Shown piece by piece: positions 1 through 64,000 of a stretch of 64,000 nt of DNA. The first letter of the stretch is position 1; every line of letters begins with the position of its first letter. The stretch comes from Burkholderia multivorans ATCC BAA-247 (GTDB taxonomy: Bacteria > Pseudomonadota > Gammaproteobacteria > Burkholderiales > Burkholderiaceae): NCBI RefSeq assembly GCF_000959525.1, contig NZ_CP009831.1, positions 1,798,001 through 1,862,000 of the forward strand. The letters are read 5' to 3'. The notes beneath the pieces are model-generated. The model had not been told where the DNA came from. It did not search any database and worked only from the letters and a program-made list of their open reading frames with translations. A program made the position numbers and the translations under genes.

Positions 1-2
1 TG

Positions 3-278
3 CAGGGCGAGCGCGACGAACGCTGCCCGGTGTCCCAGGCCGAGGAGCTGTTTACCGGCATCATGAGTGCGACCGCCACGCCGGTCGAACTCGTCACCTA
101 TCCGGGCGGCAGCCATCACTTCTTCGAGTCCGGGCGGCCGTCGCATCGCAAGGACATGCTCGAGCGCCTGATCGGCTGGCTCGAAAAATGGATCGACCGG
201 CCGCTGCATCCCGACGGCGAACACGGCAGTGCCGCGCAGGCGGAAGCGTCCGGTCGAACGACGTCGCGCGCGTCGTAG
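3..278 (+). CDS. C-terminal part of S9-family (prolyl oligopeptidase-like) serine peptidase, 5' end outside window
   Basis: The reading frame is open from the left edge and ends at the TAG at 276-278, so the gene starts before the window. The visible 91 residues carry the family's C-terminal signature: HGERD-like QGERDERCPVSQAEEL, then GGSHHFFESG, where the His of GSHH fits the catalytic-triad His of the alpha/beta-hydrolase fold. It closes with an amphipathic helix rich in LERLIGWLEKW. S9 acylaminoacyl peptidases end this way. The catalytic Ser and Asp would lie outside the window. The last 25 residues are a low-complexity tail. Dienelactone-hydrolase-like esterase is a less likely alternative. 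Confidence 0.75.
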   Translation, partial: QGERDERCPVSQAEELFTGIMSATATPVELVTYPGGSHHFFESGRPSHRKDMLERLIGWLEKWIDRPLHPDGEHGSAAQAEASGRTTSRAS

Positions 279-518
279 CGGAAACGCCGATCGCGGAAAT
301 CCGCGTTTTCATGCGACGAAACCGTCACGCACGATTGCGCAACCGTGCGACACATTGCGACGGACGCGTGAGCGCGCATCGGCTATCGACCGCGCACCGC
401 CGATCGAAACGCGCGCCGGCATTCTTTCCACCCGTCACATCCGATCGGTAACATCGGCACTTGCCGATCGTGGCCCGCTCCCGCACAATCGGGCCACCTT
501 CTCCCGCCCCCTCCCGCG

Positions 519-1103
519 ATGTCCTATGCGTCACTCGCCACCGGCGTGCTGCTCGCCGGCGGTCTCGGCCAACGTTTCGATCCGAGCGGTCTGCAGAGCA
601 AGCTGCTCGCGCCGCTGCCCGACGGCACGCCGGTCGCGGTGGCCGCCGCGCGGCGCCTTGCGGCGGCGACGGCCGACGTCGTCGCGGTCGTGCGTCCGGG
701 CGCGGAACAACTCGCGATGCTGCTGAACGATGCCGGCTGCCAGGTCGTCTATGCGCCCGACGCGCTGCGCGGCATGGGCGCAAGCCTCGCGGCCGGCGTC
801 CGCGCGTGCGCGGACGCACCCGGCTGGCTCGTCGCGCTCGGCGACATGCCGTGGATCGCGGCATCGACCTACGAAGTACTGACGCGCGCGCTCGACGCCG
901 ACGACGCCTCGATCGTCGCGCCGTCCCATCGCGGCGTGCGCGGCCATCCGGTCGGCTTTGCCGCTCACCATTACGATGCACTCGCGGCGCTCGACGGCGA
1001 TACGGGCGCCCGCGCGCTGTTCAAGACGGCGCCGGTCAGACTTCTGGACGTCGACGATCCGGGCGTGCTGCGCGACGTCGATACGCCCGCCGACCTGCGC
1101 TGA
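519..1103 (+). CDS. MocA-like molybdenum cofactor cytidylyltransferase (NTP transferase)
   Basis: This 194-residue protein has a nucleotidyltransferase fold. The N-terminal LAAGxSxRF-type loop appears as LLAGGLGQRFDPSG, followed by SKLLAPLPDGTPV, the GDMPWI motif (metal-binding Asp) and HPVGF near the C-terminus. MocA transfers CMP to molybdopterin to make the MCD cofactor used by xanthine-dehydrogenase-family hydroxylases; MobA would make MGD instead. A matching client, an IorA/IorB-like pair, sits about 28 kb away at 29166-31846. The 240 bases upstream hold no other gene. Choosing MocA over MobA is an inference from the client enzyme and from general similarity. Confidence 0.75.
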   Translation: MSYASLATGVLLAGGLGQRFDPSGLQSKLLAPLPDGTPVAVAAARRLAAATADVVAVVRPGAEQLAMLLNDAGCQVVYAPDALRGMGASLAAGVRACADAPGWLVALGDMPWIAASTYEVLTRALDADDASIVAPSHRGVRGHPVGFAAHHYDALAALDGDTGARALFKTAPVRLLDVDDPGVLRDVDTPADLR

Positions 1104-1306
1104 GCGCGCGCCGCGGCCCGCCGGGCCGTGCGACGCGCATGCCGGCCTGCAGCGGACACCGGCGGCACGACGCCATGCGCGGCACGCGGCGCGCGCCGAC
1201 CGCTCGACGAATCGCACTGCAAACGCGCGCGCGATTGCCTATAACGAAGAACGAAGACGAGGCGCGGCCGCCGCGCCGCCGCCGTTACGAATCGCACGAG
1301 CGCGCC

Positions 1307-1453
1307 ATGACCGACCACACCACCCCAATGCCCGAGCCCCCGGCGGACCCGAACCGGGATCCGGAAGACGATCCGCTGTCGCCGCCGTCTCCGGGCCATC
1401 ATCACGACAATCCGCAGCAGCCGGACGGGCCGCCGAGCAAGGATCCCGTTTAG
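1307..1453 (+). CDS. Small Pro/Asp-rich hypothetical protein (48 aa)
   Basis: This is a short ORF from the ATG at 1307 to the TAG at 1451. The product is acidic and proline-rich, with PEPPADPNRDPEDDP and an HHHDN segment, and is probably disordered. It has no signal peptide or membrane segment. No strong Shine-Dalgarno is visible (GAGCGCGCC precedes the ATG). Composition unlike a random GC-rich frame supports it, but its function is unknown. Confidence 0.5.
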   Translation: MTDHTTPMPEPPADPNRDPEDDPLSPPSPGHHHDNPQQPDGPPSKDPV

Positions 1454-1533
1454 CCGCGCGCGGGTCCAAGCGGTTTTGCGGGCATGGGCGATGCACCGAT
1501 GTCGCGGCGCCGCACGATCGCGCGCGAGCGCCG

Positions 1534-2280
1534 CTACCGCGCCGTATAGCCGCCGTCGATCGCGAGCGACACGCCGCTGATCATCGACGCCGCGCCGCTC
1601 AACAGAAACATCACCGGCGCGACGACTTCATCGGGCTGCGCAAACCGCCCGAGCGGAATTGCCGCGAGCATCGGCGCGCTTTTCGCCGGATCGCTCCACG
1701 CGAACTGCGCCATCGGCGTCAGCGTCACGGTCGGATTCACGCTGTTCACGCGGATCCCGTGCGGGCCGAGCTCGATGCAGAGCACCCGTGTGATCGCATC
1801 CATCGCGGCCTTCGACGCGCAGTAGCTCAGATGCGCGGGCAGCCCGACGAGCGCGGCCTGACTCGACACGTTGACGATGCTGCCGCCGCGCGCGGAGCCC
1901 TGCTCGATCATCCGGCGCGCGACCGCGCGGGCGACGAGCGCGGCGCCGCGCGCATTGACGGCCATCACGCGATCGAAGCTGGCCGCGCCGACGTCGAGCG
2001 CCGATTCGAGCGAGGCGACGCCCGCGCAGTTCACGAGCCCGTCGAACGCCGCGAACCGCGCGAGCGCGGCATCGATCGCCTGCTCGTCGCCGCCGACGTC
2101 GAGGCGTACCGTGTCGCAGCCCGTTTCGCCGGCGAGCGCCTCGAGCGCCGCCATGTCGCGCGCGGCCGCGACGACCTGCGCGCCCGCCTGGGCGAGCGCC
2201 ACCGCACAGGCGCGGCCGATCCCGCTCGATGCGCCGGTGACGAGCACGCGCGCACCGCTGAAGTCGAATTGCGTGTTCAT
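1534..2280 (-). CDS. SDR-family NAD(P)-dependent dehydrogenase of the polyol operon
   Basis: This 248-residue classical short-chain dehydrogenase has the cofactor motif TGASSGIG, NCAG after strand 4, catalytic Ser in NVSSQAAL, and YCASK containing the Tyr/Lys pair. It ends with the usual SGVSLAIDGGYTAR. Its ATG overlaps the stop of the upstream FGGY kinase (ATGA at 2277-2280), so the two are translationally coupled. It is the last gene of the ABC transporter/dehydrogenase/kinase operon and probably oxidises or reduces a sugar-alcohol or ketose intermediate. L-xylulose-reductase-like or tetritol dehydrogenase activity is possible. The substrate cannot be read from the sequence. Confidence 0.85.
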   Translation of the reverse strand: MNTQFDFSGARVLVTGASSGIGRACAVALAQAGAQVVAAARDMAALEALAGETGCDTVRLDVGGDEQAIDAALARFAAFDGLVNCAGVASLESALDVGAASFDRVMAVNARGAALVARAVARRMIEQGSARGGSIVNVSSQAALVGLPAHLSYCASKAAMDAITRVLCIELGPHGIRVNSVNPTVTLTPMAQFAWSDPAKSAPMLAAIPLGRFAQPDEVVAPVMFLLSGAASMISGVSLAIDGGYTAR

Positions 2281-3824
2281 GATGCGGATTGCAGCGCGTG
2301 CATGATCGGCTTGAGCGCCGGGTACAGCGCCGTGTAGAGCGCGAAGCGCGCCGCATATGCGGCCGCGCGCGCGGGATCGGGACGCGCACGCTCGACGAGC
2401 GAGACCCAGCCGCCCTGCGCGTCGTCGTGCGACACGATGCCGACGCCGAACGCGGCGAGCAGCGCCGCGCCCATCGCGGCTTCGACGTCCTGCTCGATGG
2501 TCCAGACCGGAAAGCCGGTGACGTCCGCGACGATCTGCATCCACAGGGCCGAATGCGCGGCGCCGCCGACGACGATCAGCTTGTCGTCGAGCGTCGCGGC
2601 CCCGCGGCGACCGGCATCGATGTTGTGCCGCAGCGCGAACGCGACGCCTTCGAGCACCGCGCGATACAGGTGCGCGCGCGTATGCGCGAGACTGAGCCCG
2701 ACGAACGCGCCGCTCGCCTTCGCGTCCCATACCGGGCTGCGCTCGCCCATCAGGTATGGCAGGAACAGCACGCCGTCGGCGCCGGCCGGCACGCGCGCGG
2801 CCGCTTCCTCGAGCAGCACGTGCGGATCGCCGTGCGGCAACGCGCGCGTGGCCTCGCACTCCGCGTGGCAGAACTGGTCGCGAAACCACGCAACCGACGC
2901 ACCGGCCGTGATCGCTCCGCCGAACACGTACAGATCGCGCTGTCCGTCGAACACATGCGGCATGCTGACCAGCCCGTGCCGCGCATCCGCGTGCTGCGTC
3001 ACGTAACCCCAGCACATGCTGGTGCCGATCATCGCGACATGCTGGCCCGCACGCGTCGCGCCGGCCGCGAACGTCGCGACGGCCGCATCGACGCCGCCCG
3101 CGACGAGCGGCGTGCCCGCGCGCAGCCCGAGCCGCTCGGTCCATTGCGACAGCAGCCCGCCGACGATCTCCGTCGACTCGACGAGCCGCTCCGGCATCAT
3201 CGTCGCCGGAATGCCGAGCATGTCGAGCGCTTCGTCCGACCATTCGCGGCGCGCGATGTCGTACACGCCGCCGATGTTGCCGGCCGAACTGTGGTCGACC
3301 GCGATTTCGCCCGTCAGCAGATAGATCACGTACGCGTTCGGCGGCAGGAAGTAGCGCACGTTCGCCCAGACCTCCGGCCGCTGTTCGCGCAGCCACAGCA
3401 TTTTCGTGAACCCGTAATAGCTGTCGATGCCGTTGCCCGTGATCGCGCGCAGCCGCTCGACGTCGACGTCGGCGTTCACGCGCTCGACTTCCGCGGTCGC
3501 GCGCCGGTCCATCCAGATCAGGCAGGGATGAATCGGCCGCATGTCGCGGTCGACCGGAATGCCGGAGCCGCCGTACAGGCTGCTCACGCATACCGCGCGG
3601 ATCGCATCGGCCCGCACGCCGCGCGTGCGCGCCTCGTCGACGCAGCCCGCGATGCAGTCGAGCACCGCGTCGAACCAGACCTGCGGCCACTGCTCGGCCC
3701 ACAGCGGCTTCGGCGTATCGGGCCGATAGCCTGCCGCGCGCTGCGCGACGATCGTACCGTGCCGGTCGACGAGCAGCGCCTTGGTGCTCTGCGTGCCGAT
3801 GTCGACGCCAATCACGTATTCCAT
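2277..3824 (-). CDS. FGGY-family carbohydrate kinase
   Basis: This 515-residue two-domain sugar kinase opens with the phosphate-1 motif VIGVDIGTQSTKALLVD. It also has VAGGVDAAVA and IGTSMCWG in the nucleotide region and a C-terminal VVGGAAHSALWMQIVADVTG typical of FGGY kinases. The start at 3824 is preferred over the one at 3839 because GGGAGG precedes it by six bases. It lies between the zinc dehydrogenase and the SDR gene, with ATGA coupling to the SDR. It would phosphorylate a ketose (xylulose, ribulose or erythrulose type) made by the dehydrogenases. Confidence 0.88.
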   Translation of the reverse strand: MEYVIGVDIGTQSTKALLVDRHGTIVAQRAAGYRPDTPKPLWAEQWPQVWFDAVLDCIAGCVDEARTRGVRADAIRAVCVSSLYGGSGIPVDRDMRPIHPCLIWMDRRATAEVERVNADVDVERLRAITGNGIDSYYGFTKMLWLREQRPEVWANVRYFLPPNAYVIYLLTGEIAVDHSSAGNIGGVYDIARREWSDEALDMLGIPATMMPERLVESTEIVGGLLSQWTERLGLRAGTPLVAGGVDAAVATFAAGATRAGQHVAMIGTSMCWGYVTQHADARHGLVSMPHVFDGQRDLYVFGGAITAGASVAWFRDQFCHAECEATRALPHGDPHVLLEEAAARVPAGADGVLFLPYLMGERSPVWDAKASGAFVGLSLAHTRAHLYRAVLEGVAFALRHNIDAGRRGAATLDDKLIVVGGAAHSALWMQIVADVTGFPVWTIEQDVEAAMGAALLAAFGVGIVSHDDAQGGWVSLVERARPDPARAAAYAARFALYTALYPALKPIMHALQSAS

Positions 3825-3851
3825 GATGCCTCCCGTCATGCGCGCGATCGC

Positions 3852-4940
3852 TCAGCGCGCGGGCTTCAACAGCACCTTGATCGATTCCGGCGATTTCGCG
3901 ATGCGGATCGCCTCGTCCCAGTCCTCGAGCGCGAAGCCGTGCGTGACGATGCCCTTCGACGTGACGAGCCCGCGCGCGAGCAGATCGATCGCGATCGGAT
4001 AGCAGTATGGGCCGAGATGCGCGCCGCGCACGTCGAGTTCCTTGCGATCGCCGATGATCGACCAGTCGACCGTCGCATCCTCGCCGAACACGCTGAACTC
4101 GACGAAGCGCCCGAGCTTGCGGATCAGCTCGAGCCCCTGATTCACGCCGACCGGCGCGCCGGTCGTTTCGATATAGACGTCGCAGCCGTAGCCGTCGGTC
4201 AGCGCCCGCACGATCTCGCGCGCATCGTCGCGCTGCGGGTTGATCGTCACGTCCGCGCCGTACTGCCGCGCAAGCTCGAGCCGCTCGTCGATCAGGTCGA
4301 TCACGACGAGCTTCTTCGGCGTTTTCAGATGCGCGACCTGCGTCATCATCAGCCCGAGCGGGCCCGCGCCGGCGATCACGACGACGTCGTCGAGCTGGAT
4401 ATCGCCGCGATTCACGGTATGGATCGCGCACGACAGCGGCTCGATGATCGCCGCGTCCTCGAGCGACACGCCGAGCGGAATCCGGTGCACGATCGCGGTC
4501 GGCGGAATGCGCATGTACTCAGCCATTCCGCCGTCGGCCACCTCGCGCTGGAAGCCGAAGATGTTGTGCACCTCGCACATCCAGTACTGGCCCGACTTGC
4601 AGTAGCGGCACTTGCCGCACGGCACGATCTGCTCGGCGATCACGCGATCGCCGAGCGCGACGCCGAAGTGCTCGGCCGCGCCGTCGCCGAGCGCTTCGAC
4701 GTAGCCGAAGAATTCGTGGCCGGGAATCACGGGCGCCTTCACCCACGGGTTCGGGCCGCCCCAGAACATCTTCGCGCCCGTATAGCATTTGCAGTCGCTC
4801 GCGCAGATGCCGCAGGCGGCGATCCGGATCACGAGTTCGTTCGCGCCCGCGCGCGGCTTTGCGACTTGTTCGACGCGATAGTCCTCGGGGCCGTGGCAGA
4901 CGACCGCGGTCATCCGCGGCTGGGCTTCGGGTGTCGTCAT
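3852..4940 (-). CDS. Zinc-dependent polyol dehydrogenase (MDR family, erythritol/L-threitol dehydrogenase-like)
   Basis: This 362-residue medium-chain dehydrogenase has the catalytic zinc set (C in AACGICASDC and the GHEFFG His-Glu). The structural-zinc cluster is CGKCRYCKSGQYWMC, and the Rossmann motif is GAGPLGLM. The ATG at 4940 is chosen; a TTG at 4961 would add seven residues. It lies between the permease and the kinase on the minus strand. It resembles sorbitol/threitol-type dehydrogenases. The name erythritol/L-threitol dehydrogenase is my best family recollection and is not proven by the sequence. It probably oxidises the imported polyol to a ketose. Confidence 0.82.
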   Translation of the reverse strand: MTTPEAQPRMTAVVCHGPEDYRVEQVAKPRAGANELVIRIAACGICASDCKCYTGAKMFWGGPNPWVKAPVIPGHEFFGYVEALGDGAAEHFGVALGDRVIAEQIVPCGKCRYCKSGQYWMCEVHNIFGFQREVADGGMAEYMRIPPTAIVHRIPLGVSLEDAAIIEPLSCAIHTVNRGDIQLDDVVVIAGAGPLGLMMTQVAHLKTPKKLVVIDLIDERLELARQYGADVTINPQRDDAREIVRALTDGYGCDVYIETTGAPVGVNQGLELIRKLGRFVEFSVFGEDATVDWSIIGDRKELDVRGAHLGPYCYPIAIDLLARGLVTSKGIVTHGFALEDWDEAIRIAKSPESIKVLLKPAR

Positions 4941-4995
4941 GAGTTGTCTCGTTTCGGTCAAGGAGAAAGGTTGGAGGGCCGACGAAGCGCCCGCG

Positions 4996-6009
4996 TCACC
5001 GCGAACGTTCGCGGCTGATGTAGATCGCGAGCAGGATGATTCCGCCCTTGATCACGTTCTGCACGTAAGGGTTCACGCCGATCATGTTGAGCCCGTTGTT
5101 CAGCACGCCGAGCAGCAGCGCGCCCACCAGCGTGCCGAGGATCGCGCCGCGTCCGCCGGAGATCGACGTGCCGCCCATCACGACCGCGGCGATCGCATCG
5201 AGCTCGAAGCCGACGCCTGCGTTCGGTTGTCCGCTCATCAGCCGCCCGGTCAGCACGATCGCCGCGAGCGCGGACGTGACGCCGGCCAGCGTGTAGACGA
5301 TCAGCTTCACGCGCGCGACGCGCACGCCGGTGAGCCGCGTCGCCTGCTCGTTGCCGCCGATCGCGTACACGTAGCGGCCGAACGGCATGCGCTCGAGCAG
5401 CAGCCACGCGATCGCATAGACGACCAGCATGATCAGCACGGGCGCCTGGATGCCGAACACCTTGCCGCTGCCGAAGAACGCGACCCAGTCGGGCAGCCCG
5501 TCGATCGGATAGCCGCCCGTATAGATCAACGCGAGGCCGCGCGCGATGCCCATCGTCGCGAGCGTGACGATGATCGGCGGCATCCCCGCGAACGCGACGA
5601 ACACGCCGTTCAAAAAGCCGAAACCGAAGCCGACCGCGATCCCGATCGCGAGCGCGGCGACCGCGTTCAACCCCGCGACCATCAGCCCGGCCGCGAGCGT
5701 GCCCGACAGCGCCATGACCGAGCCGACCGACAGATCGATCCCGCCCGTCAGGATCACGCAGGTCATCCCGACCGCGATGATCGCGTTGATCGACACCTGG
5801 CGCAGCACGTTCTCGAGGTTCGCCGCGGACAGGAAGCTCGGGCTCGCGATCATCATCGCGATGCAGACGACGATCAGCCCGACGAGCGGATAGAACAGCG
5901 TCGAGCGCCGCAGCTGCGCCCACTTCGCGCGCGGCGGCGGCAGGGCGTCGGCCGCCGTGCCGGCGAGCGTCGTCGAAGGCGTGGAAGAAGAGGAATCAGG
6001 CAGGTTCAT
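4996..6009 (-). CDS. CUT2-type sugar ABC transporter permease (RbsC-like)
   Basis: This 337-residue integral membrane protein has about eight to ten hydrophobic segments. It carries the family loop [21 protein letters not shown] and [19 protein letters not shown]. The ATG at 6009 is chosen because GAGGAGC lies just upstream. The start overlaps the end of the ATPase gene by 14 bases, so translation is coupled. It forms the inner-membrane channel with the ATPase at 5996-7516 and the binding protein at 7567-8508. Confidence 0.92.
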
Positions 6010-7516
6010 GGGTCGCTCCTCGCGTGCCGGCCGTGGCATAGGTCATGACCGTGTCGGGATCGATCTCGTCGCCTTCGAGCGTCGCCTCGATGCGGCCCTG
6101 CCGGAACACGGCGACGCGATCGCACATGCCGACGATCTCCGGCAGCTCGGACGAGATCATGATGATGGCGTAGCCGCGCGCGGTCAGTTCGCGCATCAGC
6201 CCGTAGATTTCCGCTTTCGCGCCGACGTCGATGCCGCGCGTCGGCTCGTCGAAGATCAGCACCGTCGCGTGATGGTTCAACCAGCGCGCGATCACGACCT
6301 TCTGCTGGTTACCGCCGGACAGCGTCGCGACTTCCGCGTGGATCGACGGCGCCTTCACGCCGACGCGGCGCATCACGTCCTCGGTCGTGCGCGCCTCGCC
6401 GCGCCGGTCGATCAGCCAGCGCAGCGACCGGTACTTGCCGAGGTTGTTGAGCGAGATGTTGTCGCGAATCGAGAACGACGTGACGAGCCCTTCCGTCTTG
6501 CGGCTTTCCGGCAGGATGCCGATGCCGGCACGCAGCGCATCGGCAGGATCGGCCAGCTTCGCGGGCGCGCCGTGCACGCGCACCGTCTTGCGGTAGGCGC
6601 GCGTCGCGCCGATCACCGCGAGTGCGGTTTCGGTGCGGCCCGAGCCGACGAGCCCCGCGAACCCGAGGATCTCGCCCGCGTGCAGCGCGAAGCGGTTCAC
6701 GGGGCCGCCGCGCTCGAGCTGCAGCGCGTCGACCTCGAGCACCGCCGGCGCGTCGGCGCGTCGCGCGGGCTTCGGCGGAAAGCTGCTCTCGATCCGCCGT
6801 CCGACCATCATCCGCACGAGCTGCTCGACGTCGGTGTGCGCAACCTCCGTCGTCGCGACGTACTGGCCGTCGCGCAGCACGGTGATGCGATCGCACACCG
6901 CGAAGATCTCGTCGAGGTGATGCGAGATGAAGATCATCGCGACGCCCTGGCGCTTCAGCTCGCGCATGATCGCGAACAGATGCTCGGCCTCGGCCGGCGT
7001 CAGCGTCGCGGTCGGCTCGTCGAGAATCAGGATCCGCGCGTCGAGCGACAGCGCCTTGCCGATCTCGACGAACTGTTGCTGCGCGACCGAGAGCGTACGG
7101 ATCGGCGCATCGAGATCGATCGACACGCCGAGCCGCGCGAAAATGCCGGCCGCCGTGCGACGCATCCGCGCGCGGTCGCGCACGCCCCAGCGGCCGCGCA
7201 GCTCGCGGCCCAGAAACAGGTTGTCGACCGCGTCGAGATGCGGGATCAGGCTGAATTCCTGGAACACGATCCCGACACCGGCGGCGACCGCATCGTGATA
7301 GTTCGCAAAATGGCGCTCGACGCCGTCGATTTCGATCGTGCCCGCGTCGGGCTGATGGATCCCGCACAGGATCTTCATCAGCGTCGACTTGCCGGCGCCG
7401 TTCTCGCCGAGCAGCGCATGAATCTCGCCGCGCGCGATCTGCAGATCGATGCCGGACAGCGCCTTGACGCCCGGAAAGCTTTTCGTGATCTGGCTGAGCC
7501 TCAGTATCGTATCCAT
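5996..7516 (-). CDS. Sugar ABC transporter ATP-binding protein (double ATPase, RbsA/MglA type)
   Basis: This 506-residue protein has two ABC domains in tandem, as in CUT2 systems. Domain 1 has Walker [10 protein letters not shown], Walker [13 protein letters not shown] and a degenerate signature ([11 protein letters not shown] in place of LSGGQ). Domain 2 has a Walker-A-like GLVGSGRTE, an intact signature LSGGNQQKV and Walker [12 protein letters not shown]. The weak first signature and odd second P-loop are normal for this family. GGAGAAG precedes the ATG. It energises uptake of the sugar or polyol. Confidence 0.93.
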
Positions 7517-7566
7517 CGGCTTCTCCGCGCGAAGGGCGCACGCGCCCCTCGCATCGCGTCGCACGT

Positions 7567-8508
7567 TCACCAGCTGAAGCCCTTCGCGTTGCCGCGGTCG
7601 ACGACCTTCACGTCGACCGGAATCGCCTTCGGCACCGTCGCGCCCCACTTGCGCGCAATCGCGATGCCAAGCGCGATGCGCACCTGGTCGGCCGGGAACT
7701 GCGCGGTCGTCTCGATGAACTTCGAGTTCGGCTTCTGGATCGCGGCGATGGCCTCCGGTGCACCGTCGACGCTCGTCAGCTTGATGTCCTTGCCGGAACT
7801 CTCGATCGCGGCAAGCGCGCCCATCGAACCGCCGTCGTTCACGCTGAAGATGCCCTTCAGCTTCGGATGCGCGGAGATCATGTTCTCGGTCACCGATAGC
7901 GCGGTGGCGCGCTCCTGCTTGCCGTTCTGCGTGTCGACGAGCTTCACGTTCGGATATTTCGCGAGCCCGGCCTTGCAGCCGCGCACGCGCTCGAGGATCG
8001 GCACGACCGGAATCCCGTCGAGGATCGCGACCTCGCCGCTGCCGCCGATCGCTTTCGCGAGGTAGTCGCACGACATCACGCCGGCGTCGTAGTTCTTCGA
8101 GCCGACGAACGAATCGACGGGGCCGTTCGCATTCGCGTCGACGGCCACGACGACCGCACCGGCCTTCTTCGCCTGCGTGATCGCGGACTGGATGCCGGTC
8201 GAATCGGTCGGATTGACGAGCAGGATGTCGATCTTCTTCTGCAGCATGTCCTCGACGTCGCTGACCTGCTTGGTCACGTCGTGGTGCGCGTCCGTGACGA
8301 CGACCTGCGCGCCGATCGACGCCGCCGCCTCGTTCAGCGCCTTTTGCATCGTCACGAAGTACGGGTTGTTCAACTCCTGGAAGGTCATGCCGATCCGCAG
8401 CGGCGCCGCCTGCGCGGCGGCGGGCAGCACGGCCGCGACGGCGAGCGCCGCGACAGCCGCGACGCGAACGGTGCGGCCGAACGGTGAAGCAAACGAGGGT
8501 TGCATCAT
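7567..8508 (-). CDS. Periplasmic sugar-binding protein of CUT2 ABC importer
   Basis: This 313-residue exported protein has a Sec signal peptide (basic start, hydrophobic [18 protein letters not shown]). The mature part is a type I periplasmic binding fold beginning [37 protein letters not shown] and [13 protein letters not shown] follow, as in RbsB relatives. AGGAG lies eight bases before the ATG at 8508. It is the first structural gene of the import operon. The 177 bases between it and the AraC gene are the likely operon promoter. Confidence 0.92.
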
Positions 8509-8685
8509 GACGGTGTCTCCTGGGTCTTCGATATCGGCCGGAATCGGCGCGGGCGCGCGTGCTCCGGTCTCGTGCAAAACCGCGACGTCGATTGTTCGCG
8601 GACAAGCGAACCCCGCGCGTCGATCGTCGACGCGAACGGTTCGGTAAAACGGCGGAAAAGCGTCAGGCGGACGCCGGCGCGGCGA

Positions 8686-9645
8686 TCATCCGGGGTGCGC
8701 GGCGAAACCGGGCGCGCCCGGCGTGACGACGCGCGGCGGCATCGGATTGCCGGTCGGCGCCGCATGCAGCGCGAGTTCGCGGCTGCGCGCGTTCAGCCGC
8801 TGCAGCGCGCGGAATTCGGACGGCGCCATCCCCTTCACCGCGCGGAACTGGCGGTTGAAGTTCGACACGTTGTTGAAGCCGGCCTGGAAGCAGATGTCGG
8901 TGATGTTCGCGCGCTCGTCGAGCAGCATCTGGCACGCGGCCTCGATCCGCAGCCGGTTCACGTACTGGACGAACGGCATGCCGGTGTGGCGATGGAACGC
9001 GCGCGAGAACGCGCTGACGCTCTGCCCGGTCAGCTGGGCGAGATCGGATTCGCGCAGGTCCGATGCGAGGTTCTTGCCGATATACGACAGCGCGTGGCTC
9101 AGGCGCGTCGGCGTCACGTGCGTCTGGTCGTAGGCGGGGCTCGCGAGCAGCGTGCGCTCGGCCGCCGCGCAGAGCCGCTCGAGGATCGTCATGAACAGCG
9201 CGATGCGGCGCATTCCGCGCGCGCCCAGCAGTTCGTCGAACAGCGGCGCGATCGCGGCGCTCGTCGCCTCGTCGAAGCCGACGCCGCGCCGCGCTTCGTC
9301 GAGCAGCGTCTGCGCGTCGCGGCATTCGGGAAACGCGTTCATGCAGCGGTCCACGAACGACTGGTCGAACTGGATCACCAGATTGCGGCGCTCGACGGTT
9401 TCGCCTTCGGCCATGTCGCTGACCCAGTTGTGCGGCAGGTTCGGGCCGAGCAGCACGAGATGACCGGGCTCGAAGGAGCCGATGTGATCGCCGACGAAAT
9501 ACTTGCCGCGCGTCGCGACGATCAGGTGCAGTTCGAATTCGGGATGGAAATGCCAGCGGATCGTGCGATACGGATAACCGTGCGACCACACCTTGAACGA
9601 CTCGTCGCGTCGCACGTCGACCACTTCCAGATCGGGGTGCATCAT
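8686..9645 (-). CDS. AraC-family regulator of the polyol/sugar operon
   Basis: This 319-residue regulator has an N-terminal cupin sensor (WHFHPEFELHLIV, GHLVLLGPNLPHNW) and a C-terminal double helix-turn-helix. The latter includes LAQLTGQSVSAFSRAFHRHTG and ITDICFQAGFNNVSNFNRQF, the classic AraC signature. GGAG precedes the ATG at 9645. It is immediately upstream of and co-oriented with the transporter operon, so it most likely responds to the imported polyol and activates that operon. The last 30 residues are a non-conserved Pro-rich tail. Confidence 0.9.
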   Translation of the reverse strand: MMHPDLEVVDVRRDESFKVWSHGYPYRTIRWHFHPEFELHLIVATRGKYFVGDHIGSFEPGHLVLLGPNLPHNWVSDMAEGETVERRNLVIQFDQSFVDRCMNAFPECRDAQTLLDEARRGVGFDEATSAAIAPLFDELLGARGMRRIALFMTILERLCAAAERTLLASPAYDQTHVTPTRLSHALSYIGKNLASDLRESDLAQLTGQSVSAFSRAFHRHTGMPFVQYVNRLRIEAACQMLLDERANITDICFQAGFNNVSNFNRQFRAVKGMAPSEFRALQRLNARSRELALHAAPTGNPMPPRVVTPGAPGFAAHPG

Positions 9646-10011
9646 CTTGGCGTCTCCATTCCCATGTCTCGTCGACCGGCCTGCCGGCAGCGCGTTCGTC
9701 TGCCGTCCGTCTCGCGCGGCGCGCCGACCGGTCGCATGGGAAGCAATGTAGGTCGATCGCGCACGCGGCTCCACCAACTTTACGCCCGATTTTCGATACT
9801 TTTTTGCGCTTTCGGACCGTAAACGGCGCCGTTGCGCAAATTTGTGCAGCGCGGAACGGCGTGCGCGGGCCGGCGCGCACGGCTCGGCGCGCGCGGCTCG
9901 GCGTGAGTGGGCCTGCGCGAAGGCCAAGCCGGAGACAGCGCGACTCGGGCCGGACGCGCCGACACGGTCCACGCAGAGCGCCGCCGCCGAGCCCGCGCCC
10001 GGCCGCCGCCG
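9646..10011. other. Intergenic region upstream of the AraC regulator, with a near-palindrome
   Basis: No convincing gene lies here. The region separates the panE-like stop from the AraC start, both on the minus strand. A 16-base near-palindrome, TGCGCAAATTTGTGCA, sits at 9833-9848 beside a short AT-richer stretch (9780-9810). It could be an operator for the araC promoter, but only symmetry supports this. Confidence 0.4.
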
Positions 10012-10950
10012 TTACGCGGCTGCCCGCTCGCGCGCGACGCGCGCCTCGTAGGTCTTCAGATGGTTGTATGCGATCCGCAGCAGCGACAGCGCATCGCCCG
10101 CGTCCGGATCGCGGCGCGCGAGCAGATCGCCGATCACGTGGTCGGCCTCGACGCGCGCGCGGTTCTCGATGTCGCGCAGCATCGATGCGGTGAGCGGCGA
10201 CGGCGTCAGCACCATCTGCTGCATCCGCGCGATCGCGGCCGGCTCCGGCCGATAGCCGTTGTGCGCCGCGATCGCACTGCATTCGTCGAGCATCGTTTCG
10301 AGCAGACGGCGGCCGTCGGGCGCCGAGAGGATGTCGCCGACCGAGCCGCGGAACAGCGACGTGCTCGCGGCCAGCGTCGCGAGGAACACCCACTTGTCCC
10401 ACATCCGCGCGACGATGTCGTCGCTGAGCGTCGCGTCGAAGCCGGCGTTGCCGAGCACGTCGGCCAGCGCCCGCATGCGCGGCGAATCGCCGCCGCCCGG
10501 CTCGCCGAACGACAGCCCGTGCGTATCGTTCAGATGCACGATGTGCTGCTCGCGATCGAGCGTCGCCGCGATCACGCACAGCCCGCCGAGCACGCGCGCC
10601 GCGCCGAACCGCTCGCGCAGCACGTCGAGATGGCGCATCCCGTTGAGCATCGGCAGGATCAGCGTCGACGGTCCGACGAACGGCGCGAACGACGCGATCG
10701 CATCGTCGAGGCTGTACGCCTTGCAGCTGAGCAGCACCAGATCGAACGGCGCGGCGCTGTCGCCTGCGCGTACCGTCTGCACGTCGCGCAGCGTCAGGTC
10801 GCCGCGCGGGCTGCGGATCACGAGCCCGTCGCGCGCGAGCGCGGCCGCGCGGCCGTCGCGCACGAGAAACGTCACGTCGCGCCCCGCCGCCGCGAGCCGG
10901 CCGCCGAAATATCCGCCGACCGCGCCGGCCCCTACCACCAGAATTCGCAT
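10012..10950 (-). CDS. 2-dehydropantoate 2-reductase family protein (PanE/ApbA-like)
   Basis: This 312-residue protein has the N-terminal Rossmann motif VVGAGAVGGYFGGRL and a central LLSCKAYSLDDAI (family Lys). LPMLNGMRH follows (the NG of ketopantoate reductases), then MWDKWVFLATLAA with the catalytic Lys. The reaction expected is NADPH reduction of ketopantoate to pantoate, but Burkholderia genomes carry several paralogues of uncertain substrate. AAAGGAGG sits ideally before the ATG at 10950. It stands alone, with no pantothenate genes beside it. Confidence 0.85.
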   Translation of the reverse strand: MRILVVGAGAVGGYFGGRLAAAGRDVTFLVRDGRAAALARDGLVIRSPRGDLTLRDVQTVRAGDSAAPFDLVLLSCKAYSLDDAIASFAPFVGPSTLILPMLNGMRHLDVLRERFGAARVLGGLCVIAATLDREQHIVHLNDTHGLSFGEPGGGDSPRMRALADVLGNAGFDATLSDDIVARMWDKWVFLATLAASTSLFRGSVGDILSAPDGRRLLETMLDECSAIAAHNGYRPEPAAIARMQQMVLTPSPLTASMLRDIENRARVEADHVIGDLLARRDPDAGDALSLLRIAYNHLKTYEARVARERAAA

Positions 10951-11194
10951 CGCTGCCTCCTTTCGGCTTCATTCGGCGCCGCGCCGCCGCCCGCCCGGGC
11001 CGCCCGCACGACGCCATCGCCCGACAGTATAGCGACGCACCTTATGTATATGCATAGATGCCCGCACCGCCGGTGCCGGCTTCCGTCGCTCTAAGGGATT
11101 TCCCGCCTACGCCGGCCGCCGCCGCGCGCCGTCAAAAGACTCATCCCGTCACGCCGTTGCGGCACGCCCCGTTCGACCGACCGACTCAACCACC

Positions 11195-12748
11195 ATGCGC
11201 ACTCTCACCCTCAATCAGAAACTGGCTTCGATGATCGTCATTCTGTGGCTCGGCCTGCTCGTCATCGCCGGGATCGGCGCGTGGCAGACGCGCGCCTCGA
11301 TGATCGACGACCGCCGCGACCAGCTCGCGTCGCTCGTCGCGCAGGCGACGAGCGTTGCCGATCACTACTACAAGCTGTCGCAGCAGAACGCGATGCCGGA
11401 AGCCGATGCGAAGCAGAAGGCGCTCGAAGCGATCGCCGCGATGCGCTACGGCAGCGACGGCTACATTTCGATCAACGATTCGAAGCCGGTGATCGTCATG
11501 CATCCGATCAAGACCGAGCTGAACGGCAAGGACGTGTCGAACTTCGCCGATCCGAACGGCAAGCACCTGTTCGTCGAGATCGTGAAGGTCGGCAATGCGG
11601 CAGGCGGCAAAGGCTTCGTCGAGTATCTGTGGCCGAAACCGGGCGCCGACAAGCCGCAGGACAAGACGAGCGCGGTCCAGCGTTTCGCGCCGTGGGACTG
11701 GTATCTCGTGACCGGCATGTACATGGACGACGTGCGCTCGGCCGTGCTCGCGAGTATCGGGCGCTGGTTCGGGATGACGGCCGTGCTCGGCGCGATCGCG
11801 ACCACGGTGATGGTGCTCGTGCTGCGCAGCGTGCGCGCGAACCTCGGCGGCGAGCTCGAAGTCGCGGTCGACACCGCGCGCCGCATCGCGCAGGGCGACC
11901 TGACCGCACACGTCGACGTGAAGCGCGACGATCGCGGCAGCCTGCTGCACGCGCTGCATACGATGCAAAACGGGCTGATCGACATGGTGTCGCGCGTGCG
12001 CGCCGGCACCGAAAACATCAACGTCGGCGCGAGCGAAATCGCGTCGGGCAACACGGACCTGTCGCAACGCACCGAGGAACAGGCGGCCGCGCTCGTGCAG
12101 ACCGCGTCGAGCATGGACCAGATGACGGCCAACGTGAAGCAGAACGCGGAAAGCGCCGCGCAGGCCGCATCGCTCGCCGATCAAGCGGCGCAGGTCGCGA
12201 CGCGCGGCAGCGCGGTGGTCGACGACGTCGTGCGCACGATGAACGAAATCACCGACCGCTCGCACAAGATCGGCGACATCATCGGCGTGATCGACGGCAT
12301 CGCGTTCCAGACCAACATCCTCGCACTGAACGCGGCGGTCGAAGCCGCGCGTGCCGGCGAACAGGGACGCGGGTTCGCGGTGGTCGCAGCCGAAGTGCGC
12401 TCGCTCGCGCAGCGCTCGGCGACGGCCGCGAAGGAAATCAAGTCGCTGATCGTGTCGTCGAACGAGACGGTCGAGCAAGGCGCGACGCTCGTCACGCACG
12501 CGGGCGAGACGATGGCCGAGATCGTGCAGTCGGTGCGCCGCGTGAACGAGATTCTCGACGAGATCAGCCACGCGTCGCGCGAACAGAGCGCGGGCATCGA
12601 GCAGGTCAATCGCGCGGTCGGCGAAATGGACCAGGTCACGCAACAGAACGCGGCGCTCGTCGAACAGGCGGCGGCCGCCGCGCACTCGCTGCGCGATCAG
12701 GCCGAAGCGCTGCGCGACGCCGTCACGCGTTTTGCGCTGCCGGCCTGA
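11195..12748 (+). CDS. Methyl-accepting chemotaxis protein with periplasmic single-Cache domain
   Basis: This 517-residue chemoreceptor has transmembrane helix 1 at about residues 10-30 and a periplasmic sCache-type domain from about 35 to 185 ([22 protein letters not shown]). Helix 2 follows at about 190-210 ([19 protein letters not shown]), then a HAMP domain and a long coiled-coil signalling domain. The hairpin tip contains [27 protein letters not shown] and [10 protein letters not shown] are typical methylation-helix segments. Similar Cache receptors often bind small carboxylates, but the ligand is unknown. It is monocistronic. Confidence 0.93.
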
Positions 12749-12863
12749 TCGGGGAGCAGCGCCGCGGGCGCGCGATCGTCACGGCGAGCTCGACGACCGC
12801 GTGCCGGCCGATTCCGCGCGTCGCGCATCGTGCGAACCGCCGTGTACGCGCCCGCGCCCGGCG

Positions 12864-13559
12864 TCAATCGTCGGCGCGCGCCGCGCCGCGCACGCGCGGC
12901 ACGGTGGCGTCGAACGTCGTGCCGCCGAGCCCGAGCCCAGCCGCATAGCGGATCAGCTCGACGTCGTTATGCGCGCCGAGCTTCTTCATCGCGCTGATTT
13001 TCTGCGCGCTGACCGTCTGCTTGCCCTTGTTCAGCCGCTGCGCGATCGCCTTGATCGGAATGCCGCTCAGATAGAGCCGGATCACCTCGACCTCGCGCGA
13101 CGACAGCTTCGCCGGCGCGGGCTCGCTGCCGCTCGCGTCGAGCGCGCGCCGCACGAGCGGCGACAGATAGCGCCCGCCGCTGTAGGCGGAATGGACCGCG
13201 GTGACGATGTGCCCGACGTCGTCGCCCTTGCTGACGACGCTCGTCGCGCCGTGCGCGAGAATCGAACGCAGGATCACCGGACTCTCGTTGCGCACGAGCG
13301 CAACGATCCCGACCTCGGGCCGCACGCGCGTCAGCCGTTCGAGCAGCGCGAGCCCTTCGATGCGCCCGTCGCCGCGCAGCGAATAGTCGACGAGCAGCAC
13401 ATGACAGTCGACGGTGTCGAACGCCGCGACGAGTTCGGCCGCCGTCGGATAGGCGGCGACCAGGTCGATCGCGCAGCCGGCGGCCACTACATGCTCCATC
13501 CCGACGAGCGCCAGTGGCCAGTCGTATGCGAAAACGGTGCGAACGCTGAATTTCCTCAT
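12864..13559 (-). CDS. NarL/LuxR-family response regulator
   Basis: This 231-residue two-domain regulator has a receiver domain with phosphoacceptor Asp in HVLLVDYSL (about D58) and conserved Lys in SVVSKGDD. The C-terminal LuxR helix-turn-helix reads LSSREVEVIRLYLSG...IAQRLNKGKQTVSAQKISAMKKLG. The layout resembles RcsB/FimZ-type regulators. No sensor kinase gene is adjacent, so it is an orphan here. A large dyad lies 62 bases upstream of the start. Confidence 0.88.
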   Translation of the reverse strand: MRKFSVRTVFAYDWPLALVGMEHVVAAGCAIDLVAAYPTAAELVAAFDTVDCHVLLVDYSLRGDGRIEGLALLERLTRVRPEVGIVALVRNESPVILRSILAHGATSVVSKGDDVGHIVTAVHSAYSGGRYLSPLVRRALDASGSEPAPAKLSSREVEVIRLYLSGIPIKAIAQRLNKGKQTVSAQKISAMKKLGAHNDVELIRYAAGLGLGGTTFDATVPRVRGAARADD

Positions 13560-13926
13560 GCCCTTTCCATCTGGTTCGCCGGCCGGACGGATCGACCGCG
13601 CGGCCGGCCGGATTGCCGGTGAATGTCGGTTCAGGCGATATTTAGCCTGAAGACATTCTATGAAGCGGTATCCGCATCCGGAATCGGACAGTCACTCGAA
13701 CGGCGCGCCGAAACGTAATACGAGTTTGAAATCCGCGACGAAACGCTCGGACTGCGATCGCGCGCATTGGCCGGACGGCCGACGTCGCGCGCTTCGCCGG
13801 GCGAGCCGGCGGATCGGCGGGTAAAATTGCGGCCTTTGCATACGCTCTGCGATTCCGGGCAGCGGCGGCACGCGACGGCGCATGCGCCGCTCGCCCGCCG
13901 CACCGCCCGTTCATGCCGCCCGACCC
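13560..13926. other. Divergent intergenic region between response regulator and hypothetical gene
   Basis: No gene is supported. The region must hold the promoters of the minus-strand response regulator and the plus-strand gene at 13927. It contains the long interrupted dyad at 13621-13658, annotated separately. The remainder is ordinary GC-rich sequence. Confidence 0.6.
13621..13658. promoter_or_regulatory. Long interrupted inverted repeat upstream of the response regulator
   Basis: The left arm is GAATGTC-gg-TTCAGGC and the right arm is GCCTGAA-GACATTC, around an 8-base AT-rich loop (GATATTTA). Both 7-base half-arms are perfectly complementary, with only a two-base bulge. It lies 62-99 bases upstream of the response-regulator start. 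It could be an operator (autoregulation) or a 5'-UTR hairpin. Only the symmetry is observed. Confidence 0.55.
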
Positions 13927-14415
13927 ATGACCGATTCCGATTTCCCCACCGACGACACCCGCATCCACGAAGACGGCCTCTGGCGCGACAACGGCTGGAC
14001 GGCCCGCATCATCAAGAACGAAGACGACGACGGCTGGGCCGTCGAAATGATCAAGGACGGCGAGGCCGAGCCTGCGCTCGTCGGCCCGTGGACGATGGGC
14101 CGCGACAAGAAGAATCCGAAGCCGATGGACGCGGCCGCGTTCCGCACGCTCGTGAAGACGGCGACCGAAGTGCTGATGCGGCACGAACAGCAGCGGCGCG
14201 CGATGCTGCACAAGCAGGTGACGGTCTGGGCCGGCGACAGCGAGGTGTCGGTCACGCTCGACATCGTGCCGGACGAGCTCGAGCCGTATGCGGAACTGAA
14301 GGCGTTCGATCCGTACGGCGAACTGCTCGCCGACGCGAAGGTGTCGGCCGCGTTCCAGCTGAACAAGGCAAGCGCGACGCGCTGGGTCGAATCGGGATAC
14401 GCGCGGCCGGCGTGA
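13927..14415 (+). CDS. Conserved hypothetical protein (162 aa)
   Basis: This soluble acidic protein has no signal peptide or membrane segment. The N-terminal half has WTARIIKNEDDDGWAVEMIKDG and LVGPWTMGRDKKNPKPMD. The C-terminal half has an alternating beta-like pattern (VTVWAGDSEVSVTLDIVPDE). I recognise the style as a lineage-conserved Burkholderia hypothetical but no functional domain. Coding bias is strong and the reading frame is clear. Its promoter would lie in the divergent region with the response regulator. Confidence 0.75.
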   Translation: MTDSDFPTDDTRIHEDGLWRDNGWTARIIKNEDDDGWAVEMIKDGEAEPALVGPWTMGRDKKNPKPMDAAAFRTLVKTATEVLMRHEQQRRAMLHKQVTVWAGDSEVSVTLDIVPDELEPYAELKAFDPYGELLADAKVSAAFQLNKASATRWVESGYARPA

Positions 14416-14461
14416 CGCGCGGCACGGCGGCCGCGCGCCGGGCGCGCGGGGCGCGCCGGGC

Positions 14462-14514
14462 GCGTTGGGCGCGTTGGGCGCGTTGGGCGCGTTGGGCGCG
14501 TTGGGCGCGTTGGA
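14462..14514. repeat. Tandem 9-bp repeat (GCGTTGGGC)x5.9
   Basis: Five perfect copies of GCGTTGGGC run from 14462 to 14506, followed by a partial copy (GCGTTGGA). They lie between the convergent ends of the hypothetical gene and the sigma54 activator. The unit is a multiple of three but falls outside both stops. Confidence 0.9.
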
Positions 14515-14545
14515 CACGGCGCGCGCCGCCCTGCGCAAGCGCGCG

Positions 14546-15967
14546 TTACGCGTGCAGCCCGTGCGCGGTCATCAGCCGGTACAACGTCGCACGCGACACG
14601 CCGAGCGCCGCAGCGACGTCCGCATGCTGGTGGCGATGGCGCATCAGCGTCTCCTCGATCGCGCGCCGCTCGGCCTGCCGGCGCGCTTCGGCCAGCGTCG
14701 GCGGCCGTTGCGACGTATACGCACCGAGCTCGAGATCGGCTGCCGTGATCGTCGAGCCGTTCGTCATCACGATCGCGAAGCGGATCCGGTTGATCAGCTC
14801 GCGCACGTTGCCGGGCCACCCATAGTTGTAGATTGCCTCCACCGCGCACGGCGCGAAGCCGCGGATCCGGTGCGCGCAGTCGCCGCGAAACCGATGCAGC
14901 ATGTGCTCGGCGAGCAGCATGATGTCGCGGCCGCGCGCGCGCAGCGGCGGCTCGTCGATCCGCATCACGCACAGCCGGTAGTAGAGGTCAGCGCGGAACC
15001 GCCCGTCCTGCATCGCCGCTTCGAGATCGACGTGCGTCGCCGACACGATCCGCACGTCGACCGGAATCGACGCATGGCCGCCGAGACGTTCGATCGTCCC
15101 CTGCTGCAGAAAGCGCAGCAGGCTCGCCTGGCTCTCGAACGGCATGTCGCCGATCTCGTCGAGAAACAGCGTGCCGCCGTGCGCGGCCTCGATGCGGCCG
15201 ATCTTGCGCTGATGCGCGCCCGTAAACGCGCCGCGCTCGTAGCCGAACAGTTCGGCCTGCAGCAGCGTCGGCGGAATCGCCGCGCAGTTGACGGGCACGA
15301 ACGGCCCGTGCGCGCGCGCCGACTGCTGGTGGATCGCGGCGGCCGTCAGCTCCTTGCCGGTGCCCGACTCGCCGGCGACGAACACCGCCGCATCGGTGTT
15401 CGCGACCTTGCGGATCGTCGCGAACAGCCGGCGCATCGCGTCGCATGCGCCGATCATCGTGCCGCCCGGCGCGTCGGTCTGCCGGTCCGGAGCGGCTTCC
15501 GCGAGCTTCAGCATGCCGTACGCATGGCCGACGAGATAGCCGATCGTCGTATACGCGCTCGCGTTGCGCACGTAGTCGAAGCAGCACTGGCGAATCAGCC
15601 GGCACAGCGCGACGTCCTTCAGCCGCTCGTCGCCGGCCAGCGCGACCCAGCCCACGCGCGGATCGCGCAGCACCGCCTCGAACGCGGCGACGTCGAGCGC
15701 GGCGAATCCGTCGAAATCGACGATGCCCGCATACAGCCGATTTCCGCGCAGGTAATTGAGTGCGTCCGCAACGGTCTTCGCGTGCCACACGTCCCATCCG
15801 TTCGACGCGAGACAGTCGACGAGCGCGGCGTCGGGGCGCGGCGACAAATAGACGAGCGGCCGCGCCGGCACCACGCGGTTGCGCCGGAGCGCCGCGAACG
15901 ACGGCGGGCACACGAGCGGCTCGCTGTGCTGCGAGGCGGAGAAACTGATCGGGCAACGGTTGTTCAC
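14546..15967 (-). CDS. Sigma54 enhancer-binding protein with atypical receiver-like domain (VpsR/BerB-like)
   Basis: This transcriptional activator of RpoN promoters has about 473 residues. The N-terminal 150 residues resemble a receiver (LVYLSPRPDAALVDCLASNG, YAGIVDFDGF) but lack the usual acidic pair after the first strand. The central AAA+ domain has Walker A AGESGTGKE, the sigma54-contact loop GAFTGA, Walker B TLFLDEIGDM and the arginine region RFRADLYYRL. The C-terminal Fis-type helix-turn-helix is DVAAALGVSRATLYRLMTAHG. A GTG at 15967 with GAGG six bases upstream is the chosen start. It sits downstream of the exported-protein genes and near two sigma54 promoters, so it is the likely regulator of the matrix locus. 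Similarity to VpsR and BerB is from memory. Confidence 0.85.
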   Translation of the reverse strand: MNNRCPISFSASQHSEPLVCPPSFAALRRNRVVPARPLVYLSPRPDAALVDCLASNGWDVWHAKTVADALNYLRGNRLYAGIVDFDGFAALDVAAFEAVLRDPRVGWVALAGDERLKDVALCRLIRQCCFDYVRNASAYTTIGYLVGHAYGMLKLAEAAPDRQTDAPGGTMIGACDAMRRLFATIRKVANTDAAVFVAGESGTGKELTAAAIHQQSARAHGPFVPVNCAAIPPTLLQAELFGYERGAFTGAHQRKIGRIEAAHGGTLFLDEIGDMPFESQASLLRFLQQGTIERLGGHASIPVDVRIVSATHVDLEAAMQDGRFRADLYYRLCVMRIDEPPLRARGRDIMLLAEHMLHRFRGDCAHRIRGFAPCAVEAIYNYGWPGNVRELINRIRFAIVMTNGSTITAADLELGAYTSQRPPTLAEARRQAERRAIEETLMRHRHQHADVAAALGVSRATLYRLMTAHGLHA

Positions 15968-16069
15968 GGTGGCCTCGCCGCAAGGCGGAATCGGCTGCGC
16001 CGGTGCGGTACGGCGCGCTGTCGCGCCGCCGCGTCGCGCAATACCGGCGTGCGCCGGGATCAAGGGGCG

Positions 16070-16654
16070 TTATCGGCAGAAGATCACGCGCTGCGTGTAA
16101 ATCTGCGGCTCGACGACGGGCGGTGCGGTATGGTTCAGATCGTCGCGGTACGCGCGATAGGTCTTGCCGTTGACGATCACCTCCGACGCGCGCGCGGTTT
16201 CGATCGTGTTCAGCTTGCTGCTCTGCCATTCGCTGACCGTGCTCGACGCGGTCACGCTCGCGTCGCCGGCGATCTTCTGCGTGATCGCACTGCTGTCCTC
16301 CCACGGCTGCGTCTGCATGTCGTGCGCATGCTGCATCGCGCCGACCGTCTTGCCCGTCGGTACCGGCCCGCGCTGCGCGTCGAACGGCACGCCGCGCTCG
16401 TACGACGGCGATTGCCACGACGGCGCATGACCGGCCTCGGGCACCATGTACACCACCTGCGGATCGCCGACCATCATCATCGGCACGCAGGCCGTGTTGT
16501 CGGGCCGGCCGAGCGTCGTCAGCGCCTGCTGCACGCTGGCCGCATTCGCGAGCGTCTGTTCGCTGAGAATCACGAAGACCGCGGGGTTCTGAAATACCGC
16601 CTGTGCGGCGGCCTGCACGCTGTACAGCAGCAGAGCGACCAAAAAGATCCTCAT
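16070..16654 (-). CDS. Exported hypothetical protein (194 aa) of the matrix locus
   Basis: The N-terminus MRIFLVALLLYSVQAAAQA is a Sec signal peptide with probable cleavage after AQA. The mature protein is soluble. It has two Cys (ACVPMMM and the C-terminal IFCR) and GNPQ/NG-rich turns (DPQVVYMVPEAGH). AAGGAGG lies before the ATG. It is the last exported-protein gene in the minus-strand series, just before the sigma54 activator. I recognise no domain. Its place suggests a role in the same surface structure. Confidence 0.75.
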   Translation of the reverse strand: MRIFLVALLLYSVQAAAQAVFQNPAVFVILSEQTLANAASVQQALTTLGRPDNTACVPMMMVGDPQVVYMVPEAGHAPSWQSPSYERGVPFDAQRGPVPTGKTVGAMQHAHDMQTQPWEDSSAITQKIAGDASVTASSTVSEWQSSKLNTIETARASEVIVNGKTYRAYRDDLNHTAPPVVEPQIYTQRVIFCR

Positions 16655-16801
16655 GATTGAGGCCTCCTTGCATCCTCGTCAGGCAAAAAGAGGTGTTGAC
16701 CTCGGGGATGGGACCAACACCCGTCAAACCGCAGCGATCGTCGTGTCGCGCGCCCGGTCCCGCGCGGCCGGCGTACCGGTCGCACGGGGCCGGGCCGCCG
16801 T

Positions 16802-18292
16802 TCACGACGACGTGCTAGTCGACACCACCGTCGGCATCGGCGCGGCCGGCGCCGCCGGAGCGGCCTGGTCGATCGCGGCCGGCACGGCGTCCTTCGCCGG
16901 CTCGGCGAGCGCCGGGACATCAGCGGCCTGCGGCGCCGGTGCGGCAGCCGGTTCGGTGGCCGGTTCGGCGGCGACCGGCGTATCGGCGGCCGCAGGCTGC
17001 TGCGCGGCTTCCGGCATCGGTTCCGCCGGTGCGGCAGCGGTCGACTGCGGGGCGGCGGCCGGCTCGGCTGCCGGCTGCGCCGCGGCATCGGCCTTCGCAT
17101 CGACCGCCGGTGCGGCGGCTTGCGCGGCCGGTGCGGCAACGACTGCGGCGGCCGGCGTCGTGTCGGCTGCAGCCTGCGCGGCTTCCGGCGCCTTCGTGTC
17201 GACGGCCGGCGCGGCCGCCGCTTGCGCGGCCTTGTCGGTCGCGGCCGGCACGGGCTCGGGCGCCTTCGTCTCGGCAACCGGCGCAGCCTTCTCGACAACG
17301 GCCGGTGCGGCGACGACCGCGGCCGCCGGCACTGCGCTCGCCGCCGATTGCGCAGCGGACGGCACCGCGGCCGCAGCCGGTGCGACGGCAGCCGGGATCG
17401 CCGCCGCGGCCTGCGCCGCCTTCGCGACGGCGGGTGCCGGCGCGGGCATCGACAGCGGCGCACTCTGCACGGCGCTCGTCGCGATCGGGCGCGTCGCCGC
17501 CGCTGCCGGCACGGCCGCGTCGAGCGGCGGCAGGCCGAGGCGGCTGCGCACGAGCGGATCGCGGTACTTGATGTCGTCGGCGACGGTCGCTTCCGCCGAC
17601 GGCGCGACGTTCGAGCGCGCGAGCGGTGCGGTCGTGCCCGGGCACAGATGGCCGGTGGCTTCGACCGCGCGCCGGTTCGCATCGCTCTGGCAGAGCAGCG
17701 CGAGTGCGACGTCGGTCAGGCCCATCGCACGGAATTCGCGCGCATCGAGACGACGCACGCAGGCCTGGTCGACGAGCGTCGTGCCGCCCGTCGCGCCGAA
17801 TCCCGGGAACGACACGCCGACGCTCACCGAACCCATGCAGGTGTCGGACAGCGTGGTCGTGAGGCCCGGTGCCTGGATCGCCGGGTTGGTCTTGATCGTC
17901 TGCGTGCCGGAATAATTGACGTTTTCGGTCGTCTGCGTGTTGTACGGACTCGTGCCCGGTGCGCCGGCCGACGCGAGCGTATTGACGCCCTGCGGCTGAT
18001 TCAGGCCGCCGCTCGCCGCGGACGGCATCGTCACGTTCACCTGCACGTTCGAATTGCCGCTGCCCCGAACCCCGCTCGTGCTGGTGGCATTGCCGCCGCG
18101 CGAAGTCGACGTGGTCGTGTTGTTGTTCGTGTTGTTGTTCGTGCTGATGCTCGAGCCGCCACCCAGGCTGACTGCCGTTGCCGTGCTCGACGACTGCGAA
18201 CCCGAGTTCGAGTCGGCCGTTTGCGCGTGGGTACCGATCGTGGTCATCGCGAACAACGCCGCACATGCCACCTTGATCTTGTTGCTGTTCAT
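16802..18292 (-). CDS. Exported protein: Ser/Thr/Asn-rich N-terminus, Cys-containing domain, long Ala/Pro-rich tail (496 aa)
   Basis: The signal peptide is MNSNKIKVACAALFAMTTIGTHAQ. It is followed by a Ser/Thr/Asn-rich stretch (residues about 25-75). Next comes a compact domain (about 140-225) with four Cys: DTCMGSVSVG, VDQACVRRLDAREF, ALALLCQSD and GHLCPG. The remaining 270 residues are almost entirely Ala, Pro, Val and Glu repeats, probably extended and disordered. The Cys domain recalls small phage-associated proteins I have seen, but I cannot name it. GGAG precedes the ATG. The gene lies in the minus-strand exported-protein series. Confidence 0.78.
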   Translation of the reverse strand: MNSNKIKVACAALFAMTTIGTHAQTADSNSGSQSSSTATAVSLGGGSSISTNNNTNNNTTTSTSRGGNATSTSGVRGSGNSNVQVNVTMPSAASGGLNQPQGVNTLASAGAPGTSPYNTQTTENVNYSGTQTIKTNPAIQAPGLTTTLSDTCMGSVSVGVSFPGFGATGGTTLVDQACVRRLDAREFRAMGLTDVALALLCQSDANRRAVEATGHLCPGTTAPLARSNVAPSAEATVADDIKYRDPLVRSRLGLPPLDAAVPAAAATRPIATSAVQSAPLSMPAPAPAVAKAAQAAAAIPAAVAPAAAAVPSAAQSAASAVPAAAVVAAPAVVEKAAPVAETKAPEPVPAATDKAAQAAAAPAVDTKAPEAAQAAADTTPAAAVVAAPAAQAAAPAVDAKADAAAQPAAEPAAAPQSTAAAPAEPMPEAAQQPAAADTPVAAEPATEPAAAPAPQAADVPALAEPAKDAVPAAIDQAAPAAPAAPMPTVVSTSTSS

Positions 18293-18336
18293 TTCACTCT
18301 CCGGACGAGGATTGACCTCCCACCCAGGCAACCGTG

Positions 18337-18618
18337 CTAATTCCCCTGAATGATTTCAGCTTTTCCCGCTTCCCCGAACTGTTTCCAGCCGCTGCCGAGC
18401 TGGGACCACGAGCCGTCCGCCATTCCCTGCCATTGCTGGGAAGTCGGTCCGCCGATGGCACCGCCCGCCGAAAGCGTTTGTTGTTCTGACGGTTTGGTTG
18501 TCTGGGCAAGGTCGTTTGACGTCTGCATATTCGATTGCACGTCCTCGGCAGCACGGTCAGCGCCATACGCCGTCAAAGACGCGAGCATCAGAGCGGCGGC
18601 AATCAGTTTGTGCTTCAT
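18337..18618 (-). CDS. Small exported protein (93 aa) of the matrix locus
   Basis: The signal peptide MKHKLIAAALMLASLTAYGA leads to a mature chain of about 73 residues rich in Gln, Ser and Gly (SNMQTSNDLAQTTKPSEQQ, QQWQGMADGSWSQLGSGW). It has no Cys and no membrane segment. It sits 44 bases upstream of the 496-residue exported protein on the same strand and may be co-transcribed. No known domain is recognised. The Gln/Ser/Gly content resembles fibre or matrix accessory proteins. Confidence 0.75.
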   Translation of the reverse strand: MKHKLIAAALMLASLTAYGADRAAEDVQSNMQTSNDLAQTTKPSEQQTLSAGGAIGGPTSQQWQGMADGSWSQLGSGWKQFGEAGKAEIIQGN

Positions 18619-18698
18619 GCCAACTCCTTACCTAACGTGACAACAATGCGGGAAAAGAGACCAGCGTCACTGCGAAACTGGTCCCCCCACATCTCCTG

Positions 18699-19286
18699 CT
18701 AATGACTGCCTGCGTTCGCGCCTGAACCTGCCTGACTGCCGCCCGAGGCGGACGGCGAGCCGGCCGGGCCGGTACTCCACACGGTCGACGAGTTGAAGTG
18801 ATTCGAGCCCGCGATCGTGCCCGAGCCGCCGGGACCGGAAACGGCCCCCGCCCACCCGTTCGCGTTGCCCTGATCGTTCGCCCCCGTTGCCGTGTAGTGG
18901 TTTGCGCCGAGAACGATCGTGGCGGTCACCCCTCCCGACAATGCATTCGCGTTCACATTCGTGCTGCTGTTTCCGCCGTACGACCCTGCGGCACCGATAC
19001 CGCCGCCTGCCGCAAACGCGCCCCCGTTCGTGCCCGAACCGCTGGCCGTCGAGGTCGAGTTGTGAAAGGCGGATGCCGTGCCGGCGGACCCGGCGGGTGT
19101 CACGGTGCTTCCTGCGTTCGCGCCCGCTACCGAATTCGAGTTGCTCGTATAGCTGCCGGAGCCGACCAGTACCGATCCGGACACGCCCGCCGCGACGGAC
19201 TGTGTCTGATTGGTCGTCGACCCGGCCGCCCATACGACCGATGAAATGGCGGTGAGCGCTGTCGCTAAAATGACGTTGGCTTTCAT
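18699..19286 (-). CDS. Gly/Ser/Ala/Asn-rich exported protein (195 aa), candidate matrix or fibre subunit
   Basis: The signal peptide MKANVILATALTAISSVVWA is followed by a mature chain dominated by Gly, Ser, Ala, Asn and Thr. Repeats of the GSGSYTSNSNSVAGANAGS type and NANALSGGVTATIVLGANHYT recur. There is no Cys and almost no charge. AAGGA precedes the ATG at 19286. The composition is like functional-amyloid or silk-like secreted proteins, but no curli or Fap repeat is recognised. It shares style and a NH/FHNS-like motif with the 108-residue neighbour. Confidence 0.78.
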   Translation of the reverse strand: MKANVILATALTAISSVVWAAGSTTNQTQSVAAGVSGSVLVGSGSYTSNSNSVAGANAGSTVTPAGSAGTASAFHNSTSTASGSGTNGGAFAAGGGIGAAGSYGGNSSTNVNANALSGGVTATIVLGANHYTATGANDQGNANGWAGAVSGPGGSGTIAGSNHFNSSTVWSTGPAGSPSASGGSQAGSGANAGSH

Positions 19287-19396
19287 AGCAATTCCTTGCT
19301 GTGAGGAAGTTTGGCGGTAGCGGGCCGGCCCCGCCCGCATCGGGCGAAACCGGCACTCGCTGCCACCAGCCAATGACGAACGCTACGCGCCGCGAC

Positions 19397-19723
19397 TTAG
19401 TGGTGGAACGTCGTCCAGCCGATCGAGCCAGCATTCGCGCCGCTTTGGCCGCCGGCCTGTGCGCCGCCGAAGCCGTAGCCGCCGACCGTCGACGTATTCG
19501 TATGGTTCGTGTACGAGATCGAGCTGCTGCCGCCATAGCCGGCGGTTGCGCCGGCTGCGCCGAGCGCCGAGCCCGAATCGGTCGCGGTGAAGTGGCCGAA
19601 CCCGACGACGCCGGCCGACGTGCCGCCGACGCTCGACGAGCTGCTGCTCGAAACCGTGCCGCCACCTGCGAACGCTGCACCCGAAACCGCCAGAACTGCT
19701 GCTGCAATCAGAAGCTTCTTCAT
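19397..19723 (-). CDS. Small Gly/Ser-rich exported protein (108 aa), candidate matrix subunit
   Basis: The signal peptide MKKLLIAAAVLAVSGAAFAG is followed by a Gly/Ser-rich mature chain: SSSSSSSVGGTSAG, GYGGSSSISYTNHTNTS and a C-terminal WTTFHH. It is nearly uncharged and has no Cys. GGAG lies six bases before the ATG. It is the first exported-protein gene in the minus-strand series, downstream of the AT-rich island and the leftward sigma54 promoter. It looks like a small structural protein. Function is inferred from composition and place only. Confidence 0.78.
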   Translation of the reverse strand: MKKLLIAAAVLAVSGAAFAGGGTVSSSSSSSVGGTSAGVVGFGHFTATDSGSALGAAGATAGYGGSSSISYTNHTNTSTVGGYGFGGAQAGGQSGANAGSIGWTTFHH

Positions 19724-20224
19724 GGTCGACTCCATAACGGCGTGGACGGAACAGGCAGGGAAGGTCGCACGCCGACAACCGTCCCTGCTTCAAGCAATCC
19801 CTTCGAACAGGATTACTTTTTAATTAACCGTATTCACATTCCTTTAAATCGATTTGCTTATCTATTTTTGGTCAGCCGAAGTGTAGTTTCACGTTGTTCA
19901 GTTGTCCAAATATCGTTGTTAGGTGTTTTCTATTAGTTTGCTGAACATTAAAACCAATTCGAAAACACCTTAATTCATACCGCCTTTAATCGCGCGCACT
20001 GCCCCATTCCGCCTTTTTCGAATATCGTCCGGGCGACTGCCTGAATACGACAGTGCGATGCGAATCGAAAACGGGCGAAACAGAATCGGTACGATGAAAT
20101 CCGGCCGTGCCGGAACGCGCTGTTCAGCCGGGCGCGCGCGGTCCCCCATTGCGATCAGGCGGCATGGTTTCTCCCTGAGCGATCGACGGAACGGGTTCCG
20201 GAAAAGCGTGCGACGGTACGCGGC
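19724..20224. other. Gene-free stretch including an AT-rich island upstream of the exported-protein genes
   Basis: No gene is supported. From about 19810 to 19990 the sequence is strikingly AT-rich compared with everything around it. It contains a perfect 10-base inverted repeat (annotated at 19921-19970). Such a patch fits a promoter with H-NS-type silencing or a long untranslated leader of the minus-strand transcript from 20628. Confidence 0.6.
19921..19970. repeat. Perfect 10-bp inverted repeat in AT-rich island
   Basis: AGGTGTTTTC (19921-19930) and GAAAACACCT (19961-19970) are exact reverse complements separated by 30 bases. They lie about 200 bases upstream of the 108-residue Gly/Ser-rich gene. 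They could be a paired operator or a large stem-loop in its leader. Confidence 0.6.
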
Positions 20225-20539
20225 CTAGTCGAGCCGACGCCGGCATGCGGGCGGCGCGCTTGGTATCGCGCGGCACGGTCGAACACGGAACGGTATCGGG
20301 CCGTTCGGAATGAACGGGCCGGCGCTGCGGAGCGAGCGGAATGGAGCGCGACACCGGATGCGCTCGAGCGCCGCCGCGAACGGCAAGCCCTCCAGGAGCC
20401 GGAGCACGCGGATGCCGTCGAATCGGCGAGCAGAGACCCGCGAAGCTGGCACCGCGTCGCGAGCAATACCCCGATTCTTTCGACTTCCCCACTGTTGCGC
20501 GTGAATCGCGCGGATCAAGCTACTGCTGTTGGTCTTCAT
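20225..20539 (-). CDS. Leader ORF A (about 104 aa) downstream of leftward sigma54 promoter
   Basis: The ORF starts at the ATG at 20539 with GGGGAAACGGCG upstream, 89 bases after a consensus sigma54 promoter. Its first codons and the 24 bases before them match leader ORF B on the other strand: ATAAGCCA, GTCGGGGAA, CGGC, ATGAAGACCA. The products share MKT-S, an RA..Q motif and GS.(K/R)NR. Beyond about residue 35 the protein is Arg/Pro-rich and may not be conserved. It may be a short regulatory leader peptide or only a conserved 5' leader RNA. Coding status is uncertain. Confidence 0.4.
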   Translation of the reverse strand: MKTNSSSLIRAIHAQQWGSRKNRGIARDAVPASRVSARRFDGIRVLRLLEGLPFAAALERIRCRAPFRSLRSAGPFIPNGPIPFRVRPCRAIPSAPPACRRRLD

Positions 20540-20627
20540 CGCCGTTTCCCCGACTGGCTTATTGACGAGTTGGTCGCCCCACATCTTTGTCGCGTCGCGT
20601 CGACCGCTCGCCGGTGCGTCCCATACC

Positions 20628-20642
20628 GCAAACCGCGTGCCA
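20628..20642 (-). promoter_or_regulatory. Sigma54 (RpoN) promoter, leftward
   Basis: On the minus strand the sequence reads TGGCACG-CGGT-TTGC, an exact match to the -24/-12 consensus TGGCACG-N4-TTGC. It points toward leader ORF A and the exported-protein genes. Transcription would start about 12 bases downstream. Confidence 0.8.
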
Positions 20643-20841
20643 TGCGTTGTGCCATCGGACGCTGCGCGCGGCCTCTCGCCGCAACGCGCGGGCGCGCCGT
20701 CGGGAATGGCGCTTTTTGTTTCAGGAATGTATCGCAATAACGGCCGCGCGCCGCCGGCGATCGTCAAGCGCGGCGAAGCAATGGCGGGAAAAGGCTGAGA
20801 AATCGGCTGGCGCGACGCGCGCACGCCGTCGTCGGAACAAG

Positions 20842-20858
20842 TGTTTCAAACTTGAGAT
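20842..20858 (-). promoter_or_regulatory. Dyad element (candidate enhancer site) of leftward arm
   Basis: In the direction of leftward transcription it reads ATCTCAAGTTTGAAACA, with the symmetric core TCAA-N2-TTGA. It differs by one base from the element at 21299-21315. It lies 200 bases upstream of the leftward sigma54 promoter, a normal distance for an enhancer-binding-protein site. Confidence 0.6.
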
Positions 20859-21162
20859 GCGCACGCCTGCGTCGCTCGCGCGGTACGCCGCGCGCGGCAA
20901 GCCAATCGGTCGCCGCGCGCGCACGACGTCGCGCTTGCGTGCACACGAATGAAAACCGGAGGCGGACGGCCGGACCGAAAACCGCCGCGTCGCCGGCCTC
21001 GGCGTGCGAACGACGCACGCACATCGCGCCACGCCGCGCGCATTTGATTCATTCGTGAAAACACGGCGCGGTCGAATCGAGAAAATCGATCGAAACAAAT
21101 CGGCGCAAAACCGAAATTCGCCCATCGATCAGCGCGCTTTCCCACATAACGGCGACTCCAAT

Positions 21163-21182
21163 GAATTGACGTAGATCAATTC
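21163..21182. promoter_or_regulatory. FNR/CRP-family-like palindromic box
   Basis: GAATTGA-N6-TCAATTC is a perfect 7-base inverted repeat. Its core TTGAC-GTAG-ATCAA differs by one base from the FNR/Anr consensus TTGAT-N4-ATCAA. It is nearly central between the two sigma54 promoters. A CRP/FNR-type protein, including c-di-GMP-responsive members of that family, could bind it. Confidence 0.6.
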
Positions 21183-21298
21183 GGATCGAATCGTCGCGTG
21201 GGCGACTTTCCGTATCGATCGATGACGCATCGTCGATCTCGAATCGCAGATCCCGCGTTGCATCCAATGAACACTTTCCGTGCTTCAGCGCGGTTCGA

Positions 21299-21315
21299 AT
21301 CTCAACTTTGAAACA
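21299..21315 (+). promoter_or_regulatory. Dyad element (candidate enhancer site) of rightward arm
   Basis: ATCTCAACTTTGAAACA is the mirror partner of the element at 20842-20858, with one substitution. It lies 221 bases upstream of the rightward sigma54 promoter. Confidence 0.6.
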
Positions 21316-21535
21316 TCCGCATTCGGCACGCGTGGCGTCGCATGTCGTGCTGCGCGCCTTGGCGCGGCGCATGCCGAATGGTGCCGGTTCGCCCGAATGC
21401 GCGCATCGCGCCGCACGCCCATCCTGTCCCCACGATACACGCATGAAACAAGCGCGCGTGCCGCGCCGCCCGCTGCGCGCGCAACGACACGTCGGCGCAT
21501 GCACGGCGACGGCCGGACCGCAGCCGCATCGCGGT

Positions 21536-21550
21536 TGGCATGCGGCTTGC
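21536..21550 (+). promoter_or_regulatory. Sigma54 (RpoN) promoter, rightward
   Basis: TGGCATG-CGGC-TTGC matches the consensus TGGCACG-N4-TTGC with one change (C to T) and keeps the invariant GG and GC ten bases apart. It lies 87 bases before leader ORF B and about 300 bases before the UDP-sugar/glycan genes. Confidence 0.72.
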
Positions 21551-21636
21551 CTCATGTCCGGTTCAGGCAGGCGGCCTGCACGACCCGAAAAACGGGCGGC
21601 AGCCGCCCGCTCATAAGCCACGTCGGGGAAGCGGCA

Positions 21637-21861
21637 ATGAAGACCATCAGCGAACGGGCGACGCGTGCGTCGGCCCAGCATCAACGGGGAAGTCTGCGCA
21701 ATCGAAGCGTCGTTCACGGCGCTTCGTCGACATCAGCGGAGCAGCAACGGCACGTGCCGGCACTGCGTCCCTGCAGCGACGCAGGCATCGTGCGCGCGTG
21801 CGCCGCAGCGCTCGCTGTCCGGCTCCCGGCGATGTGCGACGAAGGAGAAGACCATGAATGA
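21637..21861 (+). CDS. Leader ORF B (74 aa) upstream of glycan genes
   Basis: The ATG at 21637 follows GGGGAAGCGGCA, in a block of about 38 bases that is nearly identical to the start of leader ORF A. The product begins [19 protein letters not shown] and has an LRNRS motif shared with ORF A. The rest is Ala/Ser/Arg-rich. Its stop overlaps the start of the UDP-xylose synthase gene by eight bases, suggesting translational coupling. It may be a leader peptide or a conserved untranslated leader. Confidence 0.45.
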
Positions 21862-22861
21862 CCGGGTAGCGATCGAGACGCGCGTCGGCCAGCGCGTGCT
21901 CGTGACGGGCGGCGCCGGATTTCTCGGCAGCTATGTATGCGAGCGCCTCGTCGTCGAGGGCGCGCACGTCGTCTGCGTCGACAGCCTGCTGACGGGACGC
22001 AAGCTGAACGTCGCCGACCTGAAGGCGTCGGGTCGTTTCGAGTTCCTCAAAGCCGACGTCACGCTCGGCCTGCCGCAGCTGCAGGTCGACGAGATCTGGA
22101 ATCTCGCCTGCGCGGCATCGCCGCCGACGTATCAGCACGATCCGGTCCACACGATGATGACGAACGTGCTCGGGATGAACCACTGTCTCGCGCTCGCCCG
22201 CAAGACCGGCGCGCGCGTGTTCCAGGCCTCGACGAGCGAGATCTACGGCGACCCCAGCGTGCATCCGCAGATGGAAACGTATCGCGGCAACGTCAATACG
22301 ATCGGCCCGCGCGCGTGCTACGACGAAGGCAAGCGCGCCGCCGAGGCGCTCTGCTACGACTACTACCGCACGTACGGCGTGGACGTGCGCGTCGCACGCA
22401 TCTTCAATACGTACGGGCCGCGAATGTCGCCGCGCGACGGCCGCGTCGTGTCGAACTTCATCGTCGGCGCATTGAACGGCGAGCCGCTCGAGATTTACGG
22501 CGACGGCCTGCAGACGCGCTCGTTCTGTTTCGTCAGCGATCTGATCGACGGCTTCTTCTGCCTGATGGGCGCCGAGCGCAACGTCGGGATGCCGGTCAAC
22601 ATCGGCAATCCGGTCGAATTCACGATGATCGAGCTCGCGCAGAAGGTGCTCGCGCTGACCGGTTCTCAATCCGAGATCGTATTCCGCCCGCTGCCGATCG
22701 ACGATCCGCATCAGCGTCGCCCCGACATCTCGGTCGCCGCGACCGAGCTCGGCTGGCGGCCATGCGTCGATCTCGACGAGGGGCTGCGCCGCACCGTCGA
22801 CTACTTCGCCCGCGAACTGTGGATCGCGCCGATGCTGCAGATGACCGGAGCGGCCGCATGA
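21854..22861 (+). CDS. UDP-glucuronate decarboxylase (UDP-xylose synthase, UXS-like)
   Basis: This 335-residue extended SDR enzyme has the cofactor motif [11 protein letters not shown], catalytic Thr/Ser in [11 protein letters not shown], and the UXS-type YDEGKRAAE carrying Tyr and Lys. [10 protein letters not shown] and [15 protein letters not shown] follow, all features of UDP-xylose synthases. It would oxidise and decarboxylate UDP-GlcA, provided by the UDP-glucose dehydrogenase two genes downstream, to UDP-xylose. GAAGGAGAAG precedes the ATG. Its stop overlaps the galE start (ATGA). It is the first enzyme gene behind the rightward sigma54 promoter. Confidence 0.85.
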
Positions 22862-23847
22862 AAGTATTCGTCACAGGCGGCGCCGGCTATATCGGCAGCC
22901 ATACGTGCAAGGCGCTCGCGGAGGCCGGGCATGCGCCGGTCGCGTACGACGATCTGTCCACCGGCCATCGCGACGCGGTGCGCTGGGGGCCGCTCGTCGT
23001 CGGCAGCATCCTCGACCGCGACGCACTCGGCCGCGCGCTCGCCGCACATCGGCCCGACATCGTGATTCACTTCGCGGCGCTCGCGTACGTCGGCGAATCG
23101 GTGCTCGCGCCCGATCGCTATTACGCGACGAACGTGACAGGCACCTGCACGCTGCTGAACGCGATGCGGACGGCCGGCGTCGGCCGGATCGTGCTGTCGT
23201 CGTCGTGTGCGACGTACGGGATTCCCGATGCGCTGCCGATCTGCGAACACACGCCGCAGCATCCGATCAACCCGTACGGCTTCACGAAGTACGCGATGGA
23301 GAGGATGGCGGCCGACTTCGAGCGCGCCTACGGATTGCAGTGGGTCGCGCTGCGCTACTTCAATGCAGCGGGCGCGGACCCGGACGGCCTGCTCGGCGAA
23401 AACCACGAACCCGAAACGCATGCGCTGCCGCTCGCGATCCGCGCGGCGCTGGGTACCGGCCGCCCGTTCACGGTGATGGGCACCGACTATCCGACGCCCG
23501 ACGGCTCGGCCGTGCGCGACTACGTGCACGTGAGCGATCTCGCCGATGCGCACGTCAAGGCCACCGCGTATCTGTGCCGTGGCGGCAACAGCGTCGCGCT
23601 GAATCTCGGTACGGGCACGGGCACGTCGGTGCTCGAGCTCGTACGCGCGGTCGAAACGGCGACCGGATCGCGCGTGCCGACCGTCATGGCCGCGCGCCGC
23701 CCCGGCGATCCGCCGGCGCTGTATGCGGACGCGACGAAAGCCGCGCTCGTGCTCGGCTGGCGCCCGCGCTTCGCCGGGATCGAGCCGATGGTCGAGCATG
23801 CGGTGCGGTGGTTCCGTCAGGAGCTGCCGCTCGTGTCGAACAAGTAA
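22858..23847 (+). CDS. galE: UDP-glucose 4-epimerase (GalE-like)
   Basis: This 329-residue extended SDR has [15 protein letters not shown] at the NAD site, catalytic SSSCATYG, and the YGFTK Tyr/Lys pair. [13 protein letters not shown] and [14 protein letters not shown] follow, all hallmarks of GalE. It interconverts UDP-glucose and UDP-galactose. Since a UDP-xylose synthase is translationally coupled upstream, UDP-xylose/UDP-arabinose epimerisation is also possible. It lies between the UXS and UDP-glucose dehydrogenase genes. Confidence 0.88.
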
Positions 23848-23882
23848 TACCAGGCGTCGTTCAACCAATCACGGGGATAACC

Positions 23883-25304
23883 ATGAATGTGCGGATCGCC
23901 ATCGTCGGCACCGGCTATGTCGGGCTCGTCAGCGGCGCGTGTCTGGCGGAGCTCGGACACGACGTCGTCTGCATCGACAACAATCGCGGCAAGATCGACG
24001 CGCTGAACCAGGGCTGCATGCCGATCTACGAGCCCGGCCTCGACGCGCTCGTCGCGCGCAACGTCGGACGCGGGACGCTGCGGTTCAGCAGCGATCTCGC
24101 CGCGAGCGTGCGCGACCGCGACGCGGTGTTCATCGCGGTCGGCACGCCGACGCTGCCGGGCACCGATCGCGCGGACCTGCAGTACGTCGAAGCCGCCGCG
24201 CGCGACATCGCATCGAACCTGAACGGCTTCACGGTCGTCGTCACGAAATCGACGGTGCCGGTCGGCACGAACCGGCGCGTGCAGGACATCGTCGAGCGTC
24301 ATGCGCCGCCCGGGATCGGCACCGCGATTGCGTCGAACCCCGAGTTCCTGCGCGAAGGGTCGGCGATCGACGACTTCATGCATCCGGATCGCGTCGTGTT
24401 CGGCGCCGAGCATCCGCGCGCGATCGAGATCATGAACGCGATCTATGCCCCGCTCGCCGCGGCCGGCCATCTCGTGCTCGCGACCGAGATCGAGACGGCC
24501 GAACTCGTCAAGTACGCGGCCAATGCGTTTCTCGCGGTGAAGATCAGCTACATCAACGAGATTTCGGACCTCTGCGAAGCGGTCGGCGCCGACGTCGAGC
24601 TCGTCGCGAACGGAATGGGCCTCGACCGGCGGATCGGCGCGGCATTCCTGAAGGCGGGGCCCGGTTGGGGCGGCTCGTGCTTTCCTAAGGACACGCGCGC
24701 GCTGAAGGCGACCGCATCCGAACACGCGGTGCCGCTGCGCATCGTCAGCGCGGCGATCGAATCGAATGCGCTGCGCAAGGCGCAGATCCTCCAGCGGATC
24801 GAAAACGCGTGCGGCGGCTCGATCAAGGGCAAGCGCATCGCGGTGCTCGGCCTCACGTTCAAGGGGCAGACGGACGACGTGCGCGAAAGCCCGAGCATCG
24901 ACGTGATCCAGCTGCTCGTCGGCGCGGGCGCGCATATCCGCGCCTACGATCCCGCGCGGCCGCACGAGGCGTCGCGGCTGCTGCCGCAGGTGTTCATGGA
25001 AAGCTCGGCGGTCGACGCGGTGCGCAGCGCCGACGCCGTCGTCGTGATGACCGAGTGGAAAGCCTTCGAGACGCTCGATCTCGCGGATCTCGCCGACCAC
25101 ATGTCGGACCCGGTGATGCTCGACATGCGCAACCTGTTCGACGAACGGCGCGCGGTCGACTGCGGCTTTCGCCGCTACGAGCGCGTCGGCCGCTCGTGCA
25201 GCGCACGCACGCCGGCCGACGCCGCGCGCGGCCGCGTGCCGGTCGCCGACGATACGACGGCTGCGCCGCAGCCTGCTTCAAAGCTGATGATCGACTCGAA
25301 CTAA
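23883..25304 (+). CDS. ugd: UDP-glucose 6-dehydrogenase
   Basis: This 473-residue nucleotide-sugar dehydrogenase has N-terminal IVGTGYVGLVSG (NAD site), STVPVGT, SNPEFLREGSAI and LVKYAANAFLA. The catalytic Cys is at about residue 266 in GWGGSCFPKD, and the C-terminal GLTFKGQTDDVRESPS completes the set. It makes UDP-glucuronate from UDP-glucose, the substrate of the UXS enzyme encoded upstream. The last 40 residues are a non-conserved tail. It is 35 bases downstream of galE and 32 bases upstream of the synthase gene. Confidence 0.93.
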   Translation: MNVRIAIVGTGYVGLVSGACLAELGHDVVCIDNNRGKIDALNQGCMPIYEPGLDALVARNVGRGTLRFSSDLAASVRDRDAVFIAVGTPTLPGTDRADLQYVEAAARDIASNLNGFTVVVTKSTVPVGTNRRVQDIVERHAPPGIGTAIASNPEFLREGSAIDDFMHPDRVVFGAEHPRAIEIMNAIYAPLAAAGHLVLATEIETAELVKYAANAFLAVKISYINEISDLCEAVGADVELVANGMGLDRRIGAAFLKAGPGWGGSCFPKDTRALKATASEHAVPLRIVSAAIESNALRKAQILQRIENACGGSIKGKRIAVLGLTFKGQTDDVRESPSIDVIQLLVGAGAHIRAYDPARPHEASRLLPQVFMESSAVDAVRSADAVVVMTEWKAFETLDLADLADHMSDPVMLDMRNLFDERRAVDCGFRRYERVGRSCSARTPADAARGRVPVADDTTAAPQPASKLMIDSN

Positions 25305-25336
25305 CTCGCGTATGCGAGACCGTTGGGGGGAACACC

Positions 25337-27979
25337 ATGGAGAAGCTCGTTGCGTCGCTCGCCGGCGGCGCGGCGTCGGAGGCGTCCGACGCCCAGGCCG
25401 GCCGCGCCGAAAGCGCCGAAACCGATGTGCCGCTCGTGGTGCCGCTGATGGACAGCGGCACGCGCACGATCTTTCATCTGCTCGCGCTGTGCTGGGTCGC
25501 CGCGCTCGCGATCTTCTGGCGCTGGTGGCTGCGCGACGAGCATTACGTCGATGCGTTCCGCTTCGGCGTCAACTGCTTCATCCTGTTCTGGACCACCTTC
25601 ATTCCCGGCTACTTCATCTTCATCATCCGCTCCGCGGTCGTGCCGAACCCGGCGCTCGACGTGCCGCGCGGCTGGCGCGTCGCGATGGTCGTCACGAAGG
25701 CGCCGTCCGAGCCGTTCGAGGTCGTGCGCACGACGCTGCTCGCGATGCTCGATCAGACCTACCCGCACGACACCTGGCTCGCCGACGAGGATCCGACTCC
25801 GGCCACGCTCGAATGGTGTCGCCTGCACGGCGTGCGCGTGTCGACGCGGCGCGGCGTCGCCGACTATCACCGCGCGAGCTGGCCGCGCCGCACGAAATGC
25901 AAGGAAGGCAACCTCGCGTACTTCTACGACACGTACGGCTACGACAACTACGATTTCGTGTCGCAGCTCGACGCCGATCATGTGCCGACGCGCACGTATC
26001 TCGAGGAGATGCTGCGTCCGTTCGTCGATCCGGCGGTCGGCTACGTGTCCGCGCCGAGCATCTGCGACAGCAATGCCGCGCTGAGCTGGAGCGCGCGCGG
26101 GCGCGTGAACGTCGAGGGCCCGCTTCACGGCACGATGCAGGCCGGCTATGCGGGCGGTCTCGCGCCGCTCTGCATCGGCTCGCACTACGCGGTGCGCTGC
26201 CGCGCGCTGCGCGAGATCGGCGGCCTCGGCCCCGAACTCGCCGAAGATCATTCGACGACGATGATCTTCAACGCGCACGGCTGGCGCGGCATGCACGCAC
26301 TGAACGCGATCGCGAACGGCGAAGGGCCGCGTACGTTCGCCGATCTCGCCACGCAGGAATTCCAGTGGTCGAAGAGCGTGATGATCATCATGCTGCGCTA
26401 CACGCGCCGCTATTTCGGCGGGCTGCCGCTGAAACTGAAGGCGCAGTTCCTGTTCTGCCAGCTGTGGTATCCGCTCTGTGCGCTCGCGATGGCGGGCGGC
26501 GTCGCGATCCCGGTCGCCGCGCTGCTCACGGGGCGCGTGTGGGCGCACGTCGACTACATTACGTATCTCGCCTACGCGGTGCCGCTCAGCGTGCTGATCC
26601 TCTGCGTCGTCACCTGGTCCACGCACGCGACGCAGTCGTGTCGGCCTCTGAACACGAAGCTGCTGTCGTGGGAAGGCCTGTCGTTCGTGTTCGCGCGCTG
26701 GCCGTGGGTCGTGCTCGGCTGCCTGTCGGCGATCGTCGACTGCATCCGCGGCAAGGAATTCGCCTTCAAGGTCACGCCGAAGGGCGGCGCGATCGAGCAG
26801 GACGCGCCGCTGCGCGTCGTCGCGCCGTATCTGCTGATCTCGCTGTTCTGCAGTTCGCCCGTCGTCGCGATCGAGAATCCGCACAACGCCGGCGGCTTCT
26901 ATCTGTTTTCGACGCTGACGAGCATCCTGTACTTCGTGATCGCGGCCGTGGTCGCCGTCAATCACGGCAAGGAACAGGGGCGCGCCGCGTCTGCGCCCGC
27001 GCAGATGTTCTTCAGCCGCCTGCCGGTGCGCAACGCGCTGTTCGTGTTCGCGCTCGCGATGCTGGTCGCCGGCATCGCGCTGCGCGCGCCGAAGGGCTGG
27101 CAGGCCGTCACGTGGCGCTCGGGCCTGCCCGCCGTGCTCGCGCCGGCGCCGGGGCAGCCGGTCAAGCAGCCCGCACTCGGCGTCTACGACCCGGACCGCG
27201 TGTTCGCGTCCGACGCGAACCTCGCATTCGATCATGTGTTCGTGTCGTGGAACGCGCCCGACCTCGACACGCAGATCGACGACGCGTATCGCACCGCGCA
27301 CGCGCGCAACCGCGCGCTGATGGTGACGGTCGAACCGTGGGCGCTGCCCGGCAGCCGCACAGGCGCGCTGCTCGACGATATCGCGCACGGCCGTTACGAC
27401 GCGCGCATCGCGGCGACCTGCTCGGCGCTCGCCGCACTGCACGCGCCGGTGTTCGTGCGCTGGGGCCACGAGATGGAAACCGACACCGGCCGCTATCCGT
27501 GGGCGAGCGGCGACGCGTCCGGCTATATCGACGCGTACCGGCGCGTCGTCGATGCGTGCCGCGCGATGACCGACCAGCTGCGCTTCGTGTGGTCGCCGGC
27601 CGGCAACCGCAACCTCGACGACTATTTCCCCGGCCCCGGCTACGCCGATGCAGTCGGCCTGTCGGTGTTCGACTGTCCGCGTTGCGCGGTGTGGCCGGCG
27701 GGCGGGCGCGCGTCGGCCGAAAACATCCTGCGGACCAAGTACGCGCGCGTCGCCGACTACGGGCTGCCGGTGATGGTCACCGAACTCGGTGTCGACGGCT
27801 CGGACGCGCGCAAGCGCGACGCGCTCGACGAATTCCAGCGCTCGCTGTGGCGCTATCCGCTGCTGAAGGCCGTGGTGTATTTCAATGCGGTCGACACGCC
27901 GGGTGCCTGGCCCGCCCGCTACGTGCCGGACTGGCGGATCGCGCCGTCGTTCCTGCAGGCGGAAGTCGTCGCGAAGTAG
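25337..27979 (+). CDS. Membrane GT2 glycan synthase fused to a C-terminal GH26 glycoside hydrolase (880 aa)
   Basis: Two N-terminal membrane segments (about 43-62 and 72-95) lead into a processive family-2 glycosyltransferase domain. It has D150, the DAD motif D212/D214 in QLDADH, acceptor Asp D304 in AEDH, and a QxxxW box at Q340-W344. About six further membrane helices follow (about 370-600). Residues about 630-875 form a GH26-like barrel with acid/base Glu E712 in RWGHEM and nucleophile Glu E816 in VTELG, 104 residues apart as in GH26. The GH part would face the periplasm if the usual topology holds. It probably polymerises and trims a beta-glycan from the UDP-sugars made by the upstream genes. 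Confidence 0.85.
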   Translation: MEKLVASLAGGAASEASDAQAGRAESAETDVPLVVPLMDSGTRTIFHLLALCWVAALAIFWRWWLRDEHYVDAFRFGVNCFILFWTTFIPGYFIFIIRSAVVPNPALDVPRGWRVAMVVTKAPSEPFEVVRTTLLAMLDQTYPHDTWLADEDPTPATLEWCRLHGVRVSTRRGVADYHRASWPRRTKCKEGNLAYFYDTYGYDNYDFVSQLDADHVPTRTYLEEMLRPFVDPAVGYVSAPSICDSNAALSWSARGRVNVEGPLHGTMQAGYAGGLAPLCIGSHYAVRCRALREIGGLGPELAEDHSTTMIFNAHGWRGMHALNAIANGEGPRTFADLATQEFQWSKSVMIIMLRYTRRYFGGLPLKLKAQFLFCQLWYPLCALAMAGGVAIPVAALLTGRVWAHVDYITYLAYAVPLSVLILCVVTWSTHATQSCRPLNTKLLSWEGLSFVFARWPWVVLGCLSAIVDCIRGKEFAFKVTPKGGAIEQDAPLRVVAPYLLISLFCSSPVVAIENPHNAGGFYLFSTLTSILYFVIAAVVAVNHGKEQGRAASAPAQMFFSRLPVRNALFVFALAMLVAGIALRAPKGWQAVTWRSGLPAVLAPAPGQPVKQPALGVYDPDRVFASDANLAFDHVFVSWNAPDLDTQIDDAYRTAHARNRALMVTVEPWALPGSRTGALLDDIAHGRYDARIAATCSALAALHAPVFVRWGHEMETDTGRYPWASGDASGYIDAYRRVVDACRAMTDQLRFVWSPAGNRNLDDYFPGPGYADAVGLSVFDCPRCAVWPAGGRASAENILRTKYARVADYGLPVMVTELGVDGSDARKRDALDEFQRSLWRYPLLKAVVYFNAVDTPGAWPARYVPDWRIAPSFLQAEVVAK

Positions 27980-27983
27980 GTGC

Positions 27984-28050
27984 GAGGTGCCGCCGGCAAG
28001 TGCGGCCGGCGAGGTGCGGCCGGCGAGGTGCGGCCGGCGAGGTGCGGCCG
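27984..28050. repeat. Tandem 14-bp repeat between convergent genes
   Basis: The unit GAGGTGCGGCCGGC occurs about five times, with one 13-base copy and a partial last copy. It lies between the stop of the GT2-GH26 gene and the stop of the AraC regulator. It may be length-variable. Confidence 0.85.
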
Positions 28051-28059
28051 CCCGTTTCC

Positions 28060-28983
28060 TCAGCCAAGCAGCTCGCGCCGCCGCAAGTGCGCAACGTCGC
28101 GCATCGGCGGCGCGCCGAACAGCCGGCTGTACTCGCGGCTGAACTGCGACGCGCTCTCGTAGCCGACGCTCGCGGCGACCGAGCCGACGTCGCCGCCCTG
28201 CTGCAGCAGCAGCCGGCGCGCCTCGTGCAGCCGCAGCTGCTTCTGGTACTGCAGCGGGCTCAGCGTCGTCACGTGCTTGAAATGATGATGCAGCGACGAC
28301 ACGCTCATGTTGACCGCGTTCGCGAGCGTCTCGACGCGCATCGGCTCCGCGAAGTGCGCACGGATCCATTCGATCGCGCGCGCGATCCGGTGCGTCTGGC
28401 TGCCGGCGACGGCCATGTGCCGCAGCCGCGTGCCCTGTGCGCTCGTCAGCAGCCGGTACAGCATCTCCTTCTCGATCAGCGGCGCGAGCACCGGGATGTC
28501 GGCCGGCGTGTCGAGCAGCCGCACGAGGCGCAGCGCGGCATCGAGCAGCGGCGGCGTCAGCTCGGCGAGCGCGATGCCCTCGCCCTCCGGGCCGGACTCC
28601 GGCTCCGGTAGCCGCATCTCGGCCGCGAGCTCGACGATCCGCTGCGGATCGAGCGTCAGCGACAGGCAGAGGTATGGCGCGTCGGCCGACGCGCGCGTCA
28701 CGCGCGACAGGATCGGCAAGTCGATCGACGTAATCAGGCAGTTTTGTGCATCGTATTCGTACGCGTGGCCGCCCACGATCACGCGCTTCGCGCCCTGCGC
28801 GGCAATCACGAGCGCCGCGCGCGACACGGCGCAGCCGAGATCGACGGGCCGCACGTGCTTGTGCAGCATCAGGCCCGGCACCGCGGTCGCGTGCGAGCCG
28901 TCGACCGGCGCAAAGCGGCCGATCAGCGACGCCAGTTCGCGCTGCCCGGCCGCGCGCGACGCGGCGATGTCGGTCATGTCCAT
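28060..28983 (-). CDS. AraC-family regulator divergent from the molybdenum hydroxylase genes
   Basis: This 307-residue protein has an N-terminal AraC_N-type ligand domain ([32 protein letters not shown]) and a C-terminal AraC helix-turn-helix pair. The latter includes [23 protein letters not shown] and [22 protein letters not shown]. The ATG at 28983 with AGGA upstream is preferred to a GTG one codon earlier. It is transcribed away from the IorA/IorB-like pair and probably controls it. AraC_N members often govern aldehyde or alcohol responses. Confidence 0.9.
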
Positions 28984-29165
28984 CACGAGATCCTCGAATC
29001 GGTTTGCCCTGTCGCGCGAGCATAGCGAAAGGTCTGTCGCCGCGCGCGGGATTTGCAGGATTGTTCAAGAAATTTGCAGGATTGGGTAGACGAAAACGGC
29101 GGCGGCTCGCGCACACTGCCGGCTATCCCGGCCCGGCGCCGGGTTATCCCCACGGAGACACCCCC

Positions 29166-29627
29166 ATGGCCACTACGTTTGTCCTGAACGGCAAGAGCGT
29201 GACGCTCGATGCCGATCCGTCGATGCCCGTCCTCTGGGCGATCCGCGAGCACGCGGGGCTGACCGGCACGAAATTCGGCTGCGGGATGGCGCAGTGCGGC
29301 GCGTGCACGATCCACCTCGAAGGCCAGGCCGTGCGCTCGTGCGTGCTGCCGCTCGCCGGTATCGCCGGCAAGCACGTGACGACGATCGAAGGCCTGCAGA
29401 GCAAGCCCGCGCAGGCCGTGCAGGCCGCCTGGGTGAAGCTGCAGGTGCCGCAATGCGGCTACTGCCAGTCCGGGCAGATCATGTCCGCCACTGCGCTGCT
29501 GGAGCACAACCCGAAACCGACCGACGCCGACATCGACGCGGCGATGAACGGCAACCTGTGCCGCTGTGCGACCTACGCGCGGATCCGCGCGGCGATCCAC
29601 GACGCGGCCGCGACGCTGGGAGCGTGA
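29166..29627 (+). CDS. Molybdenum hydroxylase small subunit, two [2Fe-2S] clusters (IorA-like)
   Basis: This 153-residue iron-sulfur protein has a plant-ferredoxin-type cluster, [13 protein letters not shown] plus the later SC. A second helical [2Fe-2S] cluster is CGYCQSG...NLCRC. It passes electrons from the molybdenum subunit encoded three bases downstream. The pair matches isoquinoline 1-oxidoreductase / aldehyde-oxidising two-subunit enzymes, which lack an FAD subunit. It lies divergent from the AraC regulator, with about 180 bases for promoters. Confidence 0.92.
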
Positions 29628-29629
29628 CC

Positions 29630-31846
29630 ATGACGATCGAACTCGATACGCGCGATTCGGTGCGTCCGTCGCGCCGCACGTTCCTGAAGGCCGCGGGCGC
29701 AGCGGCCGCGGTCAGCCTGACGATCGGCTTCGAATGGGCCGGCCTGGGCCGGCGCGCGGCGGCCGCGACGGCCGCGCCCGAAGCCGGCGCGTTCGCGCCG
29801 AACGCGTTCCTGCGCGTCACACCCGACGGCGCCGTCACGGTGATCGCGAAGCATGTCGAACTCGGCCAGGGCGCCTACACGGGCATCGCGACGATCGTCG
29901 CCGAGGAGCTCGACGCCGACTGGTCGAGCGTGCGCGTCGAAAGCGCGCCGGCCGACGCGAAGCGCTACGCGAACCTCGCGTTCGGCACGATGCAGGGCAC
30001 GGGCGGCAGCTCGGCGATGTCGAACTCGTGGCAGCAGCTGCGCGAAGCCGGCGGCAAGGCGCGTGCGATGCGCGTGTCGGCGGCCGCCGCGCGCTGGAAC
30101 GTGCCGGCAAGCGAGCTGACGACCGCCAACGGTGTGGTCACACATGCGAAAAGCGGCAAGACGGCCGCCTACGGCACGCTCGTCGCCGATGCATCGAAGC
30201 TGCCGGTACCGGACAAGGTCGTGCTGAAGCAGCCGGCCGACTTCAAGCTGATCGGCCATCGCATTCCGCGCGTCGACGCGTCGGCGAAATCGAACGGCAC
30301 CGCGCATTTCACGCTCGACACGACGTTCCCCGGCATGCGCGTCGCGCTGCTGCAGCGCCCGCCGCGCTTCGGCGCGACGGTGAAGTCGTTCGACGCGACG
30401 GCTGCGAAGGCCGTGCCGGGCGTGGTCTCGGTCGTGCAGGTGCCGGGCGGCATCGCGGTCGTCGGAACGGGCTTCTGGGCGGCGAAACAAGGCCGCGACG
30501 CGCTGAAGGTCGAATGGGACGAAACGAACGCCGAAAAGCGCGGCTCGGACGAGATCATGCGCGAATACCGGCAGCTGGCCGCCAAGCCCGGCGCATCGGC
30601 GCGCAAGGACGGCGATGCCGACGCGGCGATCGCAGGCGCCGCGCGCAGGATCAGCGCGAGCTACGAGTTCCCGTATCTCGCGCATGCGCCGATGGAGCCG
30701 CTCGACGCGGTCGTCAAGCTGACCAAGGACAGCTGCGAGATCTGGGCCGGCGATCAGTTCCAGACGGTCGACCAGGGCAACGCGGCCAAGGTCGCGGGCC
30801 TGAAGCCCGAGCAGGTGCAGATCCATACGCTGTACGCGGGCGGCAGCTTCGGCCGGCGCGCGAATGCGTGGTCGGACTACGTCGTCGAGGCCGTGTCGAT
30901 CGCGAAGGCACTCGGCGCGGACGGCAAGCCGGTCAAGCTGCAGTGGACGCGCGAGGACGACATCCAGGGCGGCTTCTATCGCCCGATGTACTTCCACAAG
31001 CTCGACGCGGGACTGACCGCCGACGGCCGGCTGGTGGGCTGGCGTCACCGGATCGTCGGCCAGTCGATCCTCGCCGGCACGCCGTTCGAGGCCTTCATGG
31101 TCAAGAACGGCATCGACGCGACGTCGGTCGAGGGTGCGGCGAACCTGCCGTACGCGGTGCCGAACGTGTCGGTCGAACTGACGACCACCAAGGTCGGCCT
31201 GCCCGTGCTCTGGTGGCGCGTGGTCGGCAGCTCGCACACGGCCTACGCGGTCGAGGCCTTCATCGACGAAGCCGCGCACGCGGCCGGCAAGGATCCGTAC
31301 CTGTTCCGCCGCGACCTGCTGGCCAAGGAACCGCGCATGCGGGCGGTGCTGGAACTGGCCGCGCAGAAGGCCGGCTGGGATCCGGCGAAGCCGCTGCCGA
31401 AAGGTCGCGGACGCGGGATCGCGGTGGCCGAGGCGTTCAAGAGCTATGTCGCGCAGGTTGCCGAGGTATCGGTCGATGCGGACGGCAAGGTGAAGGTCGA
31501 GCGCGTGGTCTGCGCAGTCGACTGCGGAATCGCGATCAATCCCGACATCGTCGCCGCGCAGATGGAAGGCGGTATCGGCTTCGGGCTCGGCGCAGCGATG
31601 CACAGCGCGATCACGCTGAAGGACGGGCGCGTCGAGCAGCGCAACTTCGACGGCTATCAGGTGCTGCGGATGGCCGAGATGCCGAAGGTCGAGGTGCATA
31701 TCGTGCCGTCCGCCGAAGCGCCGACCGGCGTCGGCGAGCCGGGCGTCGCGCCGGTCGGGCCGGCGGTCGCGAACGCGATCTTCGCGGCCACCGGCAAGCG
31801 GCACTACGTGCTGCCGTTCGATTCGGGCAGGAACGCGAGCGCTTGA
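29630..31846 (+). CDS. Molybdopterin-binding large subunit of xanthine dehydrogenase family (IorB-like), Tat-exported
   Basis: This 738-residue protein begins with a Tat signal, [17 protein letters not shown], so the holoenzyme is probably periplasmic and the iron-sulfur subunit is carried along. Cofactor-binding segments include [24 protein letters not shown] and GTGGSS. The catalytic Glu is in [15 protein letters not shown] near the C-terminus. The family oxidises N-heterocycles or aldehydes and feeds electrons to the respiratory chain. The true substrate is not readable. MCD cofactor would come from a MocA such as that at 519-1103. Confidence 0.9.
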
Positions 31847-32467
31847 CGGGGCTGGATCGCTTGCGCCGGTCGGCCGCGCACACCGCGCGGCGGCCGGCGC
31901 GGCTGCTGCCCTCGTCGCCTTCGCTGGCTTCGCTGTCTTTCCGCCGTCTCGGCGTCACGCTGTCACGCTGTCCCGGTGTCACGCTGTCACGCTGGCGCAA
32001 CTGGCCTCGGCTCGTTGCGCCCCGCCGCCTGCCGCTGTCCCCATCCGCCTCCCACTGCTCATCTCCTCCCGCTGCCCCATCGCCTCCCGCTGCCGCGCCG
32101 TTCGTTGCCGTCCGTAGTCATCCGCTGCGATGCGCGATCAACGTCAGCGCCCGCTCACCGCGACCGGCGCTTCGCTACCCTTCGCACCCGCAGCAACACT
32201 CGCCCGGCGCGCTCTCCTCCCCTTCCGCGCTCGCTACGTTACGTGCGCCGTAACGTGCGTAACGTTTGCGCGGCCGCGCTACGTAACAATCCTTCAAGAT
32301 TGCCCGCCGCCCGCGTACCGCCCCGCGCCTGCAAAGTACCGAAAGTGCGTTTGAATTCAACGCCCGCGCGCGATTCGCCCACGGGCGCACGTCGCCGTCG
32401 ATCCGTCTGGCCCGGAAGTTGCAGTAAACAGCTCGCCAACAATCCTTTACGGACAGCGAGGGCCATC
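31847..32467. other. 621-bp gene-free region with low-complexity repeats before the T3SS
   Basis: No convincing gene is seen. A GC-rich hairpin at 31863-31900 follows the hydroxylase gene and may terminate it. From about 31920 to 32110 the sequence is repetitive (GTCACGCT copies at 31954-31993, then TCCCGCTGCC-like copies). A 7-base dyad lies at 32237-32255. This marks the left border of the type III secretion locus. Confidence 0.6.
32237..32255. promoter_or_regulatory. Inverted repeat CGTTACG-N5-CGTAACG upstream of T3SS regulator gene
   Basis: A perfect 7-base dyad is followed by a third half-site CGTAACG at 32258-32264. It lies about 210-230 bases before the winged-helix regulator gene. 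It could be an operator. Only symmetry and repetition support it. Confidence 0.45.
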
Positions 32468-32866
32468 ATGGATTGCAAATACCTGTACATCGACAACATA
32501 AAAATCAACTTTGTGCGGCGCACCATCGAGATCGACGAGAAACCCGTCGACGTCACGCCGCGCGAATTCGACGTCGTCGAATTCCTGCTCGACAACATGA
32601 ACAAGATCGTGCCGCGGCAGGCGATCCAGGAGGCCGTGTGGGGCCGCGAGCTCGCGGTGTCGTCGCGCACGCTCGATACGCACATCTCGCGGATCCGTTC
32701 GAAGCTGCAGCTCGATCACGACAAGAACCTGCGGATCATCCCGATCTACGCGGTCGGCTATCGCCTCGTGCTGTTCGGCGCGGCGATGACGCACGTGGAA
32801 CGCCACGACGCGGCGCCGCTCGTGCGCACCGCGCAGCAAGCGGCAATCTCGGCCGACTACCTGTAA
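32468..32866 (+). CDS. Winged-helix (OmpR/PhoB-type) DNA-binding protein without receiver domain
   Basis: This 132-residue protein is essentially only the Trans_reg_C domain: VDVTPREFDVVEFLLDNMNKIVPRQAI, then SSRTLDTHISRIRSKLQ and the wing IYAVGYRLVLF. There is no receiver or membrane segment. It stands at the left edge of the type III secretion locus, 347 bases before sctQ on the same strand, and is a good candidate T3SS regulator. OmpR-family regulators such as HrpG control plant-type T3SS in Ralstonia, but this protein lacks the receiver half. Confidence 0.82.
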   Translation: MDCKYLYIDNIKINFVRRTIEIDEKPVDVTPREFDVVEFLLDNMNKIVPRQAIQEAVWGRELAVSSRTLDTHISRIRSKLQLDHDKNLRIIPIYAVGYRLVLFGAAMTHVERHDAAPLVRTAQQAAISADYL

Positions 32867-33213
32867 CGATCGGCCGGGGCGCCGCGCGATGCGGCGTGCC
32901 GGCCGCCGCTCCCCCGCAGCGACACACACGATGCGACGCGCATCGCGCGGCTCGCCTGCCCTGCGATACGTTCCCGTCGCGACACGGTCGCCGCCTTAGG
33001 GCGGCGATCGCCTTCCAACGGCCGCGCAAAGCGCCGCTCATGGCGCCTCGTAAATCCGCGCCCACCGCGCGACGACACGGCGCACACGACTACGGATTCC
33101 GGTGCGACACGCGCACGGCCGCCTCCCTACAATCGACGCAGCAGCCGCGCGCGACCTGCGCCACCGGCCACAACAACCCGTCGAACTCACGCCGAATTCG
33201 CTCCGATCCCGCC
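32867..33213. other. Gene-free stretch upstream of sctQ
   Basis: No gene is supported, although an open frame in phase with sctQ extends through it. Composition is GC-rich and non-conserved in style. A short dyad, CGATGCG-N3-CGCATCG, occurs at 32929-32945. It presumably carries the sctQ promoter. No PIP or hrpII box is recognised. Confidence 0.45.
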
Positions 33214-34371
33214 GTGCCTGCGCTGTTCCTGACGAATGCCGACGACGCCGCGGACCGCGCCGCGCTGTCCGCTGCCACGACGCGTGCGACGCCGCCCGCC
33301 GCCGTGCTGGCGCTCGACGCGTCGCCCGCGCTGCCGCGCGTGTCGGCCGCGACCGCACGCGGGCTGTCGCATGCATACGGTGCGACGGCCGCCGTGCCGA
33401 TCGCGCTCGGCGAACACGCGTACGCGGTGCACTGGCGCGTCGACGCGGAGCCGGCGGCCGACGCGCACGCCTACCGGTTCGTCGTCGGCCCCGCCACCGG
33501 CACGTTGTGGCTCGACCCGCTCGCCGAAACCGAATGGCTCGGCGACGCCGCCGATCCGGCCGTCCCGGCCGTGATCCGCGCGGCGCTGCTCGCCGATCTC
33601 GGCGCGCCGTTTGCGGCGACGCTGCAGGCCGCCACGCGCCAGCGCGTCGAACTGCTGCCGCCTGCCGAACCGGCGCCCGCGTGGCACGCGTCGCCGGCCG
33701 CGCTGCGCTTCGAGCTGCGTCGCGCGGACGGTGCGTGGCGCTGCCATGGCGCCCTGCTGTTCGACGCGCCGGACGCGCTCGCCGTGTTCTTCGCGTCGGC
33801 GCCGGCCGCGCCGCCCGATGCGGCGGCCCTCTACGCGAACCTGCCGGTGCCGCTCGTGTTCGAAATCGGCCGCACCGAATTGACGATGGCCGAGCTCGCG
33901 GACGTCGTCGGCGGCGACATCATCGCGATCGAGCGCTGGCACGCGCACGAGCAGAACCTGCTGTGCGTCGCGCGCGTGCCGGCCGCGCCCGCGTGGGAGA
34001 TCACCGGACGGCCGTCGGGCAGCCGGCTGACCGTCGAACGAATCAGGGAGATGCCTTTGGAACCGACCCGCACCGATACCCCGCCCGCGACCGGCGCCGC
34101 GCACGACGCATCGCCGGCCGATGCGCCGCGCGCGCTCGACGGCCTCGCGGTCGACCTGCGCTTCGAGCTGCCGCCGACGTCGATGCCGCTCGGCGAGCTG
34201 AGCGCGCTGCAACCCGGCGCCGTGATCGAGCTGCAGCAAGGGATCAACCAGAGCGTGATCCATCTCGTCGCCAACGGGATGCTGATCGGCACCGGCCATC
34301 TGATCGCGGTCGGCCAGAAGCTCGGCGTGCGCGTCGTCACGCTGACGCAACCCGCGCCGCGCGAGCGCTGA
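33214..34371 (+). CDS. sctQ: T3SS cytoplasmic ring (C-ring) protein SctQ
   Basis: The product has about 385 residues from the GTG at 33214; the start is uncertain because no strong Shine-Dalgarno is visible. The C-terminal 80 residues are a clear SpoA/FliN domain (LDLRFELPPTSMPLGELSALQPGAVIELQ, NGMLIGTGHLIAVGQKLGVRV). A second SpoA-like stretch precedes it (VPLVFEIGRTELTMAELADVVGGD). The protein forms the sorting platform with SctK, SctL and SctN, all encoded here. It is followed after three bases by sctR. An internal start is probable at 34051-34057. Confidence 0.85.
   Translation: MPALFLTNADDAADRAALSAATTRATPPAAVLALDASPALPRVSAATARGLSHAYGATAAVPIALGEHAYAVHWRVDAEPAADAHAYRFVVGPATGTLWLDPLAETEWLGDAADPAVPAVIRAALLADLGAPFAATLQAATRQRVELLPPAEPAPAWHASPAALRFELRRADGAWRCHGALLFDAPDALAVFFASAPAAPPDAAALYANLPVPLVFEIGRTELTMAELADVVGGDIIAIERWHAHEQNLLCVARVPAAPAWEITGRPSGSRLTVERIREMPLEPTRTDTPPATGAAHDASPADAPRALDGLAVDLRFELPPTSMPLGELSALQPGAVIELQQGINQSVIHLVANGMLIGTGHLIAVGQKLGVRVVTLTQPAPRER
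34057..34371 (+). other. Candidate internal translation product SctQ-C (104 aa)
   Basis: AGGGAG at 34045-34050 is ideally spaced for a TTG at 34057, with an ATG at 34051 too close to it. The segment from here to the SctQ stop equals the isolated C-terminal SpoA domain. Internal SctQ-C products are known in other systems (YscQ, SsaQ, SpaO). Confidence 0.45.
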
Positions 34372-34374
34372 CCG

Positions 34375-35049
34375 ATGGGCAACCTGCCGAATCCGGTCGC
34401 GCTGATCGCGGTGATCGCCGCGCTCGGCATCGCGCCGTTCGCCGCGCTGATGGTGACGAGCTACACGAAGCTCGTGGTCGTGCTCGGGCTGCTGCGCTCC
34501 GCGCTCGGCATCCAGCAAGTGCCGCCGAATCTCGTGCTGAACGGGATCGCGCTGATTCTGTCGCTGTTCATCATGGCGCCCGTCGGGATGTCGATCCGCG
34601 ACGCGCTGCAGGCGCGCCACTTCGATACGTCGGGGCAATTGTCGACGGCGGACGTCGGCGTGCTCGCGGACGCCGCGCTGCCGCCGATCAAGGATTTCCT
34701 CGTGTCGCACACGCGGCAGCGCGACCGCGACTTTTTCGTGCGCACCGCGACGTCGGTCTGGCCGAAGAACCGCGCGGACGACATCAAGGACGACGATCTG
34801 CTCGTGCTCGTGCCGAGTTTCACGCTCGCCGAACTGACGAAGGCGTTCCAGATCGGCTTCGTGATCTACATCGTGTTCATCGTCGTCGATCTGCTGGTCG
34901 CCAACATCCTGCTCGCGCTCGGGATGCAGATGATCTCGCCGACCACGATCTCGGTGCCGTTCAAGCTGCTGCTGTTCGTCGCGCTCGATGGCTGGTCGCT
35001 GCTCGTGCACGGGCTCGTGCTGTCGTACCGCGTCGCGGGGGGCGGATGA
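34375..35049 (+). CDS. sctR: T3SS export-gate protein SctR
   Basis: This 224-residue polytopic membrane protein of the FliP/YscR family has MVTSYTKLVVVLGLLRSALG, PNLVLNGIALILSLFIMAPVG and LVPSFTLAELTKAFQIGF. The C-terminal GMQMISPTTISVPFKLLLF is the family hallmark. It forms the core of the SctRST export gate. Unusually it is separated from sctS and sctT, which lie on the other strand about 16-26 kb away. Its stop overlaps the start of the transglycosylase gene (ATGA). Confidence 0.95.
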   Translation: MGNLPNPVALIAVIAALGIAPFAALMVTSYTKLVVVLGLLRSALGIQQVPPNLVLNGIALILSLFIMAPVGMSIRDALQARHFDTSGQLSTADVGVLADAALPPIKDFLVSHTRQRDRDFFVRTATSVWPKNRADDIKDDDLLVLVPSFTLAELTKAFQIGFVIYIVFIVVDLLVANILLALGMQMISPTTISVPFKLLLFVALDGWSLLVHGLVLSYRVAGGG

Positions 35050-35852
35050 GCGCGCGCGGTACTCGCCCGTCGGCGGCATGGCTTGGCGCGCTGGCCGCGC
35101 TGGCGCTGGCGCTCGCGATCGCGCTCGGCTGCCTGCAGCCGCGGCCCGCGCATGCGGCCGGCGGCACGGCCGGCTTCGCGTCGCTCGCGCGCGCGTGCGC
35201 ACCGAACGTCGATCCGGACACGCTCGCCGCGCTGGTGCGCACCGAATCGGGCTTCAATCCCTATGCGATCGGCGTGGTCGGCGGCCATCTGACGCGCCAG
35301 CCGGCATCGCTCGACGAGGCGCGCGCGACGGTGCGCGAACTCACGGCGCGCGGCTTCAGCTACAGCGTCGGCCTCGCGCAGGTGAACGAGCGCAATTTCG
35401 CGAAATACGGCCTCGACGACGCGACGATGTTCGAGCCGTGCCGCAATCTGCGCGCGGGCGGCGCGATCCTCACCGACTGCTTCGCACGCTCGGCCGGCAC
35501 GGGCCGCGCGCCGCAGGCCGCGTTGCGCGCGGCGCTGTCGTGCTACTACAGCGGCAATTTCACGACCGGTTTTTCGAGCGGCTACGTGAGCCGCGTCGTC
35601 GCCAGCGCACAGCGCAACGCGCGCGAAGGCGGCGTCGCGCCGATTCCGGTCGTGCCCGACGTGCCGCCGCCCGCGCGCCAGCGGCGGATGGACGCGGCCG
35701 CCGCCACGCCACCCGAGCGCGCGCGCCGCCTGCCGTCGCCGGCCGCCTCCGCCGACGCGCCGTCGTGCCACGCACGCCCCGTCATGATGATGTGCCGCGG
35801 GCTGCCGCCGAGCCAGGCGAAGCGGCTGTGCGTGCGCTGTCTCGACCAGTGA
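35046..35852 (+). CDS. VirB1-like lytic transglycosylase associated with T3SS
   Basis: This 268-residue exported protein has a signal segment (LGALAALALALAIALGCLQP, with a Cys that is probably not a lipobox). An SLT domain follows, with catalytic Glu in VRTESGFNPYAIGVVGG, SYSVGLAQVNERNFAKYG and LSCYYSGNF. It would open peptidoglycan for the injectisome. The start overlaps the sctR stop (ATGA), so the two are coupled. The last 60 residues are Pro/Arg-rich, with several Cys near the end (CHARP, MMMCRG, CVRCLDQ). Confidence 0.9.
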   Translation: MSARGTRPSAAWLGALAALALALAIALGCLQPRPAHAAGGTAGFASLARACAPNVDPDTLAALVRTESGFNPYAIGVVGGHLTRQPASLDEARATVRELTARGFSYSVGLAQVNERNFAKYGLDDATMFEPCRNLRAGGAILTDCFARSAGTGRAPQAALRAALSCYYSGNFTTGFSSGYVSRVVASAQRNAREGGVAPIPVVPDVPPPARQRRMDAAAATPPERARRLPSPAASADAPSCHARPVMMMCRGLPPSQAKRLCVRCLDQ

Positions 35853-35892
35853 GCGGGCGGCGCAAGCGCGGCAGCCGGATGCGCGCGCGTCG

Positions 35893-35941
35893 TTCGTAGC
35901 GTCGGCGCGGCCGCCGCCGCGTAGCGGCGATGCGCTACGAA
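35893..35941. promoter_or_regulatory. Spaced dyad TTCGTAGCG-N31-CGCTACGAA upstream of the giant gene
   Basis: Perfect 9-base arms lie at 35893-35901 and 35933-35941. The inner form TCGTAG-N35-CTACGA recurs (N36) before sctV at 63310-63357. The right arm extends into a 12-base string, CTACGAAACGCC, that is identical at both places. It is a candidate site for a T3SS regulator. Confidence 0.55.
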
Positions 35942-35972
35942 ACGCCTCGCACGCACGCCGCACGCGCCCTTT

Positions 35973-35987
35973 TAGACTCTTCGTCTA
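35973..35987. promoter_or_regulatory. Small dyad TAGAC-N5-GTCTA before the giant gene
   Basis: This perfect 5-base inverted repeat lies 66 bases upstream of the chosen start. It may be part of the promoter or operator of the giant gene. Confidence 0.35.
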
Positions 35988-36052
35988 GGCTGAAGGCGCC
36001 CGCTGCCGGGCAGCGGCGCGCCCCTCTGCCCGGCATCCGACCGGAGGGCTTC

Positions 36053-39000
36053 ATGCTGGACATCGACGGCGTTGGAATGGGCGTCAACTGGATGATGTTT
36101 CTCGAGCGCACGCTCGAGGCGGAGCGCGCGAAAGCAGCGAGCCAGGCCGCGCAGCAGTCGAGCGATCCGGTCAAGCAGCGCGTCGACACGCCGCCGCCGG
36201 CCGTCACCGTGCAGGTCACGCCCGATACCGATCCGTCGAACCCGACCAATGCCGAGATCGCGTCCGCGACCTCGCTGATCCGCAGCCTGGCCGAACAGTA
36301 TCGGCCGAAGCCGCCCGACATCACCGTCGACGATCCGCTGACGAAGGCCGCGCAAACGGCGATCCAGGGCGCGCAGACGAAGTACGACAACGCGCTGAAG
36401 GACGAAGCGCAGAAGCAGACGGCGCTCACGAATGCGCAGAACGATCCGTCGTCGACGAAGGATGCGATCGCGCGCGCGCAGACCGACTACGACCACGCGC
36501 ATGCGGCGACGGCGAACGCCGAAAAAGAGCTGAACGTGACGACCGACGCGGGCTACATGATCGCGTACGCGCAGCAGGCCGATCACGACAAGCAGGCGCT
36601 CGATCCGCACCGCGCCGGCTCCGCACAGTCGGACGCGAATGCGGCGCTCGCGCAGTTGAAGGCGGCCGTGCCGGGGCTCGGCGACGATCCGACGCAGGCG
36701 TCGCAGGCGCACTGGACGCCGCAGCAGAAGCAGGCGTACGACGCCTGGCAGCGCGCGGACGCGAAGCTGTCCGCCGCGAAGGCGCGGCACAACGCGGACA
36801 TCGCGAACTCGAATCTCGCCTATGCGCAGCTGCAGTCGTACGCGTCGGACGGCGACCTCGCCGATGCGATGAACGCCGGCATCGCGCGCGTCAACGACGC
36901 ACTCGCGCCGCTCGGCCGCGTGATCGACGTGCCCGAACGGCTGAAGCCCGACGAAGCGCGCGCGAATCTCGCGAGCGCCGTCGACGACGCGAACTACGCG
37001 AATGCGTGCGTGAATGCCGCGAGCGACGCGGCCGACGTCGCCGATATCCAGATCACGTACAACGCGGTATCGGGCAAGTACGGGCCGACCGTGATGTCGA
37101 CGACGGTCGGCGCGCAGCAAGACCGCCTCAACCATGCACAGGCGAGCGCGCGCATGAGCGCCGGCTATCTGCAGATGCTGTATGCGAACCGGCAGGTGAA
37201 GGAACTGCAGGGCCGCTACGATGCCGCGCGGCAGGATGCGACGCAGTTGCGCCCGGACGGCACGCGCGTGCCGGTGCGCGACCCGGACGCCGCGCGCGGC
37301 GTCAGCGATGCGTACGCGGCGCTGACGAAAGGGAAAGAGGCAGCGAGCATCGCGCACGACGGCTTCGTCTCCGCGTACGGCAATGCGCTCGCGATCCATT
37401 ACGACGACGTGGCCGCGGGCGTGCAGGACCGCTACGATCATCGGACGATGTGCGTTGCGAACGATCCGACGCCGCTCGAGATCAAAGGCTTGAAGACGAT
37501 CGCCTCGTCGCTGCACGGCGCGACCGACCGGATGACGGCCGTCGTCAACGAGCGCGCGATCAAGCAGACGCTCGCCGACGCGCAGGCGAAGCAGGCCGGC
37601 CTGAAGGCGAAGGTCGACGATTTGCAGCAGCAGTACGACGCATGGAACCGCGATCACGGCGCGGGCCCGACGCCTTCGCTGCTCGCGGTCGCGAAGCCGC
37701 AGGACGGCGTGCCGAAGAACATTCCGCTGACGGCGCCCGTGCCGTTCGTCGTGAACCCGTATGCGCAGCAGCTGTCCGACGCGCGTGCGGCGCTCGACCA
37801 GGCGAACAAGGATGTCGACCGCACGCGGCTGATCGGCGAAACGCTGCACCAGCAGGTGCTGTTCAACGAATTCGACGCGCACCTCGACGAACGGCTGCGC
37901 GCGCGCAAGACCGAGGGCGACCAGAAGGATTACGCGAAAGCGCTGTCCGAGTTCTTCGGCGCGCACCGCAGCGAACTGTCGCAGTCGCTGCTCGACAAGG
38001 CCGGCGAAGCGACGCAGCACGGCGGCACGATCGACTTCGGCAAGCTCGACGCCACGCAGCAGCGCAACCTCGTCGGCGTCGCGATCGGCCTGTCGCCCGA
38101 CGCCTCGAGCGATGCGCCGCACGCCGCGCAGTTCACCGACGGCCAGAAGCTCGCGTCGATCGACAAGGTGCGCGACGAATTGCTGAAGCTCGGCGGCGGC
38201 GACGGCACGCGCGTGAACGTAATGCCGATCGTCTACGCGTCGAAGGACGCCGGCCTCGTGACGAGCGCGATCTTCAAGGTGACGAACGCGAGCGGCGACA
38301 CGCACTACGTCGACGATCAGGGCTCGAAGTATTCGAGCATCGACAACTTCATCGACGACAACGAGCTCTCGTCGGACGGCACGCTCGACATCGCGACCGG
38401 CTACGGCGCGAACGGCGTCGCGCAGATCGATCATCGCAACAGCGCGCACGACGACAGCTGGTGGGAAAGCGTGATGCACACGTTCGGCTCCGGCGACGTC
38501 AATCTCGGGATGCTGCTCGGCGGCCTCGCGCTCGAAGTCGGCGGCGGCCTGCTCGATGCGACCGTGTTCGGCGCACCGCTCGGCATCGCGCTCAATGCGG
38601 TCGGCACCGGGATGATGTACACGTCGGCCGCCGCGGCCGTCGCGAACTCGGGCTACGACCTCGTGAACCGCATGCAGCACGACCGCACGATCAATCCGCT
38701 CGACGCGGGCGCGCGCGCCGACTATCTGAACCTCGTGCCGCTCGGCGTCGGCGGCGTCGGCAAGGTGCTGGCATTCGGCAGCAAGACGGCGACGGTCGCC
38801 AAGCTCGTCGAACGCGCCGGCGGCGACGCGCAGACGTTCGCATCGCGCGTCGCGACCGGCACGTCGTTCGCGACGAAGGCCTCCGCGTACGGCGGCGCCG
38901 CCGATGCCGCGGCCCAGTTCGGCTACGACGCGGCGACGGGCCACACCGACCGGCTGGCCGACGACGCGACGTCGTTCCTGCTGAACGCCGGGCTGGCCGC

Positions 39001-42000
39001 GGGCCCGCAGCGGATCAAGGCGCTGTCGACCGGCATCGTGCGCCGCACCGGCAGCTTCGGCGCGCGCGATCTCGGCAATCAGGCGGTGCGGATCGGCGAC
39101 GAGCGCGTGACGGTCGGCCAGGACAAGTATGCGGCAGAGAGCACGCTGCGGATCGGACGCCAGCAGGCGACGCTGGATGGCAAGACCGTGACCGTCGCGG
39201 CCGACGGCACGCTGCGTGCCGGCAACCGGATCCTGACGTACAAGGGCGTGCCGATCCGCGTGCTGAACCGCGGCAACGCGGTCAATACCGGCGCGCGCAG
39301 CCGGACGGAATCGACGGCGTTTCTCGATCAGGACGGAACCATCACGCTCGGCGAGCGCGTGAAAGGACTCGCGCTGACGCGTTTCGATCGCTACGCGACG
39401 GATGCGCGCATCACGGCCGACGAGCACGGCGGGCTCAGCGTGTCCGACGGCATCGAGCTGAAGTACGCGCACGAAATCGCGCCGCCGCGCACGGCGACGA
39501 CGCCCGACGAGACCGTCCCGCACGACGACGCGCCGCCGCCCGACGCGCGTCCGGCCGCGGCCGAGCCCGCGCAGCCGGGCGACGCGGCGCCGACGCGCAC
39601 GACCGCCGCCACGTCGGCCGACGAACCGGCCGCGACGGCCGCGCGCGATACGTCGCAGATCCGGCGCGCATCGGCGAGCGTGCGCGAACGCTCGGCCGAG
39701 AACGATCACGACAACCGGCTCGTCTCGCACGCGGACCGGCAAAGCGCCGACACGCGCGCGATCCGCTACCGGCGCGTCGTCGAACCGGCGGACGGCGGCA
39801 CGTCGAAGCCGCTGACGTTTCGCCAGCGCGTCGCATGGACGCTGCTGAACGCCGTCGATGCGTCGCCGCTGTCGGGCGGCTTCGTCGCACGCGAGGCCGA
39901 CGTCACGCTGACGTCGCGCCGGCCGCTCGTCGAGCAACACCAATACGGCGGCCGCACGCTGTACGTGGTGCGCAACGACGCGAACAACGGCGCGTTCGCG
40001 ACGAAGGCCGGCGCCCCGCTGAGCGGGCACGAACTCGCGCTCGATGCGCGCTACGCGTTTCGCGCACCGGCCGACATGCCGGAACCGATCGTGCTGATCG
40101 CCGAGCACGCCGATGCGCAACTGGCGCCCGAACTCGCGAACGTGTGGAACCGGTCGGTGTTCGTCGCGCCGCGCGGCGCACTCGCGGCGGACGGCACGCT
40201 GCGCGCGACGAGCGGCTACCTGCGCTACGATCCGGCGCCGCATCCGGAGGTCGAGCTCGGCGCGCTGCATACGGACGGCACGACGGTATTCCACGCCGAC
40301 ACCGGCAAGCCCGTCGACCTCGACGAGCATCTCGGCGCGCTGATCGCGTTCGGCAACGAGAAAGGCGGCTTCGCGCTCGGCCGCGGCGCGGTGGTCGGAC
40401 TATACGAGGACCTGACGAGCACGCGCGCCGCGCAGCACGACGCGGCGCTCGGCGAGAAGGCGGCGCTCGCGTTGCTGAACAAGCGCTTCGCGCTGCCGAC
40501 GGTATCGATGGACGGCCCGTTCTCGCATGCGAATCGCGTCGCGGTGCTGTATCAGCCGCGCGGCGCACTGCATACGCACGACGTCGAGCGCGGCGTGCTG
40601 CCGCGCACGCTGAAAGCCGACACGCTCGACCAGCTGCGCGCGCTCAAGACGCTGATCGCGGAGAAGCAACTCTACTTCGACGTGCAAGGCGTCTATCACG
40701 ACGGCCGCCTGCTGATGACCGATCCGGGCCGGATCGAAACCGGCAGCGACGGCTACCGCGGCACGCACGACCGCGTCGACGATCAGCTGCAGCTACTCGA
40801 GCGCGGCGTCGAACGCGGCGACGTGACGCTCGCCCATCCCGAGATCGCCGAGACCGGCCAGGACGCCGCCAAGCCCGGCCTCCTCGCGCGCGTGCAGATG
40901 CGCTTCGGCGGTGCGCCGTTGCCGAGCGAGGTCAGCGCGCTTGCGCAGCAGTCCGGCACGCTCGCGCAGCAGCTGCGCATGCTCGACGACAACGGCTGGC
41001 GCGTGCGCGTCGGCAAGCGCGGCGGCGGCAGCGGGATCGATACGCGCAAGAAGCAGGTCACGCTCGACGGCGCGCTGTCGCATCCCGAATCGATGACCTA
41101 CACGCTCGCGCACGAAGCGAAGCACGCGGTCGAGGCGATCGACGGGTCGCTCGGCCTCGACTACGGCGGCCGCCGCCGCTTCACGCGCAAGGCGCTCGAA
41201 GCCGAAGCGCGCGCGCAGATCAATGCATTCGAAGCGCGCTACGAGATCAAAATGTCGAGCGGCGTCGATATCGGCGCGCACGTCAGGCTGCCCGACGCGG
41301 TCCAGCGCATCGCGGACAGCTGGCAGCCGTCGCACGATTACGCAGGCACGGTCGCGTCGCTCGCCGACGCGTTCGCGCGCGCACCGGTGTCGGGCGCCCG
41401 CGGCCGCGATTACGAAGCGTTCTACGGCAACGCGTTCGATCGCGACGCCGCGCACGCCGGCCATGCGATGCCGGCGCCCGAAGCCGCGCCCGCGCCGCGC
41501 GACGAGCCGCGCTCGATGCGCGACATCCAGGCGCAGCGCGTCGCCTGGACGCAGGCGCACGTCCAGCGCAACGCGGCGCCGTTCGGTGCGGCCGAACCGT
41601 CCTCGCCCGCGACGATGGCGTTCGTGCGCGACGGCAACGTGCTGATCGACCGGCACGAGCGTGTCGCCATCGTGCCGGCCGAGTCGCGACGCGACGGCAC
41701 GCTGCTCGGCCCCGACGGGCGTCCGGTCGATCCGCATACGTTCACGCTGCTCAACCCGCCGCCGCCCGATCCGGGCTACACGACGATCCTGTCTGCCCGC
41801 CATGCGAACGAAGGCGCGGCCGCGCAGCTCGCGAATCTGTGGCAGCGGCCGGTCTATGCCGCGCATCCCGATGCAGTCGGCCACGCCGGCGCGCTGTCGG
41901 ACCTGTCGGGATTGAACCGCTACGTGCCCGCCGCGTACCGGCAGCCTTCGCTCGGCGAACTGGCCGTCGATACGCGGCACGATCGCCTGCATGTCGCGGG

Positions 42001-45000
42001 CGATCCGGCGCGCACCGTCGATCCGGCCGACTTCCTCGGTCCGGTGCTCGGGGCGGGCGTGGAGAAGACGGTATTCGACGCCGGCGCCGGTCAGGCGATC
42101 GGCATTTACCGCGACGGCTCGCGCGACGGGATGCTCGATGCATACGAGGCGGTGGAACTCGACCGGCGCGGGCTCCACACGCTGAGTGAAACGTACGGGT
42201 TGCCGACCAGTACGACCGACGGCCCGTTCACCGTGCTCAATCGTATCGGCGTGGTGCTGAAGCCGTCCGCGCAGCTTAGCAGCGACGACATCCAGCTCGG
42301 CGCGAAACTGCCGGACATCGTCTCGCGCGCCGGCCTCGCCGATCTCGCGAAGATTCGCCGCGTCACGCAGATGCACCGGCTGCTGTATGACTTTCAAGTC
42401 CTGTTCGGCCGCAACGGCGACGTCATGCTGCACGATCCCGGCGAAGTCCGGCCGGGGCTCGATCGAGACGGCATCGTCGTCTCGCAGATCGACAATGTCG
42501 CCGCGAAACTCCACGATGGCCTCGACAACGGACGCATCCGCCTCGCCCATCCGGCGATGACCGAGCAAGGCGCATACGCCCCGCGCGGCGGCACGATCGA
42601 GCGCGTCGTCATGCGGTTCCGCGGCGCCGTACTGCGCATGCGTGCCCATGCGCTCGCGTCGCGCTCGCCGACGCTCGCCGCGCAGCTGCGGCTCGCGAAA
42701 AGCGACGGCTGGAAGATCAGGCTCGGCGCGCGCGGCGAAGGTCATTACGTGGACGCCGAGCGGCGCACGATCGTGCTCGACGGCAACACGCGTCATGCGG
42801 GCACGCTCGTGTTCGCGCTCGCGCACGAGGTGCAGCACGGTGTCGACGTGACGACCGATGCGCTCGGCCTCGATCACGGCAGTCCCGAAGCCTACGTCCG
42901 GAGCCTGCTGCTGGCCGAAGCGCGTGCGCAGGTGAACGCGTATCGCGTACGCGACGAGATCCTCGCGGCCGGCGGCCGCGACATCGCGGCTCACGTGCAG
43001 TTGCCGGACGCGCTCGCGCGCGCCGCGCGCCATGCGTACGAGAGCGGCGACGCCGCGGCGCTGCAGGCGCTCGCGGACCGCTTCGGCGACACGCGCACGT
43101 CGCTGCCCGGCAATCCGACCTATCGCGTGCTGTACGCCGACTACGCGCGTGCGCTGACCGGCGACGCGCGGCTGCCGAGGCTCGCCGCGCCCGGTACGGG
43201 CAACCGGCCGGCCGGTGCGAACGGCGGCAACGCGCGCGAAAGCGCACGCATGAATCGGGCGCGCGCCTGGTTCGACGAGCGCGGCCTGCGTACGCTGACG
43301 CGTATCGAAGGCGCCCATCTGCCGGCGCTGCGCGATCTCGCGCGCGAGACCGGACGCAGCGCGCATTTGCTGATCGCGCGCGCCGATCCGGCGCCGAGCG
43401 CGGACGCGCCGCCGCATTTCATCGCCGAGGCCGAAGTCGACGTACACGGCGCGATCACGATCACGCGATACGATCGATCGCTGGCGCGCGACGAGCGGCG
43501 CGCGCTCGACGACGCAGTGTCACGCACGCGCGATGCGAATGCACGCGACCGGGCGGCCGCCGCGCGCCGCGACTTCGATTTCTATCGATCGCCGGTCACG
43601 GCCGCGGAGCTGGACGCGATGGGCGGCCCGTCGAAGATCGAGCCCGCGCACGGCGGCGACCCGGTTCGGCTGTCGCGCGTCGGGCGCGTCGACGACGCGC
43701 TGGCCGCCGCGATCGACGCGCTCGGCTCGGTCAAGCACTACTCCAACGCGAACAAGGCGATCGCCGGCGCGCGCAACGCGGACACGATCTACGCGGTCGA
43801 TCGGAAAACCGGCGACATCGTCGGCCATGCGACGCGCCATCCTGACAGCGGCGTCTGGTACTACGACGAAAATTCGCCGGTCGACGGCGCACGTGTGCAG
43901 ACGCGCACGCTCGACGACGCGTTCCAGCGGCGCATCGATGCGCGTGTGCGGCGACGCGGCGCGCGTCACCGGATTCCGCTGTCGCGTGCGCGCCGGCGCG
44001 GCATTGCGTTCGTCGTGACCGAGATCGGCCCCGACATGATGGCGCGCATCGGCCGCTTCGATCCGATCCGCGCGCCGAAGAAGGACACGACGTACCGGTT
44101 GCCGTCGCGCGTGCGGCCGCGCTATCTGAGCCACGCGTCGCTCGCGTGGACGATGGATGCCGGCCATCGCGTCGCGCTGCTGACGCGTGCGCGCGCGGCT
44201 GCGCTGCTGCGGCGGTCGTCGGCGGCCGGCGCCTTGCCGCCGGGCACGGCCGCCACGCGCACGCCGGACCCGGCCGCGGCTGCGTCGGCTTCGTCCGCAT
44301 CGACCACCTCGACCACTGCGAGCGCTTCGCTGCCTGCGACTGCGCGCGGCACACGCGCGGCATTGCACGACGCACTCGTCGCCGCCCACCTGCTGCCCGC
44401 CGATGCCGGCCACGCGCTCGACTTCAGCGGCCACAACGCGGTGCATCTGCTCTCGCTCGCCGAACGCGGCGCGCTGTCGCCCGACACGCATCGCGTCTAC
44501 ATGTACCGCACGAGCGATCCGATCGCGCACCGCCTCGCGAAACCCGACGGCGTGCTGGTGCCCGACGCGCACGGCAACCTGCTGTGGCACGAGAACTGGC
44601 GCGACACGAGCGGCACGGGCGTGCCGCTCGACGCGTCGCCGCTCGGCCGCGGCCCGTACGGCGCCGACGTGCATCTACTGCTGACCGAACTACCGCCCGA
44701 CGGCATCGACACCTACGCACCGGGCACGCGTCTGCATGCGCTGAACAAGCGCGTCGAACGTCTCGAACGGCTGCAGCATGCGTCGGACCGCACCTGGGCG
44801 AACAAACTGCGCGACTGGGCGCGCAACGAGAAAGCGACCGCGATCCGCGAGCGCGACGCGACACAGCGGCAGATCGACCGCGCAGAGGCAGCCGCCCGCA
44901 CGCAGAATGCGCCGCCGCCCGCGCATCCGGTGCTCGAGATCAAGCCGTACCAGCCGGCGCTCGTCAGCTCGACACAGATCGAATGGAAGCAGCGCTACGG

Positions 45001-47932
45001 CGACGGCGGCATGCCCGATCCGCTCGCGTACGTGACGCGTCTGAAGACGTTCATCGCGCGCGAAGGCAAGACGCGCGCGGGCCCGCTCGAGCTGCAGGAC
45101 CGGCCCGGCGACGCGCCGCCGCCGGTCGTGATGGCCGACGCGCAGGGATGGCGCTGGCTCGGCAAATGGCTGCACGTCGCGCGCGACTACGCGGCGGGCG
45201 GCGCACGCTATGCACCCGTGCCGCGCTGGAAGGATTGGCAGCGCAAGCTGAGCGCGGCCGCGACGGTCGATCGGCAGATCATCAAGTCGTTCTTCAAGTC
45301 GAGCCGCGACGTGCAGTATCGCGTCGCGCCGATGAGCCGCGCGTATCGGCTGACCGACGATCCGCAACTGTTCCTCGAGCAGATTCGCCGCAACGGCGCG
45401 GCCGGCGCGGCCGTCACGATCGTCCTCGATCCGCATACGCTCGCGGCCGCGCAGGGCAAGAAGCACGAGCAGGAATTCGTCAACGACGTGAAGCGGCTCG
45501 GCGACCAGACGCGCGCGAAGATGAACTACGCCAACGCGACGATCACCGGCGAGAACGGCCATGTAGTCCACCTCGACGAACTGACCGAACAGCGCCTGCA
45601 TGCCTGGCTCGACGCGGCCGCGGAAGGCGGCTTCCTGCTGCGGCTCGAAACCGCATCCGGACGCGCGCTGGTGTCGCGCGTCGACGAGCGCTTTCAGGCC
45701 GGCACGAACGATCAGTATCACGACTACGTGCGGCTCGCGTCGCTGCTCGAGAAATGGGCGGCGAAGCACCCGCGCGAGCGCGCGCCGCACGTGATGATCA
45801 CGTTCCACGGTTGGGATGCAGTGCCGGAATCGGTGCCCGGCGCCGGCCACGTCGAGCTCGTGAACCAGCTGCTCGACCGGCCGACGCTGCAGTGGGTGCA
45901 CGTCGGGCTGTCGTACGCGACGCACGGCTCCGACTTCATCGCGAACCAGGAACTGACGACGGCGCTCGCCAAGATGCTCGTCGCGCGCGCACGTGCGCGC
46001 GGCACGTCGACGTTCGAGCGCATCCACGGCGCCGATGCGCTGACGCGCGTGTTCGAACGGCTCGAGCCCGACGCGCTCGTCGAACAGCACCGCATGCTGC
46101 TTGCCGAAATCGACCGCATCGGCCGCGACAACAAGATGACGCCCGCCGAAATCGACGCGCTCGTCGAGCGCCTGTACGAAGGCAACACGACCAAGCTGCT
46201 GAACCGCGCGCGCCATGCGGTCGCCGCGTATGCGACGCGCGCATGGGAAGCGGACCCTGCGCGCGCACCGGCGCCCGATTCCGAGGCGCGGCGCTTCACC
46301 GAAGACTGGCAGCGCGACATCGGCAGCAAGCTCGACCGCCCGGAACAGCTGAAACTGCCCGCGCGACGCCGCTTCTCGGCTGCCGGACCGAAGTGGACCG
46401 ACATCGTGCAGAAGCCGGAGCTGATCGTCGACGATGCGAAGCCGCTCAGCGACAGCCGTCTCGTCAGCGCGCAATCGAGCCGCGAGCAGGAGATCGGCCC
46501 GCAAGAGCCGATCACGCCCGAACAGGCCGCGCACGCGGAGCTGAACGCATTGCGGCTGCAGCAGGCAGGCCGCCTGCGCACGTGGTTCAACCGGGAAAAC
46601 CTGCTGTCGATGGCGGTCGGCCTCGGCGTCGGCTTCGGCGCGCACCATTTCGGGCTGACTTCGCCGGCATTCAAGGAGACGAGCAACGCGCTGTTCGTCG
46701 GCGCGCGCACCGGCCGCCTCGTGCAGGCGCTGCATCAGGATTCGGTGCGCGCGCTGCAGGGCGGCGATCCGCGCCTGTTCCGGCGCGTGCTCGACCGCTT
46801 CGTGCGCGGGCTCGAGAGCCAGCTCGACGCGCACGAGATGGACAAGCCGATGCGCGGCGCGTCGCTGCAGCTGCTGGCCAACGAGGCGCGCGTGAAGGTC
46901 GACGGCCTGCTCGCGCTGCACGCGAGCCAGAAGATTTCGGCCGAGGACGCGGTCGCATACACGAAGCTGATCGCGAACGACATGATCGCGCAGATGCAGG
47001 GCGTGCTCGGCGGCACCTCGATCCAGCAAATGCACCACGGCAACCCGCGGCGCTTGTTCGGCAAGCTCGGCCGCTCGGCCGCGCTCGCCGGCTATGTCGG
47101 GCTCGGCGAGATCGCCGTGCACAACTTCATGGCGAACCACGGCGTCGCGCCGCTGCTCGGCGGCATCGGCGCGGTGGTCGGGCTCGGCTACACGGCGGCG
47201 ATCCATCTCGGCGCGACGCGCAACCTGTCGCTCGACCGGCGCAGCCGCGTCGTCCGCGCCATCGACGCAACGTCGGACATCGTGACGATCGCGGCCGGCT
47301 ATGCGACCGTGGCGAGCGGCGTCGCCTGGCCGCTCGCGGTATCGGGCAGCATATCGGCGACGCTCCTGGCGCTCGCGCGCGTCGACACGCACTTCCCGAA
47401 TCTGACGAAGGCCGTCACCGGCCGGATTCCGACCGCGATCGTGCTCGCGCCGATCGCGATCTACGTCGGCAACTGGCTCTATACGTATTTCGACGACGAC
47501 AAGAAGAAGCCCGCGCAGCCGTCGAACCTCGTGCCGCCGACCGGCGGTGCATCGCAATCGCCATCGCCGTCGCCGTCGGCCACGAGCCCGTCGCCGAGCG
47601 CCGCGCCGCCGTCGGCCGGTCCATCTGCCGTGCCGTCGCCCGCACCGTCGACGAGTGCGACGCCCTCCGCGCCGGCGTCCGGTCAGCCGGGCAGCACGCC
47701 GACGGCGCCGCCCGCACCCTACTTCGTCGTCGACGGCGATTCGCTATGGGTCATCGCCCAGCGGCACCGCGATACGCTGCTCGACGCCGCGCACGTGCCG
47801 GCCGCCGATCGCCGCACGATGCCGGAAAGCGAGCAGGCGCTCGCCGCGTTCCGCGAGATTCTGCAGCTCAATCCGTCGGCCGCGCGCGATCCCGCGCATT
47901 TGCCGATCGGCAAGCCGCTGAACGTCGGCTGA
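36053..47932 (+). CDS. Giant LysM-terminated protein (3959 aa) with duplicated HExxH modules, T3SS-linked
   Basis: GGAGG sets the ATG at 36053. Residues about 1-720 are Ala/Gln-rich and helical. A hydrophobic patch lies at about 815-870. Two related modules follow (about 1290-1800 and 1850-2370). Each has a degenerate kinase-like part (GAGVEKTVFDAG, LYDFQVLFGRNGDVMLHDPG) and a metalloprotease-like part with H1687-E-A-K-H1691 and H2258-E-V-Q-H2262. Residues about 3050-3400 resemble a TIM-barrel hydrolase (ITFHGWD, FERIHGADALTRV). Four hydrophobic segments (about 3519-3812), a Pro/Ser linker and a LysM-like domain (about 3890-3957) end it. No Sec signal is seen. It may be a T3SS effector or toxin. 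Function is unknown. Confidence 0.85.
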   Translation: MLDIDGVGMGVNWMMFLERTLEAERAKAASQAAQQSSDPVKQRVDTPPPAVTVQVTPDTDPSNPTNAEIASATSLIRSLAEQYRPKPPDITVDDPLTKAAQTAIQGAQTKYDNALKDEAQKQTALTNAQNDPSSTKDAIARAQTDYDHAHAATANAEKELNVTTDAGYMIAYAQQADHDKQALDPHRAGSAQSDANAALAQLKAAVPGLGDDPTQASQAHWTPQQKQAYDAWQRADAKLSAAKARHNADIANSNLAYAQLQSYASDGDLADAMNAGIARVNDALAPLGRVIDVPERLKPDEARANLASAVDDANYANACVNAASDAADVADIQITYNAVSGKYGPTVMSTTVGAQQDRLNHAQASARMSAGYLQMLYANRQVKELQGRYDAARQDATQLRPDGTRVPVRDPDAARGVSDAYAALTKGKEAASIAHDGFVSAYGNALAIHYDDVAAGVQDRYDHRTMCVANDPTPLEIKGLKTIASSLHGATDRMTAVVNERAIKQTLADAQAKQAGLKAKVDDLQQQYDAWNRDHGAGPTPSLLAVAKPQDGVPKNIPLTAPVPFVVNPYAQQLSDARAALDQANKDVDRTRLIGETLHQQVLFNEFDAHLDERLRARKTEGDQKDYAKALSEFFGAHRSELSQSLLDKAGEATQHGGTIDFGKLDATQQRNLVGVAIGLSPDASSDAPHAAQFTDGQKLASIDKVRDELLKLGGGDGTRVNVMPIVYASKDAGLVTSAIFKVTNASGDTHYVDDQGSKYSSIDNFIDDNELSSDGTLDIATGYGANGVAQIDHRNSAHDDSWWESVMHTFGSGDVNLGMLLGGLALEVGGGLLDATVFGAPLGIALNAVGTGMMYTSAAAAVANSGYDLVNRMQHDRTINPLDAGARADYLNLVPLGVGGVGKVLAFGSKTATVAKLVERAGGDAQTFASRVATGTSFATKASAYGGAADAAAQFGYDAATGHTDRLADDATSFLLNAGLAAGPQRIKALSTGIVRRTGSFGARDLGNQAVRIGDERVTVGQDKYAAESTLRIGRQQATLDGKTVTVAADGTLRAGNRILTYKGVPIRVLNRGNAVNTGARSRTESTAFLDQDGTITLGERVKGLALTRFDRYATDARITADEHGGLSVSDGIELKYAHEIAPPRTATTPDETVPHDDAPPPDARPAAAEPAQPGDAAPTRTTAATSADEPAATAARDTSQIRRASASVRERSAENDHDNRLVSHADRQSADTRAIRYRRVVEPADGGTSKPLTFRQRVAWTLLNAVDASPLSGGFVAREADVTLTSRRPLVEQHQYGGRTLYVVRNDANNGAFATKAGAPLSGHELALDARYAFRAPADMPEPIVLIAEHADAQLAPELANVWNRSVFVAPRGALAADGTLRATSGYLRYDPAPHPEVELGALHTDGTTVFHADTGKPVDLDEHLGALIAFGNEKGGFALGRGAVVGLYEDLTSTRAAQHDAALGEKAALALLNKRFALPTVSMDGPFSHANRVAVLYQPRGALHTHDVERGVLPRTLKADTLDQLRALKTLIAEKQLYFDVQGVYHDGRLLMTDPGRIETGSDGYRGTHDRVDDQLQLLERGVERGDVTLAHPEIAETGQDAAKPGLLARVQMRFGGAPLPSEVSALAQQSGTLAQQLRMLDDNGWRVRVGKRGGGSGIDTRKKQVTLDGALSHPESMTYTLAHEAKHAVEAIDGSLGLDYGGRRRFTRKALEAEARAQINAFEARYEIKMSSGVDIGAHVRLPDAVQRIADSWQPSHDYAGTVASLADAFARAPVSGARGRDYEAFYGNAFDRDAAHAGHAMPAPEAAPAPRDEPRSMRDIQAQRVAWTQAHVQRNAAPFGAAEPSSPATMAFVRDGNVLIDRHERVAIVPAESRRDGTLLGPDGRPVDPHTFTLLNPPPPDPGYTTILSARHANEGAAAQLANLWQRPVYAAHPDAVGHAGALSDLSGLNRYVPAAYRQPSLGELAVDTRHDRLHVAGDPARTVDPADFLGPVLGAGVEKTVFDAGAGQAIGIYRDGSRDGMLDAYEAVELDRRGLHTLSETYGLPTSTTDGPFTVLNRIGVVLKPSAQLSSDDIQLGAKLPDIVSRAGLADLAKIRRVTQMHRLLYDFQVLFGRNGDVMLHDPGEVRPGLDRDGIVVSQIDNVAAKLHDGLDNGRIRLAHPAMTEQGAYAPRGGTIERVVMRFRGAVLRMRAHALASRSPTLAAQLRLAKSDGWKIRLGARGEGHYVDAERRTIVLDGNTRHAGTLVFALAHEVQHGVDVTTDALGLDHGSPEAYVRSLLLAEARAQVNAYRVRDEILAAGGRDIAAHVQLPDALARAARHAYESGDAAALQALADRFGDTRTSLPGNPTYRVLYADYARALTGDARLPRLAAPGTGNRPAGANGGNARESARMNRARAWFDERGLRTLTRIEGAHLPALRDLARETGRSAHLLIARADPAPSADAPPHFIAEAEVDVHGAITITRYDRSLARDERRALDDAVSRTRDANARDRAAAARRDFDFYRSPVTAAELDAMGGPSKIEPAHGGDPVRLSRVGRVDDALAAAIDALGSVKHYSNANKAIAGARNADTIYAVDRKTGDIVGHATRHPDSGVWYYDENSPVDGARVQTRTLDDAFQRRIDARVRRRGARHRIPLSRARRRGIAFVVTEIGPDMMARIGRFDPIRAPKKDTTYRLPSRVRPRYLSHASLAWTMDAGHRVALLTRARAAALLRRSSAAGALPPGTAATRTPDPAAAASASSASTTSTTASASLPATARGTRAALHDALVAAHLLPADAGHALDFSGHNAVHLLSLAERGALSPDTHRVYMYRTSDPIAHRLAKPDGVLVPDAHGNLLWHENWRDTSGTGVPLDASPLGRGPYGADVHLLLTELPPDGIDTYAPGTRLHALNKRVERLERLQHASDRTWANKLRDWARNEKATAIRERDATQRQIDRAEAAARTQNAPPPAHPVLEIKPYQPALVSSTQIEWKQRYGDGGMPDPLAYVTRLKTFIAREGKTRAGPLELQDRPGDAPPPVVMADAQGWRWLGKWLHVARDYAAGGARYAPVPRWKDWQRKLSAAATVDRQIIKSFFKSSRDVQYRVAPMSRAYRLTDDPQLFLEQIRRNGAAGAAVTIVLDPHTLAAAQGKKHEQEFVNDVKRLGDQTRAKMNYANATITGENGHVVHLDELTEQRLHAWLDAAAEGGFLLRLETASGRALVSRVDERFQAGTNDQYHDYVRLASLLEKWAAKHPRERAPHVMITFHGWDAVPESVPGAGHVELVNQLLDRPTLQWVHVGLSYATHGSDFIANQELTTALAKMLVARARARGTSTFERIHGADALTRVFERLEPDALVEQHRMLLAEIDRIGRDNKMTPAEIDALVERLYEGNTTKLLNRARHAVAAYATRAWEADPARAPAPDSEARRFTEDWQRDIGSKLDRPEQLKLPARRRFSAAGPKWTDIVQKPELIVDDAKPLSDSRLVSAQSSREQEIGPQEPITPEQAAHAELNALRLQQAGRLRTWFNRENLLSMAVGLGVGFGAHHFGLTSPAFKETSNALFVGARTGRLVQALHQDSVRALQGGDPRLFRRVLDRFVRGLESQLDAHEMDKPMRGASLQLLANEARVKVDGLLALHASQKISAEDAVAYTKLIANDMIAQMQGVLGGTSIQQMHHGNPRRLFGKLGRSAALAGYVGLGEIAVHNFMANHGVAPLLGGIGAVVGLGYTAAIHLGATRNLSLDRRSRVVRAIDATSDIVTIAAGYATVASGVAWPLAVSGSISATLLALARVDTHFPNLTKAVTGRIPTAIVLAPIAIYVGNWLYTYFDDDKKKPAQPSNLVPPTGGASQSPSPSPSATSPSPSAAPPSAGPSAVPSPAPSTSATPSAPASGQPGSTPTAPPAPYFVVDGDSLWVIAQRHRDTLLDAAHVPAADRRTMPESEQALAAFREILQLNPSAARDPAHLPIGKPLNVG

Positions 47933-47940
47933 GCAGCGGC

Positions 47941-47966
47941 GCGCACCGCCTCGTCAGGCGGTGCGC
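47941..47966. terminator. Perfect 11-bp hairpin between giant gene and asparagine synthetase
   Basis: GCGCACCGCCT and AGGCGGTGCGC flank a CGTC loop. The stem lies eight bases past the giant gene's stop and overlaps the stop codon and last codons of the convergent gene. No U-tract is seen, so it may act as a bidirectional, weak or Rho-assisted terminator. Confidence 0.5.
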
Positions 47967-49921
47967 TGCGCGTCGAGCCACGCCTGGAACATCAGCACCG
48001 TCCACAGCTGATGCTGCCAGTTCATGCGCCCAGCCTGATGCTGGCGCCAGAGCCGCTCGACCGCGGCCGCGTCGAAGAAGCCCTCGTCGCGCAGCCGCGA
48101 CGGCTGCAACAATGCGTCGGCCCAGTCGCGCAACGCGCCGCGCAGCCAGTGATCGATCGGCGCACAGAAGCCCTGCTTCGGCCGGTCGATCAGCTCGGTC
48201 GGCACGTACCGGTCGAGCAGCCGGCGCAGCAGCGCCTTCGATTGCCCTTCGGGCAAGCGCAGCGATGCGGGCAGCCGCCACGCGAATTCGACGACGTGAT
48301 GATCGAGGAACGGCATCCGCGTTTCGAGGCTGACCGCCATCGCCGCGCGGTCGACCTTCGTCAGGATGTCGGTCGGCAGATAGGTGAGCGTGTCGATCGC
48401 CATCGCCTGCTCGGCAAAGCTCAGATGCGCGGGCCATGCGGACACCGTATCGAGCGGCGTCGGCGGCTCGTGCCCGGCGAGCGCGATGCGCTCCGGATGA
48501 TGGACCGACGACATCAGCAGCCGGTACAGCCCGATCCGGCTGTCGGCCGTCATCACGTGGCCGAGCTTGTGCAGCCGGTCGCCGATGCGCGTCGGCGATT
48601 CGCGCAGTTCGCCGGCGCCCCAGGCGCCCTGCGCAACCGCCGCGAGCTGATCCGCATGATCGGGGCGCAGCGCGTGCAGCGCGCCGGCGATCCGCGTACG
48701 CACGGCCGCCGGCACGCGATGCAGCTTGCGCCACAGGCGTGGCGTCAGGAAGTAGCGCGTATAGCCGCCGAACAGCTCGTCGCCGCCGTCGCCCGACAGG
48801 CTGACCTTCACGTGCCGGCGCGTCAGTTCCGCGACGAGGAAGGTCGGAATCTGCGACGCGTCGGAGAACGGCTCGTCGTAGATCGCCGGCAGCTTCGGCA
48901 CGACGTCGAGCGCATGATCGGCCGTCACGTACAGCTCGGTATGGCGCGTGCCGAGATGGCGCGCGACGGCCTTCGCGTAGCCGGCCTCGTCGTAGCCCGC
49001 TTCGTGAAAACCGATCGTAAACGTGTCGACGGGCGCGGCCGACTGCGCCTGCATCAGCGCGACGATCGCCGACGAATCGACGCCGCCCGACAGGAACGCG
49101 CCGAGCGGCACGTCGGCCTCCATCTGCCGCGCGACGGCCTGCCGCAACACCGTGTCGAGCCGGTCGACGGCCTCGGCCGCCGTACCGGCGAACGGCTCGT
49201 GATGGCCGGCATCGATGGCGTGCTCGAGCGCCCAGTACGTGCGGATTCGCGGCGTGTCCTGCGCATGCTCGAACTGGATCCAGCTGCCGGGCGGCAGCTT
49301 GCGGATGCCGCGATAGATCGTATGCGGCGCGGGCACCGCGGAATGCCGCAGATACAGACACAGCGCGTCGCGATCGATCTCGCCGTCGAAGCCCGGATAG
49401 GCGCGCAGCGCCTTCAGCTCCGACGCGAATACGAGCGCGTCGCCGATCCGCCCGTAATACAGCGGTTTCTCGCCGATGCGGTCGCGCGCGAGCGTCAGCA
49501 CGCGCGACTCGCGGTTCCACAGCGCGAGCGCGAACATCCCGGTCGCGCGCCGTAGCGTCGCGTCGACGCCCCACGCGGCGAACGCGGCGAGCAGCACTTC
49601 GGTGTCGGAATGGCCGCGCCACGCGGGCGCGCGTCCGACGCGCTCGAGCTGCGCGCGCAGTTCGCGGTGGTTGTAGATCTCGCCGTTGAAGACCATCACG
49701 TAGCGGCCGCACGCAGACGCCATCGGCTGCCGGCCGTGCACCGACAGGTCGACGATCGCGAGCCGCCGGTGACCGAGCGCGATCCCGGCCGCCGGATCGA
49801 CCCACAAGCCCTGTGCGTCCGGTCCGCGATGCGCGAGGCTCGCCGTCATCCGCGCGAGCGTGCCGCGCGCTGTCTCCTCATCGAAGGCGACGCTATTCAG
49901 AAAGCCGTCGATTCCGCACAT
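47954..49921 (-). CDS. Asparagine synthetase-like glutamine amidotransferase (AsnB type)
   Basis: This 655-residue protein begins MCGIDGF, so Cys2 is the glutaminase nucleophile and fixes the start at 49921. The class II glutaminase domain also has RLAIVDLS, FNGEIYNHRELR and HSDTEVLL. The synthetase domain has the PP-loop LSGGVDSSAI and SGDGGDELFGGY. It would transfer glutamine ammonia to aspartate or another carboxylate through an AMP ester. It lies 213 bases after sctU on the same strand and may be the tail of the T3SS operon. Several such paralogues work in specialised amidation rather than bulk asparagine supply. Confidence 0.9.
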   Translation of the reverse strand: MCGIDGFLNSVAFDEETARGTLARMTASLAHRGPDAQGLWVDPAAGIALGHRRLAIVDLSVHGRQPMASACGRYVMVFNGEIYNHRELRAQLERVGRAPAWRGHSDTEVLLAAFAAWGVDATLRRATGMFALALWNRESRVLTLARDRIGEKPLYYGRIGDALVFASELKALRAYPGFDGEIDRDALCLYLRHSAVPAPHTIYRGIRKLPPGSWIQFEHAQDTPRIRTYWALEHAIDAGHHEPFAGTAAEAVDRLDTVLRQAVARQMEADVPLGAFLSGGVDSSAIVALMQAQSAAPVDTFTIGFHEAGYDEAGYAKAVARHLGTRHTELYVTADHALDVVPKLPAIYDEPFSDASQIPTFLVAELTRRHVKVSLSGDGGDELFGGYTRYFLTPRLWRKLHRVPAAVRTRIAGALHALRPDHADQLAAVAQGAWGAGELRESPTRIGDRLHKLGHVMTADSRIGLYRLLMSSVHHPERIALAGHEPPTPLDTVSAWPAHLSFAEQAMAIDTLTYLPTDILTKVDRAAMAVSLETRMPFLDHHVVEFAWRLPASLRLPEGQSKALLRRLLDRYVPTELIDRPKQGFCAPIDHWLRGALRDWADALLQPSRLRDEGFFDAAAVERLWRQHQAGRMNWQHQLWTVLMFQAWLDAQRTA

Positions 49922-50134
49922 GTATCCTGTCCGCCCCTATTGACTACCCGCCCTGCGCGACGCGACCCTGCGGCCCGCCGTTCGGCATGACGGTCGCGCC
50001 ATCTTACGAAGAAATAATTCAGCAATAATTCCGCGGTAAACGGCACGCAGGGCCGGAAAAAAACCGGCGTCAAGCGCCGTCGTGCACGGTAGTGCAAGGG
50101 GACATATCGAGGCGGCCGCGCCCGCTGCCGCGCG

Positions 50135-51166
50135 TCACGGCGCGCCGGTCGCCCATTTCAGCAGCTGCGCGACCTCGCGGAAATGCTGCGGCTGGATCGT
50201 GCCGTTCTCCGGCGTCGTGTCGTAGAGCGCCTGCGCGAGGCCGACGTTCGCGAGCGTCGGACGCAGCGCATCGCGCGCGAGCCGCACGATCCGCTCGGCC
50301 GCATCGCCCTCGCCGCGTGCGAGCACCCACGGCAGCGTGCCGATTCCGCCGTAGTGGAGCGCGACCGCGACGCGCGGCGAATAGACGACCACCGAGGCGA
50401 AGCCGATCCGGTCAGGCAGCGACGCGAACTGCACTTCGCGCGCGAGCTGCCGGCGCTTCGCCGCGATGTGCGGATCGCCTTCGTCTTCCTTGTGCTCGCG
50501 CCGCACTTCGTCGATCGACATCTTCATCTTGCGGTTGAACTCGTGCCGCTGATGGACGATGTCGATCAGCGCCATCACGACGTAGATCAGCGCGGCCCAG
50601 CCGAACAGCAGCATCAGCAGCTTCACGATCAGCGCGAGGATCGACATCGGCCGCGTGAAGCCGGACTGCACGGACGGATCGAGCGATTCGACGATCAGCC
50701 AGCCGAGCGTCGCGACGAGCAGCGCCGTCTTCAGCAGCATCTTCGCGAGATTCACGAGGTTGCGCAGCGACCAGAGGTTCTTCAGGCCCTCGGCCGGATT
50801 GAGCCGCGACAGCTGCGGTACGAGCCGGCTCCACGCCATCACGCCGCCGACCTGCACGAAGCCCGCGAGCACGCCGAGCAGCAGCCCGGCCGCGACGATC
50901 TGCGCGGACAGCGTCGCCCAGTCGCGCGCGGCCGCGTCGATCAGCGCCGCGATCCGCGCGGACGGATCGGCCGCGCCGACGGCGTCGAACACGAGCCGGA
51001 ACAGCGCCTGCAGCCGCGCGAACAGCGTGCCGACGCCGACCGCGAGCGCGACGCAGACACCGACGAAGAATGCGGACGAGATCGTCTCCGCGCTCTTCGG
51101 CACGTCGCCTTTTTCGCGCGCCTCGCGCAGGCGCTTCGCGGTCGGCGGCTGGTTCTTCTCGCTCAT
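50135..51166 (-). CDS. sctU: T3SS switch protein SctU with lost NPTH autocleavage motif
   Basis: This 343-residue FlhB/YscU-family protein has the N-terminal PPTAKRLREAREKGDVPKS, four membrane helices, and the cytoplasmic IDEVRREHKEDEGDPHIAAKRRQ. Where the family has V-V-x-NPTH-I-A, this protein has VVVYSPRVAVALHYGG. Residues S263-P-R-V266 therefore replace Asn-Pro-Thr-His, and the Asn needed for autocleavage is gone. The remainder of the C-terminal domain looks intact. It is the last T3SS gene of the minus-strand operon, after sctT. The ATG at 51166 has a weak GAGCGAG upstream. Confidence 0.93.
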   Translation of the reverse strand: MSEKNQPPTAKRLREAREKGDVPKSAETISSAFFVGVCVALAVGVGTLFARLQALFRLVFDAVGAADPSARIAALIDAAARDWATLSAQIVAAGLLLGVLAGFVQVGGVMAWSRLVPQLSRLNPAEGLKNLWSLRNLVNLAKMLLKTALLVATLGWLIVESLDPSVQSGFTRPMSILALIVKLLMLLFGWAALIYVVMALIDIVHQRHEFNRKMKMSIDEVRREHKEDEGDPHIAAKRRQLAREVQFASLPDRIGFASVVVYSPRVAVALHYGGIGTLPWVLARGEGDAAERIVRLARDALRPTLANVGLAQALYDTTPENGTIQPQHFREVAQLLKWATGAP

Positions 51167-51191
51167 GCTCGCTCTGCTGTGCGTCGCACGC

Positions 51192-52001
51192 TCATGCGCC
51201 GCCGTGCGCGGCGAACAGCGCGCGCAGCAGTGCAACGAGGCCGCTGTCGGGACTCAGCAGCGCGTGCAGCGACGCATAGACGACCGGCAGGAACAGCACC
51301 ATCATCAGCACCGCGAGCGCGCTCTTCAGCGGCTGCGAGAACACGAACACGTTGAGCTGAGGCACCGCGCGGCCGACGAGCCCGATGCCGAGTTCGACAA
51401 GCACCAGCACGATGATCACCGGCGCCGCGAGCTTCACCATCCATTCGAAGATCGTGTCGGTCTGCCGCACGACGAAGGTCTGCAGCATCGACGAGAAGTC
51501 GGGGCCGAGCGAGCCGATCGGCCACCACGCGTACGACTGTGCGAACAGCTGCACGAGCACCTGCAGCCCGCCCGTCGTGACGAACAGCGCGATCGCGACG
51601 AAGTTCAGGAATCCCGACGTCGGACCGCCTTCGTGACCGCCCATCGGATCGAAGAATGCGGCGCTGCCGCTGCCGGTCTGGAAGTCGATCAGGTAGCCGA
51701 CGCCCTGGATCGCGAACAGCACCGCGCTGAACGCACCGGCGAGCAGCATCCCGACCACCGCCTCCTTCGCGACCAGCACGCACCACGTGACGAACGGCAG
51801 CGACGCGACCTGCGCGGCATCGATCGCGGGCGCGACGAACGCGGCGATCACGACCGCGAGGCCGTTGCGCACGAGCCCCGTGACGATCTGCTCGTTGAAC
51901 ACCGGCACGACGAACATGATCGGGAGCAGGCGCGGCATCACGTACAGCAGCGGCCGCAGCGTGCCGGCGAGGTCGTTGAAGCCCGACGCGTGATCTAGCA
52001 T
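51192..52001 (-). CDS. sctT: T3SS export-gate protein SctT
   Basis: This 269-residue polytopic protein of the FliR/YscT family has LLYVMPRLLPIMFVVPVF, GVGYLIDFQTGSGSAAFFDP, TSGFLNFVAIALF and, near the end, PQLNVFVFSQPLKSALAVLMM. It forms the export gate with SctR and SctS. GGAG precedes the ATG. The start overlaps the end of sctO by seven bases, and sctU follows after 25 bases. Confidence 0.94.
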   Translation of the reverse strand: MLDHASGFNDLAGTLRPLLYVMPRLLPIMFVVPVFNEQIVTGLVRNGLAVVIAAFVAPAIDAAQVASLPFVTWCVLVAKEAVVGMLLAGAFSAVLFAIQGVGYLIDFQTGSGSAAFFDPMGGHEGGPTSGFLNFVAIALFVTTGGLQVLVQLFAQSYAWWPIGSLGPDFSSMLQTFVVRQTDTIFEWMVKLAAPVIIVLVLVELGIGLVGRAVPQLNVFVFSQPLKSALAVLMMVLFLPVVYASLHALLSPDSGLVALLRALFAAHGGA

Positions 52002-52711
52002 CGGCGCTCCGCGGCGGCGGCAGCGGCGGCGGCAGCGGCGGGCTGCGCGGCGGCATCGGTCGTGCCGGCCTGCGCCGCGTCCGACGGTTTCGCGGCGGCG
52101 TCCAGCGTGCCCGCCTGCGCGTCCGCCCGTTTTTGCGCGCTCATGGCGGCGTCGAACGCGGCGGCCTCCGCGTGCGTGTCGCGATGGGTATCCGGATGTC
52201 GGCCGGCGTCTGCCGCCCACACACCGGGCGCCGCGAAACGGCGCACCGCGTACGCATCGGCGACTTCGTCGGCATCGCGCTCGACGCGCGCCGCGCGCGC
52301 ATGCCGCGCTTTCTCGCCGGCGCGCTCGAGCTTGTCCTCGGCCGCCTTCGCCTTGCGCGCCGCGCGCTGCAGCTCGGCAAGCGTCGCCTCGTGGCCGCGA
52401 TGCACGTGCGCCGCCTGGTTGACCGACGCACTCGCCGCGCCGATATGCCGGTCGAACGTGCGCGTATCGGCAGCGGCGTTCTGCAGCGTGCGTGCGTCGC
52501 GCGCGTCGTCGGCAAGCCGCGTCTGGATCGCCGCTTTCGCGGCCAGCTGCCGCGCGAGCTGCGCGTGCGCGGCATCGAGCGCGTGCCGGCTCTGCGCGGC
52601 GATGCGCTGCTGCCGCGCGGCCGCGACGCGCGCGATCTGGCTGCGCATCTCGCGCACGCGCTTCAGGCGCGCGAGCGTCGCGAGCACGCGGCGGTCGTCG
52701 GCTTCAGACAT
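51995..52711 (-). CDS. sctO: T3SS ATPase stalk protein SctO (YscO/HrpD-like)
   Basis: This 238-residue, almost entirely helical protein has a long Ala/Arg/Gln coiled coil (RVREMRSQIARVAAARQQR, LAELQRAARKAKAAEDKLER). It has a disordered Ala/Asp/Thr tail from about residue 165. The family is recognised by position between sctN and sctT and by the two-helix coiled-coil layout, not by strong motifs. The start overlaps the sctN stop by eight bases. The tail is longer than in typical SctO proteins of about 150-170 residues. Confidence 0.8.
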   Translation of the reverse strand: MSEADDRRVLATLARLKRVREMRSQIARVAAARQQRIAAQSRHALDAAHAQLARQLAAKAAIQTRLADDARDARTLQNAAADTRTFDRHIGAASASVNQAAHVHRGHEATLAELQRAARKAKAAEDKLERAGEKARHARAARVERDADEVADAYAVRRFAAPGVWAADAGRHPDTHRDTHAEAAAFDAAMSAQKRADAQAGTLDAAAKPSDAAQAGTTDAAAQPAAAAAAAAAAERRC

Positions 52712-54092
52712 GATCGTTCGCCAGTTTCGTCAGTTTCGCGAGCAGCGCGTCGAAGCGCACGTCCTCGTGCTGCGCCTGCGCGCAGAACGCGCCAATCGCC
52801 TCGCGCGCACGCAGCGCGAGATCGCCGAGCCGGTCGCTGCCTTCGCGATACTCGCCGATCTGCACGAGCAGCTCGATCTCCTGATACTTCGCGATCAGCT
52901 CGCGCACGCGCGCGGCCGCCTGCTGATGTGCGCGGCTCGCGACGAGCGGCATCACGCGCGACAGGCTCGCGAGCACGTCGATCGCCGGATAGCGGTTCGC
53001 AAGCGCGATCTTGCGCGACAGCACGATATGGCCGTCGAGAATCGAGCGCACCTCCTCCGCGATCGGGTCGGATTCCTCGTCGCCTTCGACGAGCACCGTG
53101 TAGAGCGCCGTGATCGAGCCGGCCGCGCCTTGCCCCGCGCGTTCGAGCAGGCGCGGCAGCACCGCGAACGTCGACGGCGGAAAGCTGCGGCGTGTCGGCG
53201 GCTCGCCGCTCGCGAGGCCGACCTCGCGCTGCGCCCGCGCGAAGCGCGTCAGCGAATCGACGAGCAGCAGCACGCGCTTGCCCGCATCGCGGAAATGCTC
53301 GGCGATCGCGGTCGCGACGAGTGCGGACTTCACGCGCTCCATCGCGGGCCGGTCGGATGTCGATACGACGACGATCGAGCGTGCACGCACCTCCGGCGAC
53401 AGCGCATGTTCGATGAATTCGCGCACCTCGCGCCCGCGTTCGCCGACGAGCGCGATCACGTTCACGTCGGCCTGCGCGCCGCGCGCGATCATCCCGAGCA
53501 GCGTGCTCTTGCCGACGCCCGACGGCGCGAAGATCCCGACGCGCTGCCCGACGCCGAGCGTCATCAGCCCGTCGATCACGCGCACGCCGGTCGGAAACGG
53601 CGTGTCGATCATCCGGCGCGCGAGCGGGTTCGGCGGGTCCTGCTGCGTCGACACCCAGGTCGCGCCGGTCACCGGCCCGCGATCGTCGAGCGGCCGGCCG
53701 AGGCCGTCGAGCACGCGGCCGAACAGCGCCTCGCCGACCGGAAACACATGCTCGCGGCCGGACGGCACGACGGTCGTCTCCGGCGACAGGCCGGCCACGT
53801 CGCCGAGCGGCGTGAGCAGCGTCGTCTGCCGCGAGAAGCCGACCACCTCGGCGAGCAGCGTCGGCTGATTCGGCGTGCGCAGCTCGCAGATCTCGCCGAG
53901 CTTCGCGCGGATGCCGGTCGCGTTCAGGATCTGCCCGACCGCGTGATTGACGCGGCCCTGCACCGACACCGGCGAGAAAAACGCGAGCGCCGCATCGAGA
54001 TCGCCGACGAGCCGGCCGCGGTCGAACGGCGCATCGGCCGCGTCGGCCGCATGGTCGCCGGGCGGCGGCGTTTCGTCGTGCGGCGCGTTCAT
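52704..54092 (-). CDS. sctN: T3SS ATPase SctN
   Basis: This 462-residue ATPase of the FliI/YscN family has Walker A at about 189-197 (APSGVGKST), the catalytic region ALVGERGREVREFIEH, Walker B LLLVDSLTRFARAQREV and GEPPTRRSFPPSTFA. LVEGDEESDPIAEEVRSILDGHIVL is the family hallmark. It unfolds substrates at the sorting platform with SctL, SctO and SctQ. GGAG precedes the ATG. The start overlaps the sctL stop (ATGA). Confidence 0.96.
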   Translation of the reverse strand: MNAPHDETPPPGDHAADAADAPFDRGRLVGDLDAALAFFSPVSVQGRVNHAVGQILNATGIRAKLGEICELRTPNQPTLLAEVVGFSRQTTLLTPLGDVAGLSPETTVVPSGREHVFPVGEALFGRVLDGLGRPLDDRGPVTGATWVSTQQDPPNPLARRMIDTPFPTGVRVIDGLMTLGVGQRVGIFAPSGVGKSTLLGMIARGAQADVNVIALVGERGREVREFIEHALSPEVRARSIVVVSTSDRPAMERVKSALVATAIAEHFRDAGKRVLLLVDSLTRFARAQREVGLASGEPPTRRSFPPSTFAVLPRLLERAGQGAAGSITALYTVLVEGDEESDPIAEEVRSILDGHIVLSRKIALANRYPAIDVLASLSRVMPLVASRAHQQAAARVRELIAKYQEIELLVQIGEYREGSDRLGDLALRAREAIGAFCAQAQHEDVRFDALLAKLTKLANDHV

Positions 54093-54718
54093 CGTGCGGC
54101 TCCGAACGACGCGTCGCGGCGAATCGCCTGGCGCAGCGCGTCGATCTGCAGATCGAGGCTCGCGTCGATGCGCCCGGACGGCGTTTCGACCGCGCAGGCG
54201 TCGCGCGCGAGTTGCGCATCCTCGACGATGCGGATCTTCTGCCGGTTCGTCTGCGCGGCGAACGCGCGCTCGAGCGCGTCGCGCATTTCGTCGCTGCGGC
54301 CCGGCGCGACGCGCACGGTCACGAACGCCTCGTCGCGCACGAGCGGCGCGATGCGCGCGAGCGCGGCCTCGTACAGCTTCTGCGTGCTCATCTCGCCGAC
54401 GATCGCGCGCACGGCCTTCACGACGATCTCGGCCATCGCGTCCTTCATCGACTCCATCGTGCGCGCGGCCGCGAGCGCCTGCGCGTAGGTCTGCGCCGCC
54501 TGTTCGCGCTGCGCGCGGCGCATCCCTTCCTCGTAGCCGGCCGCGTGGCGCCGCTCGAACTCGCGCTGCGCATCGGCGACGATCCGCTGCGCTTCGTCGC
54601 GCGCGGTCGCGATCACCGCGGACGCGTCGAGCAGCGCCGCGTATTCGCGCTCCTTCAGCACCTTGCGCTCGGACAGCAGCTGCAGGTTGTCGCTCGTGAT
54701 CAGAAAAGCCAGTCCCAT
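54089..54718 (-). CDS. sctL: T3SS ATPase regulator/stator SctL
   Basis: This 209-residue FliH/YscL-type protein has an N-terminal LITSDNLQLLSERKVLKEREYAALLDA and a long charged helix (AQRIVADAQREFERRHAAGYEEGMRRAQ). A C-terminal domain with VRVAPGRSDEMRDALERAF follows. It links SctN to the SctQ/SctK platform. It overlaps sctK by 19 bases and sctN by four bases. Confidence 0.92.
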   Translation of the reverse strand: MGLAFLITSDNLQLLSERKVLKEREYAALLDASAVIATARDEAQRIVADAQREFERRHAAGYEEGMRRAQREQAAQTYAQALAAARTMESMKDAMAEIVVKAVRAIVGEMSTQKLYEAALARIAPLVRDEAFVTVRVAPGRSDEMRDALERAFAAQTNRQKIRIVEDAQLARDACAVETPSGRIDASLDLQIDALRQAIRRDASFGAAR

Positions 54719-55431
54719 GACGCAAGCCTCTCGGGAATCAGAAACAGGAACAGCAGTTCGCCGAACTGGTCGCGCTGCGCGCGATTGAGCCAGTACGGCG
54801 CTTCGTCGTCGATCGCGCGGTTGAACTTCAGCCGCACGCGGCGCGCGACCGCGTCGCCGGCCGCGCCGATGAAGTCGGCCAGCAGCCGCCCGCCGCGCGC
54901 GCGAATCACGGCGGGCAGCATGGCCGGCTCGGCGCGCCACGGTTCGAGCGTATCGGCGAGCGCGCCGAATTCGGGCGCGCGTTCGAGCGCGAGCGTCAGC
55001 GCATCGCCGCCGAGTTTCGCGGCGACTTCCGCGCGGATGCGCCGCACGGTCAGCGCGTCGCGCAGCCAGCCGCGATGCAGCAGCAGCCCCGCATACGCGG
55101 CGAGCTGCTCGAGCGCCGCGCCCGGCAGCAGCGCCACGCGCGCGCACGCGTTCGCGACGTCGAAGTCGTGACGGCCCGCCACGCCATGCACGGCCAGCAG
55201 ATGGCGCGCGAGCAGCTTGCGGCCGGCCGCGCCGAACGCGTCGGGCGAGCGGTAGCGCGCGGGCCAGTCGTCCGGCACGCGCGTCACGTGCAGATAGCGG
55301 TCCGGCCGCAGGTTGAACTCGCAGACGAGCGCGTGAAACGCGGCGCGCCGCGCGGCCGGCGGCGGCGCGAGCGGCTGCAGCCACGGCAGCGGATCGGCCG
55401 CGTCGGGCGGCGGCACGCGTGCGTCGTTCAT
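54700..55431 (-). CDS. sctK: T3SS sorting-platform adaptor SctK
   Basis: This 243-residue protein lies between sctJ and sctL, the standard sctK place. Recognisable features are LVCEFNLRPDRYLHVTRVPDDW and the C-terminal FGELLFLFLIPERLASWDWLF. The middle is Ala/Leu/Arg-rich helix. It docks the platform to the inner-membrane ring. The ATG at 55431 is chosen; the frame is open further upstream but would overlap sctJ. Position weighs heavily, since SctK proteins diverge quickly. Confidence 0.82.
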   Translation of the reverse strand: MNDARVPPPDAADPLPWLQPLAPPPAARRAAFHALVCEFNLRPDRYLHVTRVPDDWPARYRSPDAFGAAGRKLLARHLLAVHGVAGRHDFDVANACARVALLPGAALEQLAAYAGLLLHRGWLRDALTVRRIRAEVAAKLGGDALTLALERAPEFGALADTLEPWRAEPAMLPAVIRARGGRLLADFIGAAGDAVARRVRLKFNRAIDDEAPYWLNRAQRDQFGELLFLFLIPERLASWDWLF

Positions 55432-55441
55432 GCGCCGTCGT

Positions 55442-56323
55442 TCATGCGCCGTCGCGGGCGCCGTCCGGCGTGCGCAGCGCGCCGGCGTCCGGCGGCGCGT
55501 TCGACGCGCCGTTGCCGCCGCGCGGCGCACCAAGCAGCGCCGCGAGCCGCGCGCCGAACATCCCGCGCCGTGCCGCCGACAGCGCGATCACCGCGCAGGT
55601 CAGCAGGATCAGCGCGAACACGAGCCAGCCGAGCGGCGAGCGCAGCCGCACGATGTCGGACACCGCGCTGCCGATCCCGTCGACGCGCGGGGCGCGCGCG
55701 GCGGCCGGCTGCAGGAACAGCGACACGTTGTCGTACTGCAGCCCTTCGATGCTGTGCGCGACGAGATCCTTGACCATCGGCGCCATCGCGCGCAGATCGA
55801 CGCCCGGCCGATAGCGGATGTACACGGCCGCGGACGACGGCTTGATCTTGTCCGCGAGCGGATCGTTCTCCGGGATCACGACCTGCACGCGCGCGACGAT
55901 CACGCCTTCGATGTCCTGCAGCGTGCGCGACAGATCCTGCGACACGCCGTACAGATAGCGCACGCGCTCCTCGGCCGGCGTCGACACGAGCCCCTGTTTC
56001 TGGAACAGCTCGCCGAGGCTCGCGTAGCTCGGCTTCGGCAGCCCGTTCGCCTGCAGCACGGTCAGCGCCGACTGCATGTCGCCGTCCGCGACGCTGACCT
56101 GCCACGCGTTGCGGTCCGACGCATCGCGCGCGTCGTTGTCCTTCGACGCGCTGATGCCCGCGTCGCCGAGCACCGCGATCATCTGGTTCGCGTCGTGCTC
56201 GGACAAGCCCGAATACAGCTCCTTCTGGCAGCCGGCCAGCAGCGCGAGCGCGCCCGCGAGCAGCGCACGCGCCGCCCGGCTGCGCCACGCGCCTGCGCGC
56301 GGCGTCGAATCGATCGTCGTCAT
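55442..56323 (-). CDS. sctJ: T3SS inner-membrane ring lipoprotein SctJ
   Basis: This 293-residue lipoprotein has a lipobox LLAGC at the end of the signal peptide and begins its mature part with QKELYSGLSEHDANQMIAVL, the YscJ signature. The ring-building domains contain LPKPSYASLGELFQKQGLVSTPAEERVRY and VQVVIPENDP. A C-terminal membrane helix (LGWLVFALILLTCAVIALS) and a disordered tail end it. It forms the inner-membrane ring with SctD. Confidence 0.95.
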   Translation of the reverse strand: MTTIDSTPRAGAWRSRAARALLAGALALLAGCQKELYSGLSEHDANQMIAVLGDAGISASKDNDARDASDRNAWQVSVADGDMQSALTVLQANGLPKPSYASLGELFQKQGLVSTPAEERVRYLYGVSQDLSRTLQDIEGVIVARVQVVIPENDPLADKIKPSSAAVYIRYRPGVDLRAMAPMVKDLVAHSIEGLQYDNVSLFLQPAAARAPRVDGIGSAVSDIVRLRSPLGWLVFALILLTCAVIALSAARRGMFGARLAALLGAPRGGNGASNAPPDAGALRTPDGARDGA

Positions 56324-56378
56324 CGTTGATCCGCTTCGTCGCGCGCGCGGCCCGTGCCGGCCCGCACGCGCGCGTTCG

Positions 56379-56882
56379 TCACTCCTGCGTCTTCAGCACC
56401 GTATGCGTGAAGCCGTTCGCCGCCTGCGCGACCGACAGGCTCAACTGGTATTCGGAAATCGTCGTGGTCGCCGTCCACTGGAAGTCCATCGCCTGCACCA
56501 TCGTCATCAGCGGATCGCTGCGGTTGTCCGCCATCGACGTCAGCATCTCGGTGCGATGCTTGTCGATGTTCGCGTAGCGCGCATCGAGATCGTTGCCGTA
56601 CGCACGCAGCCGCTCGACGAGCGACGACGCATTCGCCTGCGCGGGCGTCATCTGCACCGCGGGCGCGGCGTCGTGCGCCGCCGCCGACATCGCCGCCGCC
56701 GACATCGCCGCCGCCGACATCGCCGCAGCCGGCGGCGCCGCATCGGCCGACGCGGCGCGCGGCTGCATCAGCGCATCGAATTCGCGCACCTGCGCCGGAT
56801 CGGCCGCCGCCCCCGGCTGCTGCGCGGCGCCCGCCAGCGCGACCGCACCGGGCGGTGCCGCGCCTACGCCTATCACTGACAT
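56379..56882 (-). CDS. sctI: T3SS inner rod protein SctI
   Basis: This 167-residue protein has a C-terminal helix region (DPLMTMVQAMDFQWTATTTI, EYQLSLSVAQAANGFTHTVLKTQE) matching the inner-rod family. The N-terminal half is Ala/Pro-rich and disordered, with three copies of Ala-Ala-Ala-Met-Ser encoded by a 15-base DNA repeat at 56676-56720. It lies directly before sctJ in the operon. It forms the rod connecting the export gate to the needle. Confidence 0.88.
   Translation of the reverse strand: MSVIGVGAAPPGAVALAGAAQQPGAAADPAQVREFDALMQPRAASADAAPPAAAMSAAAMSAAAMSAAAHDAAPAVQMTPAQANASSLVERLRAYGNDLDARYANIDKHRTEMLTSMADNRSDPLMTMVQAMDFQWTATTTISEYQLSLSVAQAANGFTHTVLKTQE
56676..56720. repeat. Three perfect 15-bp repeats within sctI
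   Basis: CGCCGCCGCCGACAT is repeated three times exactly. Being 15 bases, it keeps frame and adds Ala-Ala-Ala-Met-Ser units to the disordered part of SctI. Copy number may vary between strains. Confidence 0.85.
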
Positions 56883-57021
56883 GATCGCTGCCCTCCTTCG
56901 CTCGCAAGTTGCCGATCGGCCTGCGCGACGCGGGCCGGCCGCCGCTCACGCGCGCCGCGCCGCGCGCCGCACGCGGGCGGCCCGGATGCGCGACAGCGTG
57001 CGCCGCGGCCGGCGGCCCGCA

Positions 57022-57234
57022 TCATGCGCGGCCGGCCGAACTCAGGTGTTGCGCGACCTGCGCGTTCGCCGTCCCCTCCTGCGCGGTCACCGCGTTGCTG
57101 GTTTCGAACGTCGCCGTCGATTGCTGCACCTGGAAGTTGATCTTCGTCAGTTCGAGCTGCGTCTTGGTCAGATCGTCCGCCTGCTTCTGGACGTCGCTCG
57201 TGTTCGTCACACCACCTGCTGCCGAGGCACCCAT
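57022..57234 (-). CDS. Small T3SS operon protein (70 aa), candidate needle/pilus subunit
   Basis: AAGGAGCGAAGC sets the ATG at 57234. The protein has a short Gly/Ala/Ser head and one long amphipathic helix (VQKQADDLTKTQLELTKINF, TATFETSNAVTAQEGT). Its length and helix fit SctF needle or HrpY-type pilus subunits, and no other needle gene is visible in the operon. It could equally be a small chaperone-like protein. It lies between sctD and sctI, 144 bases from sctD. The long overlapping frame upstream of the start is not coding. Confidence 0.65.
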   Translation of the reverse strand: MGASAAGGVTNTSDVQKQADDLTKTQLELTKINFQVQQSTATFETSNAVTAQEGTANAQVAQHLSSAGRA

Positions 57235-57377
57235 GCTTCGCTCCTTTACGTGAAGTTCACCTTCGTCCGGCGGCGGCCCCATGCCGCCCCGGCTCACACG
57301 GCCTGCCGCACCGTTGCGGCGTGCCGCGTCATGCCCGCGCCGCGCTCGCCGCGCGGCGCGCATGATCTGCCGCGACG

Positions 57378-58712
57378 CTAATGCGCCGCGTCGTTCGTCA
57401 CGGCCGACGCCGGTCGCGCCTGCGGCAGCAGCGTCGGGCCCGGCATCGGCTGCGCGATGCCGGCCGCCGCGCCGCTTGCCAGAGGCGGCACGGGCGGCGC
57501 CGGCACGCGGGCCGGCGCACCGGCCGACGTGCCGCCGAGCGGCATCGTGATGCGCTGGCCGTTGCGCTCGAACACGACTTCGTCCGGCCCGATCGACACG
57601 ACCGTCGGCCCTTCCTTCAGCCGCGCGCCCTCGAAATAGCGGCTGCCGTCGACCGTCTCGATATAGCGCTGGTCGCCGTCGCCGGCGAACACCGTCGTGA
57701 TCTCCGGGATGCCGGCCGAGCCGCCGAGCGTCGTCGTCGTGCGCGGTGCGTCGGCTTGCGCGTCGCGCACGTGGTCGACGACTTCGAGCGCCGGCCGCGC
57801 GTCCTTCATGTAGTTGCGGATGCGCGGCTCGAGCTGCGCGCGCGGCGCCGTGCCGGTCAGCTCGATGCGGCCGCGCCCGAGATACGCGACCGTCAGCGCC
57901 GTGTCGCTGAAATAGGTCTGCGCGGTCGCGACGAGATCGCTGACCACGTAGACGGTGCCGAGCGCCGCGTTGTCGACGCCCGCCACGATCTGCGCGACGC
58001 GTTCGCGCGCGGCCGGATCGGCGACGTAGCCCGATACGATCACGCCGTCGTCGCGCGGCGCGACCGCGAGTTCCGGATAGGCGTGCAGCAGCCGCTGCAA
58101 CCGGTGCGTGCGCGCGAGCACCGACTCGTGCTGCCACGGCAGGCGCCCCGACCAAGCGACGAAACCGTAGCCGAGCGCGCCGAGCAGCACGCCGACCCAG
58201 AGCGCGACCAGCGCGATGACGAGCCGGCGGCTGCCAAGCCGGCGCAGCCCGCCCGTCAGCCAGCCGAGCCACGGTGCGGCGGGCGCGACGTCGGGCGCGC
58301 CGGTGTCGTCGGGCACCGCGACGCTCGCCTGCGCGTGCCGCGCGATGCCGAAACGGATCGAGCCGACCGTCACGACGTCCTGCGGCGTCAGCGACCGACG
58401 GCCGCTGCCGAGCGGTTCGTCGTTGAGCAGCACCGGCGCGCCCGTGTCGCCGCCGTGGTTCTGCACGGTGACCGCGAGCGCGCCGACCTGCAGGCACACC
58501 TGCTTCGCGCCGATCTCGCGATCGGGCAGGATCACTTCGCAGTCGGCCGCGGTGCCGACCCAGTTCGCGCCGCGTGCGAGCGACATCGTGCGGCCGTACA
58601 TCGGGCCGCTCAGAAAGCACAGATTCCACGGCGACGCGGGCGCGGCCGCGCCGCTGCCCGCCCCGCCGGGCAATGCGCCGTCGCCGTGCGGTTCAATGAT
58701 GCTCGTCGACAT
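57378..58712 (-). CDS. sctD: T3SS inner-membrane ring protein SctD
   Basis: This 444-residue protein has an N-terminal cytoplasmic FHA-type domain (about 30-125: LCFLSGPMYGRTMSL, LPDREIGAKQVCLQV). One membrane helix lies at about 165-185 (VIALVALWVGVLLGALGYGFV). Periplasmic BON-type ring domains follow (GVIVSGYVADPAARERV, IELTGTAPRAQLEPRIRNYM). The last 60 residues are Pro/Ala-rich. AGGAG precedes the ATG. It overlaps the sctC end by 20 bases. Confidence 0.92.
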   Translation of the reverse strand: MSTSIIEPHGDGALPGGAGSGAAAPASPWNLCFLSGPMYGRTMSLARGANWVGTAADCEVILPDREIGAKQVCLQVGALAVTVQNHGGDTGAPVLLNDEPLGSGRRSLTPQDVVTVGSIRFGIARHAQASVAVPDDTGAPDVAPAAPWLGWLTGGLRRLGSRRLVIALVALWVGVLLGALGYGFVAWSGRLPWQHESVLARTHRLQRLLHAYPELAVAPRDDGVIVSGYVADPAARERVAQIVAGVDNAALGTVYVVSDLVATAQTYFSDTALTVAYLGRGRIELTGTAPRAQLEPRIRNYMKDARPALEVVDHVRDAQADAPRTTTTLGGSAGIPEITTVFAGDGDQRYIETVDGSRYFEGARLKEGPTVVSIGPDEVVFERNGQRITMPLGGTSAGAPARVPAPPVPPLASGAAAGIAQPMPGPTLLPQARPASAVTNDAAH

Positions 58713-60729
58713 GGACGGACGCTCCTGCGGTCGTCGCCATCGGCTGCGACGCCGCGTCCTGGGCGGGCGGCGGCAACGCGGGCGGCCCGAACTTCGTGCC
58801 GGGCAGCGGGCGCGGCGTCAGCGGCACCGCGATGTCGTTGTCGGGCGGCCGGTACATCGACACGCCGTTCGGGTCGGCCGGCGCATCGACGCCCGGATTC
58901 ACCGGCGAGCCGTCCGGCGCGTACATCGACGCGCTCGACACCACGCGAGGCGTCAGCAGATAGAAGCGCTCCATGTGGTTGCCGGACTTGTCGGTGTACT
59001 TGAACAGGTTGCCGATCAGCGGAATGTCGGACAGCCAGGGCACGCCGCTCTTGTTCAGGCGCACCTCGTCGTCGTTGAAGCCCGCGATCAGCAGGCTCTT
59101 GCCTTCGTCGATCATCGTCTTCGTGACGATGTTGCGCTGCTGGATCACCGGCACGTTCGACACCGCCTGCCCCGGCACGATGTTGCCGTCCTGGATGTCG
59201 ATCGACATCATCACGCTTTCCGGACGGCCCGACACGGCGGCCGCATTGCGGATCGCATCGTCGACGATCATCGGCGTCACCTTGATACTCGTGCCGGTCG
59301 TCACGCTGTACAGCGACGAATCCTGATAGCCCTGCACCTGCACGTAGAACTGCGTGAGGTTCTCGAGAATCGCCTCGGTGTTGTCGAGCGCGAGCACCTT
59401 CGGCTTCGAATGCAGCTGCGCCTGCCCTTTCTGCGCGAGCGCATTTACGCGCGTGAGCAGGTAGTTGCGCAGCGATCCGCCGATCGATGCGGTGAGCGCG
59501 ATGCCGGTCGGCATGAAGGTGCCCGTCTGCCCGGACTCGCTCGCGCCGATCCCGAACGTCAGCGGCGGATTGCCGGCGCCGTTGTACTGCGTATTGCCGT
59601 TCAGCGGGTTCGCGCCGTTGCCGATCTGCACGTCGCCGTGCGTCGTGTGCAGCCGCCAGTCGATCCCGAGGCTGTCGAGCGAATCCTCGTTGATGTCGAT
59701 GATCGTCACGTTGATCTCGACGATCCGCGGCCGCTCGTCGAGCTGCGCGATCAGCGACTGGTAGCGGTACATGTTCTCCGGCAGGTCGCGCACGATCACC
59801 GCGTTGATCGCCGGATCGGCCTCGATCTGCGGCAGCGTGTCGCCGCCGCTCGCGAACGGCGAGAACGCGCTGCCCGCGGCCGATTCGCCGCCGTAGCCGC
59901 CGCTGCGCGGGCCGCCCGACAGATCGGGGAATTCGAGGCGCGGCACCGCGATCGTCAGCCCCGAGCCGAGCTTCACCTGCCGCGCGGCCTGGCCGAGCGG
60001 CGCGCTCGTCGGCATCGGGCCAGTACCGCCGCCCTTGCCGAACAGCCGGCGCAGGATCGTCGCGACGCCCGGCACCGTCACTTCCTTGCCCGAGCGATTG
60101 ATCGTGAAGTCGGACGCCCACGCGTACTTGAGCCGGAACGCGCGGATGTCCGCGTGCTGGCCGTTCGCCGACGGATCGCCGACGCTGCCGATCGCCTGCC
60201 GCACGAGCTCGACGTAGCGGCGCGGGCCGGCCACGTACACGCTGTTCGCGCGATCGTTGATCACGAGCGTGTAGCGCTTGTCGGGAATCTGCATCGCCTG
60301 CAGCGCGCGGCCGATCTCGCCGCCCGCGTTCGGCGGAATCGGGATCATCTGCGTCTGCGACTGGTCGGCCGGATCGACGTAGAGGAACGAGCCGTCGTAG
60401 TACCACGTGAGTCCGTACGTCGAGCAGATCGTGTCGAGCGTCTGCTGCGGCGTGCCCGAGAAGCGCCCGCTGATCACGCCGTCGACCTTCGGATCGACGA
60501 CGGCCGTCACGCCCTGCGACGACGCGAGCTCGCGAATGAAGTCGCCGATCTTCTTGCCGTTCGCGACGATCGTGAACGGCTTGTTGCGCCAGCGCAGGTC
60601 GGCCGCGCGCGCGGGCTGCGCGATCGTCATGCAGAGCGACGCCGCAAGCAGCGCGCTCGCGCACATCGCGAGCGCCGCGCGCGGCAGGCTGCGCGGCTGA
60701 AACCGGATCGGGACGACGCGTCGACGCAT
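58693..60729 (-). CDS. sctC: T3SS outer-membrane secretin SctC
   Basis: This 678-residue secretin has a signal peptide (about 1-43), N0/N1 ring domains (FTIVANGKKIGDFIRELAS, YTLVINDRANSVYVAGP) and a secretin core. The core contains VEINVTIIDINEDSLDSLGIDW, TRVNALAQKGQAQLHSKPKV and GVPWLSDIPLIGNLFKYT, the last being the family signature. A Pro-rich tail closes it. AGGAG precedes the ATG. The start overlaps the sctS stop (TGATG). An alternative TTG one codon earlier is less likely. Confidence 0.95.
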   Translation of the reverse strand: MRRRVVPIRFQPRSLPRAALAMCASALLAASLCMTIAQPARAADLRWRNKPFTIVANGKKIGDFIRELASSQGVTAVVDPKVDGVISGRFSGTPQQTLDTICSTYGLTWYYDGSFLYVDPADQSQTQMIPIPPNAGGEIGRALQAMQIPDKRYTLVINDRANSVYVAGPRRYVELVRQAIGSVGDPSANGQHADIRAFRLKYAWASDFTINRSGKEVTVPGVATILRRLFGKGGGTGPMPTSAPLGQAARQVKLGSGLTIAVPRLEFPDLSGGPRSGGYGGESAAGSAFSPFASGGDTLPQIEADPAINAVIVRDLPENMYRYQSLIAQLDERPRIVEINVTIIDINEDSLDSLGIDWRLHTTHGDVQIGNGANPLNGNTQYNGAGNPPLTFGIGASESGQTGTFMPTGIALTASIGGSLRNYLLTRVNALAQKGQAQLHSKPKVLALDNTEAILENLTQFYVQVQGYQDSSLYSVTTGTSIKVTPMIVDDAIRNAAAVSGRPESVMMSIDIQDGNIVPGQAVSNVPVIQQRNIVTKTMIDEGKSLLIAGFNDDEVRLNKSGVPWLSDIPLIGNLFKYTDKSGNHMERFYLLTPRVVSSASMYAPDGSPVNPGVDAPADPNGVSMYRPPDNDIAVPLTPRPLPGTKFGPPALPPPAQDAASQPMATTAGASVHVDEHH

Positions 60730-61007
60730 CAAAACACTCCTGTGGAAGAAACGAACATCCGTTCGAGCGCCTGCTGCGCAAAGCGCAACACCTCGCTGCC
60801 GAGCCAGCCGGACAGCAGCACCAGCGCGACCATCACCGCGATCAGCCGCACCGCGATCCCGATGTTGGCGTCCTGCACCTGCGTGACCGCCTGCAGGATC
60901 GCGACGACGAGGCCCGTGACCGTCGCGATCAGCACGATCGGCAGCGACAGCAGCAGCACGAGCATCAGCGCCTGCCGCGTGAGATCGAGGATCGTCGAGC
61001 TCGTCAT
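60729..61007 (-). CDS. sctS: T3SS export-gate protein SctS
   Basis: This 92-residue protein has two membrane helices (LVLLLSLPIVLIATVTGLVV and LIAVMVALVLLSGWLGSEVL), with the FliQ/YscS loop AILQAVTQVQDANI between them. It overlaps the sctV stop by four bases (ATGA) and the sctC start. It works with SctR and SctT, which here are encoded elsewhere in the locus. Confidence 0.93.
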   Translation of the reverse strand: MTSSTILDLTRQALMLVLLLSLPIVLIATVTGLVVAILQAVTQVQDANIGIAVRLIAVMVALVLLSGWLGSEVLRFAQQALERMFVSSTGVF

Positions 61008-63193
61008 TGCGCGACGCCCGGTGTACGCACGTCGGCGCCGGCGCCGGCCGTGCCGTCGTCCGGCGGGTTCTTCACCCAGCCGACCGTATGCAGCTGCACG
61101 TCCTCCTCGATCTCCTGATACGACAGCACCGGAAGATCGGGCAGCATCGGCTGCAGGATCGTCTTCACGTAGCGCCGCGCGCCGAGCGCGACCATCACGG
61201 CGAGCCGCGCGGCGCCGTGCGCGCCGCTCGCGTGCGCCGATTGCACGATCGCGCGCACCTGCTCGCCGATGTCCTGCTTCACGGCACTCGACAGCGCAAG
61301 GAAATTGCCCTGCTTCGTACGCATCACCGCGTTCTCGATGCGCTCCTGCAGGTTCTGCTCGAACAGCACGACGCGCAGCTGGCGCGCGGCGCCCGCGTGG
61401 CGGTCGGTGATCATCCGGCGCAGGTCGACGCGGACGAGTTCGACGAGCGCGATCACGTCGTCGGGCTCGTTCGGCGCCCACGTGATCAGGCTTTCGAAGA
61501 TCACGCGCAGATTGCGGATCGGCACCTGCTCGGCCAGCAGCCGGCGCAGCACCTCGGTCACGCGCTGCAGCGGCACGAGCCGCGTCAGCTCGCCGACAAG
61601 CTCCGGGTGATCGCGCCGCACCAGATGCACGAGCGCCTGCGTCTCCTGGATGCCGAGCAGTTCGTCAGCGTGCCCGCGCACGATCTGCTCGACGTGCGCG
61701 GCGAGCGCCGCCTCGCTCGTCAGCCACTTGCCGTCCGGCGGCGCGCCGTCCGGCTTGACCCACAGTGCCGTCGCGAACGGGCCGAACGCTTCGGCCGGCT
61801 GACGCTCCGCGCGCTCGGGCAGCGGCGCGACGCCGTCCCACAGCAGCCAGCCCGGCTTCAGTGCACCGTGCGCGGCGAGCACGTCCTGCAGATAGATGCG
61901 GTACGTGCCGTTCGGCGCGCGCTCGTCGTCGTTCAGCGTGATGCGCGGGAACACCGTGCCGATGTCCGCGTCGACGCGCGCCTTCGCGTTCGACAGCGCG
62001 GCCTGCAGCTGCGCGAGGTTCAGCGCGCTGCGCAGATCGTCGGCCAGCGACACCGCGATCAGCGACGTGACGCCCGCCGCGTGCGACACCTTCGCCGGCT
62101 GCCCGTCGTCGGCCGCGCCGACGCGTCCGGCCACGTGGATCAGGTTGAAGCTCGGTGCGGTCGTCCTGCGCTTGAGCTGCGTCAGCGCGAACGCGCCGAG
62201 CGCCACCGCGATCAGTGCGAACGACCATTTCGGGAAACCGGGCACGACGAGGAAGCCGGCCAGCACGAGCGCCGCGATCAGCAGCGCGCGCGGATGCGCG
62301 CCGAGCTGTTCGCCCAGCTGCTCGCCGAGCTGGCGCTGCCGCGCGTCGCGCGTCGCGACGCGCGTGGTCACGATACCGGCCGCGATCGACACGAGCAGCG
62401 ACGGAATCTGCGACGCCATGCCGTCGCCGACCGTCAGGATCGCGTAGCGCTGCAGCGCGGTGCCGATGTCCATGCCGTGCATCAGCGTGCCGACCGCGAT
62501 GCCCGCGACGATGTTGATGAACGCGATCACGAGGCCGGCGATCGCGTCGCCCTTCACGAACTTCATCGCGCCGTCCATCGCGCCGTGCATCTGCGATTCC
62601 TGCTCGAGCTTCTCGCGGCGCTCGCGCGCTTCGTCCGCGCTGATGATGCCGGCGCGCAGATCCGCGTCGATGCTCATCTGCTTGCCCGGCATCGCGTCGA
62701 GCGAAAAGCGCGCGCCGACCTCGGCCACGCGCTCCGAGCCTTTCGCGATCACGATGAACTGCACGACGGCGATCACGAGAAACACGACACCGCCGACGAC
62801 GACGTTGTTGCCGACCACGAGCCGCCCGAACGCGTCGATCACGTGACCGGCGTTCGCGTGCAGCAGGATCAGCTTGCACGACGCGATGTTCAGCGCGAGC
62901 CGGAACAGCGTCGTAAACAGCAGCAGCGCGGGAAACGACGAGAAGCTGACCGCCGACGGCACGTAGGTCGACACCGTCAGCAGTACGACGCTTGCGGCCA
63001 GGTTCAGCGAGATCATCCCGTCGAGCGCGGCCTGCGGCAACGGCAGGATGAACAGCGCGACGACCGCGACGATGAAGGCGGCCAGAAACAGATCGGCGCG
63101 CGGCGAGGCGCCGATCCGGCGATGTCCGGACACGCCGCGGCCGACGGAAAACATCCGCTGCCAGTCGCGGGGAAGCGCCTTCGGTTCTGCCAT
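61004..63193 (-). CDS. sctV: T3SS major export apparatus protein SctV
   Basis: This 729-residue FlhA/YscV-family protein has seven to eight N-terminal membrane helices. SKGSERVAEVGARFSLDAMPGKQMSIDADLRAG and EGDPHIKS-like linker equivalents follow. The cytoplasmic domain contains RILLQ-like DIGTVFPRITLNDDER and the C-terminal LPVLSYQEIEEDVQLHTVGWV. It forms the nonameric ring above the gate. It is the first gene of the minus-strand operon. The spaced dyad at 63310-63357 lies upstream. Confidence 0.95.
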   Translation of the reverse strand: MAEPKALPRDWQRMFSVGRGVSGHRRIGASPRADLFLAAFIVAVVALFILPLPQAALDGMISLNLAASVVLLTVSTYVPSAVSFSSFPALLLFTTLFRLALNIASCKLILLHANAGHVIDAFGRLVVGNNVVVGGVVFLVIAVVQFIVIAKGSERVAEVGARFSLDAMPGKQMSIDADLRAGIISADEARERREKLEQESQMHGAMDGAMKFVKGDAIAGLVIAFINIVAGIAVGTLMHGMDIGTALQRYAILTVGDGMASQIPSLLVSIAAGIVTTRVATRDARQRQLGEQLGEQLGAHPRALLIAALVLAGFLVVPGFPKWSFALIAVALGAFALTQLKRRTTAPSFNLIHVAGRVGAADDGQPAKVSHAAGVTSLIAVSLADDLRSALNLAQLQAALSNAKARVDADIGTVFPRITLNDDERAPNGTYRIYLQDVLAAHGALKPGWLLWDGVAPLPERAERQPAEAFGPFATALWVKPDGAPPDGKWLTSEAALAAHVEQIVRGHADELLGIQETQALVHLVRRDHPELVGELTRLVPLQRVTEVLRRLLAEQVPIRNLRVIFESLITWAPNEPDDVIALVELVRVDLRRMITDRHAGAARQLRVVLFEQNLQERIENAVMRTKQGNFLALSSAVKQDIGEQVRAIVQSAHASGAHGAARLAVMVALGARRYVKTILQPMLPDLPVLSYQEIEEDVQLHTVGWVKNPPDDGTAGAGADVRTPGVAQ

Positions 63194-63309
63194 CGTGCCG
63201 TCGTCCTGTCGTTATGGGCGGCAGGCGCGGGCAATCGCAGCCCCCGCCTGCGCGGTGCATCGAATGCGACGAGTGTAGCGACGGGAAAAGGGGGAAAAAC
63301 GGGCGCGCC

Positions 63310-63363
63310 TCGTAGCGCGCGGGCGGCAGGCCGAATCGTCTGAAGGTACGACTACGAAACGCC
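63310..63363. promoter_or_regulatory. Spaced dyad TCGTAG-N36-CTACGA upstream of sctV
   Basis: TCGTAG (63310-63315) and CTACGA (63352-63357) have almost the same spacing as the pair before the giant gene (N35). The right arm runs on as CTACGAAACGCC to 63363, identical to 35935-35946. The left edge lies 117 bases before the sctV start. Confidence 0.55.
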
Positions 63364-63477
63364 GCGGCGCGAAGTCGGACGGCGCCGCGGAACCGCTTCC
63401 ATCGCGCCGCGCGGCGCGGCGGGCCGCGGCGGGCCGCGGCGGCCCGGTGCGGGAGGGCGCGGCGCGTCAGCGCCGGC

Positions 63478-64000
63478 TCACGAAGACAGCCGGCGCGCCG
63501 CGAGGTACGCGAGCTGCGCGCGATTTTGCACGTTGAACAGTTTTTCGAGCGAGCGGATGTGATGGCCGACCTTGTGCAGCGACGTGCGCAGCGCGCTCGC
63601 GATCTCCTGGTCGGACAACCCGTGCACGAGCCGTTCGAGCACCTGCTGCTGCTCGTCGCCGAGCGCGAAGCCGCGCATGCGCGCGACGCGCGCTTCGAGA
63701 AACGGCAGCGCGATGCGATGCACGGCGAGACTCACCGCCAGCGCGCCGCCGATCACGCGATCGTCGATCCAGTCGGTGCCGTGCGTCTCGGACGTCAGGT
63801 TCACGGCGACGCGCAGATCGAGCCGCGGCGCCGACAGGCTGAAGATCACGCCGCTGTTCATTGCGTGCGCACGCAAGTGACCGGCGAGTGCGAGCACCTT
63901 GCGATCGCCGCCGCGCTGCGCGGCCGCCTCGATCTCGTCGAGCCGCCACGCGACCGGAAAGCCGCTTTGCCGCACCTGCGCGAAACGCGGATCGCTTTCG
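63478..64000 (-). CDS. LuxR-type helix-turn-helix regulator (5' end beyond window)
   Basis: The minus-strand frame is open to the right edge (ESDPRFAQVRQSGFP precedes a possible GTG at 63975), so the gene continues outside. The last 65 residues form a LuxR domain: LGDEQQQVLERLVHGLSDQEIASALRTSLHKVGHHIRSLEKLFNVQ. The visible upstream part is a mixed alpha/beta segment of unknown kind (VIFSLSAPRLDLRVAVNLTS). It is upstream of sctV and co-oriented, so it is a plausible T3SS regulator. Confidence 0.82.
   Translation of the reverse strand, partial: ESDPRFAQVRQSGFPVAWRLDEIEAAAQRGGDRKVLALAGHLRAHAMNSGVIFSLSAPRLDLRVAVNLTSETHGTDWIDDRVIGGALAVSLAVHRIALPFLEARVARMRGFALGDEQQQVLERLVHGLSDQEIASALRTSLHKVGHHIRSLEKLFNVQNRAQLAYLAARRLSS

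Follow-up and report, generated by a model that had tools for sequence, protein, structure and literature searches.

Gene Content of the Locus

Two divergent rows of genes lie in the 64-kb stretch of DNA analysed here (the window), pointing away from a region that carries two outward-facing copies of a sigma54 control module. The left row is read from the minus strand and the right row from the plus strand, and the ORFs are as follows.

14546-16063, minus strand: sigma54 enhancer-binding protein (the activator), last gene of the left row, start codon uncertain
16070-16654, minus strand: exported-looking 194-aa protein (ORF), ending 6 bases before the activator ORF
16802-18292, minus strand: exported-looking 496-aa protein (ORF and homologues), no Pfam or NCBIfam family
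18337-18618, minus strand: exported-looking 93-aa protein (ORF and homologues)
18699-19286, minus strand: exported-looking Gly/Ser/Ala-rich protein, 195 aa from MKANV (ORF and homologues)
19397-19735, minus strand: exported-looking 112-aa protein, Gly/Ser-rich (ORF and homologues)
20225-20539, minus strand: sL, small ORF at the head of the left row, 104 aa, Arg-rich, no Pfam family
21637-21861, plus strand: sR, small ORF at the head of the right row, 74 aa, overlapping the next gene
21854-22861, plus strand: UDP-glucuronate decarboxylase-like epimerase (UDP-xylose synthase-like; Pfam Epimerase, 6e-48)
22858-23847, plus strand: GalE, UDP-glucose 4-epimerase (TIGR01179, 384 bits, cut-off 262)
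23883-25304, plus strand: nucleotide-sugar dehydrogenase, UDP-glucose 6-dehydrogenase-like (TIGR03026, 453 bits, cut-off 190)
25337-27979, plus strand: membrane glycosyltransferase 2, cellulose-synthase-like, with a weakly GH26-like C-terminal part (PF13506, 2e-12)

From its head, the left row runs through sL, four exported-looking proteins and the 194-aa protein to the activator. An original prediction made from the sequence had placed exported Gly/Ser-rich proteins on this side, and such proteins are encoded there, with N-termini that resemble signal peptides when judged by eye, as was done for the whole row. The 496-aa protein appears, also by eye, to be rich in Ser, Asn and Thr and then in Ala and Pro. 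Searches of the left-arm proteins against Pfam and NCBIfam returned no known family above cut-off (the protein at 18699-19286 was searched in a form two residues longer than the 195-aa one), and no model of the Fap amyloid proteins (FapA-F) was among the matches of the five matrix proteins of this arm, with a library that does detect Fap-like proteins in three outgroup loci (L146, L147 and L148). The named records that contain the matrix gene row are all Burkholderia (23 loci). Of 299 genomes from the family, 32 have the 194-aa protein, every one of them in this genus. Matrix genes were not found at locus L045, where sL and the activator are still there, nor at L047, where the activator alone is left.

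The right side had been predicted to hold a glycan synthase operon, and a glycan-synthase gene row is indeed present on the plus strand. Genes similar to its first epimerase occur in four plasmid records, annotated as UDP-glucuronic acid decarboxylase family protein, and the epimerase itself matches no NCBIfam equivalog above that model's cut-off. The GH26-like part of the synthase, scanned as a longer ORF, scores 20.3 bits with PF02156 (cut-off 20.2). With the bacterial cellulose synthase model TIGR03030 the protein scores 68 bits, well short of the cut-off (699); it may act as a GT2 synthase, and it is not classed as a cellulose synthase. Both rows would each be transcribed as one operon. 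After the synthase, in the opposite orientation, the ORF at 28060-28986 has by eye the look of an AraC-type regulator.

Sigma54 Promoters and Upstream Dyads

Each row is preceded by a sigma54 promoter and, farther upstream, by two dyads that are candidate enhancer sites.

20628-20642, minus strand: left-arm sigma54 -24/-12 promoter, TGGCACGCGGTTTGC, exact match with GG-N10-GC core
20717-20732, minus strand: UAS2 of the left arm, candidate enhancer dyad 90 bp before the promoter
20844-20857, minus strand: UAS1 of the left arm, candidate enhancer dyad 215 bp before the promoter
21300-21313, plus strand: UAS1 of the right arm, candidate enhancer dyad 236 bp before the promoter
21435-21450, plus strand: UAS2 of the right arm, candidate enhancer dyad 101 bp before the promoter
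21536-21550, plus strand: right-arm sigma54 -24/-12 promoter, TGGCATGCGGCTTGC, exact match with GG-N10-GC core

Both promoters lie where they had been predicted, and both are exact, combining the GG-N10-GC core with TGGCAY..TTGC. For the form TGGCAY-N5-TTGC, 100 shuffles of the window predict 0.13 sites, and three are present, the third being at 7655-7669 on the minus strand. A looser 17-base pattern that tolerates two mismatches gives seven matches where 3.8 are expected, which is not above the shuffles, so only the exact form was used. From promoter to ATG there are 88 bases on the left (ATG at 20539, minus strand) and 86 on the right (ATG at 21637, plus strand); the predicted distance was 87-89 bases.

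The dyads had been overlooked in the earlier reading of this DNA. UAS1 has the form TCTCA-N4-TGAAA and UAS2 the form ATACA-N4-TGAAACA, and each arm has both at near-fixed distances. UAS1 is also the second-listed inverted repeat (I2) of the region, an imperfect dyad TCTCAAsTTTGAAACA, and its 14-base core, with up to two mismatches allowed, is found in the window only at its two places in the arms (0.05 expected). Across modules UAS1 stands 213-236 bp before the promoter, farther out than the typical range of 80-150 bp stated in two papers (one of them PMC5552954), and this counts against the explanation favoured below. In left arms UAS2 is 90-91 bp away from the promoter. Right arms mostly have it at 80 bp (79-81), two relatives at 93 and the window at 101. 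The spacings of 80, 90-91 and 101 differ by steps of about whole helical turns, with which 93 is out of step.

A chance likeness in GC-rich intergenic DNA might be proposed for these elements, given how common the loose two-mismatch promoter pattern is in the window, but the statistics of the exact pattern, together with the cross-species conservation described in the next section, rule it out, and its probability is next to nil. Another point against the favoured explanation is the gap of about 490 bp that separates the first matrix gene from sL, where GC falls to 36% in one 200-base stretch and which could hide a further promoter; a search of this gap for sigma70-like promoters gave one match, no more than shuffles give.

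Conservation of the Control Module

For searches in other genomes, the module was written as a UAS1 dyad, 195 to 225 bases and a sigma54 promoter. The genome to which the window belongs (6.3 Mb in three contigs) contains exactly two matches, both at this locus and pointing outward. The central 4 kb of the window share 96.5% identity with a Burkholderia multivorans record, so the DNA probably comes from that species or one very near to it. Conservation in related genomes, set beforehand as a test that could overturn the original prediction, holds: the pattern is present in 39 of 65 genomes of the genus, this one counted, with two arms in 28 and one arm in 11, and a reversed control pattern has no match in any of the 65. 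All 58 distinct modules that the pattern picked from 52 scanned loci, a number that leaves loci without the pattern uncounted, also have UAS2, at two mismatches or fewer, in the interval from UAS1 to the promoter. The pattern of a dyad placed some 90 bp upstream of a sigma54 site, used to look for further targets, matches in the window's own genome at the left arm alone, the right arm being excluded by its spacing. A slightly stricter version of that pattern matches in 5 of 41 genomes; in four (G003, G005, G018 and G024) the match is this locus, and the fifth (G009) has two matches, neither of them here.

A full-length synthase is present in 20 of the 65 genomes, and 3'-terminal pieces only, near the module, remain in six others (G024, G043, G044, G061, G064 and G076). 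By the strict pattern both arms are found in 19 of the 20 synthase-bearing genomes, the exception, G005, having the left arm, and in 9 of the other 45; the co-occurrence gives a Fisher p of 9e-9, a value that overstates it since the genomes are related. Those nine two-armed genomes (9/28) have no full synthase, which counts against the favoured explanation and means that a conserved right promoter is no proof that it drives the synthase.

Such losses raise the question of whether the right arm is a decaying copy, left from an old duplication, with a promoter that is dead in this lineage. The full synthase is absent from 45 of 65 genomes, UAS1 is more variable among right arms than among left arms, and the right arm of the window exceeds most others in length by 21-22 bp, the last of which is also counted against the favoured explanation. 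The window nevertheless retains an intact UAS2, promoter and sR with four intact downstream ORFs, and the steps of about whole helical turns between UAS2 spacings also count against decay, apart from the misfit of 93 in the two relatives. Decay of the right arm is thus judged very unlikely.

Duplication of the Module and the Small Head ORFs

The likeness of the two arms is strongest around the starts of the small ORFs.

20525-20562, minus strand: left start element, covering the ribosome-binding region and the first codons; shares 35 of 39 alignment columns with the right arm
21613-21651, plus strand: right start element, 35 of 39 columns identical to the left arm

About 38 nearly identical bases had been claimed at these starts. 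The local alignment score is 56, and 1000 dinucleotide-shuffled versions of the right arm reached 42 at most. The start element holds I1, the longest inverted repeat found in 20000-22200, and its outer ends span 1.13 kb, so the inverted duplication over 1.1 kb stands as predicted. The earlier reading had overlooked that the likeness starts at UAS1 and continues into the coding sequence of both small ORFs; aligned leniently, the arms score 59.5, and none of 500 shuffles scores above 29.5. On a tree of the 58 modules (midpoint rooting, no support values read; arms labelled by alignment score, the window's right arm set by hand) left and right arms form two separate groups, which makes it likely, as far as such a tree can tell, that both modules stem from one old duplication.

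The duplication seems to have taken the head ORFs along. Profiles of sL and sR match over their first 42-44 residues, with E values of 5.5e-6 and 3.5e-6 in two runs and a probability of 85.7-87.6%; in the second run the lowest E value among 20 column shuffles was 0.048. Both ORFs therefore appear to encode related small proteins. Their lengths are steady, at 96-107 aa in 32 of 33 distinct sL sequences (77 in the other) and 74 aa in 17 of 18 distinct sR sequences (70 in the other); arms that did not fit the start pattern are left out of these counts, namely the two of L069 and the two of L070, where the starts can be made out by eye, and a single arm from each of L039, L048, L054, L073, L079 and L081. 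The ratio pN/pS is 0.76 in frame for sL (0.88 and 1.03 in the other frames) and 0.58 for sR (1.34 and 0.94), so that the coding case is fair for sR and weak for sL. The sequence with the truncated left ORF of 77 aa (L075) was set aside for both the profile and the pN/pS tests.

A different account of the conserved head is that it serves mainly as a translated leader or RNA control element tuning the downstream genes, the identity at the starts then reflecting more than descent. Leader, start region and ORF start are all kept in both arms in the cross-species consensus (one consensus had L075 in its right set; the other was made with L048, a left arm, and L054 and L081, right arms, dropped), sR overlaps the gene that follows it, and the constraint on both proteins is weak. 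The folds of the right arm, from a set that included one left sequence (L075), offer a hint in the same direction in one of three stretches, the leader with the ORF start (z -2.89), but the other two reach -1.42 and -1.81 and the left-arm consensus folds (z -0.74 to 0.01) are no better than column shuffles; a structured-RNA leader was accordingly rejected for the left arm. Rfam has no family at gathering score in 13500-29500. On balance a mainly leader-type role of the head is rather unlikely. The single match to mir-128 in the Rfam search (E 0.41) was taken as chance.

It is possible, though doubtful, that sL and sR represent a new and so far genus-level family of small proteins, copied together with enhancer and promoter. 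The protein arm and the glycan arm would then each open with a related small protein that balances or times its output, and an activator related to those of fap-like loci would have entered a new gene row and later gained a mirrored second target.

The Activator and Its Relatives

The gene at 14546-16063 had also been overlooked. Its product contains a sigma54 AAA+ domain (PF00158, 6e-70) with the GAFTGA motif present, and so belongs with the enhancer-binding proteins; an N-terminal VpsR domain (PF20161, 6e-18, 65 bits, cut-off 23.7) and a C-terminal DNA-binding domain of Fis type (PF02954, 1e-6, 28.6 bits, cut-off 22) complete it. The domain scan of the window protein thereby places it with the activators of the VpsR/BerB/BrfA type.

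Five outgroup genomes of the genus each have a short set of genes with the nearest activator relative (61-67% identical) on one side and a paralogue on the other. A search that allowed up to two mismatches placed a TTTCA-N4-TGAAA dyad 90-91 bp upstream of a TGGCATGNAWTTCGC site at all five loci, the geometry of the left-arm UAS2; these promoter sites carry TTCGC instead of TTGC, which counts against the favoured explanation. Fap models match ORFs between the two activators at three of these loci, all below their curated cut-offs (FapA, C, E and F at L147; C and D at L146; C, D, E and F at L148). No Fap model matched among the five ORFs scanned at L145 and L149, and the link to fap is therefore partial. 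On the activator tree the window clade (support 1.00) joins one group of the flanking relatives, 'A' (0.95), with a support of 0.98.

A distant version of the matrix gene row (40-68% identity) is found in one of these five genomes, G006, where a sigma54 site is preceded by dyads of the TCTCA..TGAAA type at 91 and 217 bp, one of them with one mismatch. At this row no relative of the activator was found; the nearest ones are on the other contig, a point against the favoured explanation. In the position of sL, this genome has an ORF of about 130 aa with no evident likeness to sL by eye.

These data bear on whether the local protein is the one that acts at both arms. The arms might instead be driven by another activator, either a VpsR-domain paralogue, for example the probable BerB orthologue, or NtrC, with the local one regulating something else. 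Three further VpsR-domain activators are encoded in the same genome and might act here, which counts against the favoured explanation. The probable BerB orthologue of this genome, L111, assigned by eye from its neighbouring genes, shares 56% identity with the window activator where the two match. Two such activators stand side by side in the five outgroup genomes, and dyads of the same form at those loci mean that the site preference may be family-wide. Against this, the local activator ORF begins only 6 bases past the matrix genes, and a homologue of it was matched at all 18 relative loci fetched, including the two at which matrix genes were not found. Control by some other activator is for these reasons considered unlikely.

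A Proposed Common Control Mechanism for Both Rows

The promoters, the dyads with their spacing and conservation, the duplication, the gene content and the domains of the activator are all seen in the sequence. From these we favour, with a probability of about 0.75, the reading that the inverted pair of modules co-activates the two divergent operons under the BerB/BrfA-type activator encoded at 14546-16063. The original prediction of a single activator for both arms gains support, at the level of sequence, from the shared dyads, from a pattern that is unique to this locus in its genome and from the place of the activator at the end of the left row.

Each module would be a unit of about 400 bp, made up of UAS1, UAS2, the sigma54 promoter, the 86-88 bases to the ATG and the head of the small ORF. 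The activator would bind dyads of the type TYTCA-N4-TGAAA some 80-101 and 213-236 bp upstream and, once bound, loop to the sigma54-RNA polymerase and open both promoters, probably at high c-di-GMP. The left transcript would then yield the exported proteins of the matrix and, from its last gene, further activator, in a positive feedback, and the right transcript would supply precursors of the UDP-xylose/UDP-glucuronate type and the membrane synthase for a matrix glycan. The identity of the bound activator, the feedback, the control by c-di-GMP, the extent of the operons and the nature of the products as biofilm matrix are the parts of this scheme that we infer.

Should it hold, a mirrored sigma54 module would couple a matrix-protein row to a glycan-synthase row, enhancer, promoter, leader and small ORF having seemingly been duplicated as one unit. 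The locus points to a matrix system of the Burkholderia cepacia group that has apparently not been described, for which a candidate activator and a candidate binding site are defined, and to an evolutionary link with the activators of fap-like amyloid loci. Relatives have lost the glycan arm repeatedly, which makes the coupling open to comparative testing.

Relation to Known Systems

The prediction had not recognised the locus as a described system, and searches of open-licence papers gave none that was recognised as describing it. The region of B. cenocepacia that corresponds to it presumably carries tags in the ranges BCAM202x-203x and I35_586x-587x.

Papers containing tags of these guessed ranges hold no description of the locus in the parts seen, and the main text of a B. 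cenocepacia start-site paper (PMC4603805) has, as far as it was available, nothing on it. A close known system is described in PMC5552954 for the same species: BerB (Bcam1342) is a c-di-GMP-binding sigma54 activator that binds its target promoter and, with RpoN, controls berA and the bep exopolysaccharide genes. The window shares with it a sigma54-type activator, an exopolysaccharide theme and the genus; unlike BerB, which acts through berA, the window has two divergent rows, inverted copies of the module and the activator inside one of the rows. In P. fluorescens PF07, BrfA is described in the portions seen of PMC9207406 and PMC13101488 as a c-di-GMP-sensing activator that works with RpoN on the fap functional-amyloid operon. 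Going by that description, the likeness lies in a predicted sigma54 activator beside an operon for exported matrix proteins, and it is extended by the Fap-like genes between the nearest activator relatives in three of the five outgroup Burkholderia loci; the left row, in contrast, matches no Fap model, and a glycan-synthase arm with a copied module has been added.

The activator of the window shares its VpsR domain and a polysaccharide theme with VpsR of Vibrio cholerae, which is described in the accessible part of PMC3162934 as having no intact GAFTGA and as not sigma54-dependent, whereas the window activator carries GAFTGA. The cepacian (bce) genes and the bec cluster of B. pseudomallei, as far as the sources seen describe them, are likewise exopolysaccharide genes of the genus, and here the resemblance is one of theme.

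Variation of the locus among relatives

The activator gene at the end of the left row (14546..16063, minus strand), which encodes a sigma54 enhancer-binding protein with a VpsR domain, has a homologue that is retained throughout the relatives' loci L039-L049 despite the loss of the glycan arm or the matrix genes. The glycan arm has been lost repeatedly among these loci (e.g., L039, L040-L044 and L049), and the matrix genes were lost at L045, L047 and L048.

In the five outgroup Burkholderia loci (L145-L149), two sigma54 activators of the VpsR-domain type flank a short gene set. A dyad, the inverted-repeat candidate enhancer, is located 90-91 bp upstream of a sigma54-like site in these loci, and Fap-like genes are present in three of the five. 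The ORFs scanned in L145 and L149 gave no family match.

At locus L106 of genome G006, an ORF of about 130 aa (~13744-14136, minus strand) occupies the position of sL, the left head small ORF, to which it has no evident resemblance; it is preceded by a sigma54 site with dyads of the window type. Genome G009 has two more sigma54 sites (L142 and L144), each with TTCA-N4-TGAAA about 88 bp upstream; judged by eye, one precedes a response-regulator-like gene and the other a short ORF.

Other features of the window

19736-20224, spacer separating sL from the first matrix gene, about 490 bp long
7655-7669 (-), third exact match to TGGCAY-N5-TTGC, within ORF 7567-8577 (-)
35930-47932 (+), single ORF of 4000 aa
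34375-35049, gene near the 4000-aa ORF

The spacer is of similar length in 13 aligned relatives, with conserved blocks close to either end, and GC content is 36-46% across 19700-20099. A search of the spacer for sigma70-like promoters returned one weak match, not above shuffle level. The third sigma54-type site may be a chance occurrence. Judged by eye, the gene near the 4000-aa ORF has the appearance of a type III secretion export component.
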